Source of the DNA: Rhodospirillaceae bacterium
GTDB lineage: Bacteria > Pseudomonadota > Alphaproteobacteria > SMXQ01
Direction of reading: 5' to 3'
DNA length: 53,231 nt
Assembly: GCA_947474495.1 (NCBI GenBank)
Contig: CANJIM010000011.1
Span: 1 to 53,231, forward strand
In this document: positions 1-53,231 of the stretch, in pieces
How positions within the stretch are numbered: position 1 is the stretch's first letter
Layout of the letters: each line of letters starts with the position of its first letter
The notes under the pieces: model-generated
What the model saw: only the letters and a program-made list of their open reading frames with translations
The model's database searches: none
Told to the model about the DNA's origin: nothing
Made by a program: the position numbers and the translations under genes

Positions 1-467
1 ATGTTCGGATGCTTGGCGAGCTTGGCCATCGTCTCGGTCGTCATGTTGATGATCGAGCGCGCCGGGATGTTGTAGATGATGATCGGCAAGTCGACGGCGT
101 CGGCGATCGCCATGTAATGGCGATAGAGGCCTTCCTGCGTCGGCTTGTTGTAATAGGGCGTGACATGCAGCGCCGCGTCGGCGCCCGCCCGCTTGGCGTG
201 CTGCGTCAGCGAGATGGCTTCGTCGGTCGAGTTCGAGCCGGCGCCGGCGATGACGAAGGCGCGGCCCTTGGCCACCTCGATGCAGAGTTCCACCACGCGG
301 TGATGCTCGTCGTGGGTCAGGGTCGGGGATTCGCCGGTGGTGCCGCAGGGCACGAGGCCGTGGGTGCCTTCCTTGATCTGCCAGTCGACGAACGACTGGT
401 AGGCCTTCTCGTCCACTTTCCCACCCTTGAACGGCGTGAGGAGAGCGGTGATAGACCCCTTGAACAT
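1..467 (-). CDS. dapA: 4-hydroxy-tetrahydrodipicolinate synthase, 3' end outside window
   Basis: DapA condenses pyruvate with aspartate semialdehyde in the first committed step of lysine/diaminopimelate synthesis in the cytoplasm. The visible N-terminal 155 residues begin [13 protein letters not shown] and carry the pyruvate-pocket motif CGTTGE and the VTPYYNKP motif with the conserved catalytic-relay Tyr. The Schiff-base lysine (usually in an IKE motif) would lie just beyond the left edge, so the gene is incomplete only because of the window. The start is the ATG read leftward from 467, preceded by a GGAG-like ribosome site. It is divergent from the lytic transglycosylase, an arrangement I recall as common in Hyphomicrobiales. 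The neighbouring catabolic genes might suggest another member of the DapA/NAL aldolase family, but the motif set fits true DapA well. Confidence 0.9.
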
Positions 468-765
468 GATCGGCTCCGATTGCGGCTGAATAGGAATGCG
501 AACGGCGGGCTTATACAGAAGTTCACCCAATAACTCGCCGGGTCGCGGACGGGCCGAACCATAGACGCCCCGATCCTTTGCCGCAAGGCACAGGGCCGCT
601 TTCCTTCCTAGCCCGACGTATAAGAAAAAGGCCTTATGCGACCGAGGCTTGGCGCTGCGGGCGGAGGCGCTTACAATAGGCACATATCAAGAACCGCCGC
701 CGCGCGCCGACCGTCGCCCCCGCCATCGATTGGGGACCACGCGCGCGGGGGCCCAGAAACCGGGT
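468..765. other. Divergent intergenic region dapA / lytic transglycosylase
   Basis: About 300 bases between two divergent genes. It should hold both promoters. Small open frames here are shadows, and I see no clear RNA structure or repeat. The 3' part may be coding if the transglycosylase starts at the upstream TTG at 649. Confidence 0.5.
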
Positions 766-2769
766 TTGGCTTTGTCGATTCGATTGTTCCGCGCGGCGCT
801 GATTGCCGTGTCCCTGGGGGCCAGCGTCGTGCCCATGCTGCAGCCTGCTCAGGCGCAGTCGGCGGCGGAGAAATCCGCCGCGCCGCAACTGCTGGCCGCC
901 GCCGAGCGCCGCAACTGGGCCGACGCGCGCAACATCGCCTCGTCCGCCCGCTCGCCCTTGCTCGCCAAGCTCGCCGCCTGGCTCGAATATACCTCGCCGG
1001 GTTCGCGCGCCTCGTTCGACGAAATCGCCGGATTCATCAAGGCCAACCCGGAGTGGCCGCAGCAGGCCATTCTGCGCCGCGCCGCCGAAGAAGCGATGAC
1101 CGCCGATATTTCCGAGCGCACGGTGCTCGCCTGGTTCGCCAATAGCGAGCCGCGCAGCACCCAGGGCCGCATGCGGCTGATCGTCGCGCTGCAGAACAGC
1201 GGCCGCACCGAAGAAGCCGTCGCCTACATCCGCAAGACCTGGGTCGAAGCCAATTTCGGCACCGACCAGGAGCGCGAGTTCCTGAAAATCCACGGTGGCC
1301 AGCTGCGCAAGCAGGAGCATCAGGCGCGTGTCGACCGCCTGCTGTGGGATGGGCGTGGGCCGGAAGCCGAACGCATGCTCAAGCTGGTCGACAAGGGCTA
1401 TCAGCTCGTCGCCCAGGCGCGCATTCAGTTGCGCGGCATGGGCAGCGGCGCCGAAGCCGCCCTGCGCAAGGTGCCGAAGGAATATGTCAACGATCCGGGC
1501 TTGATCTACGAGCGGGTGCGCTGGCGCCGCCGCAAGGAGCTCGACGTCGAAGCGCGCCAACTGCTGTTGACGCCGCCGAAAGAGCTGGTGCGGCCCGACG
1601 CCTGGTGGGCCGAACGCGCCATCCTCGCCCGCCGCGCCTTGCGCACCGGCGAAGCCAGCGTCGCATACGAGCTGGTCGGCAATCAGAGCCTGGCGAGCGG
1701 CGCGGCCCTCGCCGAATCGGAATGGCTGGCCGGCTGGATCTCGCTGCGCTTCCTCGGCAATCCGCAGCGCGCCTATGACCATTTCGTGCGGCTTTACGAC
1801 AATGTGCGCTTCCCGGTCTCGCTGTCGCGCGGCGCCTATTGGGCAGCGCGCGCCGCCGAGGCCAAGGGCGACAGCAAACTGGCGCTGCAGTGGTATTCCA
1901 AGGCGGCGACACATGTGACCAGCTTCTACGGCCAACTCGCCGCCGTGCATCTGCGCGATGACATCGGCGCCCTGCTGCCGGCCGATCCCAAGCCGAGCGC
2001 CGAGCTGCGCAAGAGCTTCAACGAGCGCGAGCTTGTGAAGGCGTCGCGGCTCGTGGCCAACGCCAACGACCGCCGCATGCTGCGCGTCTTCTCGCTCGCC
2101 CTGGTCGAACAGGTGCAGAACGCCGAGGAGCAGGAACTGGTCACCGAGATGGCAGTCGAGATGGGCCGCCCCGACCTCGCCGTGACCGCCGCTAAATTCG
2201 CCGTGCGGCGCGGTGTGCAACTGGTTTCCACCGGCTATCCGGTCAAGGGCGTGCCGATCCGCGACGCCAACGGCGTCGAGCGCGAACTGCTGCTCGGCCT
2301 GATGCGCCAGGAAAGCGCCTTCGACGTCGAGGCGATCAGCCCGGCCGGAGCGCGCGGCCTGATGCAGATCATGCCGTCGACCGCCAAGGGCCTCGCCAAG
2401 CAGACCGGCCTGCCCTACGCCGTCGAGCGGCTGACGGGAGATGCCGACTATAACGTCGCGCTCGGCAGCCGCTATCTCGGCGACCTGATCAACGACTTCA
2501 GCGGCTCATATGTCATGGCGATCGCCGGCTACAACGCCGGACCGGGCCGTGTGCGCGCCTGGCTCAAGGCCTATGGCGACCCGCGCGCCGGCGCGCTCGA
2601 CATGATCGACTGGATCGAGCTGATCCCGTTCGACGAGACGCGCGACTACGTCCATCGCGTGCTCGAGAACACTCAGATCTACCGCACGCGCCTGGCCAAC
2701 GGCAAGCCGGTGACGCTGACCCTACGCGACGATCTCGACCGGCCGCGCAGCCTGATCGCCAAGCGCTAA
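766..2769 (+). CDS. slt: Soluble lytic murein transglycosylase (Slt70-like)
   Basis: A periplasmic enzyme that cleaves the MurNAc-GlcNAc bond of peptidoglycan to give 1,6-anhydro products. From the TTG at 766 it is 667 residues: a signal peptide ending near PAQAQS, a long alpha-superhelical region of TPR-like helices (about 30-480), and a C-terminal SLT/goose-lysozyme-like domain. The catalytic Glu is E516 in GLMRQESAFD, followed by GLMQIMP and AIAGYNAGPGRV, the three hallmark family-1 motifs. The open frame extends to a TTG at 649, but that would put about 40 polar residues before the signal peptide. TTG at 766 or 784 is more likely, so the exact start is uncertain. It is followed by a strong hairpin terminator shared with the convergent tctC gene. 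Confidence 0.9.
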   Translation: MALSIRLFRAALIAVSLGASVVPMLQPAQAQSAAEKSAAPQLLAAAERRNWADARNIASSARSPLLAKLAAWLEYTSPGSRASFDEIAGFIKANPEWPQQAILRRAAEEAMTADISERTVLAWFANSEPRSTQGRMRLIVALQNSGRTEEAVAYIRKTWVEANFGTDQEREFLKIHGGQLRKQEHQARVDRLLWDGRGPEAERMLKLVDKGYQLVAQARIQLRGMGSGAEAALRKVPKEYVNDPGLIYERVRWRRRKELDVEARQLLLTPPKELVRPDAWWAERAILARRALRTGEASVAYELVGNQSLASGAALAESEWLAGWISLRFLGNPQRAYDHFVRLYDNVRFPVSLSRGAYWAARAAEAKGDSKLALQWYSKAATHVTSFYGQLAAVHLRDDIGALLPADPKPSAELRKSFNERELVKASRLVANANDRRMLRVFSLALVEQVQNAEEQELVTEMAVEMGRPDLAVTAAKFAVRRGVQLVSTGYPVKGVPIRDANGVERELLLGLMRQESAFDVEAISPAGARGLMQIMPSTAKGLAKQTGLPYAVERLTGDADYNVALGSRYLGDLINDFSGSYVMAIAGYNAGPGRVRAWLKAYGDPRAGALDMIDWIELIPFDETRDYVHRVLENTQIYRTRLANGKPVTLTLRDDLDRPRSLIAKR

Positions 2770-2790
2770 AGACCCGCGAATAGCAAAAGC

Positions 2791-2821
2791 GCGGCGCCTC
2801 GACAGCGCCGCCCTTTTTTTA
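2791..2821 (+). terminator. Bidirectional rho-independent terminator
   Basis: A 7-bp perfect stem (GCGGCGC / GCGCCGC) is followed by an uninterrupted T run. On the opposite strand the hairpin is followed by a shorter T tract. It sits between the convergent transglycosylase and tctC genes and probably serves both. Confidence 0.85.
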
Positions 2822-2835
2822 GCGATAGCCTACGG

Positions 2836-3870
2836 CTATTCGACCAGCGCCTTGGCGCGCTCGGCAAGATGCGCCGGCGTGGCGACGACCTTGGCGGCGA
2901 GCGACTGCATGAACTCGCCCTTCACCGGATCGATGTCGACCTTGAGCTTCTCGGCTTCGCTGACGAACTCCGGATCCTTGGTCATGGCGAGGAAGGCGTC
3001 GCGCATCAGCTGCACGCGGTCCTTGGGCACGCTCGGGCCGAAGGTGAAGGGCCGGCCGAACTCGGCGCCAGAGAAGACGACGTTCATCACCTGGATGTCG
3101 TCGGAGTTCTTGACCAGGTCGGCCATCGACGGGACGCCCTCGGGCATGGTCTTCGGCTTGGGGCCGGCATACATGATGACGACGAATTGGCCGTTCTGGA
3201 TCCAATCCATGCGGCTCGTCACCCAGCTCGCCCAACTGGTGCCGCGCGCGCCGACTTCGCCGCGCTCCATGGCGGTGTTCATGTCGGGCGAGCCGCTGTA
3301 GCCGGTGATGACCTTGAACTTGGTGCCGAGCAGCGCATTCATCGTTTCCGGGATGTAGTTCGAATTGGCACCCTTACCCGTCGCCGCGGCGGCTATGGTC
3401 TTGGTCTTGGCGTCCTCGATCGTCTTGACCTTCTCGGTATGCCAGACGCCCATCGAATCGACGGCCGGCGACAGCGAGCCGACCCATTGCAACTTGGTGG
3501 CGTCGTACTGCACGCCCTGGCCGCCGATCGCCTGCATCATCGCCGCCGAATTCATCACCAGGGCGAGATTGCTGCCGTCCTGCGGCGCGGTGTTGTAGAT
3601 CGTGTTGGCGACGCGGATGCCGCCGGCGCCGGGAAGATTCTGCGGCACGGTGCGCGGATTGCCGGGCAGCTGCTTGCCGATGTGGCGCGCCACCAGGCGG
3701 CCTTCGAAGTCGTAGCCGCTGCCCGCCGCGGTGGCGATCAGCACGTTGAGCGTGGCGGTTTTATAAAAATCCGCAGGCGACTGCGCGAGCGCCGGCACGG
3801 TTGCGGTCAATGGCGCCGCGCCGCACGCCAGCGACAGCAGAACCGTTTTGAGGGAAATACGAGGGGTCAT
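2836..3870 (-). CDS. tctC: TTT/Bug-family periplasmic solute-binding protein (TctC), copy 1
   Basis: An extracytoplasmic binding protein of 344 residues that would present a carboxylate to a TctA/TctB membrane pair. It has a Sec signal peptide (about residues 1-29, ending PALAQS), the family's first loop with a GSGYDFEGR variant, and the NLPGAGG loop that contacts the ligand carboxylate. The start has an AGGAGC ribosome site 6 bases upstream. No membrane subunit is adjacent; the nearest tctA is 5.5 kb away, so it is either an orphan sensor or carrier or shares a remote permease. The ligand is unknown. It resembles the copies at 18.8 and 27.3 kb more than the pair at 24.7/26.0 kb. Confidence 0.9.
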   Translation of the reverse strand: MTPRISLKTVLLSLACGAAPLTATVPALAQSPADFYKTATLNVLIATAAGSGYDFEGRLVARHIGKQLPGNPRTVPQNLPGAGGIRVANTIYNTAPQDGSNLALVMNSAAMMQAIGGQGVQYDATKLQWVGSLSPAVDSMGVWHTEKVKTIEDAKTKTIAAAATGKGANSNYIPETMNALLGTKFKVITGYSGSPDMNTAMERGEVGARGTSWASWVTSRMDWIQNGQFVVIMYAGPKPKTMPEGVPSMADLVKNSDDIQVMNVVFSGAEFGRPFTFGPSVPKDRVQLMRDAFLAMTKDPEFVSEAEKLKVDIDPVKGEFMQSLAAKVVATPAHLAERAKALVE

Positions 3871-3991
3871 CGCTTGCTCCTAAAAAATACACAACGCCAG
3901 GGGGCGGCGTTCGCGCTTAAGGATGCAATGTTTAGGCCAGCGAAACGACCGGAAATCCCCACCAGCCGAAACGCGGCCGAGTAGCTGTGTT

Positions 3992-4492
3992 TCACGCTGC
4001 GGTCGCTTCACGCGGGCGGGTGTTTTCTTCGGTCGGCTCGACCTCTGCGTCCGCCGCCTCGACATCGGACGGCGCATCGCCCGTCGCAGCCTCAGCCGGT
4101 TGCTCTTCGACCACCGTGGCGACGGCGAGATGGCGGCAATGGCCTTCCAGGAAGGCGCCCGATTCGATCACCAGATTGCTGTGCACGACGTCGCCGACGA
4201 CGCGCGCGCTGGCGCCGAGCACGACGTTCTCGGCCGTGATCTGGCCGCTCACTTCGCCCTGGATATAGACGCTGTCGGCTTCGATCGCGCCGTTCACCGC
4301 CGCACCATGGCTGATCGTCAGGGTGCGGCTCTTGACGTCGCCGTCGATGATGCCGTCGACCTGCACGTCGCCGGCGCTGACCAGATTGCCGACGATGCGC
4401 AGGCTGGCGCTGATGATCGACGGCACCTGCTTGCGCGCGTCCGTCTTGGGGGCCGCCGCGTCGCCGTTGGACTTCTTAGCCTTTGTAAACAT
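3992..4492 (-). CDS. Bactofilin (polymer-forming cytoskeletal protein)
   Basis: Bactofilins self-assemble without nucleotide into filaments that recruit cell-wall enzymes. This 166-residue protein has the short central beta-helix core (about residues 28-125) with repeated turns such as GDVQVDGIIDGDV and GAAVNGAIEAD, flanked by disordered termini; the C-terminal tail is acidic (many E, D, A). Its ATG lies inside the last codons of the upstream M23 peptidase gene (17-base overlap), so the two are probably translationally coupled. Bactofilin next to an M23 peptidase is an established morphogenetic pairing, for example the CcmA/Csd system and LmdC. It probably localises that peptidase at the cell envelope. 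Confidence 0.92.
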   Translation of the reverse strand: MFTKAKKSNGDAAAPKTDARKQVPSIISASLRIVGNLVSAGDVQVDGIIDGDVKSRTLTISHGAAVNGAIEADSVYIQGEVSGQITAENVVLGASARVVGDVVHSNLVIESGAFLEGHCRHLAVATVVEEQPAEAATGDAPSDVEAADAEVEPTEENTRPREATAA

Positions 4493-5807
4493 AACGCCCT
4501 GCCTGGATGAATTTCATGGGATCGACGGGCTTGCCGTTCACCTGGATTTCGTAATGCACATGGACGCCGGTCGCCCGGCCGGTCTGGCCCATCAGGCCGA
4601 TCTTCTGGCGCGTGCCGATGGTCTGGCCCTTCTGCACCAGGGTGCTGCTGAGATGACCGTAGCGGGTAATGATGCCCATGCCGTGGTCGATATCGATGGA
4701 GAGGCCGTAATCACCATTGCGGCCGACCGCGACGACGGTGCCCGGGCCGGTGCTGTAGATCGGCTGCTTCATCTGACCGGACAGATCCGCGCCGTAATGC
4801 ACGGCCCACTCGCCGTTGAACGGATCTTTGCGGCCGCCGAACGGGCTCATGATCGTGTAATTGTCGGTCGGCGCCGCCAGCGGTAAGCGGCGCACGATGA
4901 GCTGCAGGTCGTCCCAGCGATCGATATGATTGTTGAGCGCGACGAAGGCCGCATCCGGCGACATATCCGTGTTCGGCGCTGTCTTGCCCTTGGCGCCAGA
5001 CTTGTCCTTGGGCGCCGGAGCCGCGACAAAGGGGCCACCGAGACCGCCCTGCGGGTTGATGCCGGCCAGCAGGCGCTCCGGATTGAGCCCCGTCATGCCG
5101 ATGATTTCGCGCGCTTCCTCGATGCTGCCGGCGGTGCGGGCCGCCAGCTTGTCGAGCACCTTCTTCTGGGCCAGCTGCAAATCGACCAGGCGCTGTTCCA
5201 ATTCGCCGGCGCGCGCCTGCAGGCGGCCATGCTCCTGCAAAGCGCGCGTACGCTCGGCGAGCGCCGCTTGCAATTCACCGGTGCGTGCGTCGAGCGATCC
5301 CAGCAAGCGGTCCTTCTCGCTCGCCGTGCTGCGCAGCGAATCTTCGAGCTGGCGCATCTGCGAGCGCAGCGCTTCGCGCGAGGCGAGAATGCGGGTGCGC
5401 TCGTTCTCACTGGTGTCGAGCTCGCCGCGCACTTGGTTCAGGCTTTGCTTCAGGGTGCCGTTCTGCTCAAGCACGCCGAGCAGGTAGGCGTGCTTCGCTT
5501 CCAGGCTCTGGGTGATAAGTTTGTAGCGCGTCTCGGAGTCGCTCGATTCCGACTGCAACGCGCGGTAGGCCTGCTGCATGCGGCCGATCTCGGCGTTCTT
5601 CGCCGAAATGATGGTGTCGTAGAAAATCTGTTCGGCTGTGCTGTAGCCGAACCAGCCAAGCACGCCGAGCAACAGCGCGACGATGGTGAGCTGGGCATTG
5701 CGGCCGAGACGGACAAAGCGCACGCGGCCATTGCTGCGGAGGAGAATTTCGCGGTCCGGGAAAGCGCGCACGAAGGCCCGCCCCACGGCTGCCGCCGCGG
5801 CTCGCAT
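4476..5807 (-). CDS. Membrane-anchored M23 (LytM-type) peptidoglycan endopeptidase
   Basis: A zinc metallopeptidase likely to cut peptide cross-links of peptidoglycan in the periplasm. From the ATG at 5807 it is 443 residues: a short cytoplasmic N-terminus, one membrane segment (about 38-57, LTIVALLLGVLGWFG), a long coiled coil (about 65-215) and a C-terminal LytM domain. Zinc ligands are present: H337 and D341 in HYGAD, and the HVH motif at 416-418. The enzyme therefore looks active rather than an EnvC-type degenerate activator. The frame is open upstream to 6029; a GTG at 5819 or a TTG at 5873 are alternative starts. It is coupled to the bactofilin gene by overlap. Confidence 0.9.
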   Translation of the reverse strand: MRAAAAAVGRAFVRAFPDREILLRSNGRVRFVRLGRNAQLTIVALLLGVLGWFGYSTAEQIFYDTIISAKNAEIGRMQQAYRALQSESSDSETRYKLITQSLEAKHAYLLGVLEQNGTLKQSLNQVRGELDTSENERTRILASREALRSQMRQLEDSLRSTASEKDRLLGSLDARTGELQAALAERTRALQEHGRLQARAGELEQRLVDLQLAQKKVLDKLAARTAGSIEEAREIIGMTGLNPERLLAGINPQGGLGGPFVAAPAPKDKSGAKGKTAPNTDMSPDAAFVALNNHIDRWDDLQLIVRRLPLAAPTDNYTIMSPFGGRKDPFNGEWAVHYGADLSGQMKQPIYSTGPGTVVAVGRNGDYGLSIDIDHGMGIITRYGHLSSTLVQKGQTIGTRQKIGLMGQTGRATGVHVHYEIQVNGKPVDPMKFIQAGRYVYKG

Positions 5808-6230
5808 CGCGCTCTTCACGCCGCCGCTCTTCCCCGCGGTGGCGAAAGACCAGGTGGCTCCTGGTGAGTTCAAGACTTCCCCGTCTTGGTCGTGGCTATG
5901 ATGACCCCTACCTGAGCCGGACTTGCACCAAGCGTGCGCGCCCTGAAGCGGTCTTCGCGTCGCACGCCGCCGGCATTTTCCCCATGCCTGCGGCGCGTTT
6001 CCCCGTCGCGCCGACCGCGGCCCTTGCAAAAGCCGCGACTGTCGATTTCGGCAACCCCAGAGGGTCCGCCTTAACCGACCGGGAGACCGTAACGAATCAA
6101 AGACGACTCTTTCAAGGGCTTTGAGTCGCCTGTCATCCTTCTGAAATGAATAGATAAATCTCGAATTGTCGGAATCAACAGCCGGCCTCGGGAACCTTTG
6201 CCTGAAAAATCAGCGGCCTAGGGAACCGCC
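5808..6230. other. Intergenic region, no gene recognised
   Basis: About 420 bases upstream of the M23 gene and downstream of the MFS gene, both on the minus strand. It should contain the M23/bactofilin promoter. Open frames crossing it have no recognisable protein features, and no clear terminator for the MFS gene was found. Confidence 0.4.
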
Positions 6231-7421
6231 CTAAGAATAAGCATTCGGATTGCGGTAGATGAACCAGGCTGTGATTAAAACGCCGAGCATCAGGATAGCC
6301 CCCACCAGCAGGAAGCTATCGGCGAGGCCCACCCCCTCGATCACCGCCCCCATGACGAGGGGGACGACCAACGAGGAGACCCGGTTGACCGTGGTGCGCA
6401 GGCCGACGCTCATGCCCTGCATGGTCTTCGGCACCGCCTTGGACAGCAGCGACAGCAACGTCGGGAAACACAGGCCCATGCCGAGACCGTAGCCGACACT
6501 CAGCGCCATCAACGGCCAAAAAGTGGAGAGCAGCGGCGTCAGCGTCATGAACAGCACTGCGGCGCCCGAGCCGAGCAGCATGAGCCAGACGGGCTTGATG
6601 ATCCGTTCGGGCAGGTTGATCAGCGCCGCCGGGCCGGAAATCAGATTGGCGCAGGACACCAAGAGGCCGATCAGCGTGCCGTTCATGCCGATCTGCTCGA
6701 GATAGACGACGTAGAATGACGTCTGCAGGCCGAACACGGCGATCCGCATGAAGGTGAAGATCATCACCAGCGCGACCACCGGAATGGCGCAGAGCGCAAA
6801 GGCTTTGACGTAATCCTCCCAGCGCGGCACCAGGTCCATAACGCGCAGTTTCTGCATCGGCGGGTCGATGTCGCGCGGCAGCAGGATCACCAGAAGGAGC
6901 GTGGCGAGCGACCACGCGGTCAACGCCGCAAAGGCGCCGATGACACCGACATGATCCCACAACACGCCACCGAGCAGCGGACCGGCGAACATGCCGAAGT
7001 TCATGAAGAAGGTCACCCACCCGGCATGCTTGACGCTGCCGCGCGCCAGCTGGCCGTACAACGTCTGCGAGCCGATCCAGGTCAGCCCCTGCGTCAAGCC
7101 GGTGACGAGTTGCAGCAGGATCAGCGCCCAGACCCACGGCATGAAGGGATAAAGCGGAAACAGGGCCAGCGTGATGATCGAGAAGAACAGCATGACGCGC
7201 CGCGTGCCGAGCCGATCCATCAGCACGCCACCATGGATCGACAGGAACATCGGCAGGAAGGAGCGCGCCGCGACGGCAACGCCGATCCACAGCGGCGAGG
7301 CGCCGAGCTTGATCGCCCAGAGAGAAACGATGACGGACGCCATCGGCACCGTGCTCAGGGCGAACAGCGAGGTGCCATAGATGCCGATCAGGATACGCAG
7401 GGAGGATGATAAGCGGGCCAT
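6231..7421 (-). CDS. MFS transporter
   Basis: A 396-residue inner-membrane protein with about 12 hydrophobic segments in two six-helix halves. The MFS signature loop between helices 2 and 3 is present (GGVLMDRLGTRRVM, around residue 63). It probably moves a small metabolite by proton coupling; direction and substrate are unknown. Its length is typical for the family. The ATG at 7421 has only a weak ribosome site. It is flanked by non-coding gaps on both sides and so is probably a single-gene unit. It is clearly different from the two MFS proteins at 35 and 37.5 kb, which resemble each other. Confidence 0.85.
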   Translation of the reverse strand: MARLSSSLRILIGIYGTSLFALSTVPMASVIVSLWAIKLGASPLWIGVAVAARSFLPMFLSIHGGVLMDRLGTRRVMLFFSIITLALFPLYPFMPWVWALILLQLVTGLTQGLTWIGSQTLYGQLARGSVKHAGWVTFFMNFGMFAGPLLGGVLWDHVGVIGAFAALTAWSLATLLLVILLPRDIDPPMQKLRVMDLVPRWEDYVKAFALCAIPVVALVMIFTFMRIAVFGLQTSFYVVYLEQIGMNGTLIGLLVSCANLISGPAALINLPERIIKPVWLMLLGSGAAVLFMTLTPLLSTFWPLMALSVGYGLGMGLCFPTLLSLLSKAVPKTMQGMSVGLRTTVNRVSSLVVPLVMGAVIEGVGLADSFLLVGAILMLGVLITAWFIYRNPNAYS

Positions 7422-7761
7422 GGACGGCTAGGCGCCGCCTGTAGCGCCAAGGCCCGCATTTGGGGATAAGGACATGAAACCGATAATCAGGGGGTGACGG
7501 TCGGTCCCGCGCGTCCCGTGGGGCGCGCGCGGCAGGCCAATTGGATGAGGATCACGCTACTTAGCCCAATACCTGCCATCGGCAAGCCTATTTTTTCGCC
7601 CATCCCGCAGCGCGGAATGGGCTGCGGGGTCCCGAAACCCATGGCAGAGCGAAAACGAATGGGCTATGACTTTGGCGTTTATAAACAGGGTTTTCCGCTC
7701 GGCTTTTTCAAGCCACCCCTCAGAGGGCCCTGACCATCTCATTCGTTAGGAGTGCGCCGAT
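7422..7761. other. Divergent intergenic region MFS / cupin
   Basis: About 340 bases that should carry promoters for the minus-strand MFS gene and the plus-strand cupin pair. A good ribosome site (TTAGGAG) lies 10 bases before the cupin ATG. Short open frames on either strand show no protein-like signal. Confidence 0.4.
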
Positions 7762-8364
7762 ATGGCAGATGACGTCTTTAAGGACAACGAGACAGACACT
7801 TTTATTAAGCCAGGCGAACTTGGCCACAACCAGGGCAAGGAAGTTGTGTGGGAGCGCTGGCAGAAGAAGCGCACCTTCGTCCGCGCCCTCGAGGGCACCT
7901 ACGGCGAAGTCTACAAGAGCCTGTTCACCCAGCCCCGCGTCTATTCAACGACCGACTGGAAGTGGAAGGGCGGGCCGCACAACTACGGCAAAAAGATCAT
8001 CAATCCGCAGTCCGTCGAGATCGCTCAGTCGATCGAATGCCACGTCGACTGCTACGCGCCGGGCGGTCACGGCCAGAAGCATGGCCACATGAACTCCGCC
8101 GTGTTCTTCGTGCTGAAGGGCAAGGGCTACGACATCCATGACACCGTGAAGCTGCCGTGGGAAGCCGGCGATGCCTGCATCGTCGAGAACGGCTGCGTCC
8201 ACCAGCACTTCAACGCCGATCCCCACAACGAAGGCATCGTGTTGATTATGAAGGCGAAGCCCCTCTTCCTCTTCATGCACATGATCTTCCAAAAGATGGT
8301 CGAGTACCCGCCGACGACGCCGCCGCCGGGTGCCGAGAATTATCAGCCGCCGACCAACCTCTAA
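7762..8364 (+). CDS. Single-domain cupin protein (HxH, HQHFN type)
   Basis: A 200-residue protein with one cupin beta-barrel (about residues 90-165). The metal-site motif reads QKHGHMNSAVFF (H107, H109), followed about 40 residues later by VHQHFNADP (H147, H149), so three or four histidines could bind Fe, Mn or Ni. A basic, aromatic-rich N-terminal segment of about 85 residues has no domain I recognise. There is no signal peptide, so it is probably cytoplasmic. The second cupin follows 73 bases later in the same direction, and the two probably work together: their motifs match the two halves of the bicupins at 30.8 and 32.1 kb. Whether it is an enzyme (a ring-cleaving dioxygenase or decarboxylase are possible) or a binding protein cannot be told. 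Confidence 0.8.
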   Translation: MADDVFKDNETDTFIKPGELGHNQGKEVVWERWQKKRTFVRALEGTYGEVYKSLFTQPRVYSTTDWKWKGGPHNYGKKIINPQSVEIAQSIECHVDCYAPGGHGQKHGHMNSAVFFVLKGKGYDIHDTVKLPWEAGDACIVENGCVHQHFNADPHNEGIVLIMKAKPLFLFMHMIFQKMVEYPPTTPPPGAENYQPPTNL

Positions 8365-8437
8365 TCGGCCGCCCCAGGTATCCATCATTCATCGGGCGCG
8401 TTAATGCATGCTGCCCGACCAGGAAGAGAGATTTCAT

Positions 8438-8983
8438 ATGTACGCTGACGAAAAAGCCAAGGCGAAGTCCAACATCTTCTGCAATTACTACGCAGAAGGT
8501 CTTGCCGAGTCCGCCGCGTTCCGCAAGGACTACAAAGAGAACTACAAGAAGGTCATCAAGGCGCACGAGATGCCGATGGAGCGCTCGGCCGACGGTCTGA
8601 TCAAGCACATCATCCACGAGAAGATGAAGACCACTGAAATGTGCGTCGACATCTACATGCAGTTCCTCGAGGGCGGCAAGTCGACCGGCAAGTCGCGTCA
8701 CCTGACCGAAGAGATCATGTTCGTCGTCGAGGGCAAGGGCTACGACCTGCACTGGGACGTCGAGTTCGACTGCAAAGACAAGTTCGAATGGGAATGGGCC
8801 GCGACGCCCAAGAAGTTCGAATGGAAGGAAGGCGACTTCCTTTACATCCCGCCCTACGTCACGCATCAGCGTTTCAACGCCGATCCGAAAAACGAAGCGC
8901 GCGTCGTCGTCGTCAACAGCCGCATCGTCAAGAAGATGGGCTTTGACTGGTTCGAGCAAATCGAGAACGCCGAGGGCTTCTAA
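8438..8983 (+). CDS. Single-domain cupin protein (H-E-H type)
   Basis: 181 residues with a cupin core at about 65-160. The metal motif is SRHLTEEIMF (H88, E91 or E92) and VTHQRFNADP (H143), resembling the N-terminal half of the nearby bicupins. The start is the ATG at 8438, with a GGAAGAG ribosome site; an in-frame ATG at 8408 lacks one. A Trp/Glu/Lys-rich insert (about 106-130) lies between the two cupin motifs. It is probably co-transcribed with the preceding cupin and ends at a strong terminator. It is likely the partner subunit of the upstream cupin; function unknown. Confidence 0.8.
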   Translation: MYADEKAKAKSNIFCNYYAEGLAESAAFRKDYKENYKKVIKAHEMPMERSADGLIKHIIHEKMKTTEMCVDIYMQFLEGGKSTGKSRHLTEEIMFVVEGKGYDLHWDVEFDCKDKFEWEWAATPKKFEWKEGDFLYIPPYVTHQRFNADPKNEARVVVVNSRIVKKMGFDWFEQIENAEGF

Positions 8984-9018
8984 AGTCTGAGCCGTTTGCG
9001 AAAAGATCGCAAAAAACA

Positions 9019-9052
9019 GGGGCTTCCGGACCATCCGGGAGCCCCTTTTTTG
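9019..9052 (+). terminator. Rho-independent terminator after the cupin pair
   Basis: A GC-rich stem (GGGGCTTCCGG / CCGGGAGCCCC, nearly perfect) with a 5-base loop, followed directly by six T residues. It closes the two-cupin unit before the tctABC operon. Confidence 0.88.
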
Positions 9053-9352
9053 TTTCGCAGCGCGGATTCGCAGCTTTGCAAGGCCGCAACTGTTTCATAA
9101 GATACCTACGCGCGAAGCCGGCAACAATAATAGCCGGAATAGATGACAAAGCGCGCCGGGGGTAACAGCCGCCGGCTCTAAAGAATTGAAAAAGGCACCC
9201 CCGCTTAATCGGGTGTCACGACAGAGAAGTTTCATAGCCGGCTGCCATTCGCGGTCCGGTCGTAACGTTAGGGAAGATATTTTGTCCCCCATAAAGAGAC
9301 ACGCCTGGGCTCCGTCCGCCCGCGGCCCGCTCGCCCATCGAAGCGCCACGCC
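9053..9352. other. Intergenic region upstream of tctABC
   Basis: 300 bases between the cupin terminator and tctA, presumably holding the promoter of the transporter operon. I see no clear operator or RNA structure. Confidence 0.4.
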
Positions 9353-10867
9353 ATGATGGACACGATGTTCTCCTCGCTCTTCACGCTGGTCACCACCGGC
9401 CATCTGATGTTCCTGATGTGCATCGGTGTGCTGATCGGCATTTTCGTCGGCATCACGCCGGGCATCGGCGGACGCTTGTCCATCGCGCTCGCCATCCCCT
9501 TCGTGTTCGGCATGGACATGGTGGCCGGCGCCGTACTGCTGCTCACCATGCACGCGGTCAATGGCACCAGCGGCCAGATCTCGTCGATCATGTTCGGCGT
9601 GCCGGGCGACGGCGACGACGCCGCGACGACGATCGATGGCTACCCGATGGCCAAAAAAGGCGAAGCCGGCCGCGCGCTCGGTGCCAGCATGACGGCGTCC
9701 GGCGTCGGCGGCATCATCGGCGCCATCGTCTTCGCCATCATGATCCCTGTGCTCGAGCCGGTCGTCCTGTCTTTCAGTCCGGCCGAGTTCTTCTTGCTCG
9801 CCCTGCTCGGCATCACCTTCATCGCCGTGCTCGCCGGCGGAAAAGACTTCCTGAAGGGAATTATCGTCGGCTTTTACGGCATGATGCTCGCGACAATCGG
9901 CATGGACTCCAGCACCGGCACCTCGCGCTATGCCGGCGATTTCCTATTCCTGTGGGACGGCCTTAGCCTGGTCACAGCGGTCCTCGCCCTGTTCGCCGTG
10001 CCGGAAATGATCGCGCTGGCCGTCAAGGGCGGCTCGATCGCCGCCGTCGGCGACAGCAAGGTGCGCTTCACCTACAAGCAAATTTTCAGCGGCGTGATGG
10101 AAGTGCCGCGCCATTGGTGGTTGACCCTGCGCACCTCGATCATCGGTGCCTGCATCGGCATGATTCCCGGTCTCGGCGGTTCCGCCGCCGCCTGGATCTG
10201 CTACGGCCATGCTGTGCAAACATCTAAAACGCCCGAACGCTTCGGCAAAGGCGCCGTCGAGGGTGTCATCGCGCCGGAAACCGCCAGTAACGCCAAGGAA
10301 GGTGGCTCGCTGCTGCCCACCCTCTTCTTCGGCATTCCCGGCTCGTCGGGCATGGCCGTGCTGATGGGCGCTTTCCTCATCCTCGGCATCCAGCCCGGTC
10401 CCACCCTCATCACCAACAACATGAGCCTGGTCTGGACGCTGATCTGGGCGCTGGTCGTCGGCAACATCATTGCCGTCGGTTTCCTGCTGTTCGTCGCCCG
10501 CTGGGTCGCCGTGCTGACCTTCGTCAAGGGCACGCTGATCGTCCCCTTCATCCTGGTGATGACGGTGTTCGGCACCTACATCAACGAGGGGCAATGGGAA
10601 AACCTGATCATCCTGGTCGTCCTCAGCGCCATCGGCTACGGCCTGTTGCGCTTCGGCTGGCCGCGCGCGCCCTTCGTCATCGGACTGGTGCTCGGCCATA
10701 TCGCCGAGGAATCCCTCAACAAAGCTATGGCGCTGTGGGGCATGAGCTTCTTCACCCGTCCCCTGTCGATGGTTCTGATCGGCCTCATCGTCCTGACCAT
10801 TGGCTATGCGATCTACAAGAACCGCAAGCCGAGTCATGTCCCGTCGGAGACCAGCCTCTATGAGTAA
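9353..10867 (+). CDS. tctA: TTT transporter large membrane subunit TctA
   Basis: The 504-residue inner-membrane subunit of a secondary, binding-protein-dependent carboxylate transporter. It has about 12 hydrophobic segments and family loops typical of TctA: GITPGIGG near residue 35, PGDGDDAATTIDGYPMAKKGEAGRA near 85, and GIPGSSGM near 330 followed by GAFLILGIQPGP. Its stop codon overlaps the start of tctB (ATGAGTAA), and a tctC gene follows, so this is a complete C-B-A set in the order A-B-C. The substrate is unknown, though a di- or tricarboxylate or aromatic carboxylate is usual for the family. Confidence 0.93.
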   Translation: MMDTMFSSLFTLVTTGHLMFLMCIGVLIGIFVGITPGIGGRLSIALAIPFVFGMDMVAGAVLLLTMHAVNGTSGQISSIMFGVPGDGDDAATTIDGYPMAKKGEAGRALGASMTASGVGGIIGAIVFAIMIPVLEPVVLSFSPAEFFLLALLGITFIAVLAGGKDFLKGIIVGFYGMMLATIGMDSSTGTSRYAGDFLFLWDGLSLVTAVLALFAVPEMIALAVKGGSIAAVGDSKVRFTYKQIFSGVMEVPRHWWLTLRTSIIGACIGMIPGLGGSAAAWICYGHAVQTSKTPERFGKGAVEGVIAPETASNAKEGGSLLPTLFFGIPGSSGMAVLMGAFLILGIQPGPTLITNNMSLVWTLIWALVVGNIIAVGFLLFVARWVAVLTFVKGTLIVPFILVMTVFGTYINEGQWENLIILVVLSAIGYGLLRFGWPRAPFVIGLVLGHIAEESLNKAMALWGMSFFTRPLSMVLIGLIVLTIGYAIYKNRKPSHVPSETSLYE

Positions 10868-11453
10868 CGCGATCATGAAAAATGCCGGCGGCAAGATCTT
10901 CATGAACTTGGTGATGCTGGCCATCTTCGCGGTGATGGTCGGGATGGCCACGCAATACCCGCCGAAAGCGCGCTTCATGCCGTTCGTCATCGGCATCCCC
11001 GGCATCATCATGTGCCTGATTCAACTCGTCATGGAAATCCGTGCCGCCCGCAGCGGCGTTCAAAACGAGGACGAAGGCAAGAGCGAGATTGCCAAGGCGG
11101 AAGAAGAGGTTGCGCGCATCACCGGCCGCAAGATGGACTTTCACGAGGCCGAAGGCGCCGCCGCCGTGGTTGTCGAGGAATCGCGCGAAGGCCGCGGCCG
11201 GCGCGAGCTGATCATGTGGGGCTGCTTCCTCGCCCTCATCGCCGGCATCCTGCTGTTCGGCTTCTGGATTTCTGTGCCTCTCTTCATCCTCGCCTTTCTG
11301 CGCTTTTACGCGGAGCGGACCTGGCCCTTCTCCCTGCTCCTCACGGCAATCGCGACGACGATCTTCTATTGCGCCTTCGTACTCGGCCTGAAAGTTGTAC
11401 TGCATGAGGGCTTTATCATCGAGGCTATCAAAGAGCATTACGACTTGTACTGA
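10860..11453 (+). CDS. tctB: TTT transporter small membrane subunit TctB
   Basis: 197 residues with four hydrophobic segments in two pairs (about 16-32, 42-58, then 118-136 and 150-178), the usual TctB layout. The two pairs are separated by a charged cytoplasmic linker (about 60-110) that is longer and more acidic/basic than I would expect. The ATG at 10860 overlaps the tctA stop by eight bases, implying translational coupling. The open frame starts further upstream, but that part is a shadow of tctA. The protein pairs with TctA to form the membrane module. Confidence 0.88.
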   Translation: MSNAIMKNAGGKIFMNLVMLAIFAVMVGMATQYPPKARFMPFVIGIPGIIMCLIQLVMEIRAARSGVQNEDEGKSEIAKAEEEVARITGRKMDFHEAEGAAAVVVEESREGRGRRELIMWGCFLALIAGILLFGFWISVPLFILAFLRFYAERTWPFSLLLTAIATTIFYCAFVLGLKVVLHEGFIIEAIKEHYDLY

Positions 11454-11515
11454 CCGACAAGACTCATAACGGCGGATCAACCGCCTCTCTCCATTTCAAC
11501 AGGAGGATTAACACA

Positions 11516-12760
11516 ATGGATAAGATGACTTCACGGACCGCTTTACGCATCGGACTCACCGCCGTTGCACTCGCCGGCATCGCCGCCGCCACGCCGGCCG
11601 CGGCGCAGTCGGGCAAAGATTTCTTCAAGGGCAAGACCGTCACCTACATAGTCGCCACCGCTCCCGGCGGCGGTTACGATCTCTATGGTCGCCTCGTCGC
11701 CGAAGCGATGCAGAAATACCTCCCCGGCTCAACCTTCGTGGTCCGCAACATGCCGGGTGCCGGCCATCTCATCGGCACCAACGCTATCTACGCGTCGCGC
11801 GCTGATGGCCTAACCCTTGGCACCTTCAATACCGGACTGATCTATAATCAGTTGGTCGGTCTCGACGGCATCCGCTTCGATCTCACCAAAATGTCCTGGA
11901 TCGGTAAGGCCGCGTCGGATCCTCGCGTCTTCGTCATCAGCCAGTCCTCGCCGATCAAGACCTTCGAAGACCTCCGCAAGTCGCCCCAGGTGAACTTCGC
12001 AGCCTCCGGCATCGGCAGCGCATCATATGTCGAAACGAAGATTCTCGCCGACGCCCTCAACCTGCCAATCAAGATCATCAACGGCTACAACGGCACTGAG
12101 GACATGATGGCGATGCGCCGTGGCGAGATTATCGGCATCATCGGCTCCCGCTCGTCGTTCGACGATTTCAAGCAGAACGGCTATGGCCACTACATCGCGC
12201 AGATCGGCGGCAACGATAAAGACGTGCCCCAACTCGCGAGCATGATCACCGATCCGGACGGCAAGGCGCTTGTCGCGCTGATCCAATCCCAGGGCGACAT
12301 CGCCCGCGTCACCGCCGGCCCGCCGAATATTCCAGCCGACCGCCTCGCCACCCTGGTCGGAGCCTACAAAAGCGCTATGGAAGACAAAGATCTACAGGAG
12401 CGCGCCGCAAAAGGCGGCCGTCCGGTCGAGGCGGCTTATGGAGCCGATGTCGCCAAGATGATTCAGGCGGCGCTGCAGCAGCCGCCCAAAACCATCGCCC
12501 TGCTCAAGGCAGCCTTGGAAACCACCGTGTCGATGGCCAAAGCCACCGGCCCCCTGCTCGAAGTCGCCGACAAAGGCCGCAAGATCACCTTCGCCGCCAC
12601 CGACGGCAAGAAGATCACCACGGAGCCGAGTGGTTCGCGCACCAAAATCTTGATCGCCGGCAAGGAAGGCAAGCGCGAGGATCTCAAGGCCGGCTTGAAT
12701 TGCGAGATCACTTACAAGCCGGACGGCGATATGGAGCCGTCAAACATCGACTGCAAGTAA
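11516..12760 (+). CDS. tctC: TctC-family binding protein with extra C-terminal domain
   Basis: A 414-residue periplasmic binding protein, longer than the usual 320-350. The signal peptide (about 1-30, ending PAAAQS) is followed by a standard TctC fold with GGGYDLYGR and NMPGAGH loops. The last about 65 residues (from roughly 347: GPLLEVADKGRKITF to SNIDCK) are extra, look like a small beta-domain, and contain two cysteines (NCEITY and the C-terminal DCK) that could pair. The gene has an AGGAGG ribosome site and follows tctB by 62 bases, so it is the cognate binding protein of this operon. A terminator follows. Confidence 0.88.
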   Translation: MDKMTSRTALRIGLTAVALAGIAAATPAAAQSGKDFFKGKTVTYIVATAPGGGYDLYGRLVAEAMQKYLPGSTFVVRNMPGAGHLIGTNAIYASRADGLTLGTFNTGLIYNQLVGLDGIRFDLTKMSWIGKAASDPRVFVISQSSPIKTFEDLRKSPQVNFAASGIGSASYVETKILADALNLPIKIINGYNGTEDMMAMRRGEIIGIIGSRSSFDDFKQNGYGHYIAQIGGNDKDVPQLASMITDPDGKALVALIQSQGDIARVTAGPPNIPADRLATLVGAYKSAMEDKDLQERAAKGGRPVEAAYGADVAKMIQAALQQPPKTIALLKAALETTVSMAKATGPLLEVADKGRKITFAATDGKKITTEPSGSRTKILIAGKEGKREDLKAGLNCEITYKPDGDMEPSNIDCK

Positions 12761-12784
12761 GCGATATCCGGTGCTAACATCTTG

Positions 12785-12814
12785 GCCGCCGGGGTTCGCC
12801 TCGGCGGCTTTTTC
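12785..12814 (+). terminator. Rho-independent terminator of tctABC
   Basis: A 7-bp stem GCCGCCG / CGGCGGC with a short loop, then five T residues, 24 bases after the tctC stop. Confidence 0.85.
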
Positions 12815-12846
12815 CTGTCCGCATCCTGCCCCATGAGAGGCTCGCC

Positions 12847-13923
12847 ATGACCCTGATTTTGTCCAACGAGGACGTCACCAAACTGCTAACCATGCGAGAC
12901 GTCATCGACGTTCTGGAAGAAGCCTATGTCGAGTTGGCCGAGGGCCGCGGCGTCAATCGTACGCGCTCCGATTCGCTGGCGCCGACAAGCTATCCCGAGG
13001 CAACCTATGGCCTCAAATCGATGGACGGCATCGTCCCCAAGCTCGGCGTCGGCGCCGTGCGCATCAATTCCGACATCGTCACATGGCCCAAGCGCGGCAA
13101 CAACGTGCGCCGAGAAAAGGTCCCTGCCGCGCCGAACAATCGCTGGGTCGGCTTGGTGCTGCTCTTTTCGACGCACAACGGCGAGCCGCTCGCCATTTTT
13201 CCGGACGGTGTGATGCAGCGCACCCGCGTCGGCGCCACCAACGGCCTCGGCGCCAAGTATCTCTCGCGCCCGGATGCGCAGACCGTCGGCATTCTCGGTT
13301 CCGGCTGGCAGGCCGGGACGCAGCTGCGCGCCGTCTGCGCCGTGCGCGACATCAAGACGATCCGCTGCTTCAGCCCAAGCAAGGAGAACCGCGAAAAATT
13401 CGCCCGTGAGATGAGCGACGATCTCGGCATCACCGTCCAGCCGGTGTCGCAGCCCGAAGACGCCGTGAAGGGTGCCGACATCGCCATGTGCGCCAGCAAT
13501 TCGATCGACAGCATCTTCTTCTCGCAATGGGTCGAACCCGGTATGCATCTCAGCGAGATCAAGCGGCCGGAAATCGAATTCGCGGCGTTGGAAAAAGCTG
13601 GCCGCATCGCCATCCACACCAAGGACCCGCATCCCCTGCACTTCACCACCAAAGACCTGGCAATGCCCGAGAAGATCAAGGGTAAGGGCTGGGCCGAAGC
13701 CAAGGCAACGATCGACATCGAGAAACTCCCCACCCTGCCGGAGCTGATCGTCGGTCGCGCCAAAGGCCGCGACAATCCCGAACAGGTCACTGCCTTTCTC
13801 AACAATATGGGCATGGGTTTCCAGTTCGCCGCCGCCGGCTCAGTGCTCTACCGCAAGGCCGTCGCGGCCGGCGCTGGCCACGACCTGCCGACCGACTGGT
13901 TCACCGAGGACGTGCATCCGTAA
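12847..13923 (+). CDS. Ornithine cyclodeaminase / mu-crystallin family protein
   Basis: A 358-residue NAD(P)-dependent enzyme of the OCD family, which includes ornithine cyclodeaminase, ketimine reductases and alanine dehydrogenase-like enzymes. It has the N-terminal substrate domain (with GVMQRTRVGATNGLGAKYLS near 121) and a Rossmann domain with TVGILGSGWQAGTQ (near 150). Family length is usually 320-350. The ornithine-specific residues cannot be judged by eye, so the reaction is open; reduction of a cyclic imine or an amino-acid deamination are possible. It follows the tctABC terminator by about 30 bases, with its own start 5 bases after GAGAGG. Confidence 0.85.
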   Translation: MTLILSNEDVTKLLTMRDVIDVLEEAYVELAEGRGVNRTRSDSLAPTSYPEATYGLKSMDGIVPKLGVGAVRINSDIVTWPKRGNNVRREKVPAAPNNRWVGLVLLFSTHNGEPLAIFPDGVMQRTRVGATNGLGAKYLSRPDAQTVGILGSGWQAGTQLRAVCAVRDIKTIRCFSPSKENREKFAREMSDDLGITVQPVSQPEDAVKGADIAMCASNSIDSIFFSQWVEPGMHLSEIKRPEIEFAALEKAGRIAIHTKDPHPLHFTTKDLAMPEKIKGKGWAEAKATIDIEKLPTLPELIVGRAKGRDNPEQVTAFLNNMGMGFQFAAAGSVLYRKAVAAGAGHDLPTDWFTEDVHP

Positions 13924-13942
13924 CCGCAGAGGGCCGGCTCAT

Positions 13943-13967
13943 GGGCGCCTCCACCAGGGAGGCGCCC
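13943..13967. terminator. Hairpin between convergent OCD-family gene and nhaA
   Basis: A perfect 10-bp inverted repeat (GGGCGCCTCC / GGAGGCGCCC) with a 5-base loop lies in the 63-base gap between two convergent stops. There is no T run on either side, so termination would be weak or rho-assisted. Confidence 0.5.
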
Positions 13968-13986
13968 GTGACGGTTCCGGTCGAGC

Positions 13987-15171
13987 TCAAACGCCGCGCG
14001 GCGCGGGCGGCGCCAGACGCAGCAGTAGCCAGCCGCAGAGCGCAGAAAGCAGCGAACCGGCCAGCACACCGATTTTTACCGCGGCGCCCATCTCTGGTAG
14101 GCCGGGGAACGCCAAAGCACCGATGAACAGACTCATCGTGAAACCAATGCCGCAGAGCAGCGCCACGCCGTAGAGCTGCGTCCAGTTGGCGCCGGCAGGC
14201 AGGTCGGCCAGGCCGCAGCGGATCGCCGCCCAAGCGAACGCGAACACTCCAAATTGCTTGCCGACAAACAACCCCGCGGCGATGCCGAGCGGCACCGATT
14301 CCAACAGGACGCGCAGATCGCTGCCGAGCAGGGCGACGCCCGCATTGGCGAAACCGAAGATCGGCACCACCAGGAAAGCAACCCACGGCTGAATGCCATG
14401 CTCGAGAATATGCAGCGACGAGGTTGTGCTCTCCGGCTTTCCCGGCGTCGGCCGCAGCGGGATCGTCAGGGCCAGGGCCACGCCGGCGAGGGTCGCATGG
14501 ACGCCCGACTTCAGCACCAACACCCAAAGCAGCAAGCCGAGCAGCAGATAGGGCCACAGGCGGGTGATGCCAAAACGATTCAGTGCGATTAGCGCCGCCA
14601 ATGTCAGCCCCGCAAGCGCCAGCGCCACGACTGACAGCTCCGCCGTGTAGAACAGCGCGATGATCAGCACCGCGCCGAGATCGTCGAGGATTGCCAGGGT
14701 CGCAAGAAAAACCTTAAGTGAGGCCGGCACGCGCGGGCCGAGCAGCGACAGGATGCCGAGGGCGAAGGCGATATCGGTCGCCGCCGGAATCGCCCAGCCG
14801 CGCAGCAGCAGCGGATCGCCGAGATTGAGCGCGATATAAATGAGGGCGGGCAGCAGCATGCCGCCAGCGGCGGCGATACCAGGCAAGGCGCGGCGTGGCC
14901 AAGTCTGCAACTGTCCGTCGAGCATCTCGCGCTTGATCTCCAGGCCGACGAGCAGGAAGAAGACCGCCATGAGACCGTCGTTGATCCAATGCAGCAGCGT
15001 CATGCCGAAGAACGGCAGGTCGAGCGCCTTGAAATAAAAGCCGGACAGCGGTGAATTGGCGACGACCAGCGCCAGGGCCGCCACGGCCATCAACAGCAGG
15101 CCGCCGGACGCCTCGTTGTCGAGCAGGCGCCGCAGCGCGGAGCGCGGCTTTTCCTGAATCGTCTGTTCCAT
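13987..15171 (-). CDS. nhaA: Na+/H+ antiporter NhaA
   Basis: An electrogenic sodium/proton antiporter of the inner membrane, 394 residues with about 12 membrane segments. The ion-binding pair D163-D164 in ILDDLGAV and D133 in ATDIAFALG fall at the same numbers as in E. coli NhaA, and the N-terminal [14 protein letters not shown] motif is intact. The ATG at 15171 follows a GGAAAGCAGG site; the frame is open further upstream but has no protein-like sequence there. It could supply sodium homeostasis for sodium- or proton-driven carboxylate uptake by the TTT systems around it, but this link is only inferred. Confidence 0.94.
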
Positions 15172-15244
15172 CAACCTGCTTTCCTTGGGAGTACGCATAC
15201 ATGTTAAGCCAAGTGCGGTCGCAACAGGCCTCAGAATCGCGTGG

Positions 15245-15283
15245 CTAAAAAGAAAGGGCGGGACCGAAGTCCCGCCCTTTTTC
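15245..15283 (-). terminator. Strong UUCG-loop terminator of the fused tctAB gene
   Basis: On the minus strand an 11-bp perfect stem (AAGGGCGGGAC pairs fully) is closed by a TTCG tetraloop and followed by a T-rich tract. It lies about 20 bases beyond the stop of the fusion gene and separates it from nhaA. Confidence 0.9.
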
Positions 15284-15302
15284 GTCAAGTATCGTCGCGG
15301 CC

Positions 15303-17378
15303 TTACAGGCTGGGAATGCCCAGCGCCTTGATGGCCGGGAACGTGCTCCCGATGACCGTCTGCGGCCAAGGAATCGACAGCAGCTGATCGAACACCATGT
15401 AGACGAACGCGGTCACGCAAACCGCGTAAGGGATCACGATCTTCCAGGGTTCCTTGTTCTCAAGACGCATGAACAGGATGACGAAGATCGGAGCCGTCGG
15501 AATGAGGCCGATGGTCGCCATGGACGCCATGAAGCCCACAAGCCAGCCGAAGAAGACCAAGCTGCGCAGAGCGATCGTCTTCGGCGGAACGTGCGCCGTG
15601 TCCGACTCCAAATCCATATGGATTTTCTGCACGAGTTCCTTGGTCTCGCTCGTTTCGACGGTGCTCATGGCTTCGTCGGTCAGGCTCTTCGTCGCAACAG
15701 GGCGACGGAAGATCTGATTGCCCAAGCTCATGAGGCCGAACGCCACGCCAGCCGAACCGATGATCATCGGCACGATCTTGGCGTCGAAGTTCCAACGCGA
15801 CGCCTGGAACAGCATGTAGCTCATCAATCCGAGCATGCCGACATAGAACAGGTTCGACAGCTTGAAGGTCGGCGCACCGAAATCGGTGAGCATGTTCTTC
15901 AGACCGCCGTGACTGCGGATGTCTTGCAGCACCGGACGCACGAAGCCGAGCAGAGCCATGGCCAACACGATGATGACGACCGGACGCTGCAACCAGGTGA
16001 GACCGTAACGCTCCACCGAGATGAACATGTAGCGTTCGATGATATCGCCGAGCACAAGGCCGAGAATCAACGGCGGGCGCGGCCACTTCAGCTGCTTCAT
16101 GATCCAGCCGAGATAGCCGAAGAAGAGCAGGAAGTAGAGATCGCCCCACTGACGCGAACCTTCGAAGGCGCCGATATAGATGACGCTCAAGACGGCCGGG
16201 CAGATCAGGGTGTAGCGCAGTGTGGCAAGCTTGGCGAACCAGCCCGACCACAGGTAGCACATGCCCGCGCCGACAATGTTGGCGATCGCGATCGACCACA
16301 CCATCGAGTAGGTCACGCTGAGGTTCTTGCTCAGCATGTCCGGACCCGGGACGAGACCATGGATCAGGAACGCGCCGAGCAGGATGGCCATGCCGGCGCC
16401 GCCTGGGACGCCGAACGCCACGGTGGTGACGAGCGAGCCACCTTCCTTGGCGTTGTTGGTCGCTTCCGAGGCGATGACGCCGCGGACGTCGCCCTTGCCG
16501 AAGGTCTGGCTGGCGCCCTTCTCGGTCTTCAAGGCGTGGCCATAGGCCAGCCAGTCGACGACCGAGCCGCTGATGCCGGGCACGGCACCGAGGCCGGCGC
16601 CGATCCACGAGCAGCGGATGATGAGCCACCAATGACGGAAGCAGTCCTTAATGCCTGCGACCATGCCCGACTTGATGTCGTACTTGGCCGTGCCGGCGAT
16701 CGCCGTACGGGCGATGGCCAGATCGCACAGTTCGGGCAAGGCGAACAGGCCGAGGGTCGCCGGAACCAGCGGGAGACCATCCCACAGGTAGAGGCTGTCC
16801 ATGGTCCAGCGCAGCGTGCCGGTCTGGGGGTCCGAGCCGATCATGGCGAGCATGATGCCGAAGCAGGCGATCGTCATGCCGCGCAGCGGCGCGGTACCGG
16901 CGAGAACCGCCACCATCGAGATGCCGAAGAGCGCCAGGGCGAGCAGTTCGGGCGAACCGATATAGAGCATGACGGGGCGCAACAGCGGGATGCTGACTCC
17001 GAGCAGAGCGGCGCCGAACAAGCCGCCCAGCATCGACGACATGTAGGACGCGCTCAGCGCGCGACCGGCCTCGCCGTTCTTGGCCATCGGGAAACCGTCA
17101 AGGACGGTTGCCGCCGAGGCTGCACCTCCGGGCACGCCGAACAAGACCGCCGGAATGGGATCGCCCGTGTTGGTCGCCGCACCCAGGCCCAGCAGAAGCG
17201 CGAAGGCCGAATAGGGATCCATATCGAACGTGAAGGGCAGCAGCAGCGCGGTACCCGCGACGCCGCCGATACCGGGAATAATGCCCAGGATCAGCCCCAT
17301 GATAACGCCGAGCGACAGATACATCATTCGCTCGGGACTTAAGATAATGAACAGCGCGTCAGTCGCTGCTCCAATCAT
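15303..17378 (-). CDS. tctA: Fused TctA-TctB membrane protein of a TTT transporter
   Basis: A single protein of about 691 residues joins both membrane subunits of a TTT system. Residues about 1-490 are TctA-like (GIIPGIGG near 35, [18 protein letters not shown], then [17 protein letters not shown] near 330). After a charged linker (about 490-505), residues about 510-680 resemble TctB, with four hydrophobic segments split by a polar, acidic stretch (about 565-600). I chose the ATG at 17378 because GGAAG lies 5 bases upstream; the ATG at 17390 would add four residues. No tctC is directly adjacent, so one of the downstream or upstream TctC proteins must serve it. Substrate unknown. Confidence 0.88.
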
Positions 17379-17390
17379 AGATACTTCCAT

Positions 17391-17985
17391 CGTCGTACAC
17401 CCCGACTAGTCTATTTTTACTCGAACGACAGCAGCACGCCGCGCCCGGTGTCTTGCTTATCCGCGTCGCCTTATGCAAAGCGCCGCCTCTCTATCGGAGG
17501 CGGTCGCCGTGCAGCTGCACGACGCGGTCGTTGCGACTATCGGGATATGGAGGGAGCGGGACTGAGGCGTCGATCTAGACGGACCCGCACAACGGAAGCC
17601 TGTCAGCCCGGGCTGAAGTCGCACGGGTCGTGACCAACTCTACTTCCCCTGCCCCGCTGTCGGTCGCCTACATGGCGCCATCACCGGGACAACCCCCACG
17701 AACATCCGGATTCGATCCCAATATTCGCTTATTATTTTTGCCGAGTGACGCAGCGCCGGTCCTCAGGCGCCCCGCCCCCTAATTAAGCCCGCGATGCTAT
17801 GGGAGGTCCCTGGGGGTGTCAACCGAACACGCACCAATTTGGCCGTGAAATCGGGACAATTCGGGATGGCCTATAGGCCTGCAAATTAAAGCAAAAAGGC
17901 CGACGCTAAGGCGTCGGCCAAATCGCTTTGCTGTGCAAAAACCCGTTCCGCAAATCGCTCGCGGCAGATTCCGGCGAACAGCCGA
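17391..17985. other. Intergenic region between fused tctAB and ubiX
   Basis: About 600 bases without a credible gene. It holds the presumed promoter of the tctAB fusion at its left end and the ubiX terminator near 17.9 kb. Short open frames have no protein-like character. No repeat or RNA gene recognised. Confidence 0.45.
17892..17919 (-). terminator. Rho-independent terminator of ubiX
   Basis: A 9-bp perfect stem (GGCCGACGC / GCGTCGGCC) with a 4-base loop, followed on the minus strand by five T residues. It lies about 65 bases past the ubiX stop. Confidence 0.88.
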
Positions 17986-18561
17986 TCATGCCGGTGGCGG
18001 CGCGTCTTTCCAGCGCGGGTAGAGCCGGTGTTCGACGTCGAACAAATCGAGCGCCTTGCCGATCGTGTGGTTGATCACGTCGTCCAGCGTCTTCGGACGA
18101 TGATAAAAGGCCGGCACCGGCGGGAGCACGAGGGCACCATATTTGGCCGCGCGGGCCATCAGCTCAAGGTGGCCGAGGTGCAGCGGCGTCTCGCGCACCA
18201 GCAGTACGACACGGCGGGCTTCCTTGAGGCAGACGTCGGCGGCGCGGGTCAGCAAATTGTCGTCATAGGAGTTGACGATACCAGACAGGGTCTTGATCGA
18301 GCAGGGCGCGACGATCATGCCGTCGGTCTTGAACGAGCCGCTCGAGAGAGATGCGCCGATGTCCTTCTGATTATGCACCACATCGGCGAGCGCCTTGACG
18401 TCGGACACCGTCCAGTCGGTCTCGTCGAGGATGGTCTGCCCGGCCGACGGCGACATGATGAGATGGGTCTCGACGTCCGGCACGGCCTTGAGGGCCTCGA
18501 GCGCGCGGACGCCGTAAATGGCGCCCGAGGCGCCGGAAATGCCGATGATGATTCTACGCAT
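17986..18561 (-). CDS. ubiX: Flavin prenyltransferase UbiX
   Basis: UbiX joins a dimethylallyl group to FMN to make prenyl-FMN, the cofactor of UbiD-family decarboxylases. The 191-residue length is normal. Visible features are the N-terminal flavin loop GISGASGAIYG (7-17), the MSPSAG loop (36-41), APCSIKTLSGI (85-95), the RETPLHLGH motif (R123, E124) and the C-terminal FYHRPKTLDD with its conserved Tyr and Arg. It stands alone, bounded by its own terminator and by the terminator of the upstream tctC, rather than beside a ubiD. It could serve both UbiD homologues in this window as well as ubiquinone synthesis. Confidence 0.95.
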   Translation of the reverse strand: MRRIIIGISGASGAIYGVRALEALKAVPDVETHLIMSPSAGQTILDETDWTVSDVKALADVVHNQKDIGASLSSGSFKTDGMIVAPCSIKTLSGIVNSYDDNLLTRAADVCLKEARRVVLLVRETPLHLGHLELMARAAKYGALVLPPVPAFYHRPKTLDDVINHTIGKALDLFDVEHRLYPRWKDAPPPA

Positions 18562-18746
18562 GAGGACTCGGAGGTTGCCAGAGGAGGCGACGGGAGAACG
18601 ACGCCGCAGGGATAGTCGATAGCCAGATAATCGTTATACGTGGCGCCGCGCGTTCCGGACCCGTACGGCGTCAAACAGCTCAGATACCATACAAAATTCG
18701 CCCACCAAGTCCAATCGCCGTGGTGACGGGACGCCAGAACGGCCAC

Positions 18747-18775
18747 GAAAAAGGGCGCCCCGAGGGGCGCCCTTT
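18747..18775 (-). terminator. Rho-independent terminator of tctC at 18.8 kb
   Basis: A perfect GGGCGCCC / GGGCGCCC stem extended by A-T pairs. On the minus strand it is followed by five T residues, about 25 bases after the tctC stop. Confidence 0.87.
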
Positions 18776-18798
18776 CGTCTCTCCAGCTGAGGCTGAAC

Positions 18799-19854
18799 TT
18801 ACTTTTTCTCGATGATGACGTTCTCGCGCTTGCTGGAAGCCTCGCCGGCTTCCTTGAGCACGTCCTTGGGCATCGCGGCGACTTTCTTAACGATGTTCTC
18901 AACCTTTTCGCCGGGGACGAGCTCAATCTCGAGCTTCGCCTTCTCGGCTTCGGCCAGGAATTCCGGATCCACCATCATGGCGTTGAAGGCGTCTCGCAGC
19001 ACCTTGACGCGGTCGGCCGGCACGCCCGGAGGCGCGAGATACGGACGGCCCATCGGCTGGCCCGAGAAAACCACTTCAAGGATCTGACGCTGACGATCGT
19101 TCTTAGCGAGATCGAGGATCAACGGGACGTTCGGCAGATCCGGGTGCTTTTCGAGAGCGAACTGCACGGTGATGTCGAGCTTCTTCTCCGTCAGCCACTG
19201 CGGACGAGTCGACTTGACCGACGACCACGACCAGCCGCAACGGCCTTCCACTTCGCCGCGCTCGATGGCGAGGTTCACGTCGTTGCCGCCCGGATAACCG
19301 GTGATCAACTTCAACTTAGCGCCGAGCACGTTGTTCATGGTCAGCGGGAAGTTGTCGGTGTCGGCGCCGGGGCCGGTGCCGCCGACGACATGCGGCTTGG
19401 TCAGCAGGTCTTCGACCGTCTTGACGCCGGCCGTGTTCCAGAAGCCGCAGATGCTGACTTCGTTGTTCATGCTGCCGATCCAATTGAACTTGGTCGGATC
19501 GAACTTCGCCTGCGCGTTGTCGAACAGCGGCTCGAAAGCCGCGCCACGCGCCACGGTGCCGAACGCGGTGCCGTCCTTCGGCAGGGTGTTGGCGATGGCA
19601 TTGGCGAGCAACAGGCTACCGGCGCCCGGCATGTTGCGTGGGGTCATGTTCGGATTGCCCGGAAGGTGCTTGCCCATGTGGCGCACCAGCACGCGGGCGT
19701 AAGTGTCGTAACCACCGCCGGTGGTGTAGCCGATGTAAACGTCGATGGTTTTGCCCTTGTAGAAGGACGCGGCGTCTTGAGCGGCAGCCGGGGCGGCGCA
19801 GAAGCCGGCGGCGGCGGCGACGAGAGCCAGACGATGAAGTCCAGACATCTTCAT
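18799..19854 (-). CDS. tctC: TctC-family periplasmic binding protein, copy 3
   Basis: 351 residues from the ATG at 19854, which has an AAGGAG ribosome site 7 bases upstream; the frame extends further up but without sense. The signal peptide (about 1-25, ending PAAAQD) precedes a typical TctC fold with TTGGGYDTYAR and NMPGAGS loops and VPADRVKVLRDAF near 280. Its own terminator and a long upstream region make it a single-gene unit. Of the nearby membrane partners, the fused TctAB 1.4 kb downstream has no binding protein of its own and is the best candidate. Ligand unknown. Confidence 0.9.
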   Translation of the reverse strand: MKMSGLHRLALVAAAAGFCAAPAAAQDAASFYKGKTIDVYIGYTTGGGYDTYARVLVRHMGKHLPGNPNMTPRNMPGAGSLLLANAIANTLPKDGTAFGTVARGAAFEPLFDNAQAKFDPTKFNWIGSMNNEVSICGFWNTAGVKTVEDLLTKPHVVGGTGPGADTDNFPLTMNNVLGAKLKLITGYPGGNDVNLAIERGEVEGRCGWSWSSVKSTRPQWLTEKKLDITVQFALEKHPDLPNVPLILDLAKNDRQRQILEVVFSGQPMGRPYLAPPGVPADRVKVLRDAFNAMMVDPEFLAEAEKAKLEIELVPGEKVENIVKKVAAMPKDVLKEAGEASSKRENVIIEKK

Positions 19855-20371
19855 ATGATTACTCCTTGGGGGTTTAAGCCATGCCATGCGGCGCTCAATT
19901 GAGCAGTGCTGCACATTTGATGAACGATTTGGCTTGGGCGACGGAAAAGTCCCAGGCATCCCAGTAAAACGAGCGTTTTTTTTCGAGCCGGGCGCTATGC
20001 GTTATGTTGTTCCGTCGCCGGCATTTCATTTGCGCAGAGACTAGATGCTGCGCCGGGCACGATCAAGACGAAATCATGTTATTTCTAAGGGAATTCAGCG
20101 CAATAAACCTCGTATCAATGCTGGTCCTTTCACAAGGAACCTTTGCAAGTTCGCTCATCCGGCTTCAGCGACGTCTCACCGCGCGAAACCGCCCTTTCTC
20201 GAAGCAAAATGTTGCAGCGCACAACTTTTGGGCAGCCAGATCAAGACAACCGCTCCGCTAACGCCTCCATACCCAATATTTTTGAAGATCCTCACCGCCG
20301 CAGCGGGACGCCGAAGGAAAAGCAGAAGCGCTTCGGCACGCTGATCGCTGCCGAAGCCGCTCCCAGAACGC
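19855..20371. other. Intergenic region upstream of tctC
   Basis: About 520 bases with overlapping short plus-strand open frames that have no recognisable protein features and no ribosome sites. It is lower in GC than its surroundings. It should contain the promoter of the minus-strand tctC. I see nothing else I can support. Confidence 0.4.
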
Positions 20372-20403
20372 AAAAAGCGCCGCAACGACTGCGGCGCTTT
20401 TTC
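20372..20403. terminator. Rho-independent terminator of the half-permease pair
   Basis: A 13-bp symmetrical hairpin (AAAAAGCGCCGCA / TGCGGCGCTTTTT) with T runs on both strands, about 18 bases beyond the stop of the 20.4 kb permease on the minus strand. Confidence 0.87.
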
Positions 20404-20420
20404 TTTGCCGGTGCGGCGCG

Positions 20421-20915
20421 CTAATTCCAGATTTTCTCGAGCAGCAGCGTGATGATGCCGGAGATCGGCGGCAGGCAGGAGGCGGCGATCAGGCGGTTGA
20501 TGACGAAGCGCCGCCCCATCAGCGGCCATTCGAACATGATGACGCGCTGAAATCCAAGCACCGACCAGGCAGTGAGGTAGGTCACCAGAGCCGGCGTGCC
20601 GGCGCCGGCCTTCGACAGCGCGACGATCACCGGAAAGGTGATGATCGGCCCGCCCGGCGTGAAGCCGCCGATCGCCCAGGCGATCAAAATGCCGCGCATC
20701 CCCGATTCGCCGCCGAGCAGATGCGAGATGGTTTCCTGCGGCAGAATCTGGCCGAGGAAACCGGCCGCGAGCAGCGCCAAGGAAACGCGCGGCGCGTTCT
20801 GCATGATCAGCTCGTAGGAGGCGCGCAAGCCAGGCGACAAAAGATTCTTTGGGCTGCGCCAGGCGATGAACATCAGCACCAGCACCATCGCCGCCATTAA
20901 GATCAAACTACCCAC
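20421..20915 (-). CDS. Half-size membrane permease (DUF318/ArsP-like), copy B
   Basis: A 164-residue membrane protein with about four hydrophobic segments. It carries the motif FTPGGPIITFPVIVAL (about 84-99), typical of the PF03773-type permease family, whose usual members have two such halves in one 300-350 residue protein. It starts with a GTG at 20915 that overlaps the stop of the upstream permease by eight bases (GTGGGTAG), so the two are translationally coupled. Its central region is closely similar to that of the upstream protein (TPGGPI, LGFQRVIMFEWPLMG versus LGFQRVMMWEIPLMG). They probably form a heterodimeric transporter of unknown substrate. Confidence 0.75.
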   Translation of the reverse strand: MGSLILMAAMVLVLMFIAWRSPKNLLSPGLRASYELIMQNAPRVSLALLAAGFLGQILPQETISHLLGGESGMRGILIAWAIGGFTPGGPIITFPVIVALSKAGAGTPALVTYLTAWSVLGFQRVIMFEWPLMGRRFVINRLIAASCLPPISGIITLLLEKIWN

Positions 20916-21558
20916 GGCGATCGCCCTCGCCGCGCAACTCGTCTGTCTGTTCCTGCGAGGCCTCGCGCACCGCCTCTTCGAGCCGCTGCTCCTCCGCGGG
21001 CGAATCGGTGCGCGGCGGCAGGCCCGGCAATTGCCGCGCGATATAGCCGGCGATCAGCGGCAGCGGCAGATTGGCGAGCGAGCGCATGACGGCGAAGTCC
21101 ATGCCCATGAGGGGAATTTCCCACATCATGACGCGCTGGAATCCGAGCAAGGCCCAGGAGGTGAGATAGGCGACGAGCGCGCCGCGGTCGGCCCCCGCCA
21201 TGTAGAGCGCGAGCACGAAGGGAAAAGAGGTGATCGGGCCGCCCGGCGTCAGCGCACCGGCGGCGGTGGCGATGACCAGGCCGCGCCAGCCCGACTGCTC
21301 GCCAACCCAATGGGCGACCTTGTCGCGCGGCAGCAGCACCTGGGCGAAGCCGGCGACCAACATCGCCAGCAGGATGCGCGGTGAGATGTAGACCAGCAGC
21401 TCGAGATCGTCATGGAAGGCCTCGAGGAGCGCGTCGTAGCCCTTGAGCCACCAGCAGCCTGCCGCGGCCGCGAGAGTGATGACGACGAACATCCAGAACG
21501 TCCGGTCGAACATTCGAGACAGCAGAGTGCTGGATTTATGACGGGGTTCTTTGGCCAT
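20908..21558 (-). CDS. Half-size membrane permease (DUF318/ArsP-like), copy A
   Basis: 216 residues from the ATG at 21558. One membrane segment lies near 20-40, with three or four more at about 60-170, including LTPGGPITSFPFVLAL and LGFQRVMMWEIPLMG, followed by a charged C-terminal tail of about 35 residues. Start choice is uncertain: the frame is open to a TTG at 21645, and neither start has a good ribosome site. It is a tandem duplicate of the overlapping downstream gene. Together the two equal one full-length permease of the family, which is why I read them as subunits rather than fragments. Confidence 0.72.
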   Translation of the reverse strand: MAKEPRHKSSTLLSRMFDRTFWMFVVITLAAAAGCWWLKGYDALLEAFHDDLELLVYISPRILLAMLVAGFAQVLLPRDKVAHWVGEQSGWRGLVIATAAGALTPGGPITSFPFVLALYMAGADRGALVAYLTSWALLGFQRVMMWEIPLMGMDFAVMRSLANLPLPLIAGYIARQLPGLPPRTDSPAEEQRLEEAVREASQEQTDELRGEGDRRG

Positions 21559-21642
21559 GACACGCGCAAGCGACGGAAGATGCGGAGACAATACAGCAAA
21601 AGCCGCCAGCGAAAAGCGCGCCGAACGCGCATCAGCGATGCG

Positions 21643-21675
21643 CAAAAAGAAAGGGGCGCCTTATCGGCGCCCCTT
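21643..21675 (-). terminator. Rho-independent terminator of the UbiD-family gene
   Basis: Stem AAGGGGCGCC / GGCGCCCCTT with a short loop; on the minus strand it is followed by a T-rich tract, about 25 bases after the stop of the decarboxylase. Confidence 0.82.
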
Positions 21676-21699
21676 CCCTGTTTCAGTCCGTGGACCGAT

Positions 21700-23181
21700 T
21701 TACTTCTTCAGCAAGTGGCCCCACTTGGCGTGGGTCTTCTCTGCGAGTTCAGGCGACGATTCCGCCACCGGCGGGAATTCGTCGATCCACTCGAACGGAC
21801 GGCAAGCATCGACGATCGCGCGCGAGTTGAAGTTGTCGCCAGCCTGCTTGCGCGGATCGAGAGCGCCCGACCAAGCACGGCGGGTGATATCGATGTCTTC
21901 GATCGGATCGCAACGCGAGGCCATGGCCCAGGTCACGTCCCACAGGTTGGACGGATCGATGTCCTCATCGACCACGATCGACCAGCGGCCCAGGTAGTTG
22001 CCGGCGTGGACGTTGCAGCAGAGCTGCGCGGCCTGACGCGAGTGGCCCGGATAAGCCTGCTTGATCGAGATCACGTTGAACAAGCGGCCGCCACCGTTCT
22101 GGTGACACCACACGCCCTGCACGCCGGGAAGGCCGGCGGCTTCGACCTGGTCCCACACCAGCGCCGACTTGATGACCGACTTGGACATCGTGTAGTCGGA
22201 CGGCGGACGGCCCGGACGCGCCATCGTGATGATGGGATCGTTGCGGTAGTAGACGCGCTTGATCTTGACCACATGATCGGCGCGGACGGACGAGGCGTAA
22301 TAGCCGGTCCATTCGCCGAACGGGCCTTCCGGACGCAGATCGTCCGGCGAGATCTCGCCTTCGAGGACGATTTCGCCGTGAGCCGGAATCGGCAGACCGT
22401 GCAGCTCGCTCTTGAGCATATCGAACGGCTTGCCGCGATGGCCGGCGGCATAAGCGAACTCGGACGTGCCGTACTGAATTTCGTTGCCGGCCGCGAGGAA
22501 CATGAGCGGGTCATGACCGACGCTGATGGCGACCGGGCACGGCTTGCCCATCTTGAAGTACTTCTCGCGGATCAGGCGGCCATGCTTGCCGGGGCTCATC
22601 CACAGGCCGACGGTGTTCTTGTCATGCACCATGACGCGGTAGGTGCCGCAGTTCACCCAGTCGGAGTCCGGATCCTTCATGATGACGCAGTCGCCGGTGC
22701 CGATGTAGCGGCCGCCGTCGAGCTCATGCAGGAAGGGCACGGGGAATTTGAAGATGTCGACATCGCCGTCGCGATCGACGTTTTCGAGGATCGGACCGGT
22801 GTTGACGAAACGCGACGGAATCGTCTTGAAGTCCTTCATGCGGTCGCGGTAAGCGCGCACGACGTCCATCGGACCCTTCGGCTCCGGCAAGCCCAACGTC
22901 ATGGCCAGACGGTTCGGCGACGCGGTCATGCCCGAGAGGATGCGGAAGCCCTTCGGATAGCCCGGGATGTTGTCGAACAGGATCGCCGGCGGGTTTTCCG
23001 GGGTTGCGTGATAGATCATTTCGGCGATGGCGCCGATCTCGAGGTTCCAATCGGCCCCTTCGACCTTCTGCAACTCACCCAGGGCCTCGGCGCGGGTCAG
23101 CCACTCGCGCAGGTCCTCGTGCGGGCTATCGTATTTCGTCTTCTTGGACGCCTTCACGGTCGTGTCTTTCGTCTGTGCCAC
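21700..23181 (-). CDS. UbiD-family prenyl-FMN-dependent (de)carboxylase
   Basis: 493 residues from a GTG at 23181; the open frame extends to 23307 but those residues look non-native. UbiD enzymes reversibly decarboxylate aromatic or alpha,beta-unsaturated acids using prenyl-FMN. The catalytic set is visible: R182 in NCGTYR, and E285 and E290 in RPEGPFGEW, with the same spacings as R173/E277/E282 of fungal Fdc1, so it should be active. It lies between the half-permeases and the VirK/YbjX gene as a single unit with its own terminator. Ubiquinone UbiD is possible, but a catabolic role is favoured by the surrounding TctC genes and the second homologue at 52.6 kb. Substrate unknown. Confidence 0.9.
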   Translation of the reverse strand: MAQTKDTTVKASKKTKYDSPHEDLREWLTRAEALGELQKVEGADWNLEIGAIAEMIYHATPENPPAILFDNIPGYPKGFRILSGMTASPNRLAMTLGLPEPKGPMDVVRAYRDRMKDFKTIPSRFVNTGPILENVDRDGDVDIFKFPVPFLHELDGGRYIGTGDCVIMKDPDSDWVNCGTYRVMVHDKNTVGLWMSPGKHGRLIREKYFKMGKPCPVAISVGHDPLMFLAAGNEIQYGTSEFAYAAGHRGKPFDMLKSELHGLPIPAHGEIVLEGEISPDDLRPEGPFGEWTGYYASSVRADHVVKIKRVYYRNDPIITMARPGRPPSDYTMSKSVIKSALVWDQVEAAGLPGVQGVWCHQNGGGRLFNVISIKQAYPGHSRQAAQLCCNVHAGNYLGRWSIVVDEDIDPSNLWDVTWAMASRCDPIEDIDITRRAWSGALDPRKQAGDNFNSRAIVDACRPFEWIDEFPPVAESSPELAEKTHAKWGHLLKK

Positions 23182-23619
23182 TGTGAGTCTCTCTTGTTCG
23201 AGGAACGGGTGACGGAACGAGGCTTGCGCCTCTCGCTCCCACCAAACCGCCGGTGACGGTTGAAGTCTGTCTTGCCGGACATGGCCTCGCGAACGATCGC
23301 GCGGCATTCGATATGCAAATACGGCTTATGGACAGCTGCCTCACCCGCCGTGCCTAAGCTTAAGTGCTAGGGGCTTGTCCGAACATCTTCGGCGTCGCCT
23401 CTTCTCAGCGCGGAGTCGATTGCTAAGTAGCAAACCGGGGCGGTAAAAACAAAACCATAATGCCTAGCTAGCTATACCGTTTTGACCTACGAGCGATACG
23501 TGACCAGAGGGGGGTCAATGGACGGATCGCCCGGCAAAATCGCGACTGCGAGGCCTTCTCAAAGAGCGAACGCCACGCAATAAAATGGCGCGGGGGCCTG
23601 CCGGCGTAAACGCAAGCCT
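23182..23619. other. Intergenic region upstream of the UbiD-family gene
   Basis: About 440 bases. The left part holds the promoter and leader of the minus-strand decarboxylase (weak AGAGAG ribosome site). The rest has an AT-richer patch around 23.43-23.48 kb with TAGCTAGCTA. No gene or RNA recognised. Confidence 0.4.
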
Positions 23620-24498
23620 CTAGGCGATCGCCGGGCCGCCCGAAATGCCCTGCGTCGCCGTTCCAGCCGGCCTCGAGCGCAAGTATTTGTCTCGAAAATT
23701 ATCGCCGGCGACCTGAGCCGCACGCGCCTTTAACTCGCGCTTCAGCCGCGTACGGCGGCGATGAGTGGCGCTGACCTGATCGAGCGGCTTTTGCATGTAG
23801 GGGATCGGGATTTCGAAAAAACCGCGACCGTTCTTGCGCGCCTCGAACTTTTCCCAGAAGGCGTCGTAATTGAACAGCACGGCCTTATCCTTGTTCCACA
23901 GTTGCTCGCCATTGCTGACGCCGCACACCAGATCGATGTTGAGTGTCTCTGCGATTCGAAAAGCCACCGTCGCGAGCAGGAGCTGCGGCGGGATATCGCC
24001 ACAATCCTTAGTCACCATCCGAATATCATCAAAGCGATCCTTGGCGCCCTGCACACGGGCGATCAGCATGGCCGCTTTCGCACTCGCCCCGATGGCACTG
24101 CCCGGCGCGAGGGTGAAGGACATTTCGTAGAGATAGATGTCTCCCACAAAGAACACGAGAGAGAGATCGCCCTCGCGATGATCAAGTTCGTTGAACGACA
24201 ATCGAATCGAACACGTGCAGTGTTCACCCTCATGCCACCATAGCAACGGCTCTTCGCGGATCACGGTCGAAAAGTCGTCGACGACATGGCCTTCGAGATA
24301 GCCGTAGTGAAACTCGAGAATGTCGCGGCGGGTCTGCTTGTTGAAGCCGGACGCGAGATATTGCCGCAGATATTTGGTCGCCAGACCGGGATTCTCGTTT
24401 GCCAAACCGTGGCTATAGCGCCGGCTCAAGGTGCGGACGACTTGCAAATGCTTGCGCAGCATCGTCAGAAGATTTTCATCGGATATCAGGCCGACCAT
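23620..24498 (-). CDS. VirK/YbjX (DUF535) family protein
   Basis: A 292-residue cytoplasmic protein resembling the DUF535 family (VirK of Shigella, YbjX of E. coli), whose biochemical function is not established. Recognisable features are the RRDILEFHYGYLEGH region (about 58-72), the segment LYEMSFTLAPGS (about 126-137), the RVQGAKDRFDDIRM stretch and the C-terminal basic RRRTRLKRELKAR region. The only ATG is at 24498; the frame stays open upstream for about 35 codons without another usual start, so the N-terminus could be longer. Its neighbours are catabolic and transport genes; no functional link is evident. Confidence 0.8.
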   Translation of the reverse strand: MVGLISDENLLTMLRKHLQVVRTLSRRYSHGLANENPGLATKYLRQYLASGFNKQTRRDILEFHYGYLEGHVVDDFSTVIREEPLLWWHEGEHCTCSIRLSFNELDHREGDLSLVFFVGDIYLYEMSFTLAPGSAIGASAKAAMLIARVQGAKDRFDDIRMVTKDCGDIPPQLLLATVAFRIAETLNIDLVCGVSNGEQLWNKDKAVLFNYDAFWEKFEARKNGRGFFEIPIPYMQKPLDQVSATHRRRTRLKRELKARAAQVAGDNFRDKYLRSRPAGTATQGISGGPAIA

Positions 24499-24685
24499 CC
24501 AGCGCGCCGCGGCGCGGAAGCGGCCTTGCCGAAGACGGCGGACAAATTCGCCGAGGACAGTCAGTAACGGCTTAAAAATAAGCCTGCCTCACAAGTTTCA
24601 CACAGCGCCGGGCCACTCTGGCGCATACCGGTGTAGTTTCACACACTAAAACCGAATGATGAAGACCGTTCCATCTGGAATGGCT

Positions 24686-24711
24686 AAAGAAACGGCCGGC
24701 AGCTGGCCGGC
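24686..24711 (-). terminator. Probable terminator of tctC at 24.7 kb
   Basis: A hairpin formed by GGCCGGC and GCCGGCC arms. On the minus strand it is followed by a TTTCTTT tract. It lies about 25 bases beyond the tctC stop. Confidence 0.6.
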
Positions 24712-24734
24712 CCCTGCTCCGCGTTTCTTGCCAA

Positions 24735-25781
24735 TCAGTGATATTTTTTGATCAGCACATGCTCAACGCGATCGCGCAGTTCGGGCGTTACGCTGCCGAC
24801 CAGGCCGACCGCCGTCTTCTTGGCGATGTCCGGACCGATGAAGTCCACATAGCGCTGGCTCTTCTCGCCGTCTGCCTTGAGCTTCTCATCGCTCAGCACT
24901 TCCTTGATCTTCGCCTGCATATAGGCGACGCGGTCGGCCGGTACGCCGGGCGTGGTCATCATGACGCGGCCGAGTTTGTCGAGATCACCGCGGAAATCGA
25001 GCCACCAAGCGTTCTCCGCCGGCATCTGAACCATCTCGAAGACCGTCGGCAGATCCGGGAAAAAACGTGAACGCTCGCGGCTCATGTTGGCGAGCGCCCT
25101 CGCCTGGCCAGATTTGACATAGTTATTGGCCGAAGTGTCGGACAAATAGACCGCGTCCATCTCGCCACGAAACACAGCGAGCGCCGCCTCGTTGGTCCCT
25201 TGATAGCCAATGATCAGCTTACACTTCAGCTGCAGCGCTTCGCAGGTGGCGGCGCCGCCGTCCGACAGGCCGTCGGTCGGCCCCGAGCCGGCCCAGCGGA
25301 TCGTTTCTCCAGCTTTGATCACGTCTTGCGGCGTCTGGTATTTCGAATCGGGCTTGACCAACCAAACCCACGGCGAGGCGCTGACGATGCCGTAATACTC
25401 GAACTTGGCGAGGTCGTAGCGCGCGTTCTGCTGATCGAGCAACTGGCCAAGGCCGGCGGCGGTACCGTTCGCCAAAGTCATCTGCAGACCGTCCGGCGTC
25501 GCGGCATACAGGCGGTTGAGGGATGTCAGGCTACCGGCGCCCGGCTGATTCTCGACCAGCACAGTGGTGCCGATCGCGCGCTCGAGATAGGGCGCGATCA
25601 TGCGCGCATATGAATCGTAGCCGCCGCCCGGCCCGAAGCCGACGATGATCTTCACCGTCTTGCCTTTGTAGAACGACGCGGCGTCTTGCGCGAACGCAGG
25701 TGATAGCGCGGCAGCGCTCGCCATCAGCAGCGCGGCAGGCACGAAGGCGCGCAACGCACGCCCGACTAAAGTCGCGGTCAT
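24735..25781 (-). CDS. tctC: TctC-family periplasmic binding protein, copy 4 (tandem paralogue)
   Basis: 348 residues with a signal peptide (about 1-31, ending SPAFAQD), GPGGGYDSYAR and NQPGAGSL loops, and the C-terminal ending HVLIKKYH. It is very similar along its length to the next gene upstream (26.05-27.11 kb), including an unusual pair of cysteines in TCEALQLKCK and the WWLDFRGDLDKLGR segment, so the two arose by tandem duplication. A GGGAG ribosome site precedes the ATG. No tctA or tctB is adjacent. Each of the pair has its own terminator, suggesting separate transcripts and perhaps different ligands. Confidence 0.9.
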   Translation of the reverse strand: MTATLVGRALRAFVPAALLMASAAALSPAFAQDAASFYKGKTVKIIVGFGPGGGYDSYARMIAPYLERAIGTTVLVENQPGAGSLTSLNRLYAATPDGLQMTLANGTAAGLGQLLDQQNARYDLAKFEYYGIVSASPWVWLVKPDSKYQTPQDVIKAGETIRWAGSGPTDGLSDGGAATCEALQLKCKLIIGYQGTNEAALAVFRGEMDAVYLSDTSANNYVKSGQARALANMSRERSRFFPDLPTVFEMVQMPAENAWWLDFRGDLDKLGRVMMTTPGVPADRVAYMQAKIKEVLSDEKLKADGEKSQRYVDFIGPDIAKKTAVGLVGSVTPELRDRVEHVLIKKYH

Positions 25782-25937
25782 GAAAATCTCCCAGTTGGCC
25801 GGCCGGTTTTGGCTCGGTTTAATAACAGCAGCTCGTTGGCCGCCTGCCTCATCTAGAAGACTAGCACCCTACCCGCGCCGGTCAATTGCGCGCTACGCGG
25901 CGCGAAAGCACTTCATTGTGCGCAGAAAGCGGGCATG

Positions 25938-25973
25938 AAAAGGGGGATGCAGTTGCCCGCATCCCCGATTTTT
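25938..25973 (-). terminator. Rho-independent terminator of tctC at 26.0 kb
   Basis: An 8-9 bp stem GGGGATGC / GCATCCCC; on the minus strand it is followed by a four-T tract, with T residues on the plus strand too. It separates the two tandem tctC genes. Confidence 0.78.
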
Positions 25974-26049
25974 ACGCATACGCTGATGTTACGCGGACTG
26001 GTAAGCGCGGCGGCTTTCGCCGCCTCAACGCCGAGCCGGATACGCAGGC

Positions 26050-27111
26050 TTAGCGGTACTTCTTCATGACCACGTCGACCACGCGCTTTTGCTGGTCAGG
26101 CGTGATATTACCGACGCTCGTGGCAATCTTTTTGGTCTCTTCCGGGCCGATGTAATCGACATAGCGCTGGGTCTTCTCGCCTTCGGCGATCAGCGCCGAA
26201 TTGGTCAGCACCTTCTTGGTCGCCGCCTGCAGGAAGGCCAAGCGATCCTTCGGCGTGTTCGGTGTCGTCACCAGCACGCGACCGAGCGCGTCGAGGTTGG
26301 CGCGGAAGTCGAACCACCACTCCTGTTCCGGCGTCAGCTTGGTCGCCTCAAACACCGTCGGCGTGTCGGGCAGGAAGCGCGAGCGCTTGCGGCCGATCGT
26401 CGTGACGGCGACAGCCTGTCCCGACTTCACATAGTTGGCGGCCGTCGAGTCGGACGTGATGATCGAGTCCATCTCGCCGCGAAACACGGCGATGGCGGCT
26501 TCGTTGCTGCCCTGGTAGGCGATGACGACCTTGCAGGGAAGCTGCAGCGCTTCGCAGGTCATCGCGGCGCCGTCGGACAGGCCGCCGGTCGGGCCCGCGC
26601 CGGCCCAGCGGTTGGGCTCTTTGCTGTTGAGGAAATCGGCGACCGTCTTGCGCTTGCCGTCGACGGCGACTTGCCACACCCACGGCGAAGCGCTGACGAT
26701 GCCGAGATAATCGAGCGTGGCGAGGTCATAGCGCACGTTCGGTGTGTCGAGGATTTGATCGACGCCCGCAGCGGTGCCGTTGACGAGCATGAGCTGCAGG
26801 CCGTCGGGCTGCGCCATGGCGATGCGGTTGATGGCGATGAGGCCGCCGGCGCCAGGCTGGTTCTCGACGATCACCGTCGCGCCGAGCTCTTTCTCAAGAT
26901 ACGGCGCGATCATGCGCGCGTAGGCGTCATAACCGCCGCCGGGGCCGAAGCCGACGACAATGCGCACGGTCTTGCCCTTGTAGAAGGCGGCGCTGTCTTG
27001 CGCCCAAGCTTGATTGGCCGCAGGAGCTGCGGCGAAGCCGGCGGCGATCGCGAAAGCCGCCATGGTCGGCAGCAGGGCGCGCCATAGGCGCGCGAAATGG
27101 GGGGCGTTCAT
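26050..27111 (-). CDS. tctC: TctC-family periplasmic binding protein, copy 5 (tandem paralogue)
   Basis: 353 residues from the ATG at 27111, which has an AGGAGAG ribosome site; the frame extends further upstream without one. The signal peptide is long (about 1-38, ending NQAWAQD). It shares the GPGGGYDAYAR and NQPGAGGL loops, the cysteine pair TCEALQLPCK, and WWFDFRANLDALGR with the 24.7 kb copy. The extracytoplasmic two-lobed fold is expected. No membrane subunit is adjacent. The ligand is unknown; the shared cysteine pair, which could form a disulphide in the periplasm, marks these two as a distinct subfamily among the six in the window. Confidence 0.9.
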   Translation of the reverse strand: MNAPHFARLWRALLPTMAAFAIAAGFAAAPAANQAWAQDSAAFYKGKTVRIVVGFGPGGGYDAYARMIAPYLEKELGATVIVENQPGAGGLIAINRIAMAQPDGLQLMLVNGTAAGVDQILDTPNVRYDLATLDYLGIVSASPWVWQVAVDGKRKTVADFLNSKEPNRWAGAGPTGGLSDGAAMTCEALQLPCKVVIAYQGSNEAAIAVFRGEMDSIITSDSTAANYVKSGQAVAVTTIGRKRSRFLPDTPTVFEATKLTPEQEWWFDFRANLDALGRVLVTTPNTPKDRLAFLQAATKKVLTNSALIAEGEKTQRYVDYIGPEETKKIATSVGNITPDQQKRVVDVVMKKYR

Positions 27112-27337
27112 TGATCTCTCCTGGATGGTCATGGCCCTCAATGAAGGAGGGCCAAAACGGTTCGCCCCATGGGGCTGAAGCTCGGGGGGCAAGCCAGCCG
27201 TGGCGAACCGTCTCAGCAGGAGAGTACTTAAGGTCTCGCGAGAGCGAATCCAAGGGTCTTTTACAAGATGTTTATTATTTTATTTCCTATTAGCCCCTGT
27301 TTTATGCATTAAAAACTCACGCCCAAAGCTTAGGCGC

Positions 27338-28408
27338 TTAATCCCTGGCGAGAAGCTCGGCGACCCGGTCCACCACGGGCTTCGGTGTCTGATAGACATG
27401 CTCGAGCATGGCGTTGAGCTTCGCGCCGCCCACCGGATTGACCTCCAGGTCCTGCTTGTCGCATTCGGCGACGAAGTCCTTGTCGAGCATCGTCTTGTCG
27501 AACGCGTCGCGCAGCGCTTTGACGCGATCGGCCGGCATGTTCGGCGGCGCCATCATCGGCCGCCCCATCACCTGCTGCACCAGCACCAGCTCGAGAATCT
27601 GGCGGTCGGCGTCGTTGCGCGCCAGATCGGTGATCAGCGGCAGGTCGGCCGGCAGGGTCGGATCCTTCTCGCTCGCCACCTGCATCAGCATCTTGACCGT
27701 GCCCGCCTTGAGCCAGGGCTCGATGCGGTTGCGGAAGGCCGACGACGAGCCGCCCGACGAATGGGCCACCACTTCACCGCGCTCCAGCGCCAGCAAGGCT
27801 TCCTGCGAACTCTTGTAGCCCTCGATGACCTTGAACTTTGTGCCGAACAGATTGTTCAGCAGGCGTGGATAGACGGAGGTGGCGGCGGCGCGGCCTGTGC
27901 TGCTGGCCGTCAGCTCGTAGGTCTTGAGATCGTCGAGCGTCTTGATCGGCGTGCTGGTCAACACCAGCATGATGCCGATTTCCTGCTGCGGCGTGCCGAT
28001 CCAATTGAACTTGGTCGCTTCGAACTTCACGCTCTTGTCGGCCGGATTGATCAGCGCCTCTATGGCTGCCGCGCGGCCGGTCATGCCGATCTCCGAGCCG
28101 TCCTTCGGTGCGATGCCATAGATGTAATTGGCGGCGATGAGGCCGCCGGCGCCCGGCATCTGCTGCACGACGAAGGTGGGATTGCCGGGGATATAGCGGC
28201 CCATGTAGCGGGTGATCACGCGGCTGTAGGCGTCGTATCCGCCGCCGCCCGCCGAGCCGAGAATGAACTTGATCTGCCGGCCCTTGTAGAACTGCTCGAC
28301 CGACTGCTGCGCGGCGGCCGCCCCGGCGCCGAGCGCCAGGCCGATCGCGGCCAACAACATGGCAGACAACAGCATCCGCGGCCCATGAAGGGCCTGTCTC
28401 ATCGCCAT
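27338..28408 (-). CDS. tctC: TctC-family periplasmic binding protein, copy 6
   Basis: 356 residues from the ATG at 28408 (GGGAG ribosome site 8 bases upstream; the frame is open further but not sensible). The signal peptide is about 1-37 (ending AAAAQQ). TctC loops appear as SAGGGGYDAYSR and QMPGAGG, and NMPADRVKALRDAF lies near 290. It is divergent from a LysR regulator across 187 bases that contain an inverted repeat, so it is a likely target of that regulator. It groups by eye with the copies at 2.8 and 18.8 kb. No membrane partner is adjacent. Confidence 0.9.
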   Translation of the reverse strand: MAMRQALHGPRMLLSAMLLAAIGLALGAGAAAAQQSVEQFYKGRQIKFILGSAGGGGYDAYSRVITRYMGRYIPGNPTFVVQQMPGAGGLIAANYIYGIAPKDGSEIGMTGRAAAIEALINPADKSVKFEATKFNWIGTPQQEIGIMLVLTSTPIKTLDDLKTYELTASSTGRAAATSVYPRLLNNLFGTKFKVIEGYKSSQEALLALERGEVVAHSSGGSSSAFRNRIEPWLKAGTVKMLMQVASEKDPTLPADLPLITDLARNDADRQILELVLVQQVMGRPMMAPPNMPADRVKALRDAFDKTMLDKDFVAECDKQDLEVNPVGGAKLNAMLEHVYQTPKPVVDRVAELLARD

Positions 28409-28524
28409 CGCGTTTACTCCCTGTTCGTGCCGGCGATCTGTCGCCGCCGGCTTGCCGTGAGTATCGAACGCCCCTTTCAGGCCCGTCAACGCCCCAGCCC
28501 GCACAGCTTCAACAGCCACATTCA

Positions 28525-28551
28525 AAATGCGAAAGAGTATCAGGCGCATTT
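28525..28551. promoter_or_regulatory. Inverted repeat in the tctC/lysR divergent region (candidate operator)
   Basis: A perfect 7-bp dyad AAATGCG-N13-CGCATTT lies in the 187-base gap between the divergent tctC and lysR genes. Position and symmetry fit a LysR-type regulator binding site, which typically controls both its own gene and the divergent target. A second short dyad (TGAGG-N4-CCTCA, 28574-28587) lies just before the lysR start. Confidence 0.5.
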
Positions 28552-28595
28552 AGACTAGACAGTATTGTTATATTGAGGCTATCCTCAGCCACATT

Positions 28596-29552
28596 ATGAC
28601 TATCAGACAACTTCGTTACTTCCTGCGCATCGTCGAACTGAAAAGCTTCAGCAAGGCGGCCGCATATCTCCATGTCGCCCAGCCCGCGCTCGGCCTGCAA
28701 ATCCGCAAGCTCGAGGAGGAATTGGGCGTCAAGCTGCTCAACCGCCACTCGCGCGGCGTGTCGGCCACCGAAGCCGGCCTGATCCTGCGCGACCATGCGC
28801 TGATCGTGCTGCGCCAGATCGAGCGCGCCAAGCTGCACCTGATCGACTTCGCCGGCCCGCCGCGCGGCAAGATCGCCGTCGGCGTCACCCCCACCGTCAA
28901 CCTGGTGCTGGCCAGCGCGCTCGTGCAGAAGTGCCGCGCCGAATTGCCCAACGTGTCCCTCAGCATCGTCGAGGGCATGAGCGAGAACCTCATGGAGTGG
29001 GTCGAGAACGACCGGCTCGACATGGCCTTCTCCTACAACCCTGCCGCCGTGCGCGGACTGGTTTGCGAGCCCATGCTGACCGAAGACCTCTGCCTCGTCG
29101 GCCCGCCGAACAGCGCGCTCGCCAAACCGTCGGCCAAGCGCGGTAAGAACAGCGGTCTCGACAGCATCGCCTTTGCGCAGATCGCCGAATTGCCGATGAT
29201 CCTGCCCTCGCCGCCGCATGGCCTGCGCAGCATCGTTGATGAAGTCGCCAACCAGCAGGAGCTTGAACTCAAGATCACGCTCGAGATCGATTCGGTGCCG
29301 GCGACGAAGGAATTGATCGAGAAGGATCTCGGCTACACCATCCTCGGCATGGGCGCGGTGAAGCGCGAAGTCGAAGACGGCCGCCTGACGGCACGCACCA
29401 TCACGGCGCCCAATCTGTCGCGCAACATGTTCCTCGCCTATTCGAGCAAGCGCCCATCATCGAAGGCGAGCAACGCAGTGCGCCAGATCATCCGCACCGT
29501 CGTGCAGGAAGGCATCGGCAGCGGCCAATGGTCGTGGCGCGCGGTCGAGTAA
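28596..29552 (+). CDS. LysR-family transcriptional regulator
   Basis: 318 residues: an N-terminal winged helix-turn-helix (about 1-60; FSKAAAYLHVAQPALGLQIRKLEEELGVKL contains the recognition helix) and a two-lobed periplasmic-binding-like effector domain (about 90-300). LysR proteins usually bind a pathway metabolite and activate a divergent gene; here that is tctC at 27.3-28.4 kb, so the effector may be the imported carboxylate or a product of it. It may also act on the downstream oxidase/bicupin genes. There is no evident ribosome site before the ATG, and a small dyad overlaps the leader. No close functional subgroup could be assigned. Confidence 0.92.
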   Translation: MTIRQLRYFLRIVELKSFSKAAAYLHVAQPALGLQIRKLEEELGVKLLNRHSRGVSATEAGLILRDHALIVLRQIERAKLHLIDFAGPPRGKIAVGVTPTVNLVLASALVQKCRAELPNVSLSIVEGMSENLMEWVENDRLDMAFSYNPAAVRGLVCEPMLTEDLCLVGPPNSALAKPSAKRGKNSGLDSIAFAQIAELPMILPSPPHGLRSIVDEVANQQELELKITLEIDSVPATKELIEKDLGYTILGMGAVKREVEDGRLTARTITAPNLSRNMFLAYSSKRPSSKASNAVRQIIRTVVQEGIGSGQWSWRAVE

Positions 29553-29675
29553 ACGCGGCGCCTAATTCACGCCATCGCGGCGCGCGTCGCTTGTCGAAAG
29601 CGCGCCCTTTGCGTTTCAGGACGATGCTTTAACTTCGCAGGACTATGCGCAGTGTGAGTGTCTCCACAGCAGTTA

Positions 29676-29708
29676 TTGCGAATGCTTCGCATCGATACTG
29701 CTTCGCAA
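29676..29708. promoter_or_regulatory. Inverted repeat TTGCGAA / TTCGCAA (candidate operator)
   Basis: Perfect 7-bp arms separated by 19 bases, with an additional inner TTCGC copy at 29685-29689. It sits in the AT-rich region upstream of the HDO oxidase. Function inferred from position only. Confidence 0.4.
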
Positions 29709-29721
29709 TCTCCATATATTG

Positions 29722-29747
29722 AAATCACTTAGATCGTAGTGTGATTT
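29722..29747. promoter_or_regulatory. Inverted repeat AAATCAC-N12-GTGATTT (candidate operator)
   Basis: A perfect 7-bp dyad with a 12-base spacer, about 140 bases upstream of the HDO oxidase start. It has the form expected for a dimeric regulator. It does not match the CRP/FNR consensus spacing. Confidence 0.45.
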
Positions 29748-29889
29748 TATGTTTGTAGATGGGTGGGCCCTCTTATATCTCTGACCCATCACCGGCGCCC
29801 GCCAGAAGGCGCCATGTTCCGAACGTCCCTGCTGCCGCTTACCCACCGGCCCGTCGTTCGACCCACTTCCAGAGATTTGGAGTAATCCC

Positions 29890-30657
29890 ATGCCCCGCGA
29901 TCCGAAGGCCACTGGCGTCTTGAAAGACCTCGACCAGGTCGTCGAAGACTTCATGAACAACACGCGCTTCTTCCACGAGCCCTTCAACGAAGGCCGTGCG
30001 CAGATGTTCGTCTACCAGCATCGCCAGAACACCCGCTATCGCAACTCGGTGCTCAAGCTGAAGGTCGCGACGAACTGCCCGGACTGGGAAACTCGTCTGC
30101 GCGTCATCGGCGCCGCCGCTGAAGAGATCATCGCCGACGACGAGCACGGCGGCGGTTTGCCGCATTGGCAGATCCTGGAAAACCTGGGCCTGGCCGCCGG
30201 CATGTCGAAGGCGAAGATCCGCGCCGCGACCCCGCTGAAGTCCACCCAGCTCGCCTGGAACGCCTGGCACGGCCTGATGGACAACAAGCATTGGCTGCTC
30301 GGTCTGGTCGCCAACGTCGTCGCCGAACGCGCCAACATTTCCGGCTACGGCAAGGGCGGCGAGCTTAAGAAGCACGGCTGGTTCGGCCATGAGCGTCTGC
30401 GCTGGAAGAAGACCCTCGGCCTGCCCGACGACAAGCTGGGCTTCTTCAAGCTTCACGAAGTCGCCGACGAGGTCCACTCCGACCTCGGCTGGAAGAACGT
30501 CAGCAAGTTCGCCAAGGAACTGCGCATGGAGTCCGAGGTCGTCGAAGCCGGCCGTCAGAACCTGGCCGTTTGGGAGCATTATCTCAACGGGATCGGCGAC
30601 GCCGGCGACATCCTGAACAAGGAGTTGAAGCGTTCGGGTCGCAAAGCCACCAAATAG
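29890..30657 (+). CDS. Haem-oxygenase-like diiron oxidase (HDO), predicted
   Basis: A 255-residue, mostly helical cytoplasmic protein of the TenA/PqqC/HDO fold. The metal-ligand pattern of diiron HDO enzymes (such as CADD and UndA) is present: E79-x6-H86, E146, then H189-x3-D193-x2-H196 in LHEVADEVHSD. TenA and PqqC, which lack metal, do not carry this set, so I infer a dinuclear iron oxidase that activates O2. Known HDOs cleave C-C bonds of amino acids or fatty acids or make N-oxides; the substrate here is unknown. The gene has a GGAG ribosome site and is followed by two bicupins and an EutA-like gene in the same direction. A catabolic or cofactor-forming role is possible. Confidence 0.75.
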   Translation: MPRDPKATGVLKDLDQVVEDFMNNTRFFHEPFNEGRAQMFVYQHRQNTRYRNSVLKLKVATNCPDWETRLRVIGAAAEEIIADDEHGGGLPHWQILENLGLAAGMSKAKIRAATPLKSTQLAWNAWHGLMDNKHWLLGLVANVVAERANISGYGKGGELKKHGWFGHERLRWKKTLGLPDDKLGFFKLHEVADEVHSDLGWKNVSKFAKELRMESEVVEAGRQNLAVWEHYLNGIGDAGDILNKELKRSGRKATK

Positions 30658-30727
30658 CGGGGCGCTGCCATAGCAAAATGGCTTGGGCGGCAATAAAATT
30701 GCGCCTTACTTGAGCACTTTTGTATAG

Positions 30728-30769
30728 AACCGCATGTGCTAAATTCGCTATAGCACATGCGGTTTTTTT
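30728..30769 (+). terminator. Terminator-like hairpin directly upstream of bicupin 1
   Basis: A perfect 14-bp inverted repeat (AACCGCATGTGCTA / TAGCACATGCGGTT) with a 9-base loop is followed by a T run, a textbook rho-independent terminator. It ends only 18 bases before the bicupin ATG and immediately before its ribosome site. It may end the oxidase transcript, act as an attenuator in the bicupin leader, or both. Confidence 0.85.
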
Positions 30770-30786
30770 ATTTCGGAGACTCGAAT

Positions 30787-31908
30787 ATGAGCCAGACAGC
30801 CAACGCCGACCTGAAGTTCCTGCTCGACCCCTACGGCGATTGGGCGAAGGACGAGGGCGTGCCGATCATCGAGGCGCTGAGCCTCGATCTGTTCGATGTC
30901 GAGACCAAGCCCTGGGCGCGCTTCGGTACCAACGGCGCCATCGTGCATCTCGATGGCCGCGGCGACTTCACCTCGATGTTCGTGATCGACCTATTGCCGG
31001 GCGGCAAGTCCGCGCCGCAGAAACACATGTTCGAAGCCGTCGTCTATGTCATCGAGGGTAACGGCTCGACCGTCGTCGAGACTTCGGACGGCCGCAAGCA
31101 CACCTTCGAATGGCAGCCGAAAAGCCTGTTCGCCCTGCCGCTGAACGCGAAGTACCAGCACTTCAACGGTTCTGGCAAGGAACGTGCCCGCCTGTCGGTG
31201 GTGAACAACATGCCGATCATGATGAATCTGTTTCACAACAACGATTTCATCTTCGCCAACGATTTCCAGTTCACCGACCGCGAGAGCGGCGACAACTATT
31301 TCGCCGGCGAAGGCGAGTTCATCCCGGTCCGTCCAGGCCGCAACATGTGGGAGACGAATTTCGTCCCCGATCTCTCTGGTTTCGAGTTGAAGACCTGGGA
31401 CGCGCGCGGCAAGGGCTCGTCGAACATGAAGTTCATCCTGGCCGACGGTACGATGCATGCCCACTCGTCGGAAATGCCGGTCGGCACCTACAAGAAGGGC
31501 CACCGCCACGGTCCGGACTTCTACGTTTACACCGTGCATGGCACCGGCTACTCGCTCTGCTGGATGCCGGGGGACAAGGACTTCAAGCGCATCGACTGGA
31601 AGCACGGCGTCGTGTTCGTGCCGACGGAAGGCCTATTCCATCAGCACTTCAACACCAACCCGACCCCGGCGCGTTACCTCGCGATCGCACTCGGCTCGAT
31701 GCGTTATCCCTTCACCGACAGCAAGCGTAAGCTGTTCAGCGGCGGCGTCGACACGTCGGTCGAAAAGGGCGGCAACCAGATCGAGTTCGAGCACCAGGAC
31801 AAGCGCATCCACGGGATCTATCTCACGGAGCTCAAGAAGAACGGCGTGAAGTCGAATATGGCCGACCAGATCGACGAATCGCAGTACGGCGACCTGCTGG
31901 TGAAGTAA
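30787..31908 (+). CDS. Bicupin protein 1
   Basis: 373 residues with two cupin barrels. The N-terminal barrel (about 45-140) has H80, E83 and H125 as metal-site candidates (APQKHMFEAV, YQHFNGSG). The C-terminal barrel (about 205-305) has H239 and H241 in GHRHGPDF and H285/H287 in FHQHFNTNP. The start is the ATG at 30787, with GGAGA ahead; an upstream in-frame ATG lies inside the terminator-like hairpin. Such two-domain cupins include gentisate-type ring-cleaving dioxygenases, but I do not see enough to name the reaction. It is a close paralogue of the next gene. Its own terminator follows. No signal peptide; cytoplasmic. Confidence 0.82.
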   Translation: MSQTANADLKFLLDPYGDWAKDEGVPIIEALSLDLFDVETKPWARFGTNGAIVHLDGRGDFTSMFVIDLLPGGKSAPQKHMFEAVVYVIEGNGSTVVETSDGRKHTFEWQPKSLFALPLNAKYQHFNGSGKERARLSVVNNMPIMMNLFHNNDFIFANDFQFTDRESGDNYFAGEGEFIPVRPGRNMWETNFVPDLSGFELKTWDARGKGSSNMKFILADGTMHAHSSEMPVGTYKKGHRHGPDFYVYTVHGTGYSLCWMPGDKDFKRIDWKHGVVFVPTEGLFHQHFNTNPTPARYLAIALGSMRYPFTDSKRKLFSGGVDTSVEKGGNQIEFEHQDKRIHGIYLTELKKNGVKSNMADQIDESQYGDLLVK

Positions 31909-31932
31909 TTCGCCGCTTCGCCTCATCTCTAC

Positions 31933-31969
31933 AAACGGCCGGACTGAAAAGTCCGGCCGTTTTGCTTTT
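31933..31969 (+). terminator. Rho-independent terminator after bicupin 1
   Basis: A 12-bp perfect stem AAACGGCCGGAC / GTCCGGCCGTTT with a 6-base loop and a T-rich tail, 25 bases past the stop. Confidence 0.88.
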
Positions 31970-32146
31970 AACAGTCGAAAAGACCACAGAATAACGATAA
32001 TAACGGCAAGGCAGGGTCGATAAGGCCCGCCGCACAGGGACGAAACGCGGAGATGGGTGACGCTCGAAGAGCGCCCTTCCCTGCATTGGCATGTACAGCG
32101 ATGGCCGGCCGATCAACGCGCCGCCGCGCCCGTTGGGAGGATGACG

Positions 32147-33277
32147 ATGCCGGACGACTTGAAGGGCATGCCGAGCGACCCCGCTAAGAAATTTCTGCTC
32201 GATCCCTACCTCGACTGGACCAAGAGCGAAGGCTTGCCGGTCTATGAGGACTTCGGCCTCGACGCCTTCGACTGCTCGACGCGGCCGTGGGCCCGCTTTG
32301 ACGCCAAGGGCGCCTTCCTGCATGTCGCGGGACGCGGCGACTTCGTGTCCTGCTTCGCCCTCGAATTGGATCCCGGCCGCAAGACGGCGCCGATGAAGCA
32401 TCTCTTCGAGGCAGTGTCCTACGTCATCGACGGCCACGGCTCGACGACGGTGTGGACGCCCGATGGACGCAAGCACACCTTCGAGTGGGGGCCGAAGAGC
32501 ATGTTCGCCATCCCGCTAAACTGCCGCTATCAGCATTTCAATGGCTCGGGCCGCGAACGCGCGCTGATCACTTGCACGCATGACCTGCCGCTGGTGATGA
32601 ACCTGTTCCACAATCACCAGTTCGTCTTCGATAATCCGTTCGTCTTTGCCGATCGCGTCGGCGATCCGAAATATTTCGACGGTGATGGCGACTTCATCGA
32701 AATGCGTCCGGGCCGGCATATGTGGGAGACGAATTTCGTCCCCGATCTCACCGCCCTCGAATTGAAAACCTGGGACGCGCGCGGCAAGGGCTCCGCCAAC
32801 ATCTGCTTCATCCTGGCCGACGGCACCATGCACGCCCACATCTCGCAAATTCCGACGGCGCGCTACAAGAAGGGCCACCGCCATATGAACGGCGTGCATA
32901 TCTTCGCCGTCAACGGCTCGGGCTACACGCTGGTCTGGTACGAGGGCGACAAGGACTTCAAGCAGATCCCCTGGCGCCACGGCATCATCTATGCGCCGGC
33001 CTTCTGGATGTTCCATCAACATTTCAACACCGCGCCGGAGCCGGCCCGTTACATGGCGATCGCCGTCGGCAGCCGGCGCTATCCCTTTACCGAAATGCGC
33101 CGCAAGGGTGTCGAAGGCGCGGTCGACACCAGCATTGCCGAGGGCGGCCGTCAGGTCGAATACGAGGACCAGGATCCGCGCATCCATCCGATTTGGCTCG
33201 CCGAGATCGCCAAGACCGGCGTGACCTCCCAGATGGGCGATATTTTCGATGAAAATGGCCATGTTCGGCGATCTTAA
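32147..33277 (+). CDS. Bicupin protein 2
   Basis: 376 residues, a paralogue of bicupin 1 over its whole length (shared FLLDPYxDW, RPGRxMWETNFVPDL, ELKTWDARGKGS and FHQHFNT segments). Candidate metal residues are H85, E88 and H130 in the first barrel and H244, H246, H290 and H292 in the second. The start is the ATG at 32147, 6 bases after GGAGG; an ATG six bases earlier overlaps that site. It lies 187 bases upstream of the EutA-like gene, without a terminator between them. The two bicupins may form a heteromer or act on different substrates; the reaction is unknown. Confidence 0.82.
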   Translation: MPDDLKGMPSDPAKKFLLDPYLDWTKSEGLPVYEDFGLDAFDCSTRPWARFDAKGAFLHVAGRGDFVSCFALELDPGRKTAPMKHLFEAVSYVIDGHGSTTVWTPDGRKHTFEWGPKSMFAIPLNCRYQHFNGSGRERALITCTHDLPLVMNLFHNHQFVFDNPFVFADRVGDPKYFDGDGDFIEMRPGRHMWETNFVPDLTALELKTWDARGKGSANICFILADGTMHAHISQIPTARYKKGHRHMNGVHIFAVNGSGYTLVWYEGDKDFKQIPWRHGIIYAPAFWMFHQHFNTAPEPARYMAIAVGSRRYPFTEMRRKGVEGAVDTSIAEGGRQVEYEDQDPRIHPIWLAEIAKTGVTSQMGDIFDENGHVRRS

Positions 33278-33464
33278 GAAGGCCCTTTTCAGAGCTGTCG
33301 TCGCGGCCCATTTCTGTCTCCGAAACCGTTGCCAATCCTGGCTTTCCAGCCGTTGCGGGGCATCGGGCTATCCTCTATGGTCCGGCCACTGCCTGAGCGC
33401 CGTTTTGGCCGCTCTTGCCGACCAATTTCCGCCAAAGTTATTCCGCTAAGCGAAATGGGTAATC

Positions 33465-35027
33465 ATGAAGAACGTAGATGAAGAAGAGCTGATCATGCAC
33501 GACCTAGACTTCGACCACGGCCATATGACCCCCGAGCAACAGCAGGCGGTCGCCGACGTCATCTGGGCGGCCGATAACGTCGAGCTCAAGACTGTCGGCG
33601 TCGACATCGGCTCCTCGACCTCGCATCTGATGTTCTCGCGCGTGCACCTGCAGCGCCTGACCACGGCGCTATCCAGCCGCTTTGTGGTCGTCGGCCGCGA
33701 AGTGCTGTGGCGCTCGCCCATTCTGCTGACGCCCTACAAACTGGACGATAACACCATCGACGTCGCGCAACTCTCGTCGTTCATCGACGGCGCCTACAAG
33801 GAAGCCGGCCTGACGCGCGATGATATCGATTCGGGCGCGGTCATCCTCACCGGCGAAGCGCTCAAGCGCAACAACGCCGAGGCGATCACCCATCTGTTCG
33901 CCGGTGAGACCGGCAAGTTCGTCACTGCGTCCGCCGGTCACCATCTTGAATGCGCCATGGCCGCGAACGGCTCGGGCGCGGTTGCCCTGTCGCGCCGCGA
34001 GAAGGCTTGCATCCTCAATATCGACATCGGCGGCGGCACCACCAAGCTCGGCCTCGTCGAAAAGGGCCAGTTGCTGCAGACCACCGCTTTCGAAGTCGGC
34101 GGCCGCCTCATCGCGTTCGACGCCGAAGGCCGCATGGTCCGCATCGAAGGCCCGGCGATCAAGCATGCCGCGCAGGCCGGCATCACCCTGAAGAAGGGCG
34201 AGAAGCTCAGCGACGACGAAAAGACCAAAATCTGCGACGTCATGGCCGACGTCCTGGTCGCCCATGTGATGCAGACGGACGCCACCGGCCACGCCAAGGA
34301 CATGCTGGTGACCGAACCGCTGCCGAAGGACCCGGTGCCGGTCGGCATTACCTTCTCCGGCGGCGTGTCGGAATTCATCTACGGCCGCGAGACCAACGAT
34401 TATGGCGATCTCGGCAAGTTCCTCGCCGACGCCATCGTGCGCCGTCTCAAGTCGAAAAAGATTCCCTATAAAATTTACGATCCGGGCGCCGGCATTCGCG
34501 CCACCGTGATCGGCGCCTCGCAGTTCTCCGTGCAGGTTTCGGGCAACACCATTTCGATCACCAATCAAGACGCGCTGCCGCTGCGCAACGTGCCGGTGCT
34601 GTCGCCCAAGGTATCCCTCGCCACCGACGAAATTTCTGCCAAGGACGTCAAAGAGGCCATTCTCAAGGCCTTCACTCGCTTCGACTTCAAGGAAGGCGAG
34701 ATCGCCATCGCCCTGTCGCTGCGCTGGGAGGGCGATCCTCTGCACGCCCGCATCAAGGCCGTCGCCGATGGCATCGTTGCCGCCCTGCCCAAGACGGCAG
34801 CCGGTGCCCAGCCCCTGGTGCTGATGCTCGACGGCGACATCGGCAAGACACTCGGCGTCGTGCTGAAGCGGGAATGCGACGTGAAGGCTGACATCATTTC
34901 GGTCGATGGCGTCTCGCTCAAAGAATTCGACTATGTCGATATCGGCGAGATGATCCGCCCGACCAACGTCGTGCCGCTGGTCATCAAGTCACTGCTATTC
35001 TCCAGCCCCGGCGTCTTGAAGAAATAG
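33465..35027 (+). CDS. eutA: EutA-like ethanolamine ammonia-lyase reactivase homologue
   Basis: EutA is an actin/Hsp70-fold ATPase that removes damaged adenosylcobalamin from ethanolamine ammonia-lyase. This 520-residue protein matches it along its length: the phosphate-1 loop VGVDIGSSTSHLMFSR (45-60), LWRSPILLTPY, SGAVILTGEALKRNNAEA, SAGHHLECAMAANGSGA, the phosphate-2 loop LNIDIGGGTTKLG and TFSGGVSEF. An N-terminal extension of about 40 residues and a long C-terminal part make it longer than E. coli EutA (about 467). ATG at 33495, with a better ribosome site, is an alternative start. No eutB, eutC or other B12 enzyme is in the window, so the client is unknown. Confidence 0.85.
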   Translation: MKNVDEEELIMHDLDFDHGHMTPEQQQAVADVIWAADNVELKTVGVDIGSSTSHLMFSRVHLQRLTTALSSRFVVVGREVLWRSPILLTPYKLDDNTIDVAQLSSFIDGAYKEAGLTRDDIDSGAVILTGEALKRNNAEAITHLFAGETGKFVTASAGHHLECAMAANGSGAVALSRREKACILNIDIGGGTTKLGLVEKGQLLQTTAFEVGGRLIAFDAEGRMVRIEGPAIKHAAQAGITLKKGEKLSDDEKTKICDVMADVLVAHVMQTDATGHAKDMLVTEPLPKDPVPVGITFSGGVSEFIYGRETNDYGDLGKFLADAIVRRLKSKKIPYKIYDPGAGIRATVIGASQFSVQVSGNTISITNQDALPLRNVPVLSPKVSLATDEISAKDVKEAILKAFTRFDFKEGEIAIALSLRWEGDPLHARIKAVADGIVAALPKTAAGAQPLVLMLDGDIGKTLGVVLKRECDVKADIISVDGVSLKEFDYVDIGEMIRPTNVVPLVIKSLLFSSPGVLKK

Positions 35028-35077
35028 GTAACGAGCGCATCGAGGCGTGGAAACGGCTTCACAAGAGTAAGACGAGC

Positions 35078-36304
35078 ATGGACGCTTCGGCGACGATCGG
35101 CACAACCCGGCAAGACATCAGGATTCTCGGCCTGATATCGACGGGCCACTTCATGAGCCATTTCTATATCCTCGCCTTGCCGCCGCTGTTCTTTTTCCTC
35201 GCCGCCGATTTCAATGTCGGCTTCGCCGAGCTCGGTCTGATCATGACGGTGATCTTCGGCACCTCGGCGATCGCCCAGATTCCCATGGGCTTCCTCGTCG
35301 ACCGCTTCGGTTCGCGCAAAGTACTGACCGCCGGTCTCATCATCATGTCGAGCGCCGTCGCACTTGTCGGCTTCGCGCAAGCCTTCTGGCAGCTCATCCC
35401 GCTCGCCATCCTGATCGCGGTCGGCAATAGCGTATTCCACCCGTGCGACTACGCGATCCTCAATAGCTCGATTAATAGCAGCCGCATGGGCCGCGCCTTC
35501 TCGATCCACACCTTCGCGGGCCATCTCGGCTCGGCCGTCGCGCCGGCGACCATGATCATCCTGTCCAGCCAGTTCGGCTGGCGCGTCGCTCTGACGCTCG
35601 TCGGCCTGTTCGGCATCCTGGTGATGTTCGCGCTTGCCACCCAGTGGAATAGCCTGCGCGATGACGCCATTCCGAAAAAGCAGGACAACAAGGCGCAAGC
35701 CGATCCCGGCGTGAAGGACGGTTGGGCGCTACTGCTCTCGGCGCCGATGATGCTGTTCATGCTGTTCTTCGGCGTGCTCTCCATGGCGGCAGCGGGGATC
35801 CAGTCCTTCTTCGTCTCGGCCATGACCAGCTTGCACGGCACGCCGGTGACCACCGCCAGCCTCGCCCTCACCGTCTATCTGTTCTCCAGCGCCGGCGGCA
35901 TCCTGATCGGCGGCGAGATTTCCGACCGCACCAAGCGCCACGACATCGTCGCCGCCATCGTCTTCGTGCTCAGCGCCCTCATCACCGCCTGCATCGCCTG
36001 GTTCGATCTCAGCATCGGCATCCTCGTCGGCATCATGGCGCTGATGGGCCTTGGCCAGGGCATCATCCGCCCGGCGCGCGACATGATGGTGCGCGCCGCC
36101 TCGCCCAAGGGCTCCACCGGCAAGGTCTTCGGCTTCGTCTCCACCGGCATCGCCGGCGGCTCCGCCCTCGCCCCCGTTCCGTTCGGCTATCTGCTCGATA
36201 TCGGCCAGCCCGAATGGGTATTCTACCTTCTGTCGATCTTCATGATCGTCGCGCTCTTCACTGTGATGATCCCGAAAGACATGCAGGGATCGTCGGTCAA
36301 ATAA
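35078..36304 (+). CDS. MFS transporter
   Basis: A 408-residue inner-membrane protein with 12 hydrophobic segments and a central charged loop (about 195-212). The MFS helix 2-3 motif is present as GFLVDRFGSRKVLTA (near 70). HPCDYAILNSS and GRAFSIHTFAGHLGSAVAP are shared almost exactly with the MFS protein at 37.5 kb, so the two are paralogues. It begins 50 bases after the EutA-like gene and probably shares its transcript. Import of a carboxylate or export of a product are both possible; the substrate is unknown. Confidence 0.88.
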   Translation: MDASATIGTTRQDIRILGLISTGHFMSHFYILALPPLFFFLAADFNVGFAELGLIMTVIFGTSAIAQIPMGFLVDRFGSRKVLTAGLIIMSSAVALVGFAQAFWQLIPLAILIAVGNSVFHPCDYAILNSSINSSRMGRAFSIHTFAGHLGSAVAPATMIILSSQFGWRVALTLVGLFGILVMFALATQWNSLRDDAIPKKQDNKAQADPGVKDGWALLLSAPMMLFMLFFGVLSMAAAGIQSFFVSAMTSLHGTPVTTASLALTVYLFSSAGGILIGGEISDRTKRHDIVAAIVFVLSALITACIAWFDLSIGILVGIMALMGLGQGIIRPARDMMVRAASPKGSTGKVFGFVSTGIAGGSALAPVPFGYLLDIGQPEWVFYLLSIFMIVALFTVMIPKDMQGSSVK

Positions 36305-36310
36305 TCACCG

Positions 36311-36354
36311 CGCGCCTCGCCCGTCGTTGTGATCGGAAGGCGCGTGTTTTTTTT
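36311..36354 (+). terminator. Probable terminator after the MFS gene
   Basis: CGCGCCT / AGGCGCG arms (7 bp) enclose a loop of about 20 bases and are followed by TG and eight T residues. The large loop lowers confidence. Confidence 0.5.
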
Positions 36355-36379
36355 CAATCGTCAGTCATCGAGGAATTTC

Positions 36380-37369
36380 ATGTCGAAGCTGCAACTCACC
36401 ATTGCGACCAGTGAATATGACCACATCACGGACCTGATGACCGGCCGCGTTCCGGTCGAGGGCATCGACATCAATTATCTCAACTTCGAGATTGAGGAGA
36501 TCTTCTACCGCTTCGTGCTCAACCGCGAATGGGAAGTCTCCGAGATGTCCTTTGCGAAGTTCGTCGCCCAGGTCTCGGGCGACAACCCCGACATCGTCGG
36601 CATTCCGGTTTTCCCGTCGCGCGTCTTCCGCCTGTCCAACATCTACGTTCGCAAAGACAGCCCGATTAAGGAGCTGAAGGACCTGCGCGGCAAGAAGATG
36701 GGCACGCCGGAATGGGCGCAAACGGCCTCGGTCTATACCCGCGGCGTGCTGGTCGACGACGCCGGCATTAAGCTCAATGAGATCGACTGGTACCAGGCCG
36801 GCGTCAACCAGCCGGGCCGCATCGAAAAGGTGAAGCTGAACCTGCCGGCCGGCGTGAAGGTGACGCCGCGTCCCGACAAGTCGCTCGGCACGCTGCTGAT
36901 CGACGGCGACGTCGACGCCATCATGAGCGCCCATCCGCCGCACCAGTTCGAAGAGGGCCACCCGGGCATCGTCCGCCTGTTCGCCGACTATCAGAGCGTC
37001 GAAGAGGCCTACTACAAGCGCACCAAGATTTTCCCGATCATGCATGTCATCGCCATCCGCAAGGACGTGCTCGATAAGAACCCCTGGGTCGCCGTCAACC
37101 TGTTCAACGCCTTCGAGAAGGCCAAGGACCGTTCGGTCGCCCGCTGCCTCGAGATGACCGCCTCGCGCTTCCCGGTTCCCTGGGGCTTCGACTATGCCGA
37201 GAAGCGCAAGCAGATGTTCGGCAAGGACATGTTCCCCTACGGCATCGAGGACAACCGCACCACGATCGAAGCCTTCCTCAAGTGGACCTTCGAGCAGGGT
37301 ATCGCCCAGCGCCATTTGAAGCCCGAAGATCTCTTCTCGCCGAATATCCGCGGCAAGTACAAGATCTAA
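36380..37369 (+). CDS. 4,5-dihydroxyphthalate decarboxylase / NMT1-family protein, copy 1
   Basis: 329 residues, without signal peptide, of the periplasmic-binding-protein-like family that includes the 4,5-dihydroxyphthalate decarboxylase of phthalate breakdown. Features: a start typical of that group (LTIATSEYDHITDLMTGRVPVEGI), VSEMSFAKFV, the conserved GIPVFPSRVFRLSNIYV (about 72-89), KDLRGKKMGTPEWAQTASVYTRG and HVIAIRKDVLDKNPWV. Lack of a secretion signal favours a cytoplasmic enzyme over a transport binding protein. The ATG at 36380 has a GAGGAA ribosome site. It lies between two paralogous MFS transporters. The reaction may be decarboxylation of an aromatic acid, but the exact substrate is not readable. 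Confidence 0.78.
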   Translation: MSKLQLTIATSEYDHITDLMTGRVPVEGIDINYLNFEIEEIFYRFVLNREWEVSEMSFAKFVAQVSGDNPDIVGIPVFPSRVFRLSNIYVRKDSPIKELKDLRGKKMGTPEWAQTASVYTRGVLVDDAGIKLNEIDWYQAGVNQPGRIEKVKLNLPAGVKVTPRPDKSLGTLLIDGDVDAIMSAHPPHQFEEGHPGIVRLFADYQSVEEAYYKRTKIFPIMHVIAIRKDVLDKNPWVAVNLFNAFEKAKDRSVARCLEMTASRFPVPWGFDYAEKRKQMFGKDMFPYGIEDNRTTIEAFLKWTFEQGIAQRHLKPEDLFSPNIRGKYKI

Positions 37370-37389
37370 GCCGACGCATCACGACGACG

Positions 37390-37421
37390 AAGGCCGGCCC
37401 CTCAAGGGACCGGCCTTTTTC
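37390..37421 (+). terminator. Rho-independent terminator
   Basis: AGGCCGG / CCGGCCT stem extended by CCC/GGG with one mismatch and a short loop, then five T residues, 20 bases after the decarboxylase-like gene. Confidence 0.85.
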
Positions 37422-37541
37422 TTGTGCGGGATTGGTGCCGTTTTGCGTCGTTTTTCGCAATATGCGCCTCCCGCGCCAGCGCGTATAAAGATCGCCAGGG
37501 AGATTAAGCGGCACAGCCGCAATGGTGATTTGGGGGCGACA

Positions 37542-38774
37542 ATGACGGCGACAGCCGAGAGTATGCGGCAGGACGGCAAGATCATGGGTCTGGTCTGCAC
37601 CGGCCATTTTCTCAGTCATTTTTATTCCTTCTGCCTGCCGCCGCTGTTTCCTTTCATCAACGCCGATCTCGGCTTGAGCTATACGGCGCTCGGCGCGCTG
37701 TTGACGTTGCGCGGCCTCGCCACCTCTGTCGCCCAATTGCCCGCCGGCTTCATCGTCGATCGCTTCGGCGCCAAGCTGGTCTTGCTCACCGGTCTCATAA
37801 TGACCGTGGTCGGCTACGCCCTCTTCGCCACGGTGGACATCTATTGGCTGTTCATCGCCTTCATTCTGCTCGGCGGCATCGGCGACAGCGTGTTCCATCC
37901 GGCCGACTACGCCATCCTCAACGCCTCGGTGGCGCAGGAGAGGATGGGACGGGCCTTCTCGGTCCACACCTTCTCCGGCCATCTCGGCTTCGCCTGCGCA
38001 CCGACCGTGGTGGTCGGGCTCGCCGCTCTGTGGAATTGGCGCATCTCCCTGCTGATCGTGTCGCTCGCCGGCATCGTCGTGGCTGCTTTGCTCGCCAGCC
38101 AATGGGGCGCCCTCAAGGACGAAGGTGGCGCGCCGAAAAAGAAGAAGGCCGAACCGGTTGACCTGAACGCCCCCAAACAGACTTGGTTTCAGGCCAAACT
38201 CGGCATGATCCTCAACGCGCCGGTGCTGTCGCTGTTCGGCTTCTTCGTCATTTCCACCATGGCGAGCGGCGGCATCTCTAGCTTCTCGATCTCGGCCCTG
38301 ACCAAGATGCACGACATTCCGGAATGGGCCCTTGGCTTCTCGGTGACCGGCTACATGTTGGCGAGCGCTTTCGCTGTGCTGGCCGGCGGCTACCTCGCCG
38401 ACAAGCTGCCGATGAGCGCCAGCATGTTCGCCGGCCTCGGCTTCCTCGCCGCGGCCGCTATCGTCGCCAGCATCGGGCTTTTCCCGCTGCCCTACGCGTT
38501 GATGATCCTGCTCTTCCCGCTGGCGGGTTTTTTCCTCGGCGTCATCCGTCCGGCGCGCGATCTCATGGTGCGCGACGTCGCACCCAAGGGCCAGTCGGGC
38601 AAGGTGTTCGGCTTCGTCTTCTCGGGCCAAAGCCTCGGCGGCAGTATCGCGCCGATCTTCTACGGCCTGATCCTCGACCACATGGCGCCGCAGAACGTGT
38701 TTTACGTCTCCGCCGGCTTCCTTGTGCTGGGCGTGTTCACGGTCATTTCCACGGCGAAAATCCGCCACGGCTGA
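37542..38774 (+). CDS. MFS transporter (paralogue of the 35 kb copy)
   Basis: 410 residues from the ATG at 37542, preceded by GGGGGCG; the frame is open further upstream but crosses the preceding terminator. It has twelve hydrophobic segments, the motif GFIVDRFGAKLVLLTG, a charged middle loop rich in K and P (about 195-215), and the paired motif IRPARDLMVRDVAPKGQSGKVFGF in the C-terminal half. Shared segments with the MFS protein at 35 kb show duplication. It is followed after 137 bases by the molybdenum hydroxylase genes, with no clear terminator between. Confidence 0.88.
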   Translation: MTATAESMRQDGKIMGLVCTGHFLSHFYSFCLPPLFPFINADLGLSYTALGALLTLRGLATSVAQLPAGFIVDRFGAKLVLLTGLIMTVVGYALFATVDIYWLFIAFILLGGIGDSVFHPADYAILNASVAQERMGRAFSVHTFSGHLGFACAPTVVVGLAALWNWRISLLIVSLAGIVVAALLASQWGALKDEGGAPKKKKAEPVDLNAPKQTWFQAKLGMILNAPVLSLFGFFVISTMASGGISSFSISALTKMHDIPEWALGFSVTGYMLASAFAVLAGGYLADKLPMSASMFAGLGFLAAAAIVASIGLFPLPYALMILLFPLAGFFLGVIRPARDLMVRDVAPKGQSGKVFGFVFSGQSLGGSIAPIFYGLILDHMAPQNVFYVSAGFLVLGVFTVISTAKIRHG

Positions 38775-38911
38775 CCGGCCCCACGCCGTCCTTTAAGTTG
38801 ATTCTGCTGCCCAAAGCGGGTAGCGTTACTTTATTGGAATAACTGCCATTTTTGGCATTCTCTATTCCGACCCGTTGATTTTATTTGCGTTCTTAGACGG
38901 TCCGCCCAGCC

Positions 38912-39790
38912 GTGAAACCGCCTCCCTTCAGCTATCATGATCCGCGCACCGTCGCCGAGGCGGTCTCGCTGCTGAGCACGCTTGAGAATCCCAAGCTGCT
39001 CGCCGGCGGCCAGTCGCTCATGCCGATGCTCAACATGCGCTTCGTCTTGCCCGACCATGTCATCGACCTCGGCAAGATCGACGGCCTCGCCTATATCCGC
39101 GAGGCCCCATCGAAAGAAGGAGGCAACGCGCTCGAGATCGGCGCCATGACGCGCCAGCGCGACATCGAGTTCTCCGAGCTGATCGCCGCCAAGCATCCGC
39201 TGCTGCGCGAAGGCATCCTCAACGTCGGCCATCGCCAGACGCGCAACCGCGGCACCATCGGCGGCTCGCTCTGCCATCTCGACCCCGCCGCCGAACAGGT
39301 GCTGGTCTGCCTGGCAAGTGACGCTATCGTCACCGCTGCCGGCCCGAACGGCGAGCGCGCCATTCCCTTCCGCGAGTTTCCCCTCGCCTACATGACGCCG
39401 AACCTCGAGCCCGACGAGATGCTGATCGGCATCAAGATTCCGCTGTGGCCCGCCGGACATGGCTACAGCTTCCTGGAGTTCGCCCGCCGCCATGGCGACT
39501 TCGCCGTCGTCTCGGTCGCCGCCCTGCTCGATGTCGACGCTGGCGGCATCATCAAACGCGCCGCCGTGGCCCTGGGCGGCGTCGCCGCCGTGCCGCTGCG
39601 CATGGACGCAGTCGAGGCCCGGCTGGTCGGCCAAAAAGCCTCGGAAGAACTGTTCCGCGATGCCGCCGAGATCTGCCGCGCCATCGACGCCGTCGCCGAT
39701 GTCCATGCCACCGTCGAATATCGCCAGCATCTTGCTGCCGTGCTGACCCGCCGCGCGCTCGTGCAAGCCCTCGCCAAAGTGAAGCGCTGA
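38912..39790 (+). CDS. Molybdenum hydroxylase FAD subunit (CoxM-like)
   Basis: The 292-residue medium subunit that carries FAD and passes electrons in CO-dehydrogenase/xanthine-dehydrogenase family enzymes. FAD-binding motifs LAGGQSLMPMLNMR (about 30-43) and RGTIGGSLCHLDPAAE (about 112-127) are intact, followed by the C-terminal domain. It starts at a GTG (38912); the stop overlaps the start of the iron-sulphur subunit gene by one base (TGATG). The gene order FAD - 2Fe2S - Mo subunit is the usual M-S-L order of cox-type clusters. Confidence 0.93.
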   Translation: MKPPPFSYHDPRTVAEAVSLLSTLENPKLLAGGQSLMPMLNMRFVLPDHVIDLGKIDGLAYIREAPSKEGGNALEIGAMTRQRDIEFSELIAAKHPLLREGILNVGHRQTRNRGTIGGSLCHLDPAAEQVLVCLASDAIVTAAGPNGERAIPFREFPLAYMTPNLEPDEMLIGIKIPLWPAGHGYSFLEFARRHGDFAVVSVAALLDVDAGGIIKRAAVALGGVAAVPLRMDAVEARLVGQKASEELFRDAAEICRAIDAVADVHATVEYRQHLAAVLTRRALVQALAKVKR

Positions 39791-40293
39791 TGGAAAGCCG
39801 CAAGATCACCGTCACCGTCAACGGCCAGGCCCACACGCGCGACGTCGAGACGCGCATGACGCTGGCCGACTTCCTGCGCCATGACCTCGGCATGACCGGC
39901 ACCCATGTCGGTTGCGAGCATGGCGTCTGCGGCGCCTGCACCATCCTGCTCGACGGCCGCACCGCCCGCTCCTGCCTGACCCTCGCTGTCCAGACCGACG
40001 GCCATGCCATCGACACCATCGAGGGCATGGCGCCCAACCCGAAAGACAAGACGGCCCCGATGCATCCCTTGCAGGAGGCCTTCCGCGACAACCATGCCCT
40101 GCAATGCGGCTTTTGCACGCCGGGCATGCTGACGACCATCATCGAGCTGCTGCGCGACAATCCGGAACCGAGCGCCGATGAGGTCCGCATCGCCATCTCC
40201 GGCAATCTCTGCCGCTGCACAGGCTACCAAACCATCGTCGCCGCCACGCTCGATGCCGCCAAGCGTCTGAAGGCTGAGGGCCGCAAGCCATGA
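39790..40293 (+). CDS. Molybdenum hydroxylase [2Fe-2S] subunit (CoxS-like)
   Basis: The 167-residue small subunit with two [2Fe-2S] clusters. The plant-ferredoxin-type set is GCEHGVCGACTILLDG (about 43-58) with a further Cys in RSCLTLAVQ; the second cluster set is QCGFCTPGM and CRCTGYQTI in the helical C-terminal domain. It overlaps the FAD-subunit gene by one base and the Mo-subunit gene by four (ATGA), so the three subunits are translationally coupled. It transfers electrons from the molybdenum site to FAD. Confidence 0.95.
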   Translation: MESRKITVTVNGQAHTRDVETRMTLADFLRHDLGMTGTHVGCEHGVCGACTILLDGRTARSCLTLAVQTDGHAIDTIEGMAPNPKDKTAPMHPLQEAFRDNHALQCGFCTPGMLTTIIELLRDNPEPSADEVRIAISGNLCRCTGYQTIVAATLDAAKRLKAEGRKP

Positions 40294-42638
40294 GCGCCCC
40301 CAGTTCTCCGCTCCGCAGCAACCGCGTGCTGCGCGTCGAAGACCCCGATCTGCTGAAGGGCAGTGGCAAGTTCGTCGACGACATGCACCTGCCCGGTATG
40401 CTGCAGGCCGCCTTCGTGCGCAGCCCGATGGGCCACGCCAAGGTCGTCAGCATCGACGTCTCGGCCGCCCTTGAGGTGCCCGGCGTCCATCGCGTGCTGA
40501 CGCGCGACGATCTGCTGCCGCATCTCGCCACCGAATTCATCGTCGTCGGCCTGCCGAGCCCCGCCTACAAGCAAGACATCAACCGCCCGGCGCTGTCCGG
40601 CCTGGAAGTCGTCCATGTCGGCGAGCCGGTCGCTATCGTGCTGGCCGACAACCGCTACATCGCCGAAGACGCAGCCGCCCTGGTCATGGTCGAGTACGAC
40701 CCGCTGCCCGCCGTCGGCGATCCACGCGAGGCTCTGAAGCCCGGCGCGCCGCTCGTCCATTCGTCCTCGCCGCACAATCTCCTCGCCGAGTTCGACATGG
40801 GCTATGGCGATGTCGATGCCGCCTTCGCCAGCGCGCCGCACGTGTTCAAGGAAAGCCTGTGGCAGCATCGCGGCGGCGGTCATTCCATCGAATGCCGCGG
40901 CGACGTCGCCGCTTACGACCCCTTCTCCGAGACGCTGACCCTGTGGAGCTCGACCCAGACGCCGCACGCCGGCCGCTCGGTGCTGGCCGGTATGCTCGGC
41001 TGGGAAGAAGAGCGCATTCGCGTCGTCACGCCCGACGTCGGCGGCGGCTTTGGTCCGAAATTGATCTTCTATCCGGAAGACGTCGCCGTGGCCCTCGCCG
41101 CCTATATCACCGGCCGCCCGGTGAAATGGATCGAAGACCGCCGCGAGCATTTCGTCGCCACCACGCAAGAGCGCGACCAATATTGGGACGTTGAGATCGC
41201 CGTCGACGACAATGCCAAGATACTCGGCCTGCGTGGCAGCATCGTCCACGACCATGGCGCCTACACGGCGCGCGGCGTCAACCTGCCCTACGAGTCGGCG
41301 CAGACCGTCACGCTGGCCTACGAGATCCCCGCCTACTTCATGAACGTGAAGCTGGCGCTGACCAACAAGGTGCCGGTCACGCCCGTGCGCGGCGCCGGCC
41401 AGCCGCAGGGCGTGTTCTGCATGGAGCGCATGCTCGATCGCGTGGCGCGCGAGCTGAAGCTCGACCGCGCCGAAGTGCGCAGCCGCAATCTGATCACCGC
41501 CGCCCAGATGCCCTATACCAAGCCGCTGAAATCGCGCGGCGGCCGTCAGGTCGTGCTGGATTCCGGTAACTACCCCGCCTGCCAGGCCGACGCGCTGGCC
41601 AAGGCCGGCCTCGCCGATTTCCCGGCCCGCCAGGCCGCCGCCCGCGCCGAGGGGCGTCACATCGGCCTCGGCTTCGCCAATTTCGTCAAAGGCACCGGGC
41701 GCGGCCCGTTCGAGCCGGTGACCGTGCGCGTCGATCCGGCGAGCGGCAAGGTCAACGTCTATAGCGGCGCGACCGCCATGGGCCAGAGCACCAAGACCAT
41801 GTTTGCGCAGATCGTCGCCGAGCAGCTCGGCGGCGACATCTCGCTGATCAACGCCAAGCCGGGCGACACCGGCAGCATCGCCATGGGCCTCGGCGGCTTC
41901 AACAGCCGCCTCGCCGTCATGGCCGGCTCGTCGGCCCATCTCGCCGCCATCAAGGTGCGCGACAAGGCCCTGCTGATCGCCAGCAAGGTACTCAAATTAC
42001 CGATCGAGGACTTGCATCTGATCGGCGGCAGGGTCGAGGCCAAGAGCGATCCGAGCAAATCCATCACCCTCGGGCAACTTGCGAAAAGCGTGGCTGGCGT
42101 CGCCGGCTTCGTGCTGCCCGACGGCGTGACGCCAGGCCTGGAGGCCACCGAGCATTTCGTCGTCGACGACATGGCCTATGCCAACGGCTGCGCCGCCGTC
42201 GAGGTCGAGGTCGACGCCGAGACCGGCGGCGTGCATATCAACAAATTCGTCATCGCCCACGACTGCGGCGCGGTGATCAATCCCATGGTGGTGGATGGCC
42301 AGATCGTCGGCGCCGTGGCGCACGGCATCGGCAACGCGCTCTACGAATGGATGGGCTTCGACGACAATTGCCAGCCGGTGACCACCAACCTCGGCGAGTA
42401 CCTGCTGATCACCGCCCCCGAAGTGCCCTTCATCGAAGTGTCGCACCACGAATCGCCGACTTACCTGAATCCGCTCGGGGTCAAAGGCGTCGGCGAATGC
42501 GGCGTTGTGCCGACGGCGGCCGCCATCATGTCGGCCATCGAAGACGCGCTGAAGGAGTTCAACGTCTTCATCGCCCAGACGCCGATCACTCCCGGCGAGA
42601 TCGTCGCCAAGATCGAAGCGGGCCGCAAAAGCGCCTAA
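40290..42638 (+). CDS. Molybdenum hydroxylase large subunit (xanthine dehydrogenase family)
   Basis: The 782-residue molybdopterin-cytosine-dinucleotide-binding subunit that hydroxylates its substrate at an activated C-H using water. Seen are VGGGFGPK (about 250), the active-site loop TPVRGAGQPQG with R367, and the catalytic base E736 in GVGECG. The loop lacks the AYRCSFR motif of genuine form I CO dehydrogenase, so the enzyme is more likely an aldehyde, aromatic or N-heterocycle hydroxylase, or a hydroxybenzoyl-CoA-reductase relative. It ends the M-S-L operon before a convergent terminator. A CoxG-like protein, usually linked to such enzymes, is encoded 4 kb away on the other strand. Confidence 0.92.
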   Translation: MSAPSSPLRSNRVLRVEDPDLLKGSGKFVDDMHLPGMLQAAFVRSPMGHAKVVSIDVSAALEVPGVHRVLTRDDLLPHLATEFIVVGLPSPAYKQDINRPALSGLEVVHVGEPVAIVLADNRYIAEDAAALVMVEYDPLPAVGDPREALKPGAPLVHSSSPHNLLAEFDMGYGDVDAAFASAPHVFKESLWQHRGGGHSIECRGDVAAYDPFSETLTLWSSTQTPHAGRSVLAGMLGWEEERIRVVTPDVGGGFGPKLIFYPEDVAVALAAYITGRPVKWIEDRREHFVATTQERDQYWDVEIAVDDNAKILGLRGSIVHDHGAYTARGVNLPYESAQTVTLAYEIPAYFMNVKLALTNKVPVTPVRGAGQPQGVFCMERMLDRVARELKLDRAEVRSRNLITAAQMPYTKPLKSRGGRQVVLDSGNYPACQADALAKAGLADFPARQAAARAEGRHIGLGFANFVKGTGRGPFEPVTVRVDPASGKVNVYSGATAMGQSTKTMFAQIVAEQLGGDISLINAKPGDTGSIAMGLGGFNSRLAVMAGSSAHLAAIKVRDKALLIASKVLKLPIEDLHLIGGRVEAKSDPSKSITLGQLAKSVAGVAGFVLPDGVTPGLEATEHFVVDDMAYANGCAAVEVEVDAETGGVHINKFVIAHDCGAVINPMVVDGQIVGAVAHGIGNALYEWMGFDDNCQPVTTNLGEYLLITAPEVPFIEVSHHESPTYLNPLGVKGVGECGVVPTAAAIMSAIEDALKEFNVFIAQTPITPGEIVAKIEAGRKSA

Positions 42639-42657
42639 TACCACATCTTATAAACAC

Positions 42658-42693
42658 GAAAGGGCCGCCCAACCGGGCGGCCCTTTGTCGTTT
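42658..42693. terminator. Bidirectional terminator between Mo-hydroxylase and etfA
   Basis: A 12-bp perfect stem AAAGGGCCGCCC / GGGCGGCCCTTT with a 4-base loop and T-rich flanks on both strands, between convergent genes. Confidence 0.88.
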
Positions 42694-42710
42694 TGCAAGC
42701 TACGCGGCGA

Positions 42711-43667
42711 CTACTTCTTGATCTTGTCCAATTCGGCGGACAATTCCGGCAGCACCTTGAACAGATCGCCGACGATGCCGTAGTCGGCGACCTGGAACAT
42801 CGGCGCTTCCTCGTCCTTATTGATGGCGACGATGATCTTGCTGTCCTTCATGCCCGCCATATGCTGGATCGCGCCGGAGATGCCGACGGCGATATACATT
42901 TCCGGGGCGACGATCTTGCCGGTCTGACCGACCTGGAAATCGTTCGGCTTGAAGCCGGCATCGACCGCGGCGCGGCTGGCGCCAACCGCCGCGCCGAGCT
43001 TGTCGGCAATCTCCTCGATCATGACGAAGTTCTCACCCGACTGCATGCCGCGGCCGCCAGAGACGATGATCTTCGCTGCCGTCAGCTCGGGCCGCTCGGA
43101 CTTGGAAATCTGCGCGCCCTGATGCGTCACCAGGGTCGTCACGGCCGGCGGGGTGACCGCCTCGATGGGGGCCGCGCCGTCCGCCGGGGCGGCCTTATCG
43201 AAGGCGGTGCCGCGCACGGTGAGGAACTTGATGGCGTCTTTGCTCTGCACGGTGGCGAGCGCGTTGCCGGCGTAGGTCGGGCGCACGAAGGTGTCCGCCG
43301 AGACGATGGCGATGGCGTCGGAAATCTGCTGGCTGTCGCACAGCGCCGACGCGCGCGGCAGCAGGTTCTTGCCGTAGGTGGTCGCCGGCGTCAGCACATG
43401 GCTGTAATCCTTGGCCAGCGCGACGACGAGCGCCGCGACATCTTCAGCGAGCGGGCTGGCGAATTGCGGCGCCTCAGCCAAACGCACCTTGGCGATGCCG
43501 GGGATCTTGGCGGCCATCTCGGCGGCGGCTTTGGCGTTGGCGCCGGCGATCAGCAAATGCACCTCCCCCGCGCCTTTCTCGGCAAGCTGCTTGGCCGCCG
43601 TGACCGTGGCGAGGGTGGCCGGGCTCACGGCCGTGTTGTCATGTTCGGCAACGATGAGGACGGTCAT
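42711..43667 (-). CDS. etfA: Electron transfer flavoprotein alpha subunit
   Basis: 318 residues. The C-terminal FAD domain (about 195-318) has the family signature: [23 protein letters not shown]-type region, SRAAVDAGF and the segment [21 protein letters not shown]. The N-terminal part is the EtfA half of the shared fold. ETF accepts electrons from FAD dehydrogenases in the cytoplasm and hands them to ETF:quinone oxidoreductase. Its start overlaps the etfB stop by one base. It is the last gene of a probable eight-gene operon starting with pyrC; here it could take electrons from the flavoprotein dehydrogenase at 48.5 kb or from acyl-CoA dehydrogenases elsewhere. Confidence 0.95.
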
Positions 43668-44413
43668 CAGATCACTCCCGCGTCATGCAGCTTGGCGACC
43701 AGTTCGGCCGCATTCTCGACCTTCACGCCGGCGGAGCGCTTGGGCGGCTCCTCGACCTTCAGCACGGTCAGGCGCGGCGAAATATCGACGCCGAGGGCGT
43801 CGGGCGCGATGGTTTCGATCGGCTTCTTCTTCGCCTTCATAATGTTCGGCAGCGACGCATAGCGCGGCTCGTTGAGGCGCAGGTCCGTCGTCACCACGGC
43901 GGGCAGCTTGACGGCAATCTTCTCCAGGCCGCCGTCGATCTCGCGCGTCACCGCAGCCGTCTCGCCGGAAATCTCGATCTTGGAGGCGAAGGTCGCCTGG
44001 GCCCAGCCGAGCACGGCGGCGAGCATCTGGCCGGTCTGGTTGCAATCGTCGTCGATCGCCTGCTTGCCGAGGATGACGAGGCCGGGGGCCTCCTTCTCGA
44101 TCACGGCCTTCAGCAGCTTGGCCACCGCCAGCGGCTCGAGCACGGCGTCGGTCAACACATGGACGCCGCGGTCGGCGCCCATGGCGAGGGCGGTGCGGAT
44201 CGTCTCGGTCGCGCCTTGCGGCCCGGCGGACACGATCACCACCTCGTCGGCGCCACCCGCTTCCTTGATGCGCAGGGCTTCTTCCACCGCGATCTCGCAG
44301 AACGGGTTCATCGCCATCTTGACGTTGGCCGTCTCGACACCGGTGCCGTCCGCTTTGACACGGACCTTCACATTGGCGTCGATCACGCGCTTCACTGCTA
44401 CAACTATCTTCAT
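43667..44413 (-). CDS. etfB: Electron transfer flavoprotein beta subunit
   Basis: 248 residues of the AMP-binding ETF beta subunit, with the signature region [19 protein letters not shown] (about 122-140) and [28 protein letters not shown] ribosome site precedes the ATG. It overlaps etfA and follows the decarboxylase-like gene by 52 bases in the same direction. Standard B-A order. Confidence 0.95.
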
Positions 44414-44465
44414 AACGTCCTCATGGCGGGCTTGCGCTCTTTACGAGCGATCGGAGCCCTCTGGA

Positions 44466-45455
44466 TCAAAGCTTGAACAATTCGGTGGTCGATTTCGCGA
44501 ACAGGTCGCCCGGCGTCAGCAGGCGCGTCGTCATGCCCTGCTCATAGGCATAGCGCGTCATGGCGTCCAATTCCTTGGCGTTCTCAGTAATACCATAGCG
44601 CCAGAAGTCGCGTCCCATCAAGGCGCGGGCCTTTTCCAATTCGTCGACCGGCCAGGGCAGAGTCGTGAACAAATGGCCGACCTTCTCCATGTCGCGGTAA
44701 CACCATTCCTTCGCTTTCACGAAGGCATTGTAGACGTTCACCGGCAGCCAGGGATGCTTCTCGACCAGCTCTTTCTTAATGCCGACCAGATGCATGATCG
44801 GGAAAATGCCGGTCTTCTTGAAATAAGCTTCCTCGGAGGTTCGGTAATCCGGGAACAGGCGCTGCACGGCGGGGTTCTTGCCGAAGCAAGAGGGCGCGCG
44901 CGCGGTGAGCAGCGCGTCGATCTTGCCCTCGTTCAACAGGCCGGCCAGCGTCTCCGTGTTGTCGATCGGCTTGACCTCGACGCCGCCCGGCAGTTCGAGC
45001 TGCACGAAGGGCGTGCGACCGCCCTCCTCCAAGCCGCCGGTGCGCCATTTGATGTCGGCCGGCTTCACGCCGTATTCGTCCTGCAGGATGCCGCGCATCC
45101 ACAGGCCGACCGTCATCTGATATTCGGGGATGCCGACGATCTTGCCCTTGAGATCGGCCGGGCTTTTGATGCCCTTGTCGGTGCGGATGTAGATCGACGA
45201 ATGGCGGAACATGCGCGACAGGAACACGGGGATCGCCACGAAGGGGCTGCCGGCGCGCGACACTTGCGTCATGTAGCTCGACATCGACAGCTCGCTGACG
45301 TCGAACTCCTGAAACTTGAAGCTGCGGTGGAAGGCTTCCTCAGGCGACATGGCGACGGGATAGACCTCGCAGCCGTCGATGCCGACATTGCCGTCGAACA
45401 GGCGGCGCGTGCGGTCGTAATCGGTGCAGGCGAGGTTGATGCGCACTTTCGTCAT
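44466..45455 (-). CDS. 4,5-dihydroxyphthalate decarboxylase / NMT1-family protein, copy 2
   Basis: 329 residues, the same length and fold as the copy at 36.4 kb, also without signal peptide. It starts VRINLACTDYDRTRRLFDG and has VSELSMSSYM, AIPVFLSRMFRHSSIYI (about 74-90), GIPEYQMTVGLWMRG and a PIMHLVGIKKELVEKHPW segment. It matches the 4,5-dihydroxyphthalate-decarboxylase-like group (ACTDYDRT start, AIPVFxSRMFRH) even better than copy 1. It lies 12 bases after pyrD and 52 before etfB in the minus-strand operon. It is either a decarboxylase or a cytoplasmic binding protein; substrate unknown. Confidence 0.8.
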   Translation of the reverse strand: MTKVRINLACTDYDRTRRLFDGNVGIDGCEVYPVAMSPEEAFHRSFKFQEFDVSELSMSSYMTQVSRAGSPFVAIPVFLSRMFRHSSIYIRTDKGIKSPADLKGKIVGIPEYQMTVGLWMRGILQDEYGVKPADIKWRTGGLEEGGRTPFVQLELPGGVEVKPIDNTETLAGLLNEGKIDALLTARAPSCFGKNPAVQRLFPDYRTSEEAYFKKTGIFPIMHLVGIKKELVEKHPWLPVNVYNAFVKAKEWCYRDMEKVGHLFTTLPWPVDELEKARALMGRDFWRYGITENAKELDAMTRYAYEQGMTTRLLTPGDLFAKSTTELFKL

Positions 45456-45467
45456 GTCTTGTCTGCT

Positions 45468-46541
45468 CTACTTCCGATGATCCGCGCCGACCGCGTCGGC
45501 GACATGTTTGAAGCCATCTTTGCGCAGATGCTCCGCGAGGTCGCGCTTGATGGAAACGACAAGCTCGGGGCCGTAAAACACCAGCGCCGAATAGAGCTGC
45601 ACCAGCGACGCGCCGGCGCGGATGGCACGATAGGCGTCGGTGCCGTTCATGATGCCGCCGCAGCCGACGATGGGAATGAGGCCGCCGACCGCCTTATACA
45701 TCTCGCCGATGCACCAGCGGGCCTTCTCGGTGAGCGGCTTGCCGGAGAGGCCGCCGGCCTCCGGCGCCTCGGGGCTCTTGAGTCCGGCCGGGCGGTCAAT
45801 GGTGGTGTTACCGATGATAAGGCCGTCCACTTTCGTTTGCAGCGCCACTTGGGCGATGTCTTCGATGGCCAGCAGATCGAGATCGGGGCCGACCTTGGCG
45901 AACAGCGGCGGAATTTTTTGGCCGGGCGTCACCGCCTTGGCGCGGGCGGCGAGCACGCGGGTCAGCAGGTCCTGCAATTGCGCACGGCCCTGCAGGCTGC
46001 GCAGGCCCGGCGTGTTGGGCGACGAGATGTTGCAGACGAGATAATCGGCATAGTTGGTGACCGCGGCGATGCCGATGGCGTAATCGGCTGCGCCGTCTTC
46101 CGTCTCGCGGTTCTTACCGACGTTGGCGCCGAAGATGCCCTTGGCGCCTTTCGCCTTGCGCGCCTTCACACGCGCCAGATAGGGCGCCAGGCCGCCGCTG
46201 TTGAAGCCGAGGCGATTGATGACGCCCTCGTCCTCTTCCAGACGGAACAGGCGCGGCTTGGGGTTGCCGGGCTGCGGCTTGGGCGTGACCGTGCCCGCTT
46301 CCGAAAAGCCGAAGCCGAGCGCCAGCATGGCGTCGGGCACTTCCGCGCCCTTGTCGAAGCCGGCGGCGACGCCGACCGGGTTTGGGAAACTGAGGCCCAG
46401 CACCGTGGTCGCCAGAATCGGATCGTCCGGCGTGCGGTTGCTGCCGGCGAGACCGAGCTTGAGGCCGATGATGGCCAGGCGATGGGCCGTCTCTGGCGAG
46501 AACATCGTCAGCAACGGCCGAGCGGTTTTGTAGGAGATCAT
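45468..46541 (-). CDS. pyrD: Dihydroorotate dehydrogenase (quinone), class 2
   Basis: PyrD oxidises dihydroorotate to orotate with FMN, passing electrons to membrane quinone. From the ATG at 46541 it is 357 residues; the upstream open frame is a shadow of coxG. The N-terminal amphipathic membrane-binding helix typical of class 2 is present (residues 1-30), followed by GVAAGFDKGAEVPDAM, GFGFSEAGTVTPKPQPGNPKPRLF, FGANVGKN and NISSPNTPGLR with the catalytic Ser, then GLSGKPLTEKA. It lies in a catabolic-looking operon with pyrC at its head, an odd setting for a biosynthetic gene. Confidence 0.95.
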   Translation of the reverse strand: MISYKTARPLLTMFSPETAHRLAIIGLKLGLAGSNRTPDDPILATTVLGLSFPNPVGVAAGFDKGAEVPDAMLALGFGFSEAGTVTPKPQPGNPKPRLFRLEEDEGVINRLGFNSGGLAPYLARVKARKAKGAKGIFGANVGKNRETEDGAADYAIGIAAVTNYADYLVCNISSPNTPGLRSLQGRAQLQDLLTRVLAARAKAVTPGQKIPPLFAKVGPDLDLLAIEDIAQVALQTKVDGLIIGNTTIDRPAGLKSPEAPEAGGLSGKPLTEKARWCIGEMYKAVGGLIPIVGCGGIMNGTDAYRAIRAGASLVQLYSALVFYGPELVVSIKRDLAEHLRKDGFKHVADAVGADHRK

Positions 46542-46561
46542 CGGCGGGACCTTCGTGATGC

Positions 46562-47176
46562 TCAGGCTTTGCGCCCAAGCGCACGCAAGATAGCGTTCCG
46601 CAGCGCCCTGAAAAACAAGGAAAAGCCGGAAATCGGCTTGGCCTGGGGCGGTGCCGTGCGGATCGGCTGCGGCGCCGCTTCGCCGGTGGCAATGGGCTGG
46701 GCCGAGGCAGCATTGGCGGCCTGATCGGCGGCCAGCATGGCCTTCAGGTTGCCCGCGAACTGGCCGACCATCATCGAGGCCATGTCCTGGATCATGCCAG
46801 CGCCGCGGCCATATTGGGCGACCGCGCCCGACAGCATGAGGTTGGTATGAATCAGCACCTTGGAGCCTTCCGGCGCCGCTTCCAGATGGAAGTCCGCCGT
46901 GGCGTTGGCGCCGCCGCGGCCCTTGGAATCGGTGCCTGAGGCCTTCACGCGCGCCGTCTGCGCCGCGTCGTTGATGTCCTCGAACTTGACCTGACCGGCG
47001 AACGACAACGCGACCGGGCCGAGCTTCACGGCGATCTTGCCCTTGTAGGTGGTGGGGTCGACCACCTGGGTGAGTTCGGCGCCAGGCATGCAGGGGGCGA
47101 TGCGTTCGATATCCATCAGCACCTTCCACGCGTCGGCAGGCGGCAGCGGGACTGTGAACGAGGTATCGAACTCCAT
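46562..47176 (-). CDS. coxG: CoxG-like SRPBCC-domain protein
   Basis: 204 residues: an N-terminal START/SRPBCC domain (about 1-145; starting FDTSFTVPLPPADAWKVL, with IAPCMPGAEL) and an Ala/Pro/Gln-rich linker to a C-terminal amphipathic/hydrophobic helix (FSLFFRALRNAILRALG) that probably anchors it at the membrane. In Afipia (Oligotropha) CoxG recruits CO dehydrogenase to the cytoplasmic membrane. Here it probably does the same for the molybdenum hydroxylase encoded at 38.9-42.6 kb, although it lies in a different, oppositely oriented operon between the amidase and pyrD. The start has GGAG upstream. Confidence 0.9.
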   Translation of the reverse strand: MEFDTSFTVPLPPADAWKVLMDIERIAPCMPGAELTQVVDPTTYKGKIAVKLGPVALSFAGQVKFEDINDAAQTARVKASGTDSKGRGGANATADFHLEAAPEGSKVLIHTNLMLSGAVAQYGRGAGMIQDMASMMVGQFAGNLKAMLAADQAANAASAQPIATGEAAPQPIRTAPPQAKPISGFSLFFRALRNAILRALGRKA

Positions 47177-47192
47177 AACGCGGGCTCCGGAA

Positions 47193-48509
47193 TTAAGGCG
47201 TGGTCACGCCGAGCGTTGTAACGCCGAGGATCTGGGCCACCCAGCGCGAGGCGGCGAACAGCTTGGCGTCTTGCCACATGGGGGCGATGAGCTGGATGGA
47301 GACCGGCAGGCCGTGCGGGCCCTTGTGCGTCGGCAGGCTCATGCTCGGCGCGTGCAGCATCGTCCAGAAGGATTGGAAGCGCGTGTCGCCGGTCCAGGCC
47401 AGACCTTCCGGCGCTTCGCCCGGCACGCAGGGCGCGAGGAGAATGTCGTAGTCGGCGATGATCCCATTGAGCAACGCGCGGCAATCGGCGGTGGTGCGCG
47501 CCGCCCACAGATAGTCGTCGTAGCTCATCGCCTGGCCCTTGCGGACGATCTCGGCGAGCTTGGGGCTGATCTTGTCGGCGTGATGGGCCCATTCGACGGC
47601 CATGGAGCGCGCGCGCTCGTAATTGTTGATGCCGTCGCGCGCTTCGGCGAGCGCCTCGAAATCCTTCGGCAGCTTCAACTCGGAGACTTGCGCGCCGGCT
47701 TGCGCCAGACGCGCGGCCGCGTCTTCCACCGCCTCGACGGTGGCGGGATCGGCGGTGGTCCACAGCGGCGTGCGGCACAGGCCGATGCGCGGCTTGGGCA
47801 GCGTCGCATCGGACGGCTTGCGGTTGAGCAGCGCGGCGGCAACCAGCTCAACCGAATCGATGTCGCGGCCGAGCAAGCCGATAGTGTCGAGCGTTTCAGC
47901 GGCGAGTTTGAGCCCGGCCCGGCTGACGCCGCCATAGGTCGGCTTGTAGCCGACGATGCCGCAGAAGGATGACGGGCGATGGATCGAGCCGCCGGTCTGG
48001 GTACCGAAGGCGATGGGACACATGCCGGCGGCGACGGCGGCGGCCGAGCCGCTGCTGGAACCGCCCGGCGTGCGCGAGGGCGAGAATGGATTGGTCGTCG
48101 GACCGGCGGTGACGCCGGCAAATTCGGCGGTCACCGTCTTGCCGAGCATCAGGGCGCCCTGCCCGCGCAGCTGCGCGACGGACGCCGCGTCGATGGCGGG
48201 ACGATGGCCCTTGTAGATCACCGAGCCCATTTCCGTGGGCATGTCGGCGGTGTCGAGCACGTCCTTCACGCCGATCGGCAGGCCGTGCAGCGCGCCCTTC
48301 GTGCCGGCTTTATCGAGCGCCTTGGCTTGGCGTAACACGAGGTCGGGATCGAAGAAGGCCCAAGCCTGCAGGACCGGCTCGCGCGCCGCGATTGTCTCGA
48401 TGCAGCTTTTGGCGACGGCCTCGACGGTGAGATCACCCGCGCCCACGCGGCGCACGATCTCGCGCGCGGATAGCGCGGAGATCGCAGCCGATGTGGTCGC
48501 GGTGGTCAC
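47193..48509 (-). CDS. Amidase-signature family hydrolase
   Basis: 438 residues from a GTG at 48509, four bases after the stop of the flavoprotein gene. The Ser-cisSer-Lys catalytic triad is K82 (GVKDV), S151 (PGGSSSG) and S175 (TGGSIHRPS), with the standard 69- and 24-residue spacings. The usual Arg after GGSI is His-Arg here, a small variation. Such enzymes hydrolyse carboxamides, ureas or carbamates in the cytoplasm (GatA, by contrast, would be near gatB/C, which are absent). Its neighbours suggest it cleaves an amide intermediate of the imported compound; the substrate is unknown. Confidence 0.9.
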   Translation of the reverse strand: MTTATTSAAISALSAREIVRRVGAGDLTVEAVAKSCIETIAAREPVLQAWAFFDPDLVLRQAKALDKAGTKGALHGLPIGVKDVLDTADMPTEMGSVIYKGHRPAIDAASVAQLRGQGALMLGKTVTAEFAGVTAGPTTNPFSPSRTPGGSSSGSAAAVAAGMCPIAFGTQTGGSIHRPSSFCGIVGYKPTYGGVSRAGLKLAAETLDTIGLLGRDIDSVELVAAALLNRKPSDATLPKPRIGLCRTPLWTTADPATVEAVEDAAARLAQAGAQVSELKLPKDFEALAEARDGINNYERARSMAVEWAHHADKISPKLAEIVRKGQAMSYDDYLWAARTTADCRALLNGIIADYDILLAPCVPGEAPEGLAWTGDTRFQSFWTMLHAPSMSLPTHKGPHGLPVSIQLIAPMWQDAKLFAASRWVAQILGVTTLGVTTP

Positions 48510-48513
48510 GCGA

Positions 48514-49998
48514 TTAGGACTTCGCGGCCTGGCCGGCCGAGGTGCCGGCGATGCGGCCGAACACGGAGCCAGAGGTGAGGCCCGAGCCGCCCGGATAGTT
48601 GAAGTAGAACAGGCCGCCGACCATCTCGCCCGCCGCATAGAGGCCGGGGATGGGCTGCATGTCCATGTTCATCACTTCGCCGTCGGTGGTGATGCGCACG
48701 CCGCCGAAGGTGAAGGTGATGCCGCAGGTGACGGCATAGGCTTCGAACGGACCTTCGTCGATCGTGTTGGCCCAGTTGGTCTTGTTGATCGGCAAGCCCT
48801 TGGTGCCGCGGCCGTCCTTGATGTTCGGGTTGAAGGTTTTGTCCTTCTGCACCGCCGCGTTGTAATCCTTCACGGTCTTCAAGAACTCTTCGGCATTGAC
48901 GCCTTCGAGCTTCGAGGCGAGCTCCTCGATGGTGTTGGCTCGCACCTTGGTGACCTGCTTGATCTTATATTCGTCGCGCAGCATCGGGATGATCTTGCTG
49001 TCGAAGATCTGCCAGGCAAACTGGCCCGGCTGCTCGAGCACCATGCGGCCGTACTTGGCGTAGGTGTAGTTGCGGAAGTCCGCGCCTTCGTCGAGGAAAC
49101 GCTTGCCGGTAGCGTTGACCATGATCGACAGCGGATAGGAGTATTTCTGGAACTGGTCGCCGACGGCGAGATCGCCGAATTCCGGCGCGTTCAATTCCCA
49201 ACCCACCGCATGACAACCCGACCACTGGCCGTAGGGGCTGGCGCCGATGCCGAGCGCCATGTTCAGGCCGTCGCCCTGGTTGAAGCGCGAGCCGCGCACC
49301 TTCGCCACGTCCCAGCCGGGGCCGAGATAGCGCGTGCGCATTTCGGTGTTGGCTTCAAAGCCGCCGCAGGCGAGCACGACCGACTTGGCCTTCATCTCTT
49401 CGACTTTACCGTTACGGCGCACTTTGACGCCGGAGACGCGCAGGCCGTCATAGATCAATTCGAGCACGCGGGTCTCGTACATCACCTCGACGCCGTTCTT
49501 CTTGGCCGAGGCGGTCCACATATCGACGAGGCCGGGGCCGCCGCCGACGGCTTCAAGCGTCAAGCCGCCCCAGAACTTGAACTTGCCGTCGATCTTGTAA
49601 GCCTGGCGGCCGAAGATCGGCACGAAGCGGATGCCGTTGCTCTGCATCCACTTGAGGGCGTCGAAGCTCTTGGTCACCAGCAGCTCGACCAGATTGGGGT
49701 CCGAGCGGTACTGGGTGACGCGCGCCATGTCGTCGAAGAACTGGTCCTGCGTATAGGTGCCGAAGTCGCTGTTGGCGACTTCCTGGTCGGACAAGTCCGG
49801 CACCAAGGAACGAATATCGTCGACGCCGTTATAGACGACGCGCATGGCGCCCGAGGTGAAGCGGGTGTTGCCGCCGCACTCGTCTTCGGGGGCTGCCTCG
49901 ACAATGCGCACCGTGGCGCCCTGCTCCTTGGCGGCGATGGCTGCGCAAAAAGCGGCGTTGCCGCCGCCGACCACGATCACGTCAACTTGGTCCGTCAT
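48514..49998 (-). CDS. FAD-dependent dehydrogenase (tricarballylate dehydrogenase / fumarate reductase-like)
   Basis: A 494-residue flavoprotein of the succinate dehydrogenase/fumarate reductase family. The FAD Rossmann motif VVGGGNAAFCAAIAA lies near 9-23, with GGNTRFTSGAMR soon after; the C-terminal FAD/catalytic part reads GPFEAYAVTCGITFTFGGV and GLYAAGEMVGGLFYFNYPGGSG. The GGGNAA variant and overall layout resemble TcuA, which oxidises tricarballylate to cis-aconitate. No TcuB-like iron-sulphur/haem partner is present; the etfBA genes at the end of the operon could take its electrons. No signal peptide; good GGAAGGA ribosome site. The substrate may be a polycarboxylate brought in by the TTT transporters. 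Confidence 0.85.
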   Translation of the reverse strand: MTDQVDVIVVGGGNAAFCAAIAAKEQGATVRIVEAAPEDECGGNTRFTSGAMRVVYNGVDDIRSLVPDLSDQEVANSDFGTYTQDQFFDDMARVTQYRSDPNLVELLVTKSFDALKWMQSNGIRFVPIFGRQAYKIDGKFKFWGGLTLEAVGGGPGLVDMWTASAKKNGVEVMYETRVLELIYDGLRVSGVKVRRNGKVEEMKAKSVVLACGGFEANTEMRTRYLGPGWDVAKVRGSRFNQGDGLNMALGIGASPYGQWSGCHAVGWELNAPEFGDLAVGDQFQKYSYPLSIMVNATGKRFLDEGADFRNYTYAKYGRMVLEQPGQFAWQIFDSKIIPMLRDEYKIKQVTKVRANTIEELASKLEGVNAEEFLKTVKDYNAAVQKDKTFNPNIKDGRGTKGLPINKTNWANTIDEGPFEAYAVTCGITFTFGGVRITTDGEVMNMDMQPIPGLYAAGEMVGGLFYFNYPGGSGLTSGSVFGRIAGTSAGQAAKS

Positions 49999-50087
49999 GT
50001 CTTCCTTCCCGTGCCGGTATTGCGCCGGCTTGTCAAAGTCACGTCCGGCAGCGCGTTGGGGCGCCGCAGGCTCCCTACTCTACTCGA

Positions 50088-51173
50088 TCACTTGCAACCA
50101 CAAGTGGCGGTGTGGACATGCGCCAGCTTGCGCGCCACCACCTTCCACTCGATCTTTTCGCCGCCGCGATAGATCAGCGCCTTCTCTTCCGGGCCGTCGA
50201 CCTTCATCTCTTCCGGCGCGGTCCATTCCTCGGTGCCGAGCGTGATGGTATCTTCATTCGGCTCCAGGCCGTAATGCTTCGGACCGTTCAGGCTGGCGAA
50301 CATCTCGAGCTTGTCGAGCTTGCCTTCCTTGGCAAAGGTCTTGGCGTAGCTCTCGATGGCGACCGGTGCGTTGAACAGGCCCGCCGCGCCCGTGACGGCG
50401 AGTTTCTTCGCCACCGCATGGGGCGCCGAATCGGTGCCGAGCCAGAACTTGCCGTCGCCCGAGGTGGCGGCCTCGACCAGCGCCTTGCGGTCGTCCTCGG
50501 TCTTGATGACCGGCATGCAATACATGTAGGGCTTCAAACCCCAGCCGAGCCAGTCGGTGCGGTTGAGCAGCAGATGGTACGGCGTGATGGTGCCGCCGAG
50601 CTGCGGCGACATCTCGCGCACGAAATCGACGCCGATGCGCGACGATACATGCTCGAGCACGACCTTCAGCTTGGGGAAGGCTTTGAGGAGCGGCGTCAGG
50701 CGTCGCTCGATGAACACGGCTTCGCGGTCAAAGATGTCGACTTCGGGATCGACTTCCTCGCCGTGGATCAGCAGCGTCATGCCAATCTTCTCCATCCGCT
50801 CGAAGACCTTCCAGGCCTTGCGGATGTCGGTGACGCCGTAGGTCGAATTGGTGGTAGCGTTGGCCGGATAGAGCTTCACCGCGGTGAAGACCTTGTCCTT
50901 GAAACCGATCTCGACCTCGTTGGGGTCAGTGTCATCGGTCAGGTAGCAGGTCATCAACGGCTTGAAATTCGAGCCTTCCGGCAGCGCCGCCATGATGCGC
51001 TCGCGATAGGCGATCGCGTCCTTCACATTGAGGACCGGCGGCAGCAAGTTCGGCATGATGATCGCGCGGCCGAAATTATGCGCCGTGAAGGGCAACGCGG
51101 CCTTGAGCATGGCGCCATCGCGCACATGCAGGTGCCAATCGTCGGGTTTGCGGATAGTGATGGACTGGGTCAT
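50088..51173 (-). CDS. pyrC: Dihydroorotase, class II
   Basis: PyrC closes carbamoyl-aspartate to dihydroorotate in pyrimidine synthesis. The 361-residue protein has all zinc-site residues in E. coli PyrC-like positions: H14 and H16 (WHLHVRDG), the lysine to be carbamylated K100 (FTAVKLYPANATTNS), H137 (LIHGE), H175 (LEHVSS) and D248 (LGTDSAPH). It ends in HTATCGCK with two cysteines. It is the first gene of the minus-strand operon, downstream of a large inverted repeat. A catabolic cyclic-amidase role is conceivable given the operon, but the sequence fits true PyrC. Confidence 0.95.
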   Translation of the reverse strand: MTQSITIRKPDDWHLHVRDGAMLKAALPFTAHNFGRAIIMPNLLPPVLNVKDAIAYRERIMAALPEGSNFKPLMTCYLTDDTDPNEVEIGFKDKVFTAVKLYPANATTNSTYGVTDIRKAWKVFERMEKIGMTLLIHGEEVDPEVDIFDREAVFIERRLTPLLKAFPKLKVVLEHVSSRIGVDFVREMSPQLGGTITPYHLLLNRTDWLGWGLKPYMYCMPVIKTEDDRKALVEAATSGDGKFWLGTDSAPHAVAKKLAVTGAAGLFNAPVAIESYAKTFAKEGKLDKLEMFASLNGPKHYGLEPNEDTITLGTEEWTAPEEMKVDGPEEKALIYRGGEKIEWKVVARKLAHVHTATCGCK

Positions 51174-51472
51174 TGGAAAATCCCGTTAGTCAGCGACAGC
51201 CGGGCTGGACTGGGGTGGTCTGAGCCGAGGCGAAAATTGCGGCCGCCATTGGGAGACATCCTGTAAAGGGTGAACCAAAGTCGTGGGAGGATTAAGCCCC
51301 TCCACTGTCCTAAAATCAATAACTTTTCCCAATTTTAGTACAGTCGGTAGAAAATAGCGCAGTACGTCCGGCGCGGGTAACTTCCTAACTCGGAGCCCCT
51401 AAAAAACCGAGCGGCCCCAGAACTCCCTCCCTTTTCCACCCTTTCGGACGGAAGCAAGACCGGGCGGCCGCT
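51174..51472. other. Intergenic region upstream of pyrC
   Basis: About 300 bases between the XRE regulator stop and pyrC, AT-rich at 51.30-51.36 kb, holding the presumed promoter of the pyrC operon and the large inverted repeat listed separately. No gene recognised. Confidence 0.5.
51304..51344. promoter_or_regulatory. Large inverted repeat upstream of the pyrC operon
   Basis: Arms ACTGTCCTAAAAT and ATTTTAGTACAGT (12 of 13 positions complementary) are separated by 15 bases. It lies about 130 bases upstream of pyrC in an AT-rich stretch. It is not followed by a T run, so an operator is more likely than a terminator. The XRE regulator encoded just upstream is a candidate binder. Confidence 0.5.
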
Positions 51473-52357
51473 TTAGGTTTCGTGGCGCTGCATCATCTCA
51501 CGCAGATATTCGGCGGCCTGGGCACCCTTCAGAGCTCGCTTCCACATCTGGTCCACCGCCTTGTGATGCAAGCTCAGAGCCTCGGGCGCCGAGGTGATCA
51601 TGGCAACGCCGACACGCACGTTCGGCTGCTCGCCGAGGCGGAACGGGCTGACGGTCAGCACCTGACGATCGGGCTGACGGAAGATCTGGAAACCCGTGTG
51701 CGGCAAGGTGTCGGGCACGATGCCGATCTGCACGCCGATCGGTTCGTTCTCGACCACCTCGGCGAAATGAGCGACTTCGGCGCGCGCCAGCTCGCGGCGC
51801 TCGCGCTGTACCTTTGCCGGCAGATCGTGCCGACCGACCAAGCCATTGCGCAGGAAACGGTCAACTTCCGAGGCGGCGATCAGATTGACCACGCCGGGCT
51901 GGCGCTTGCGGTAGCTGTCGCGGCGCTGCTGCAGGATGTTCATGATGTCGCCGACTTCAGTGAGGGCGCGGGCGCGATCCTCCAGGGTTTCCGGGATGCT
52001 CTCCTCGAGCACCTTGGCGAGGGTCGCGACGAACTTGTCGGAGCCGAGCAGCGACGAGATCGGGCCGGCGAGCACGACGATATGTTCGGCGTTCTCCTCG
52101 ATCTGGCGCATACGCTCGAAATAGCTAACGGCCGAGGCGACATATTCGACGCCGACGCCGAGCAGCGTCGGCACCGAGACATTGAGCATCTCGGCGAGCT
52201 TCTCCAGGGTGTCAATCTTGGCCAGCTCGCCCTTCTCGAAGCGATAGAGCGCCGTGCGCGAAATGCCGATGCGCTTGGCGATCTCCTCGGCCGACAGCCC
52301 AGAGCCGAGACGGAAGGCCTTGAGGCGATTGCCGATGTCGTCGAACCGAATGGCCAT
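51473..52357 (-). CDS. XRE-family transcriptional regulator
   Basis: 294 residues from the ATG at 52357 (GGGAG upstream; a TTG at 52414 is an alternative). The N-terminal helix-turn-helix is about residues 8-62 (LSAEEIAKRIGISRTALYRFEKGELAKIDTLEKLAEMLNVS). The remaining about 230 residues form a domain I do not recognise, perhaps a ligand-binding one, containing ENAEHIVVLAG and a basic RQPGVVNLIAASEVDRFLR stretch. It lies between the second UbiD gene and pyrC and could control either, or itself. Two direct repeats precede its start. Confidence 0.87.
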   Translation of the reverse strand: MAIRFDDIGNRLKAFRLGSGLSAEEIAKRIGISRTALYRFEKGELAKIDTLEKLAEMLNVSVPTLLGVGVEYVASAVSYFERMRQIEENAEHIVVLAGPISSLLGSDKFVATLAKVLEESIPETLEDRARALTEVGDIMNILQQRRDSYRKRQPGVVNLIAASEVDRFLRNGLVGRHDLPAKVQRERRELARAEVAHFAEVVENEPIGVQIGIVPDTLPHTGFQIFRQPDRQVLTVSPFRLGEQPNVRVGVAMITSAPEALSLHHKAVDQMWKRALKGAQAAEYLREMMQRHET

Positions 52358-52400
52358 GATGCGCGCCGCTCCCTGAATGCCGAAATCGTCCCGATTGAAC

Positions 52401-52470
52401 CTTTTTTGGGACAACGAACGATACTCCGCGACGGATAGCCATTCCCCGGAAAAAATAACTCTTTTTGGGA
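52401..52470. repeat. Direct repeat CTTTTTTGGGA / CTTTTTGGGA upstream of the XRE gene
   Basis: Two near-identical T-tract-plus-GGGA elements, at 52401-52411 and 52461-52470, spaced about 60 bases (roughly six helical turns) apart in the promoter region of the regulator. Possible autoregulatory sites; function inferred from position only. Confidence 0.35.
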
Positions 52471-52517
52471 TTCTTCCTGTGGAAAGCGTGGATAAAGATA
52501 AATCCGCGCCAAAACGG

Positions 52518-52550
52518 CAACGGCCGCCCTTTTGAGGGGGCGGCCGTTAC
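52518..52550 (-). terminator. Probable terminator of the second UbiD-family gene
   Basis: AACGGCCGCCC / GGGCGGCCGTT hairpin with a 10-base region between the arms, about 45 bases past the decarboxylase stop on the minus strand. The following T tract is weak. Confidence 0.6.
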
Positions 52551-52595
52551 GCAATGCGCAATTCGGGACGGTTATCGGTCCATCCCCGCATCTCG

Positions 52596-53231
52596 TCAGT
52601 TCTTCGGCAGCACATCCTTGAACTTGGCGAAGATGCGCTCGTCGAGGCCCTTGCTGGAGCGGACCACGGCGGGGAATTTGTCCTTGCGCAGCCAGGGGAT
52701 GCAGGCGTCGATCACGACGCGCGAGTTGAACGAATTGTTGCCGGGCGGATAGCTCATCGGATCGAGATGGGTCGACCAGCAATTGTTGAGGATGGTGATG
52801 TCCTCTTTCGGGTCCATGCGCGTGCACAGCGCCCACACCACTTCGTTCATCTCCGCCGGGTTCACGTCGTCGTCGACGACGATGACGACGCGATTGGCGT
52901 AAGCGCCGGCGTGGCATTGCGAGGCGATCAGGCCGGCCTGCTTGGAATGGCCGCCGTACATCTGCTTGATCGAGATCGTCAGCCACAGGCGGCTGCCGCC
53001 CGCCTCATGGGCCCACACGCCGGTGACGCCGGGAATGCCCGCCGCCTCGATCTGGTGCCACACCACGCCGCAGCGATAGGTGCCGCGATAAAAAGTGTCG
53101 TCGTTCGGCGGCACCGCCGGGATGGCGCCGAGCAGGATCGGATCGTTGCGATGGAAGAAGCTCTCGACGCGGATGACCGGCTCCTTCTGCTTGCCGCCGG
53201 CGTAGTAGCCGGTCCATTCGCCGAGCGGACC
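52596..53231 (-). CDS. UbiD-family decarboxylase, 5' part outside window
   Basis: The C-terminal 211 residues of a second UbiD homologue; the right edge cuts it just at the GPLGEWTGYY motif, so the second catalytic Glu of the PEGP(F/L)GE pair is visible but the Arg and first Glu are not. It shares the downstream layout of the 21.7 kb homologue (FHRNDPIL, WHQIEAAGIPGVTGVW, SIKQMYGGHSKQAG, VVDDDVNP, TRMDPKEDI), yet differs in detail, so the two are paralogues rather than copies. It has its own probable terminator. Substrate unknown; it would depend on prenyl-FMN from the ubiX at 18 kb. Confidence 0.9.
   Translation of the reverse strand, partial: GPLGEWTGYYAGGKQKEPVIRVESFFHRNDPILLGAIPAVPPNDDTFYRGTYRCGVVWHQIEAAGIPGVTGVWAHEAGGSRLWLTISIKQMYGGHSKQAGLIASQCHAGAYANRVVIVVDDDVNPAEMNEVVWALCTRMDPKEDITILNNCWSTHLDPMSYPPGNNSFNSRVVIDACIPWLRKDKFPAVVRSSKGLDERIFAKFKDVLPKN

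Follow-up and report, generated by a model that had tools for sequence, protein, structure and literature searches.

What might a bacterium achieve with a gene run that combines a haem-oxygenase-like dimetal oxidase (HDO), two bicupins, a homologue of the reactivase EutA, a transporter and a decarboxylase-like protein? This question is raised by a 53,231-nucleotide stretch of alphaproteobacterial DNA (hereafter the window), for which the original prediction proposed an HDO-centred, oxygen-dependent route for an unusual aromatic or amine-containing carboxylate. The results presented below move the emphasis away from the HDO and towards a solid pairing between the EutA-like ATPase and a bicupin. 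Our search of the open-licence literature, which covered bicupins with EutA, dihydroxyphthalate decarboxylase with cupins, EutA with gentisate or Rieske enzymes, and SAR202 with cupins, found no publication on this pairing and no experiment on any member.

Organisation and conservation of the gene run

All six plus-strand open reading frames that had been described are present (Table 1). Their family assignments stand when compared with Pfam profiles and, for the decarboxylase-like protein, with a solved structure, the cupin matches being weak. The run extends beyond position 37,369, with a second MFS gene followed by genes for a molybdenum hydroxylase of the CoxM/S/L type; here CoxL is a putative call from the open reading frame and gene order. 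In the sister genome G216, CoxM and CoxS likewise lie 3' of the run, and orthologues of the LysR-type regulator are found directly 5' of the cluster in G216, G655 and G656. Since a strong terminator-like hairpin separates the two bicupin genes, it is not certain that the run forms a single transcript.

Table 1. Features of the gene run and its flanks, in window coordinates
Feature	Position	Strand	Basis
LysR-type regulator gene, before the run	28596..29552	+	LysR_substrate 5.4e-39; HTH_1 3.6e-22
HDO gene, 255 aa	29890..30657	+	Pfam Haem_oxygenas_2 1.4e-10
HDO ligand codons E85, H92, E146	30142-30144, 30163-30165, 30325-30327	+	Alignment of 8 homologues
HDO ligand codons H189, D193, H196	30454-30456, 30466-30468, 30475-30477	+	Alignment of 8 homologues
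Bicupin 1, GDO/SDO-like	30787..31908 (start approximate)	+	Alignment of 50; AF2; structural match
Putative terminator-like hairpin, 13-pair stem, between bicupins 1 and 2	31933..31962	+	Consensus scan
Bicupin 2, paralogue of bicupin 1	32141..33277 (alternative start 32057)	+	58-61% identity; same four C-terminal-cupin His
EutA-like ASKHA-type ATPase, His/acidic N-terminus MHDLDFDHGHM	33495..35027 (alternative start 33465)	+	PF06277 5e-121
MFS transporter 1	35078..36304	+	MFS_1 2.3e-49; adjoins the EutA-like gene in most of the order's clusters
4,5-Dihydroxyphthalate decarboxylase (Pht5) homologue	about 36380..37369	+	Full-length match to 9jp7; kept in cluster
MFS transporter 2	37542..38774	+	MFS_1 5.6e-48
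Molybdenum hydroxylase genes of the CoxM/CoxS/CoxL type	38912-39790, about 39790-40293, 40290-42638	+	FAD_binding_5, CO_deh_flav_C and Fer2 domains; CoxL by ORF and gene order

The decarboxylase-like protein aligns with the solved 4,5-dihydroxyphthalate decarboxylase 9jp7 over residues 2-327 of 328 (233 bits, 4.5e-68), as would be expected of a full-length homologue, and its sequence contains no obvious signal peptide. However, the locus is not a phthalate dioxygenase cluster.

The genes were expected to be kept together, and this proved correct for the core bicupin-EutA-MFS-decarboxylase run, which 10 of the order's 11 genomes retain. Since orthologous clusters occur in other genera, the grouping is not due to chance. 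The HDO is less constant: of these 10 clusters, nine could be scored for it, and it is present in six and absent from three (G655, G656 and G660). A degraded HDO was considered for G660 and rejected, as the cluster contains an unrelated open reading frame of ~245 aa and no HDO remnant. Phylum-wide genome samples added little; HDO, bicupin and EutA-like genes were all rare in them.

The HDO carries a conserved ligand set

The HDO scores 41.7 bits against its Pfam profile (cut-off 28.9). Alignment of eight homologues showed E85, H92, E146, H189, D193 and H196 to be invariant, so that the predicted E-x6-H, E, H-x3-D-x2-H set, common to the HDO family (CADD, NePabS, UndA and SznF), is indeed conserved. 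However, E79/H86 had been taken for the E-x6-H pair, and this must be corrected to E85/H92: six of the eight homologues have Phe or Tyr at position 86. The protein also has detectable similarity to the 4-aminobenzoate synthase 9pj4 by alignment. An AF2 model, built from only three sequences, reached a pLDDT of 42, and a plasmid search with the HDO gave no match.

Could the HDO nevertheless be the key catabolic enzyme, acting for example by oxidative decarboxylation or N-oxygenation of an imported acid, with the other proteins as accessories? The invariance of its six ligands is consistent with such a role, as is the finding that close HDO homologues in the class sample (including two genomes outside the order) occur only where bicupin and EutA-like genes are also found. 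In addition, the HDO homologue of G210 (L009) forms a pair with a decarboxylase (DHPD) homologue directly 3' of it. Against this, the three clusters that lack the HDO retain the rest of the run, which argues that it is not the defining enzyme, and characterised HDOs are tied to natural product and cofactor biosynthesis (2026 review, PMC13108848), whereas that of the window lies in a locus for transport and catabolism. We consider it unlikely that the HDO has the leading part.

The bicupins resemble gentisate and salicylate dioxygenases

An AF2 model of bicupin 1 (pLDDT 93.9) was compared with known structures by VIA-align. The best matches were gentisate and salicylate dioxygenases (GDO and SDO; Z 20-21), with Z scores of 21.2 to the gentisate dioxygenase 3bu7 and 20.6 to 2phd, at an rmsd of 3.4 over 256-264 residues. 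The fold score alone is not discriminating, since the runners-up, 3H1E decarboxylases and seed storage proteins, were nearly equal (Z 18-19.5). An oxalate-decarboxylase-type 3H1E site is nevertheless less likely, because no conserved Glu follows the HxH motif (positions 245-246) in an alignment of 50 bicupins.

In the same alignment, H239, H241, H285 and H287 of the C-terminal cupin (numbered from the Met at 30,787) are invariant in 50/50 sequences. They correspond to His119, His121 and His160 of GDO and its proton-donor His162, a site that is also without Glu (PMC4019311). In contrast, the N-terminal cupin site is degenerate: its first His is replaced by Q, M, V or A, and the other two are kept in only 42 and 36 of the 50. 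The bicupins thus have in common with GDO and SDO the fold, an HxH plus HxH set and a first motif lacking Glu, but carry the intact site in the C-terminal cupin rather than the N-terminal one, and sequence identity is low (10-16%; to GDO, about 16% over the structural alignment). Overall, they look like three-His Fe(II) dioxygenases of the gentisate/salicylate type with a C-terminal active site, which would bind iron and cleave an aromatic ring.

The EutA-like ATPase is paired with a bicupin

The EutA-like protein matches the Pfam EutA family over its full length, with 405 bits against a gathering score of 27, yet falls below every NCBIfam EutA equivalog cut-off (best 355 bits versus 598); a PDB sequence search with it gave no match. 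The ATP-motif columns D38, G40, D178, G180-G182 and S289-V292 are invariant among EutA-like proteins, as in a member of the EutA family that has retained them. Nonetheless, in a quick tree with three canonical EutA proteins as outgroup, the EutA-like clade stood apart (SH-aLRT 100, branch 3.4). The clade is also distinguished by its termini: an N-terminal His/acidic extension contains 8.0% His compared with 2.4% in the core, and 12 of 87 proteins bear a C-terminal tail with at least five His. Neither extension nor tail is present in the canonical EutA of three eut operons.

EutA removes damaged cobalamin from its enzyme. The gene had been described as a reactivase homologue, and as a statement of homology this holds. 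However, no EutB or EutC match was found in any of 80 EutA-like loci, nor EutB in the window's own genome (an E. coli control was positive), and on this ground a role in reactivating a B12 enzyme was rejected. The evident partner is instead the bicupin. Among the 87 EutA-like genes of these loci, 61 lie within 350 bp of a same-strand bicupin, in organisms from Proteobacteria to Chloroflexi, with bicupin matches on either side (33 downstream, 30 upstream). Moreover, in 289 genomes of the class, chosen independently of the EutA scan, bicupins occur in seven and EutA-like genes in six, all six within the seven (p = 9e-12; outside the window's own order, p = 1e-6). Three of these genomes outside the order contain eight EutA-like genes, every one adjoining either a bicupin (six) or a UbiD-like gene (two). 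Among cultured hosts, the pair is found in Phyllobacterium trifolii (L175) and Marinobacter denitrificans (L146), and Caulobacter sp. S45 has an EutA-like gene.

The association is not exclusive. Those EutA-like genes that are away from bicupins lie by UbiD, DHPD or TctC, or by no searched family. The ATPase may therefore serve more than one enzyme. Conversely, most bicupins of the window's own genome have no EutA-like neighbour.

A possible role in metal loading or reactivation

These results are consistent with a model whereby the EutA-like protein is a dedicated bicupin partner with no B12 client, whose most probable task is to load or reactivate the metal at the expense of ATP, with its His/acidic extension binding that metal. 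His-rich metallochaperones with a nucleotide-driven step are known: HypB combines an NTPase with a His-rich metal-binding tail and is encoded beside a metalloenzyme gene. The EutA-like proteins have a similar plan, with predicted metal binding, but differ in fold (ASKHA/EutA). Metal handling would also fit the NicO-type metal-permease gene that follows in several UbiD-type loci. We propose, tentatively and at somewhat less than even chances, a widespread and previously undescribed module for the ATP-driven maturation or repair of dioxygenases that cleave aromatic rings. In it, an Hsp70/actin-fold ATPase of the EutA clade with His-rich tails would act on a mononuclear three-His bicupin dioxygenase, loading its metal or reactivating it, and the window would contain a single copy of the module alongside a catabolic HDO.

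Alternatively, the ATPase could act on the substrate, by phosphorylating or energising an intermediate, or on electron flow, with the bicupin merely in the same pathway. ASKHA-fold proteins offer precedents for both: hydantoinase and acetophenone carboxylase, in which an intermediate is energised, and the BcrA/D-type activators, which drive electron transfer. In Pfam, the protein also weakly resembles BcrAD_BadFG (2e-6) and Hydantoinase_A (0.013), which points the same way, as does the association with UbiD and DHPD in loci that lack an adjacent bicupin. However, EutA is by far the strongest family match, a single enzyme family is the preferred neighbour, and the His-rich tails would be left without a role; we regard this alternative as doubtful. 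We give similarly little weight to chaperone-like reactivation of the bicupin, through a change of oxidation state or removal of inactive iron, with the His region as a secondary metal sink. Mononuclear Fe(II) dioxygenases do lose activity through oxidation, and both the homology to a reactivase and the retained ATP motif would fit, but this reading departs from metal loading solely in which way the metal moves, and sequence alone does not separate the two. Finally, it is very improbable that co-location is a by-product of a lineage rich in catabolic genes: although chance neighbours are likelier with the 7-26 bicupins per genome found in the order, the pairing recurs in phyla that are not related, with either gene coming first, and also in an unbiased genome sample, so that the neighbour survey and co-occurrence test have already largely refuted this idea.

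If the ATPase does load or repair the metal site, it would represent an energy-dependent system that maintains mononuclear non-haem iron dioxygenases, could account for poor activity when such enzymes are expressed alone, and would offer a handle on large bicupin families without assigned role in uncultured bacteria. NCBI family models name EutA homologues 'ethanolamine ammonia-lyase reactivating factor', which would be misleading for a clade whose apparent partner is a cupin dioxygenase.

For the locus as a whole, we put at about even the chance that it serves the O2-dependent catabolism of a carboxylate of aromatic type, perhaps an N-heteroaromatic one, and that its three-His dioxygenase is kept up by a dedicated metal-handling ATPase. 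In the order of steps that we infer, the acid would enter through the MFS proteins and be modified by the HDO and the Pht5-type decarboxylase, whose homologues are likewise paired in G210, and the bicupins would then cleave the ring. Such a role would place an HDO in catabolism. An oxygen-dependent aromatic carboxylate route, as first suggested, is thus still the best reading of the three-His bicupins, decarboxylase homologue, MFS proteins and molybdenum hydroxylase, although without its focus on the HDO; the evidence speaks neither for nor against an amine-containing substrate. The neighbours of the module elsewhere agree with it, and include a Rieske oxygenase with its reductase, UbiD decarboxylases, TctABC transporters and a class II aldolase.

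EutA-like ATPases are paired with bicupins

Within its clade, the EutA-like ATPase gene is paired with bicupin genes. When 84,980 species genomes were scanned with the EutA-like alignment, 552 relatives came up, and in the best 80 of their loci 61 of 87 EutA-like genes had a bicupin gene on the same strand within 350 bp, in either order. As these loci are the nearest to the query, the proportions hold for this clade; the adjacency counts ignore shared ancestry, but the pairing is nonetheless seen in several phyla and with either gene first. Six EutA-like genes instead followed a UbiD-like gene directly, small cupins being encoded two genes further on, and several of these UbiD-type loci had a NicO-type permease gene 3' of the EutA-like gene. 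No match to EutB or EutC, the ethanolamine ammonia-lyase served by canonical EutA, was present in any of the 80 loci, nor is EutB encoded in the window's own genome.

Co-occurrence was tested independently in 289 genomes of the class that had not been selected via EutA. Seven of them carried bicupins of this type, and the six that carried EutA-like genes were all among these seven (p = 9e-12; 1e-6 with the window's own order left out); the seventh bicupin genome, which has no EutA-like gene, is 70% complete. The three genomes from outside the order contain eight EutA-like genes, each of them adjoining either a bicupin (6) or a UbiD gene (2). The window's own genome contains three more EutA paralogues (gene calls in loci come from a simple codon model, and the whole-genome copies are drafts). 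Those on contigs C49 and C20 adjoin bicupins; the third, on C113, has no bicupin beside it on its short contig. The C20 locus is a second type of EutA-like/bicupin locus, in which the order is Rieske oxygenase, bicupin, EutA-like, bicupin, Rieske oxygenase.

A quick maximum-likelihood tree, built from rows picked by similarity to the query and with three canonical EutA proteins as a small outgroup, put the EutA-like proteins in a single group. Their ATP-site columns are invariant. Canonical EutA has eight residues before the first ATP motif; in most EutA-like proteins this stretch is 20-80 residues long, with many His and acidic residues (typically MHD..FDHxH); these lengths are approximate because start codons were set by rule. 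An N-terminal His cluster is found in 68/87, and the His fraction is 8.0% in the extension versus 2.4% in the core. At the C-terminus, 12/87 additionally bear a tail containing five to 27 His. Seven loci with tails of 13-27 histidines (L162, L163, L168, L174, L181, L184 and L190) have no directly adjacent bicupin; some of their EutA-like genes lie 3' of a DHP-decarboxylase (4,5-dihydroxyphthalate decarboxylase) homologue.

The bicupins resemble ring-cleaving dioxygenases

A sequence search with the bicupin gave a weak match to gentisate 1,2-dioxygenase (3bu7; 2e-7). Its confidently predicted structure (pLDDT 93.9) best matched gentisate and salicylate dioxygenases (Z 20-21, rmsd 3.0-3.4); oxalate decarboxylases and seed globulins scored lower (Z 18-19.5). 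H239, H241, H285 and H287 of bicupin 1 are invariant in 50 aligned family members, which have no conserved Glu after HxH. Gentisate dioxygenase holds Fe by three His, without the Glu, the next His of motif 2 being the proton donor (PMC4019311). The bicupin His set lies in the C-terminal cupin, whereas the catalytic site of gentisate and salicylate dioxygenases is N-terminal. Bicupins with two sites are known (PMC10306065), and the site used by homogentisate dioxygenase is C-terminal (PMC4019311). Genomes of the window's order (2.4-4.1 Mb) carry 7-26 bicupin homologues each, many in tandem, which is an unusual lineage-specific expansion.

Both what these loci encode and what lies around them (Rieske oxygenase and reductase, UbiD, DHP decarboxylase, TctABC, class II aldolase and Mo-hydroxylase) point to a role in breaking down aromatic-type acids. 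On the best account, the bicupins would cleave the ring with O2 and the EutA-like ATPase would supply them with metal, or remove it from them. Metal handling is suggested by the His-rich regions and the reactivase ancestry of the family; iron, ring cleavage and an aromatic-type substrate would follow from family resemblance. The open-licence papers searched held no biochemical data on these proteins.

The cluster is conserved and the HDO is variable

ORF checks and domain profiles bore out the six genes of the original prediction, in position and family. A LysR gene precedes the run, which extends beyond 37369 into another MFS transporter gene followed by genes for a CoxM/S/L-type hydroxylase. 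Because a hairpin separates the bicupins, a single transcript should not be assumed. The window is one complete contig of a 127-contig, 3.0 Mb genome.

Features of the window and of related loci
Feature	Position	Strand	Remark
Three TctC-type solute-binding protein genes	24735-28549	-	G216 (L010), a sister genome, has orthologues of each flanking the cluster
Six-gene run	29890-37369	+	HDO to DHP-decarboxylase-like
Terminator-like hairpin	31933-31962		between both bicupins
Strong terminator-like hairpin	42659-42686		run end
EtfA/EtfB-like genes	42711-44413		
Second DHP-decarboxylase homologue	44466-45455	-	beside EtfA/EtfB-like genes
UbiD-like decarboxylase fragment	52596-53231		truncated by contig end
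EutA-like/bicupin locus of second type	L100 6197-12674		own contig C20
Three tandem bicupin homologues	L101 8944-12261		own contig C9
Tandem HDO pair	L092 14463-16256		genome G662

The order is small (one family, 11 genomes sampled), its named relatives being labelled Alphaproteobacteria or Rhizobium. Conservation of the neighbourhood, a check proposed with the original prediction, held for part of the run: an EutA-like orthologue (66-96% identity) with flanking bicupins was kept in 10/11 genomes, with MFS and DHP-decarboxylase-like genes also flanking wherever the contig permits, but the HDO lies immediately 5' of the bicupins in only six of the ten (the window's own, G216, G113, G657, G661 and G662) and is missing from G655, G656 and G660 despite an intact flank. 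The tenth, G659, is scored neither way, as its contig ends. In G662 the HDO is a tandem pair (62% and 70-71% identity to the window protein). Beyond the order, HDO homologues (55-60%) are rare (2/286 class genomes at E < 1e-80); in one, G210, the gene adjoins a DHP-decarboxylase homologue.

The HDO scores above the Haem_oxygenas_2 cut-off (Pfam). Its E-x6-H pair had been placed at E79/H86, but among eight homologues (55-69% identity) residue 86 varies between His, Phe and Tyr, leaving the invariant E79 with no conserved partner. E85, H92, E146, H189, D193 and H196 are invariant, and the predicted motif is therefore E85/H92, a stretch that the profile aligns with the corresponding E-x6-H part of 4-aminobenzoate synthase (9pj4). 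E85, H92 and E146 are spaced exactly as E81, H88 and E142 of CADD.

Finally, the sister genome labelled "Rhizobium sp. Q54" (L112), with an EutA-like gene 96% identical, was placed by the search in the window's own small order, and its public label looks wrong.
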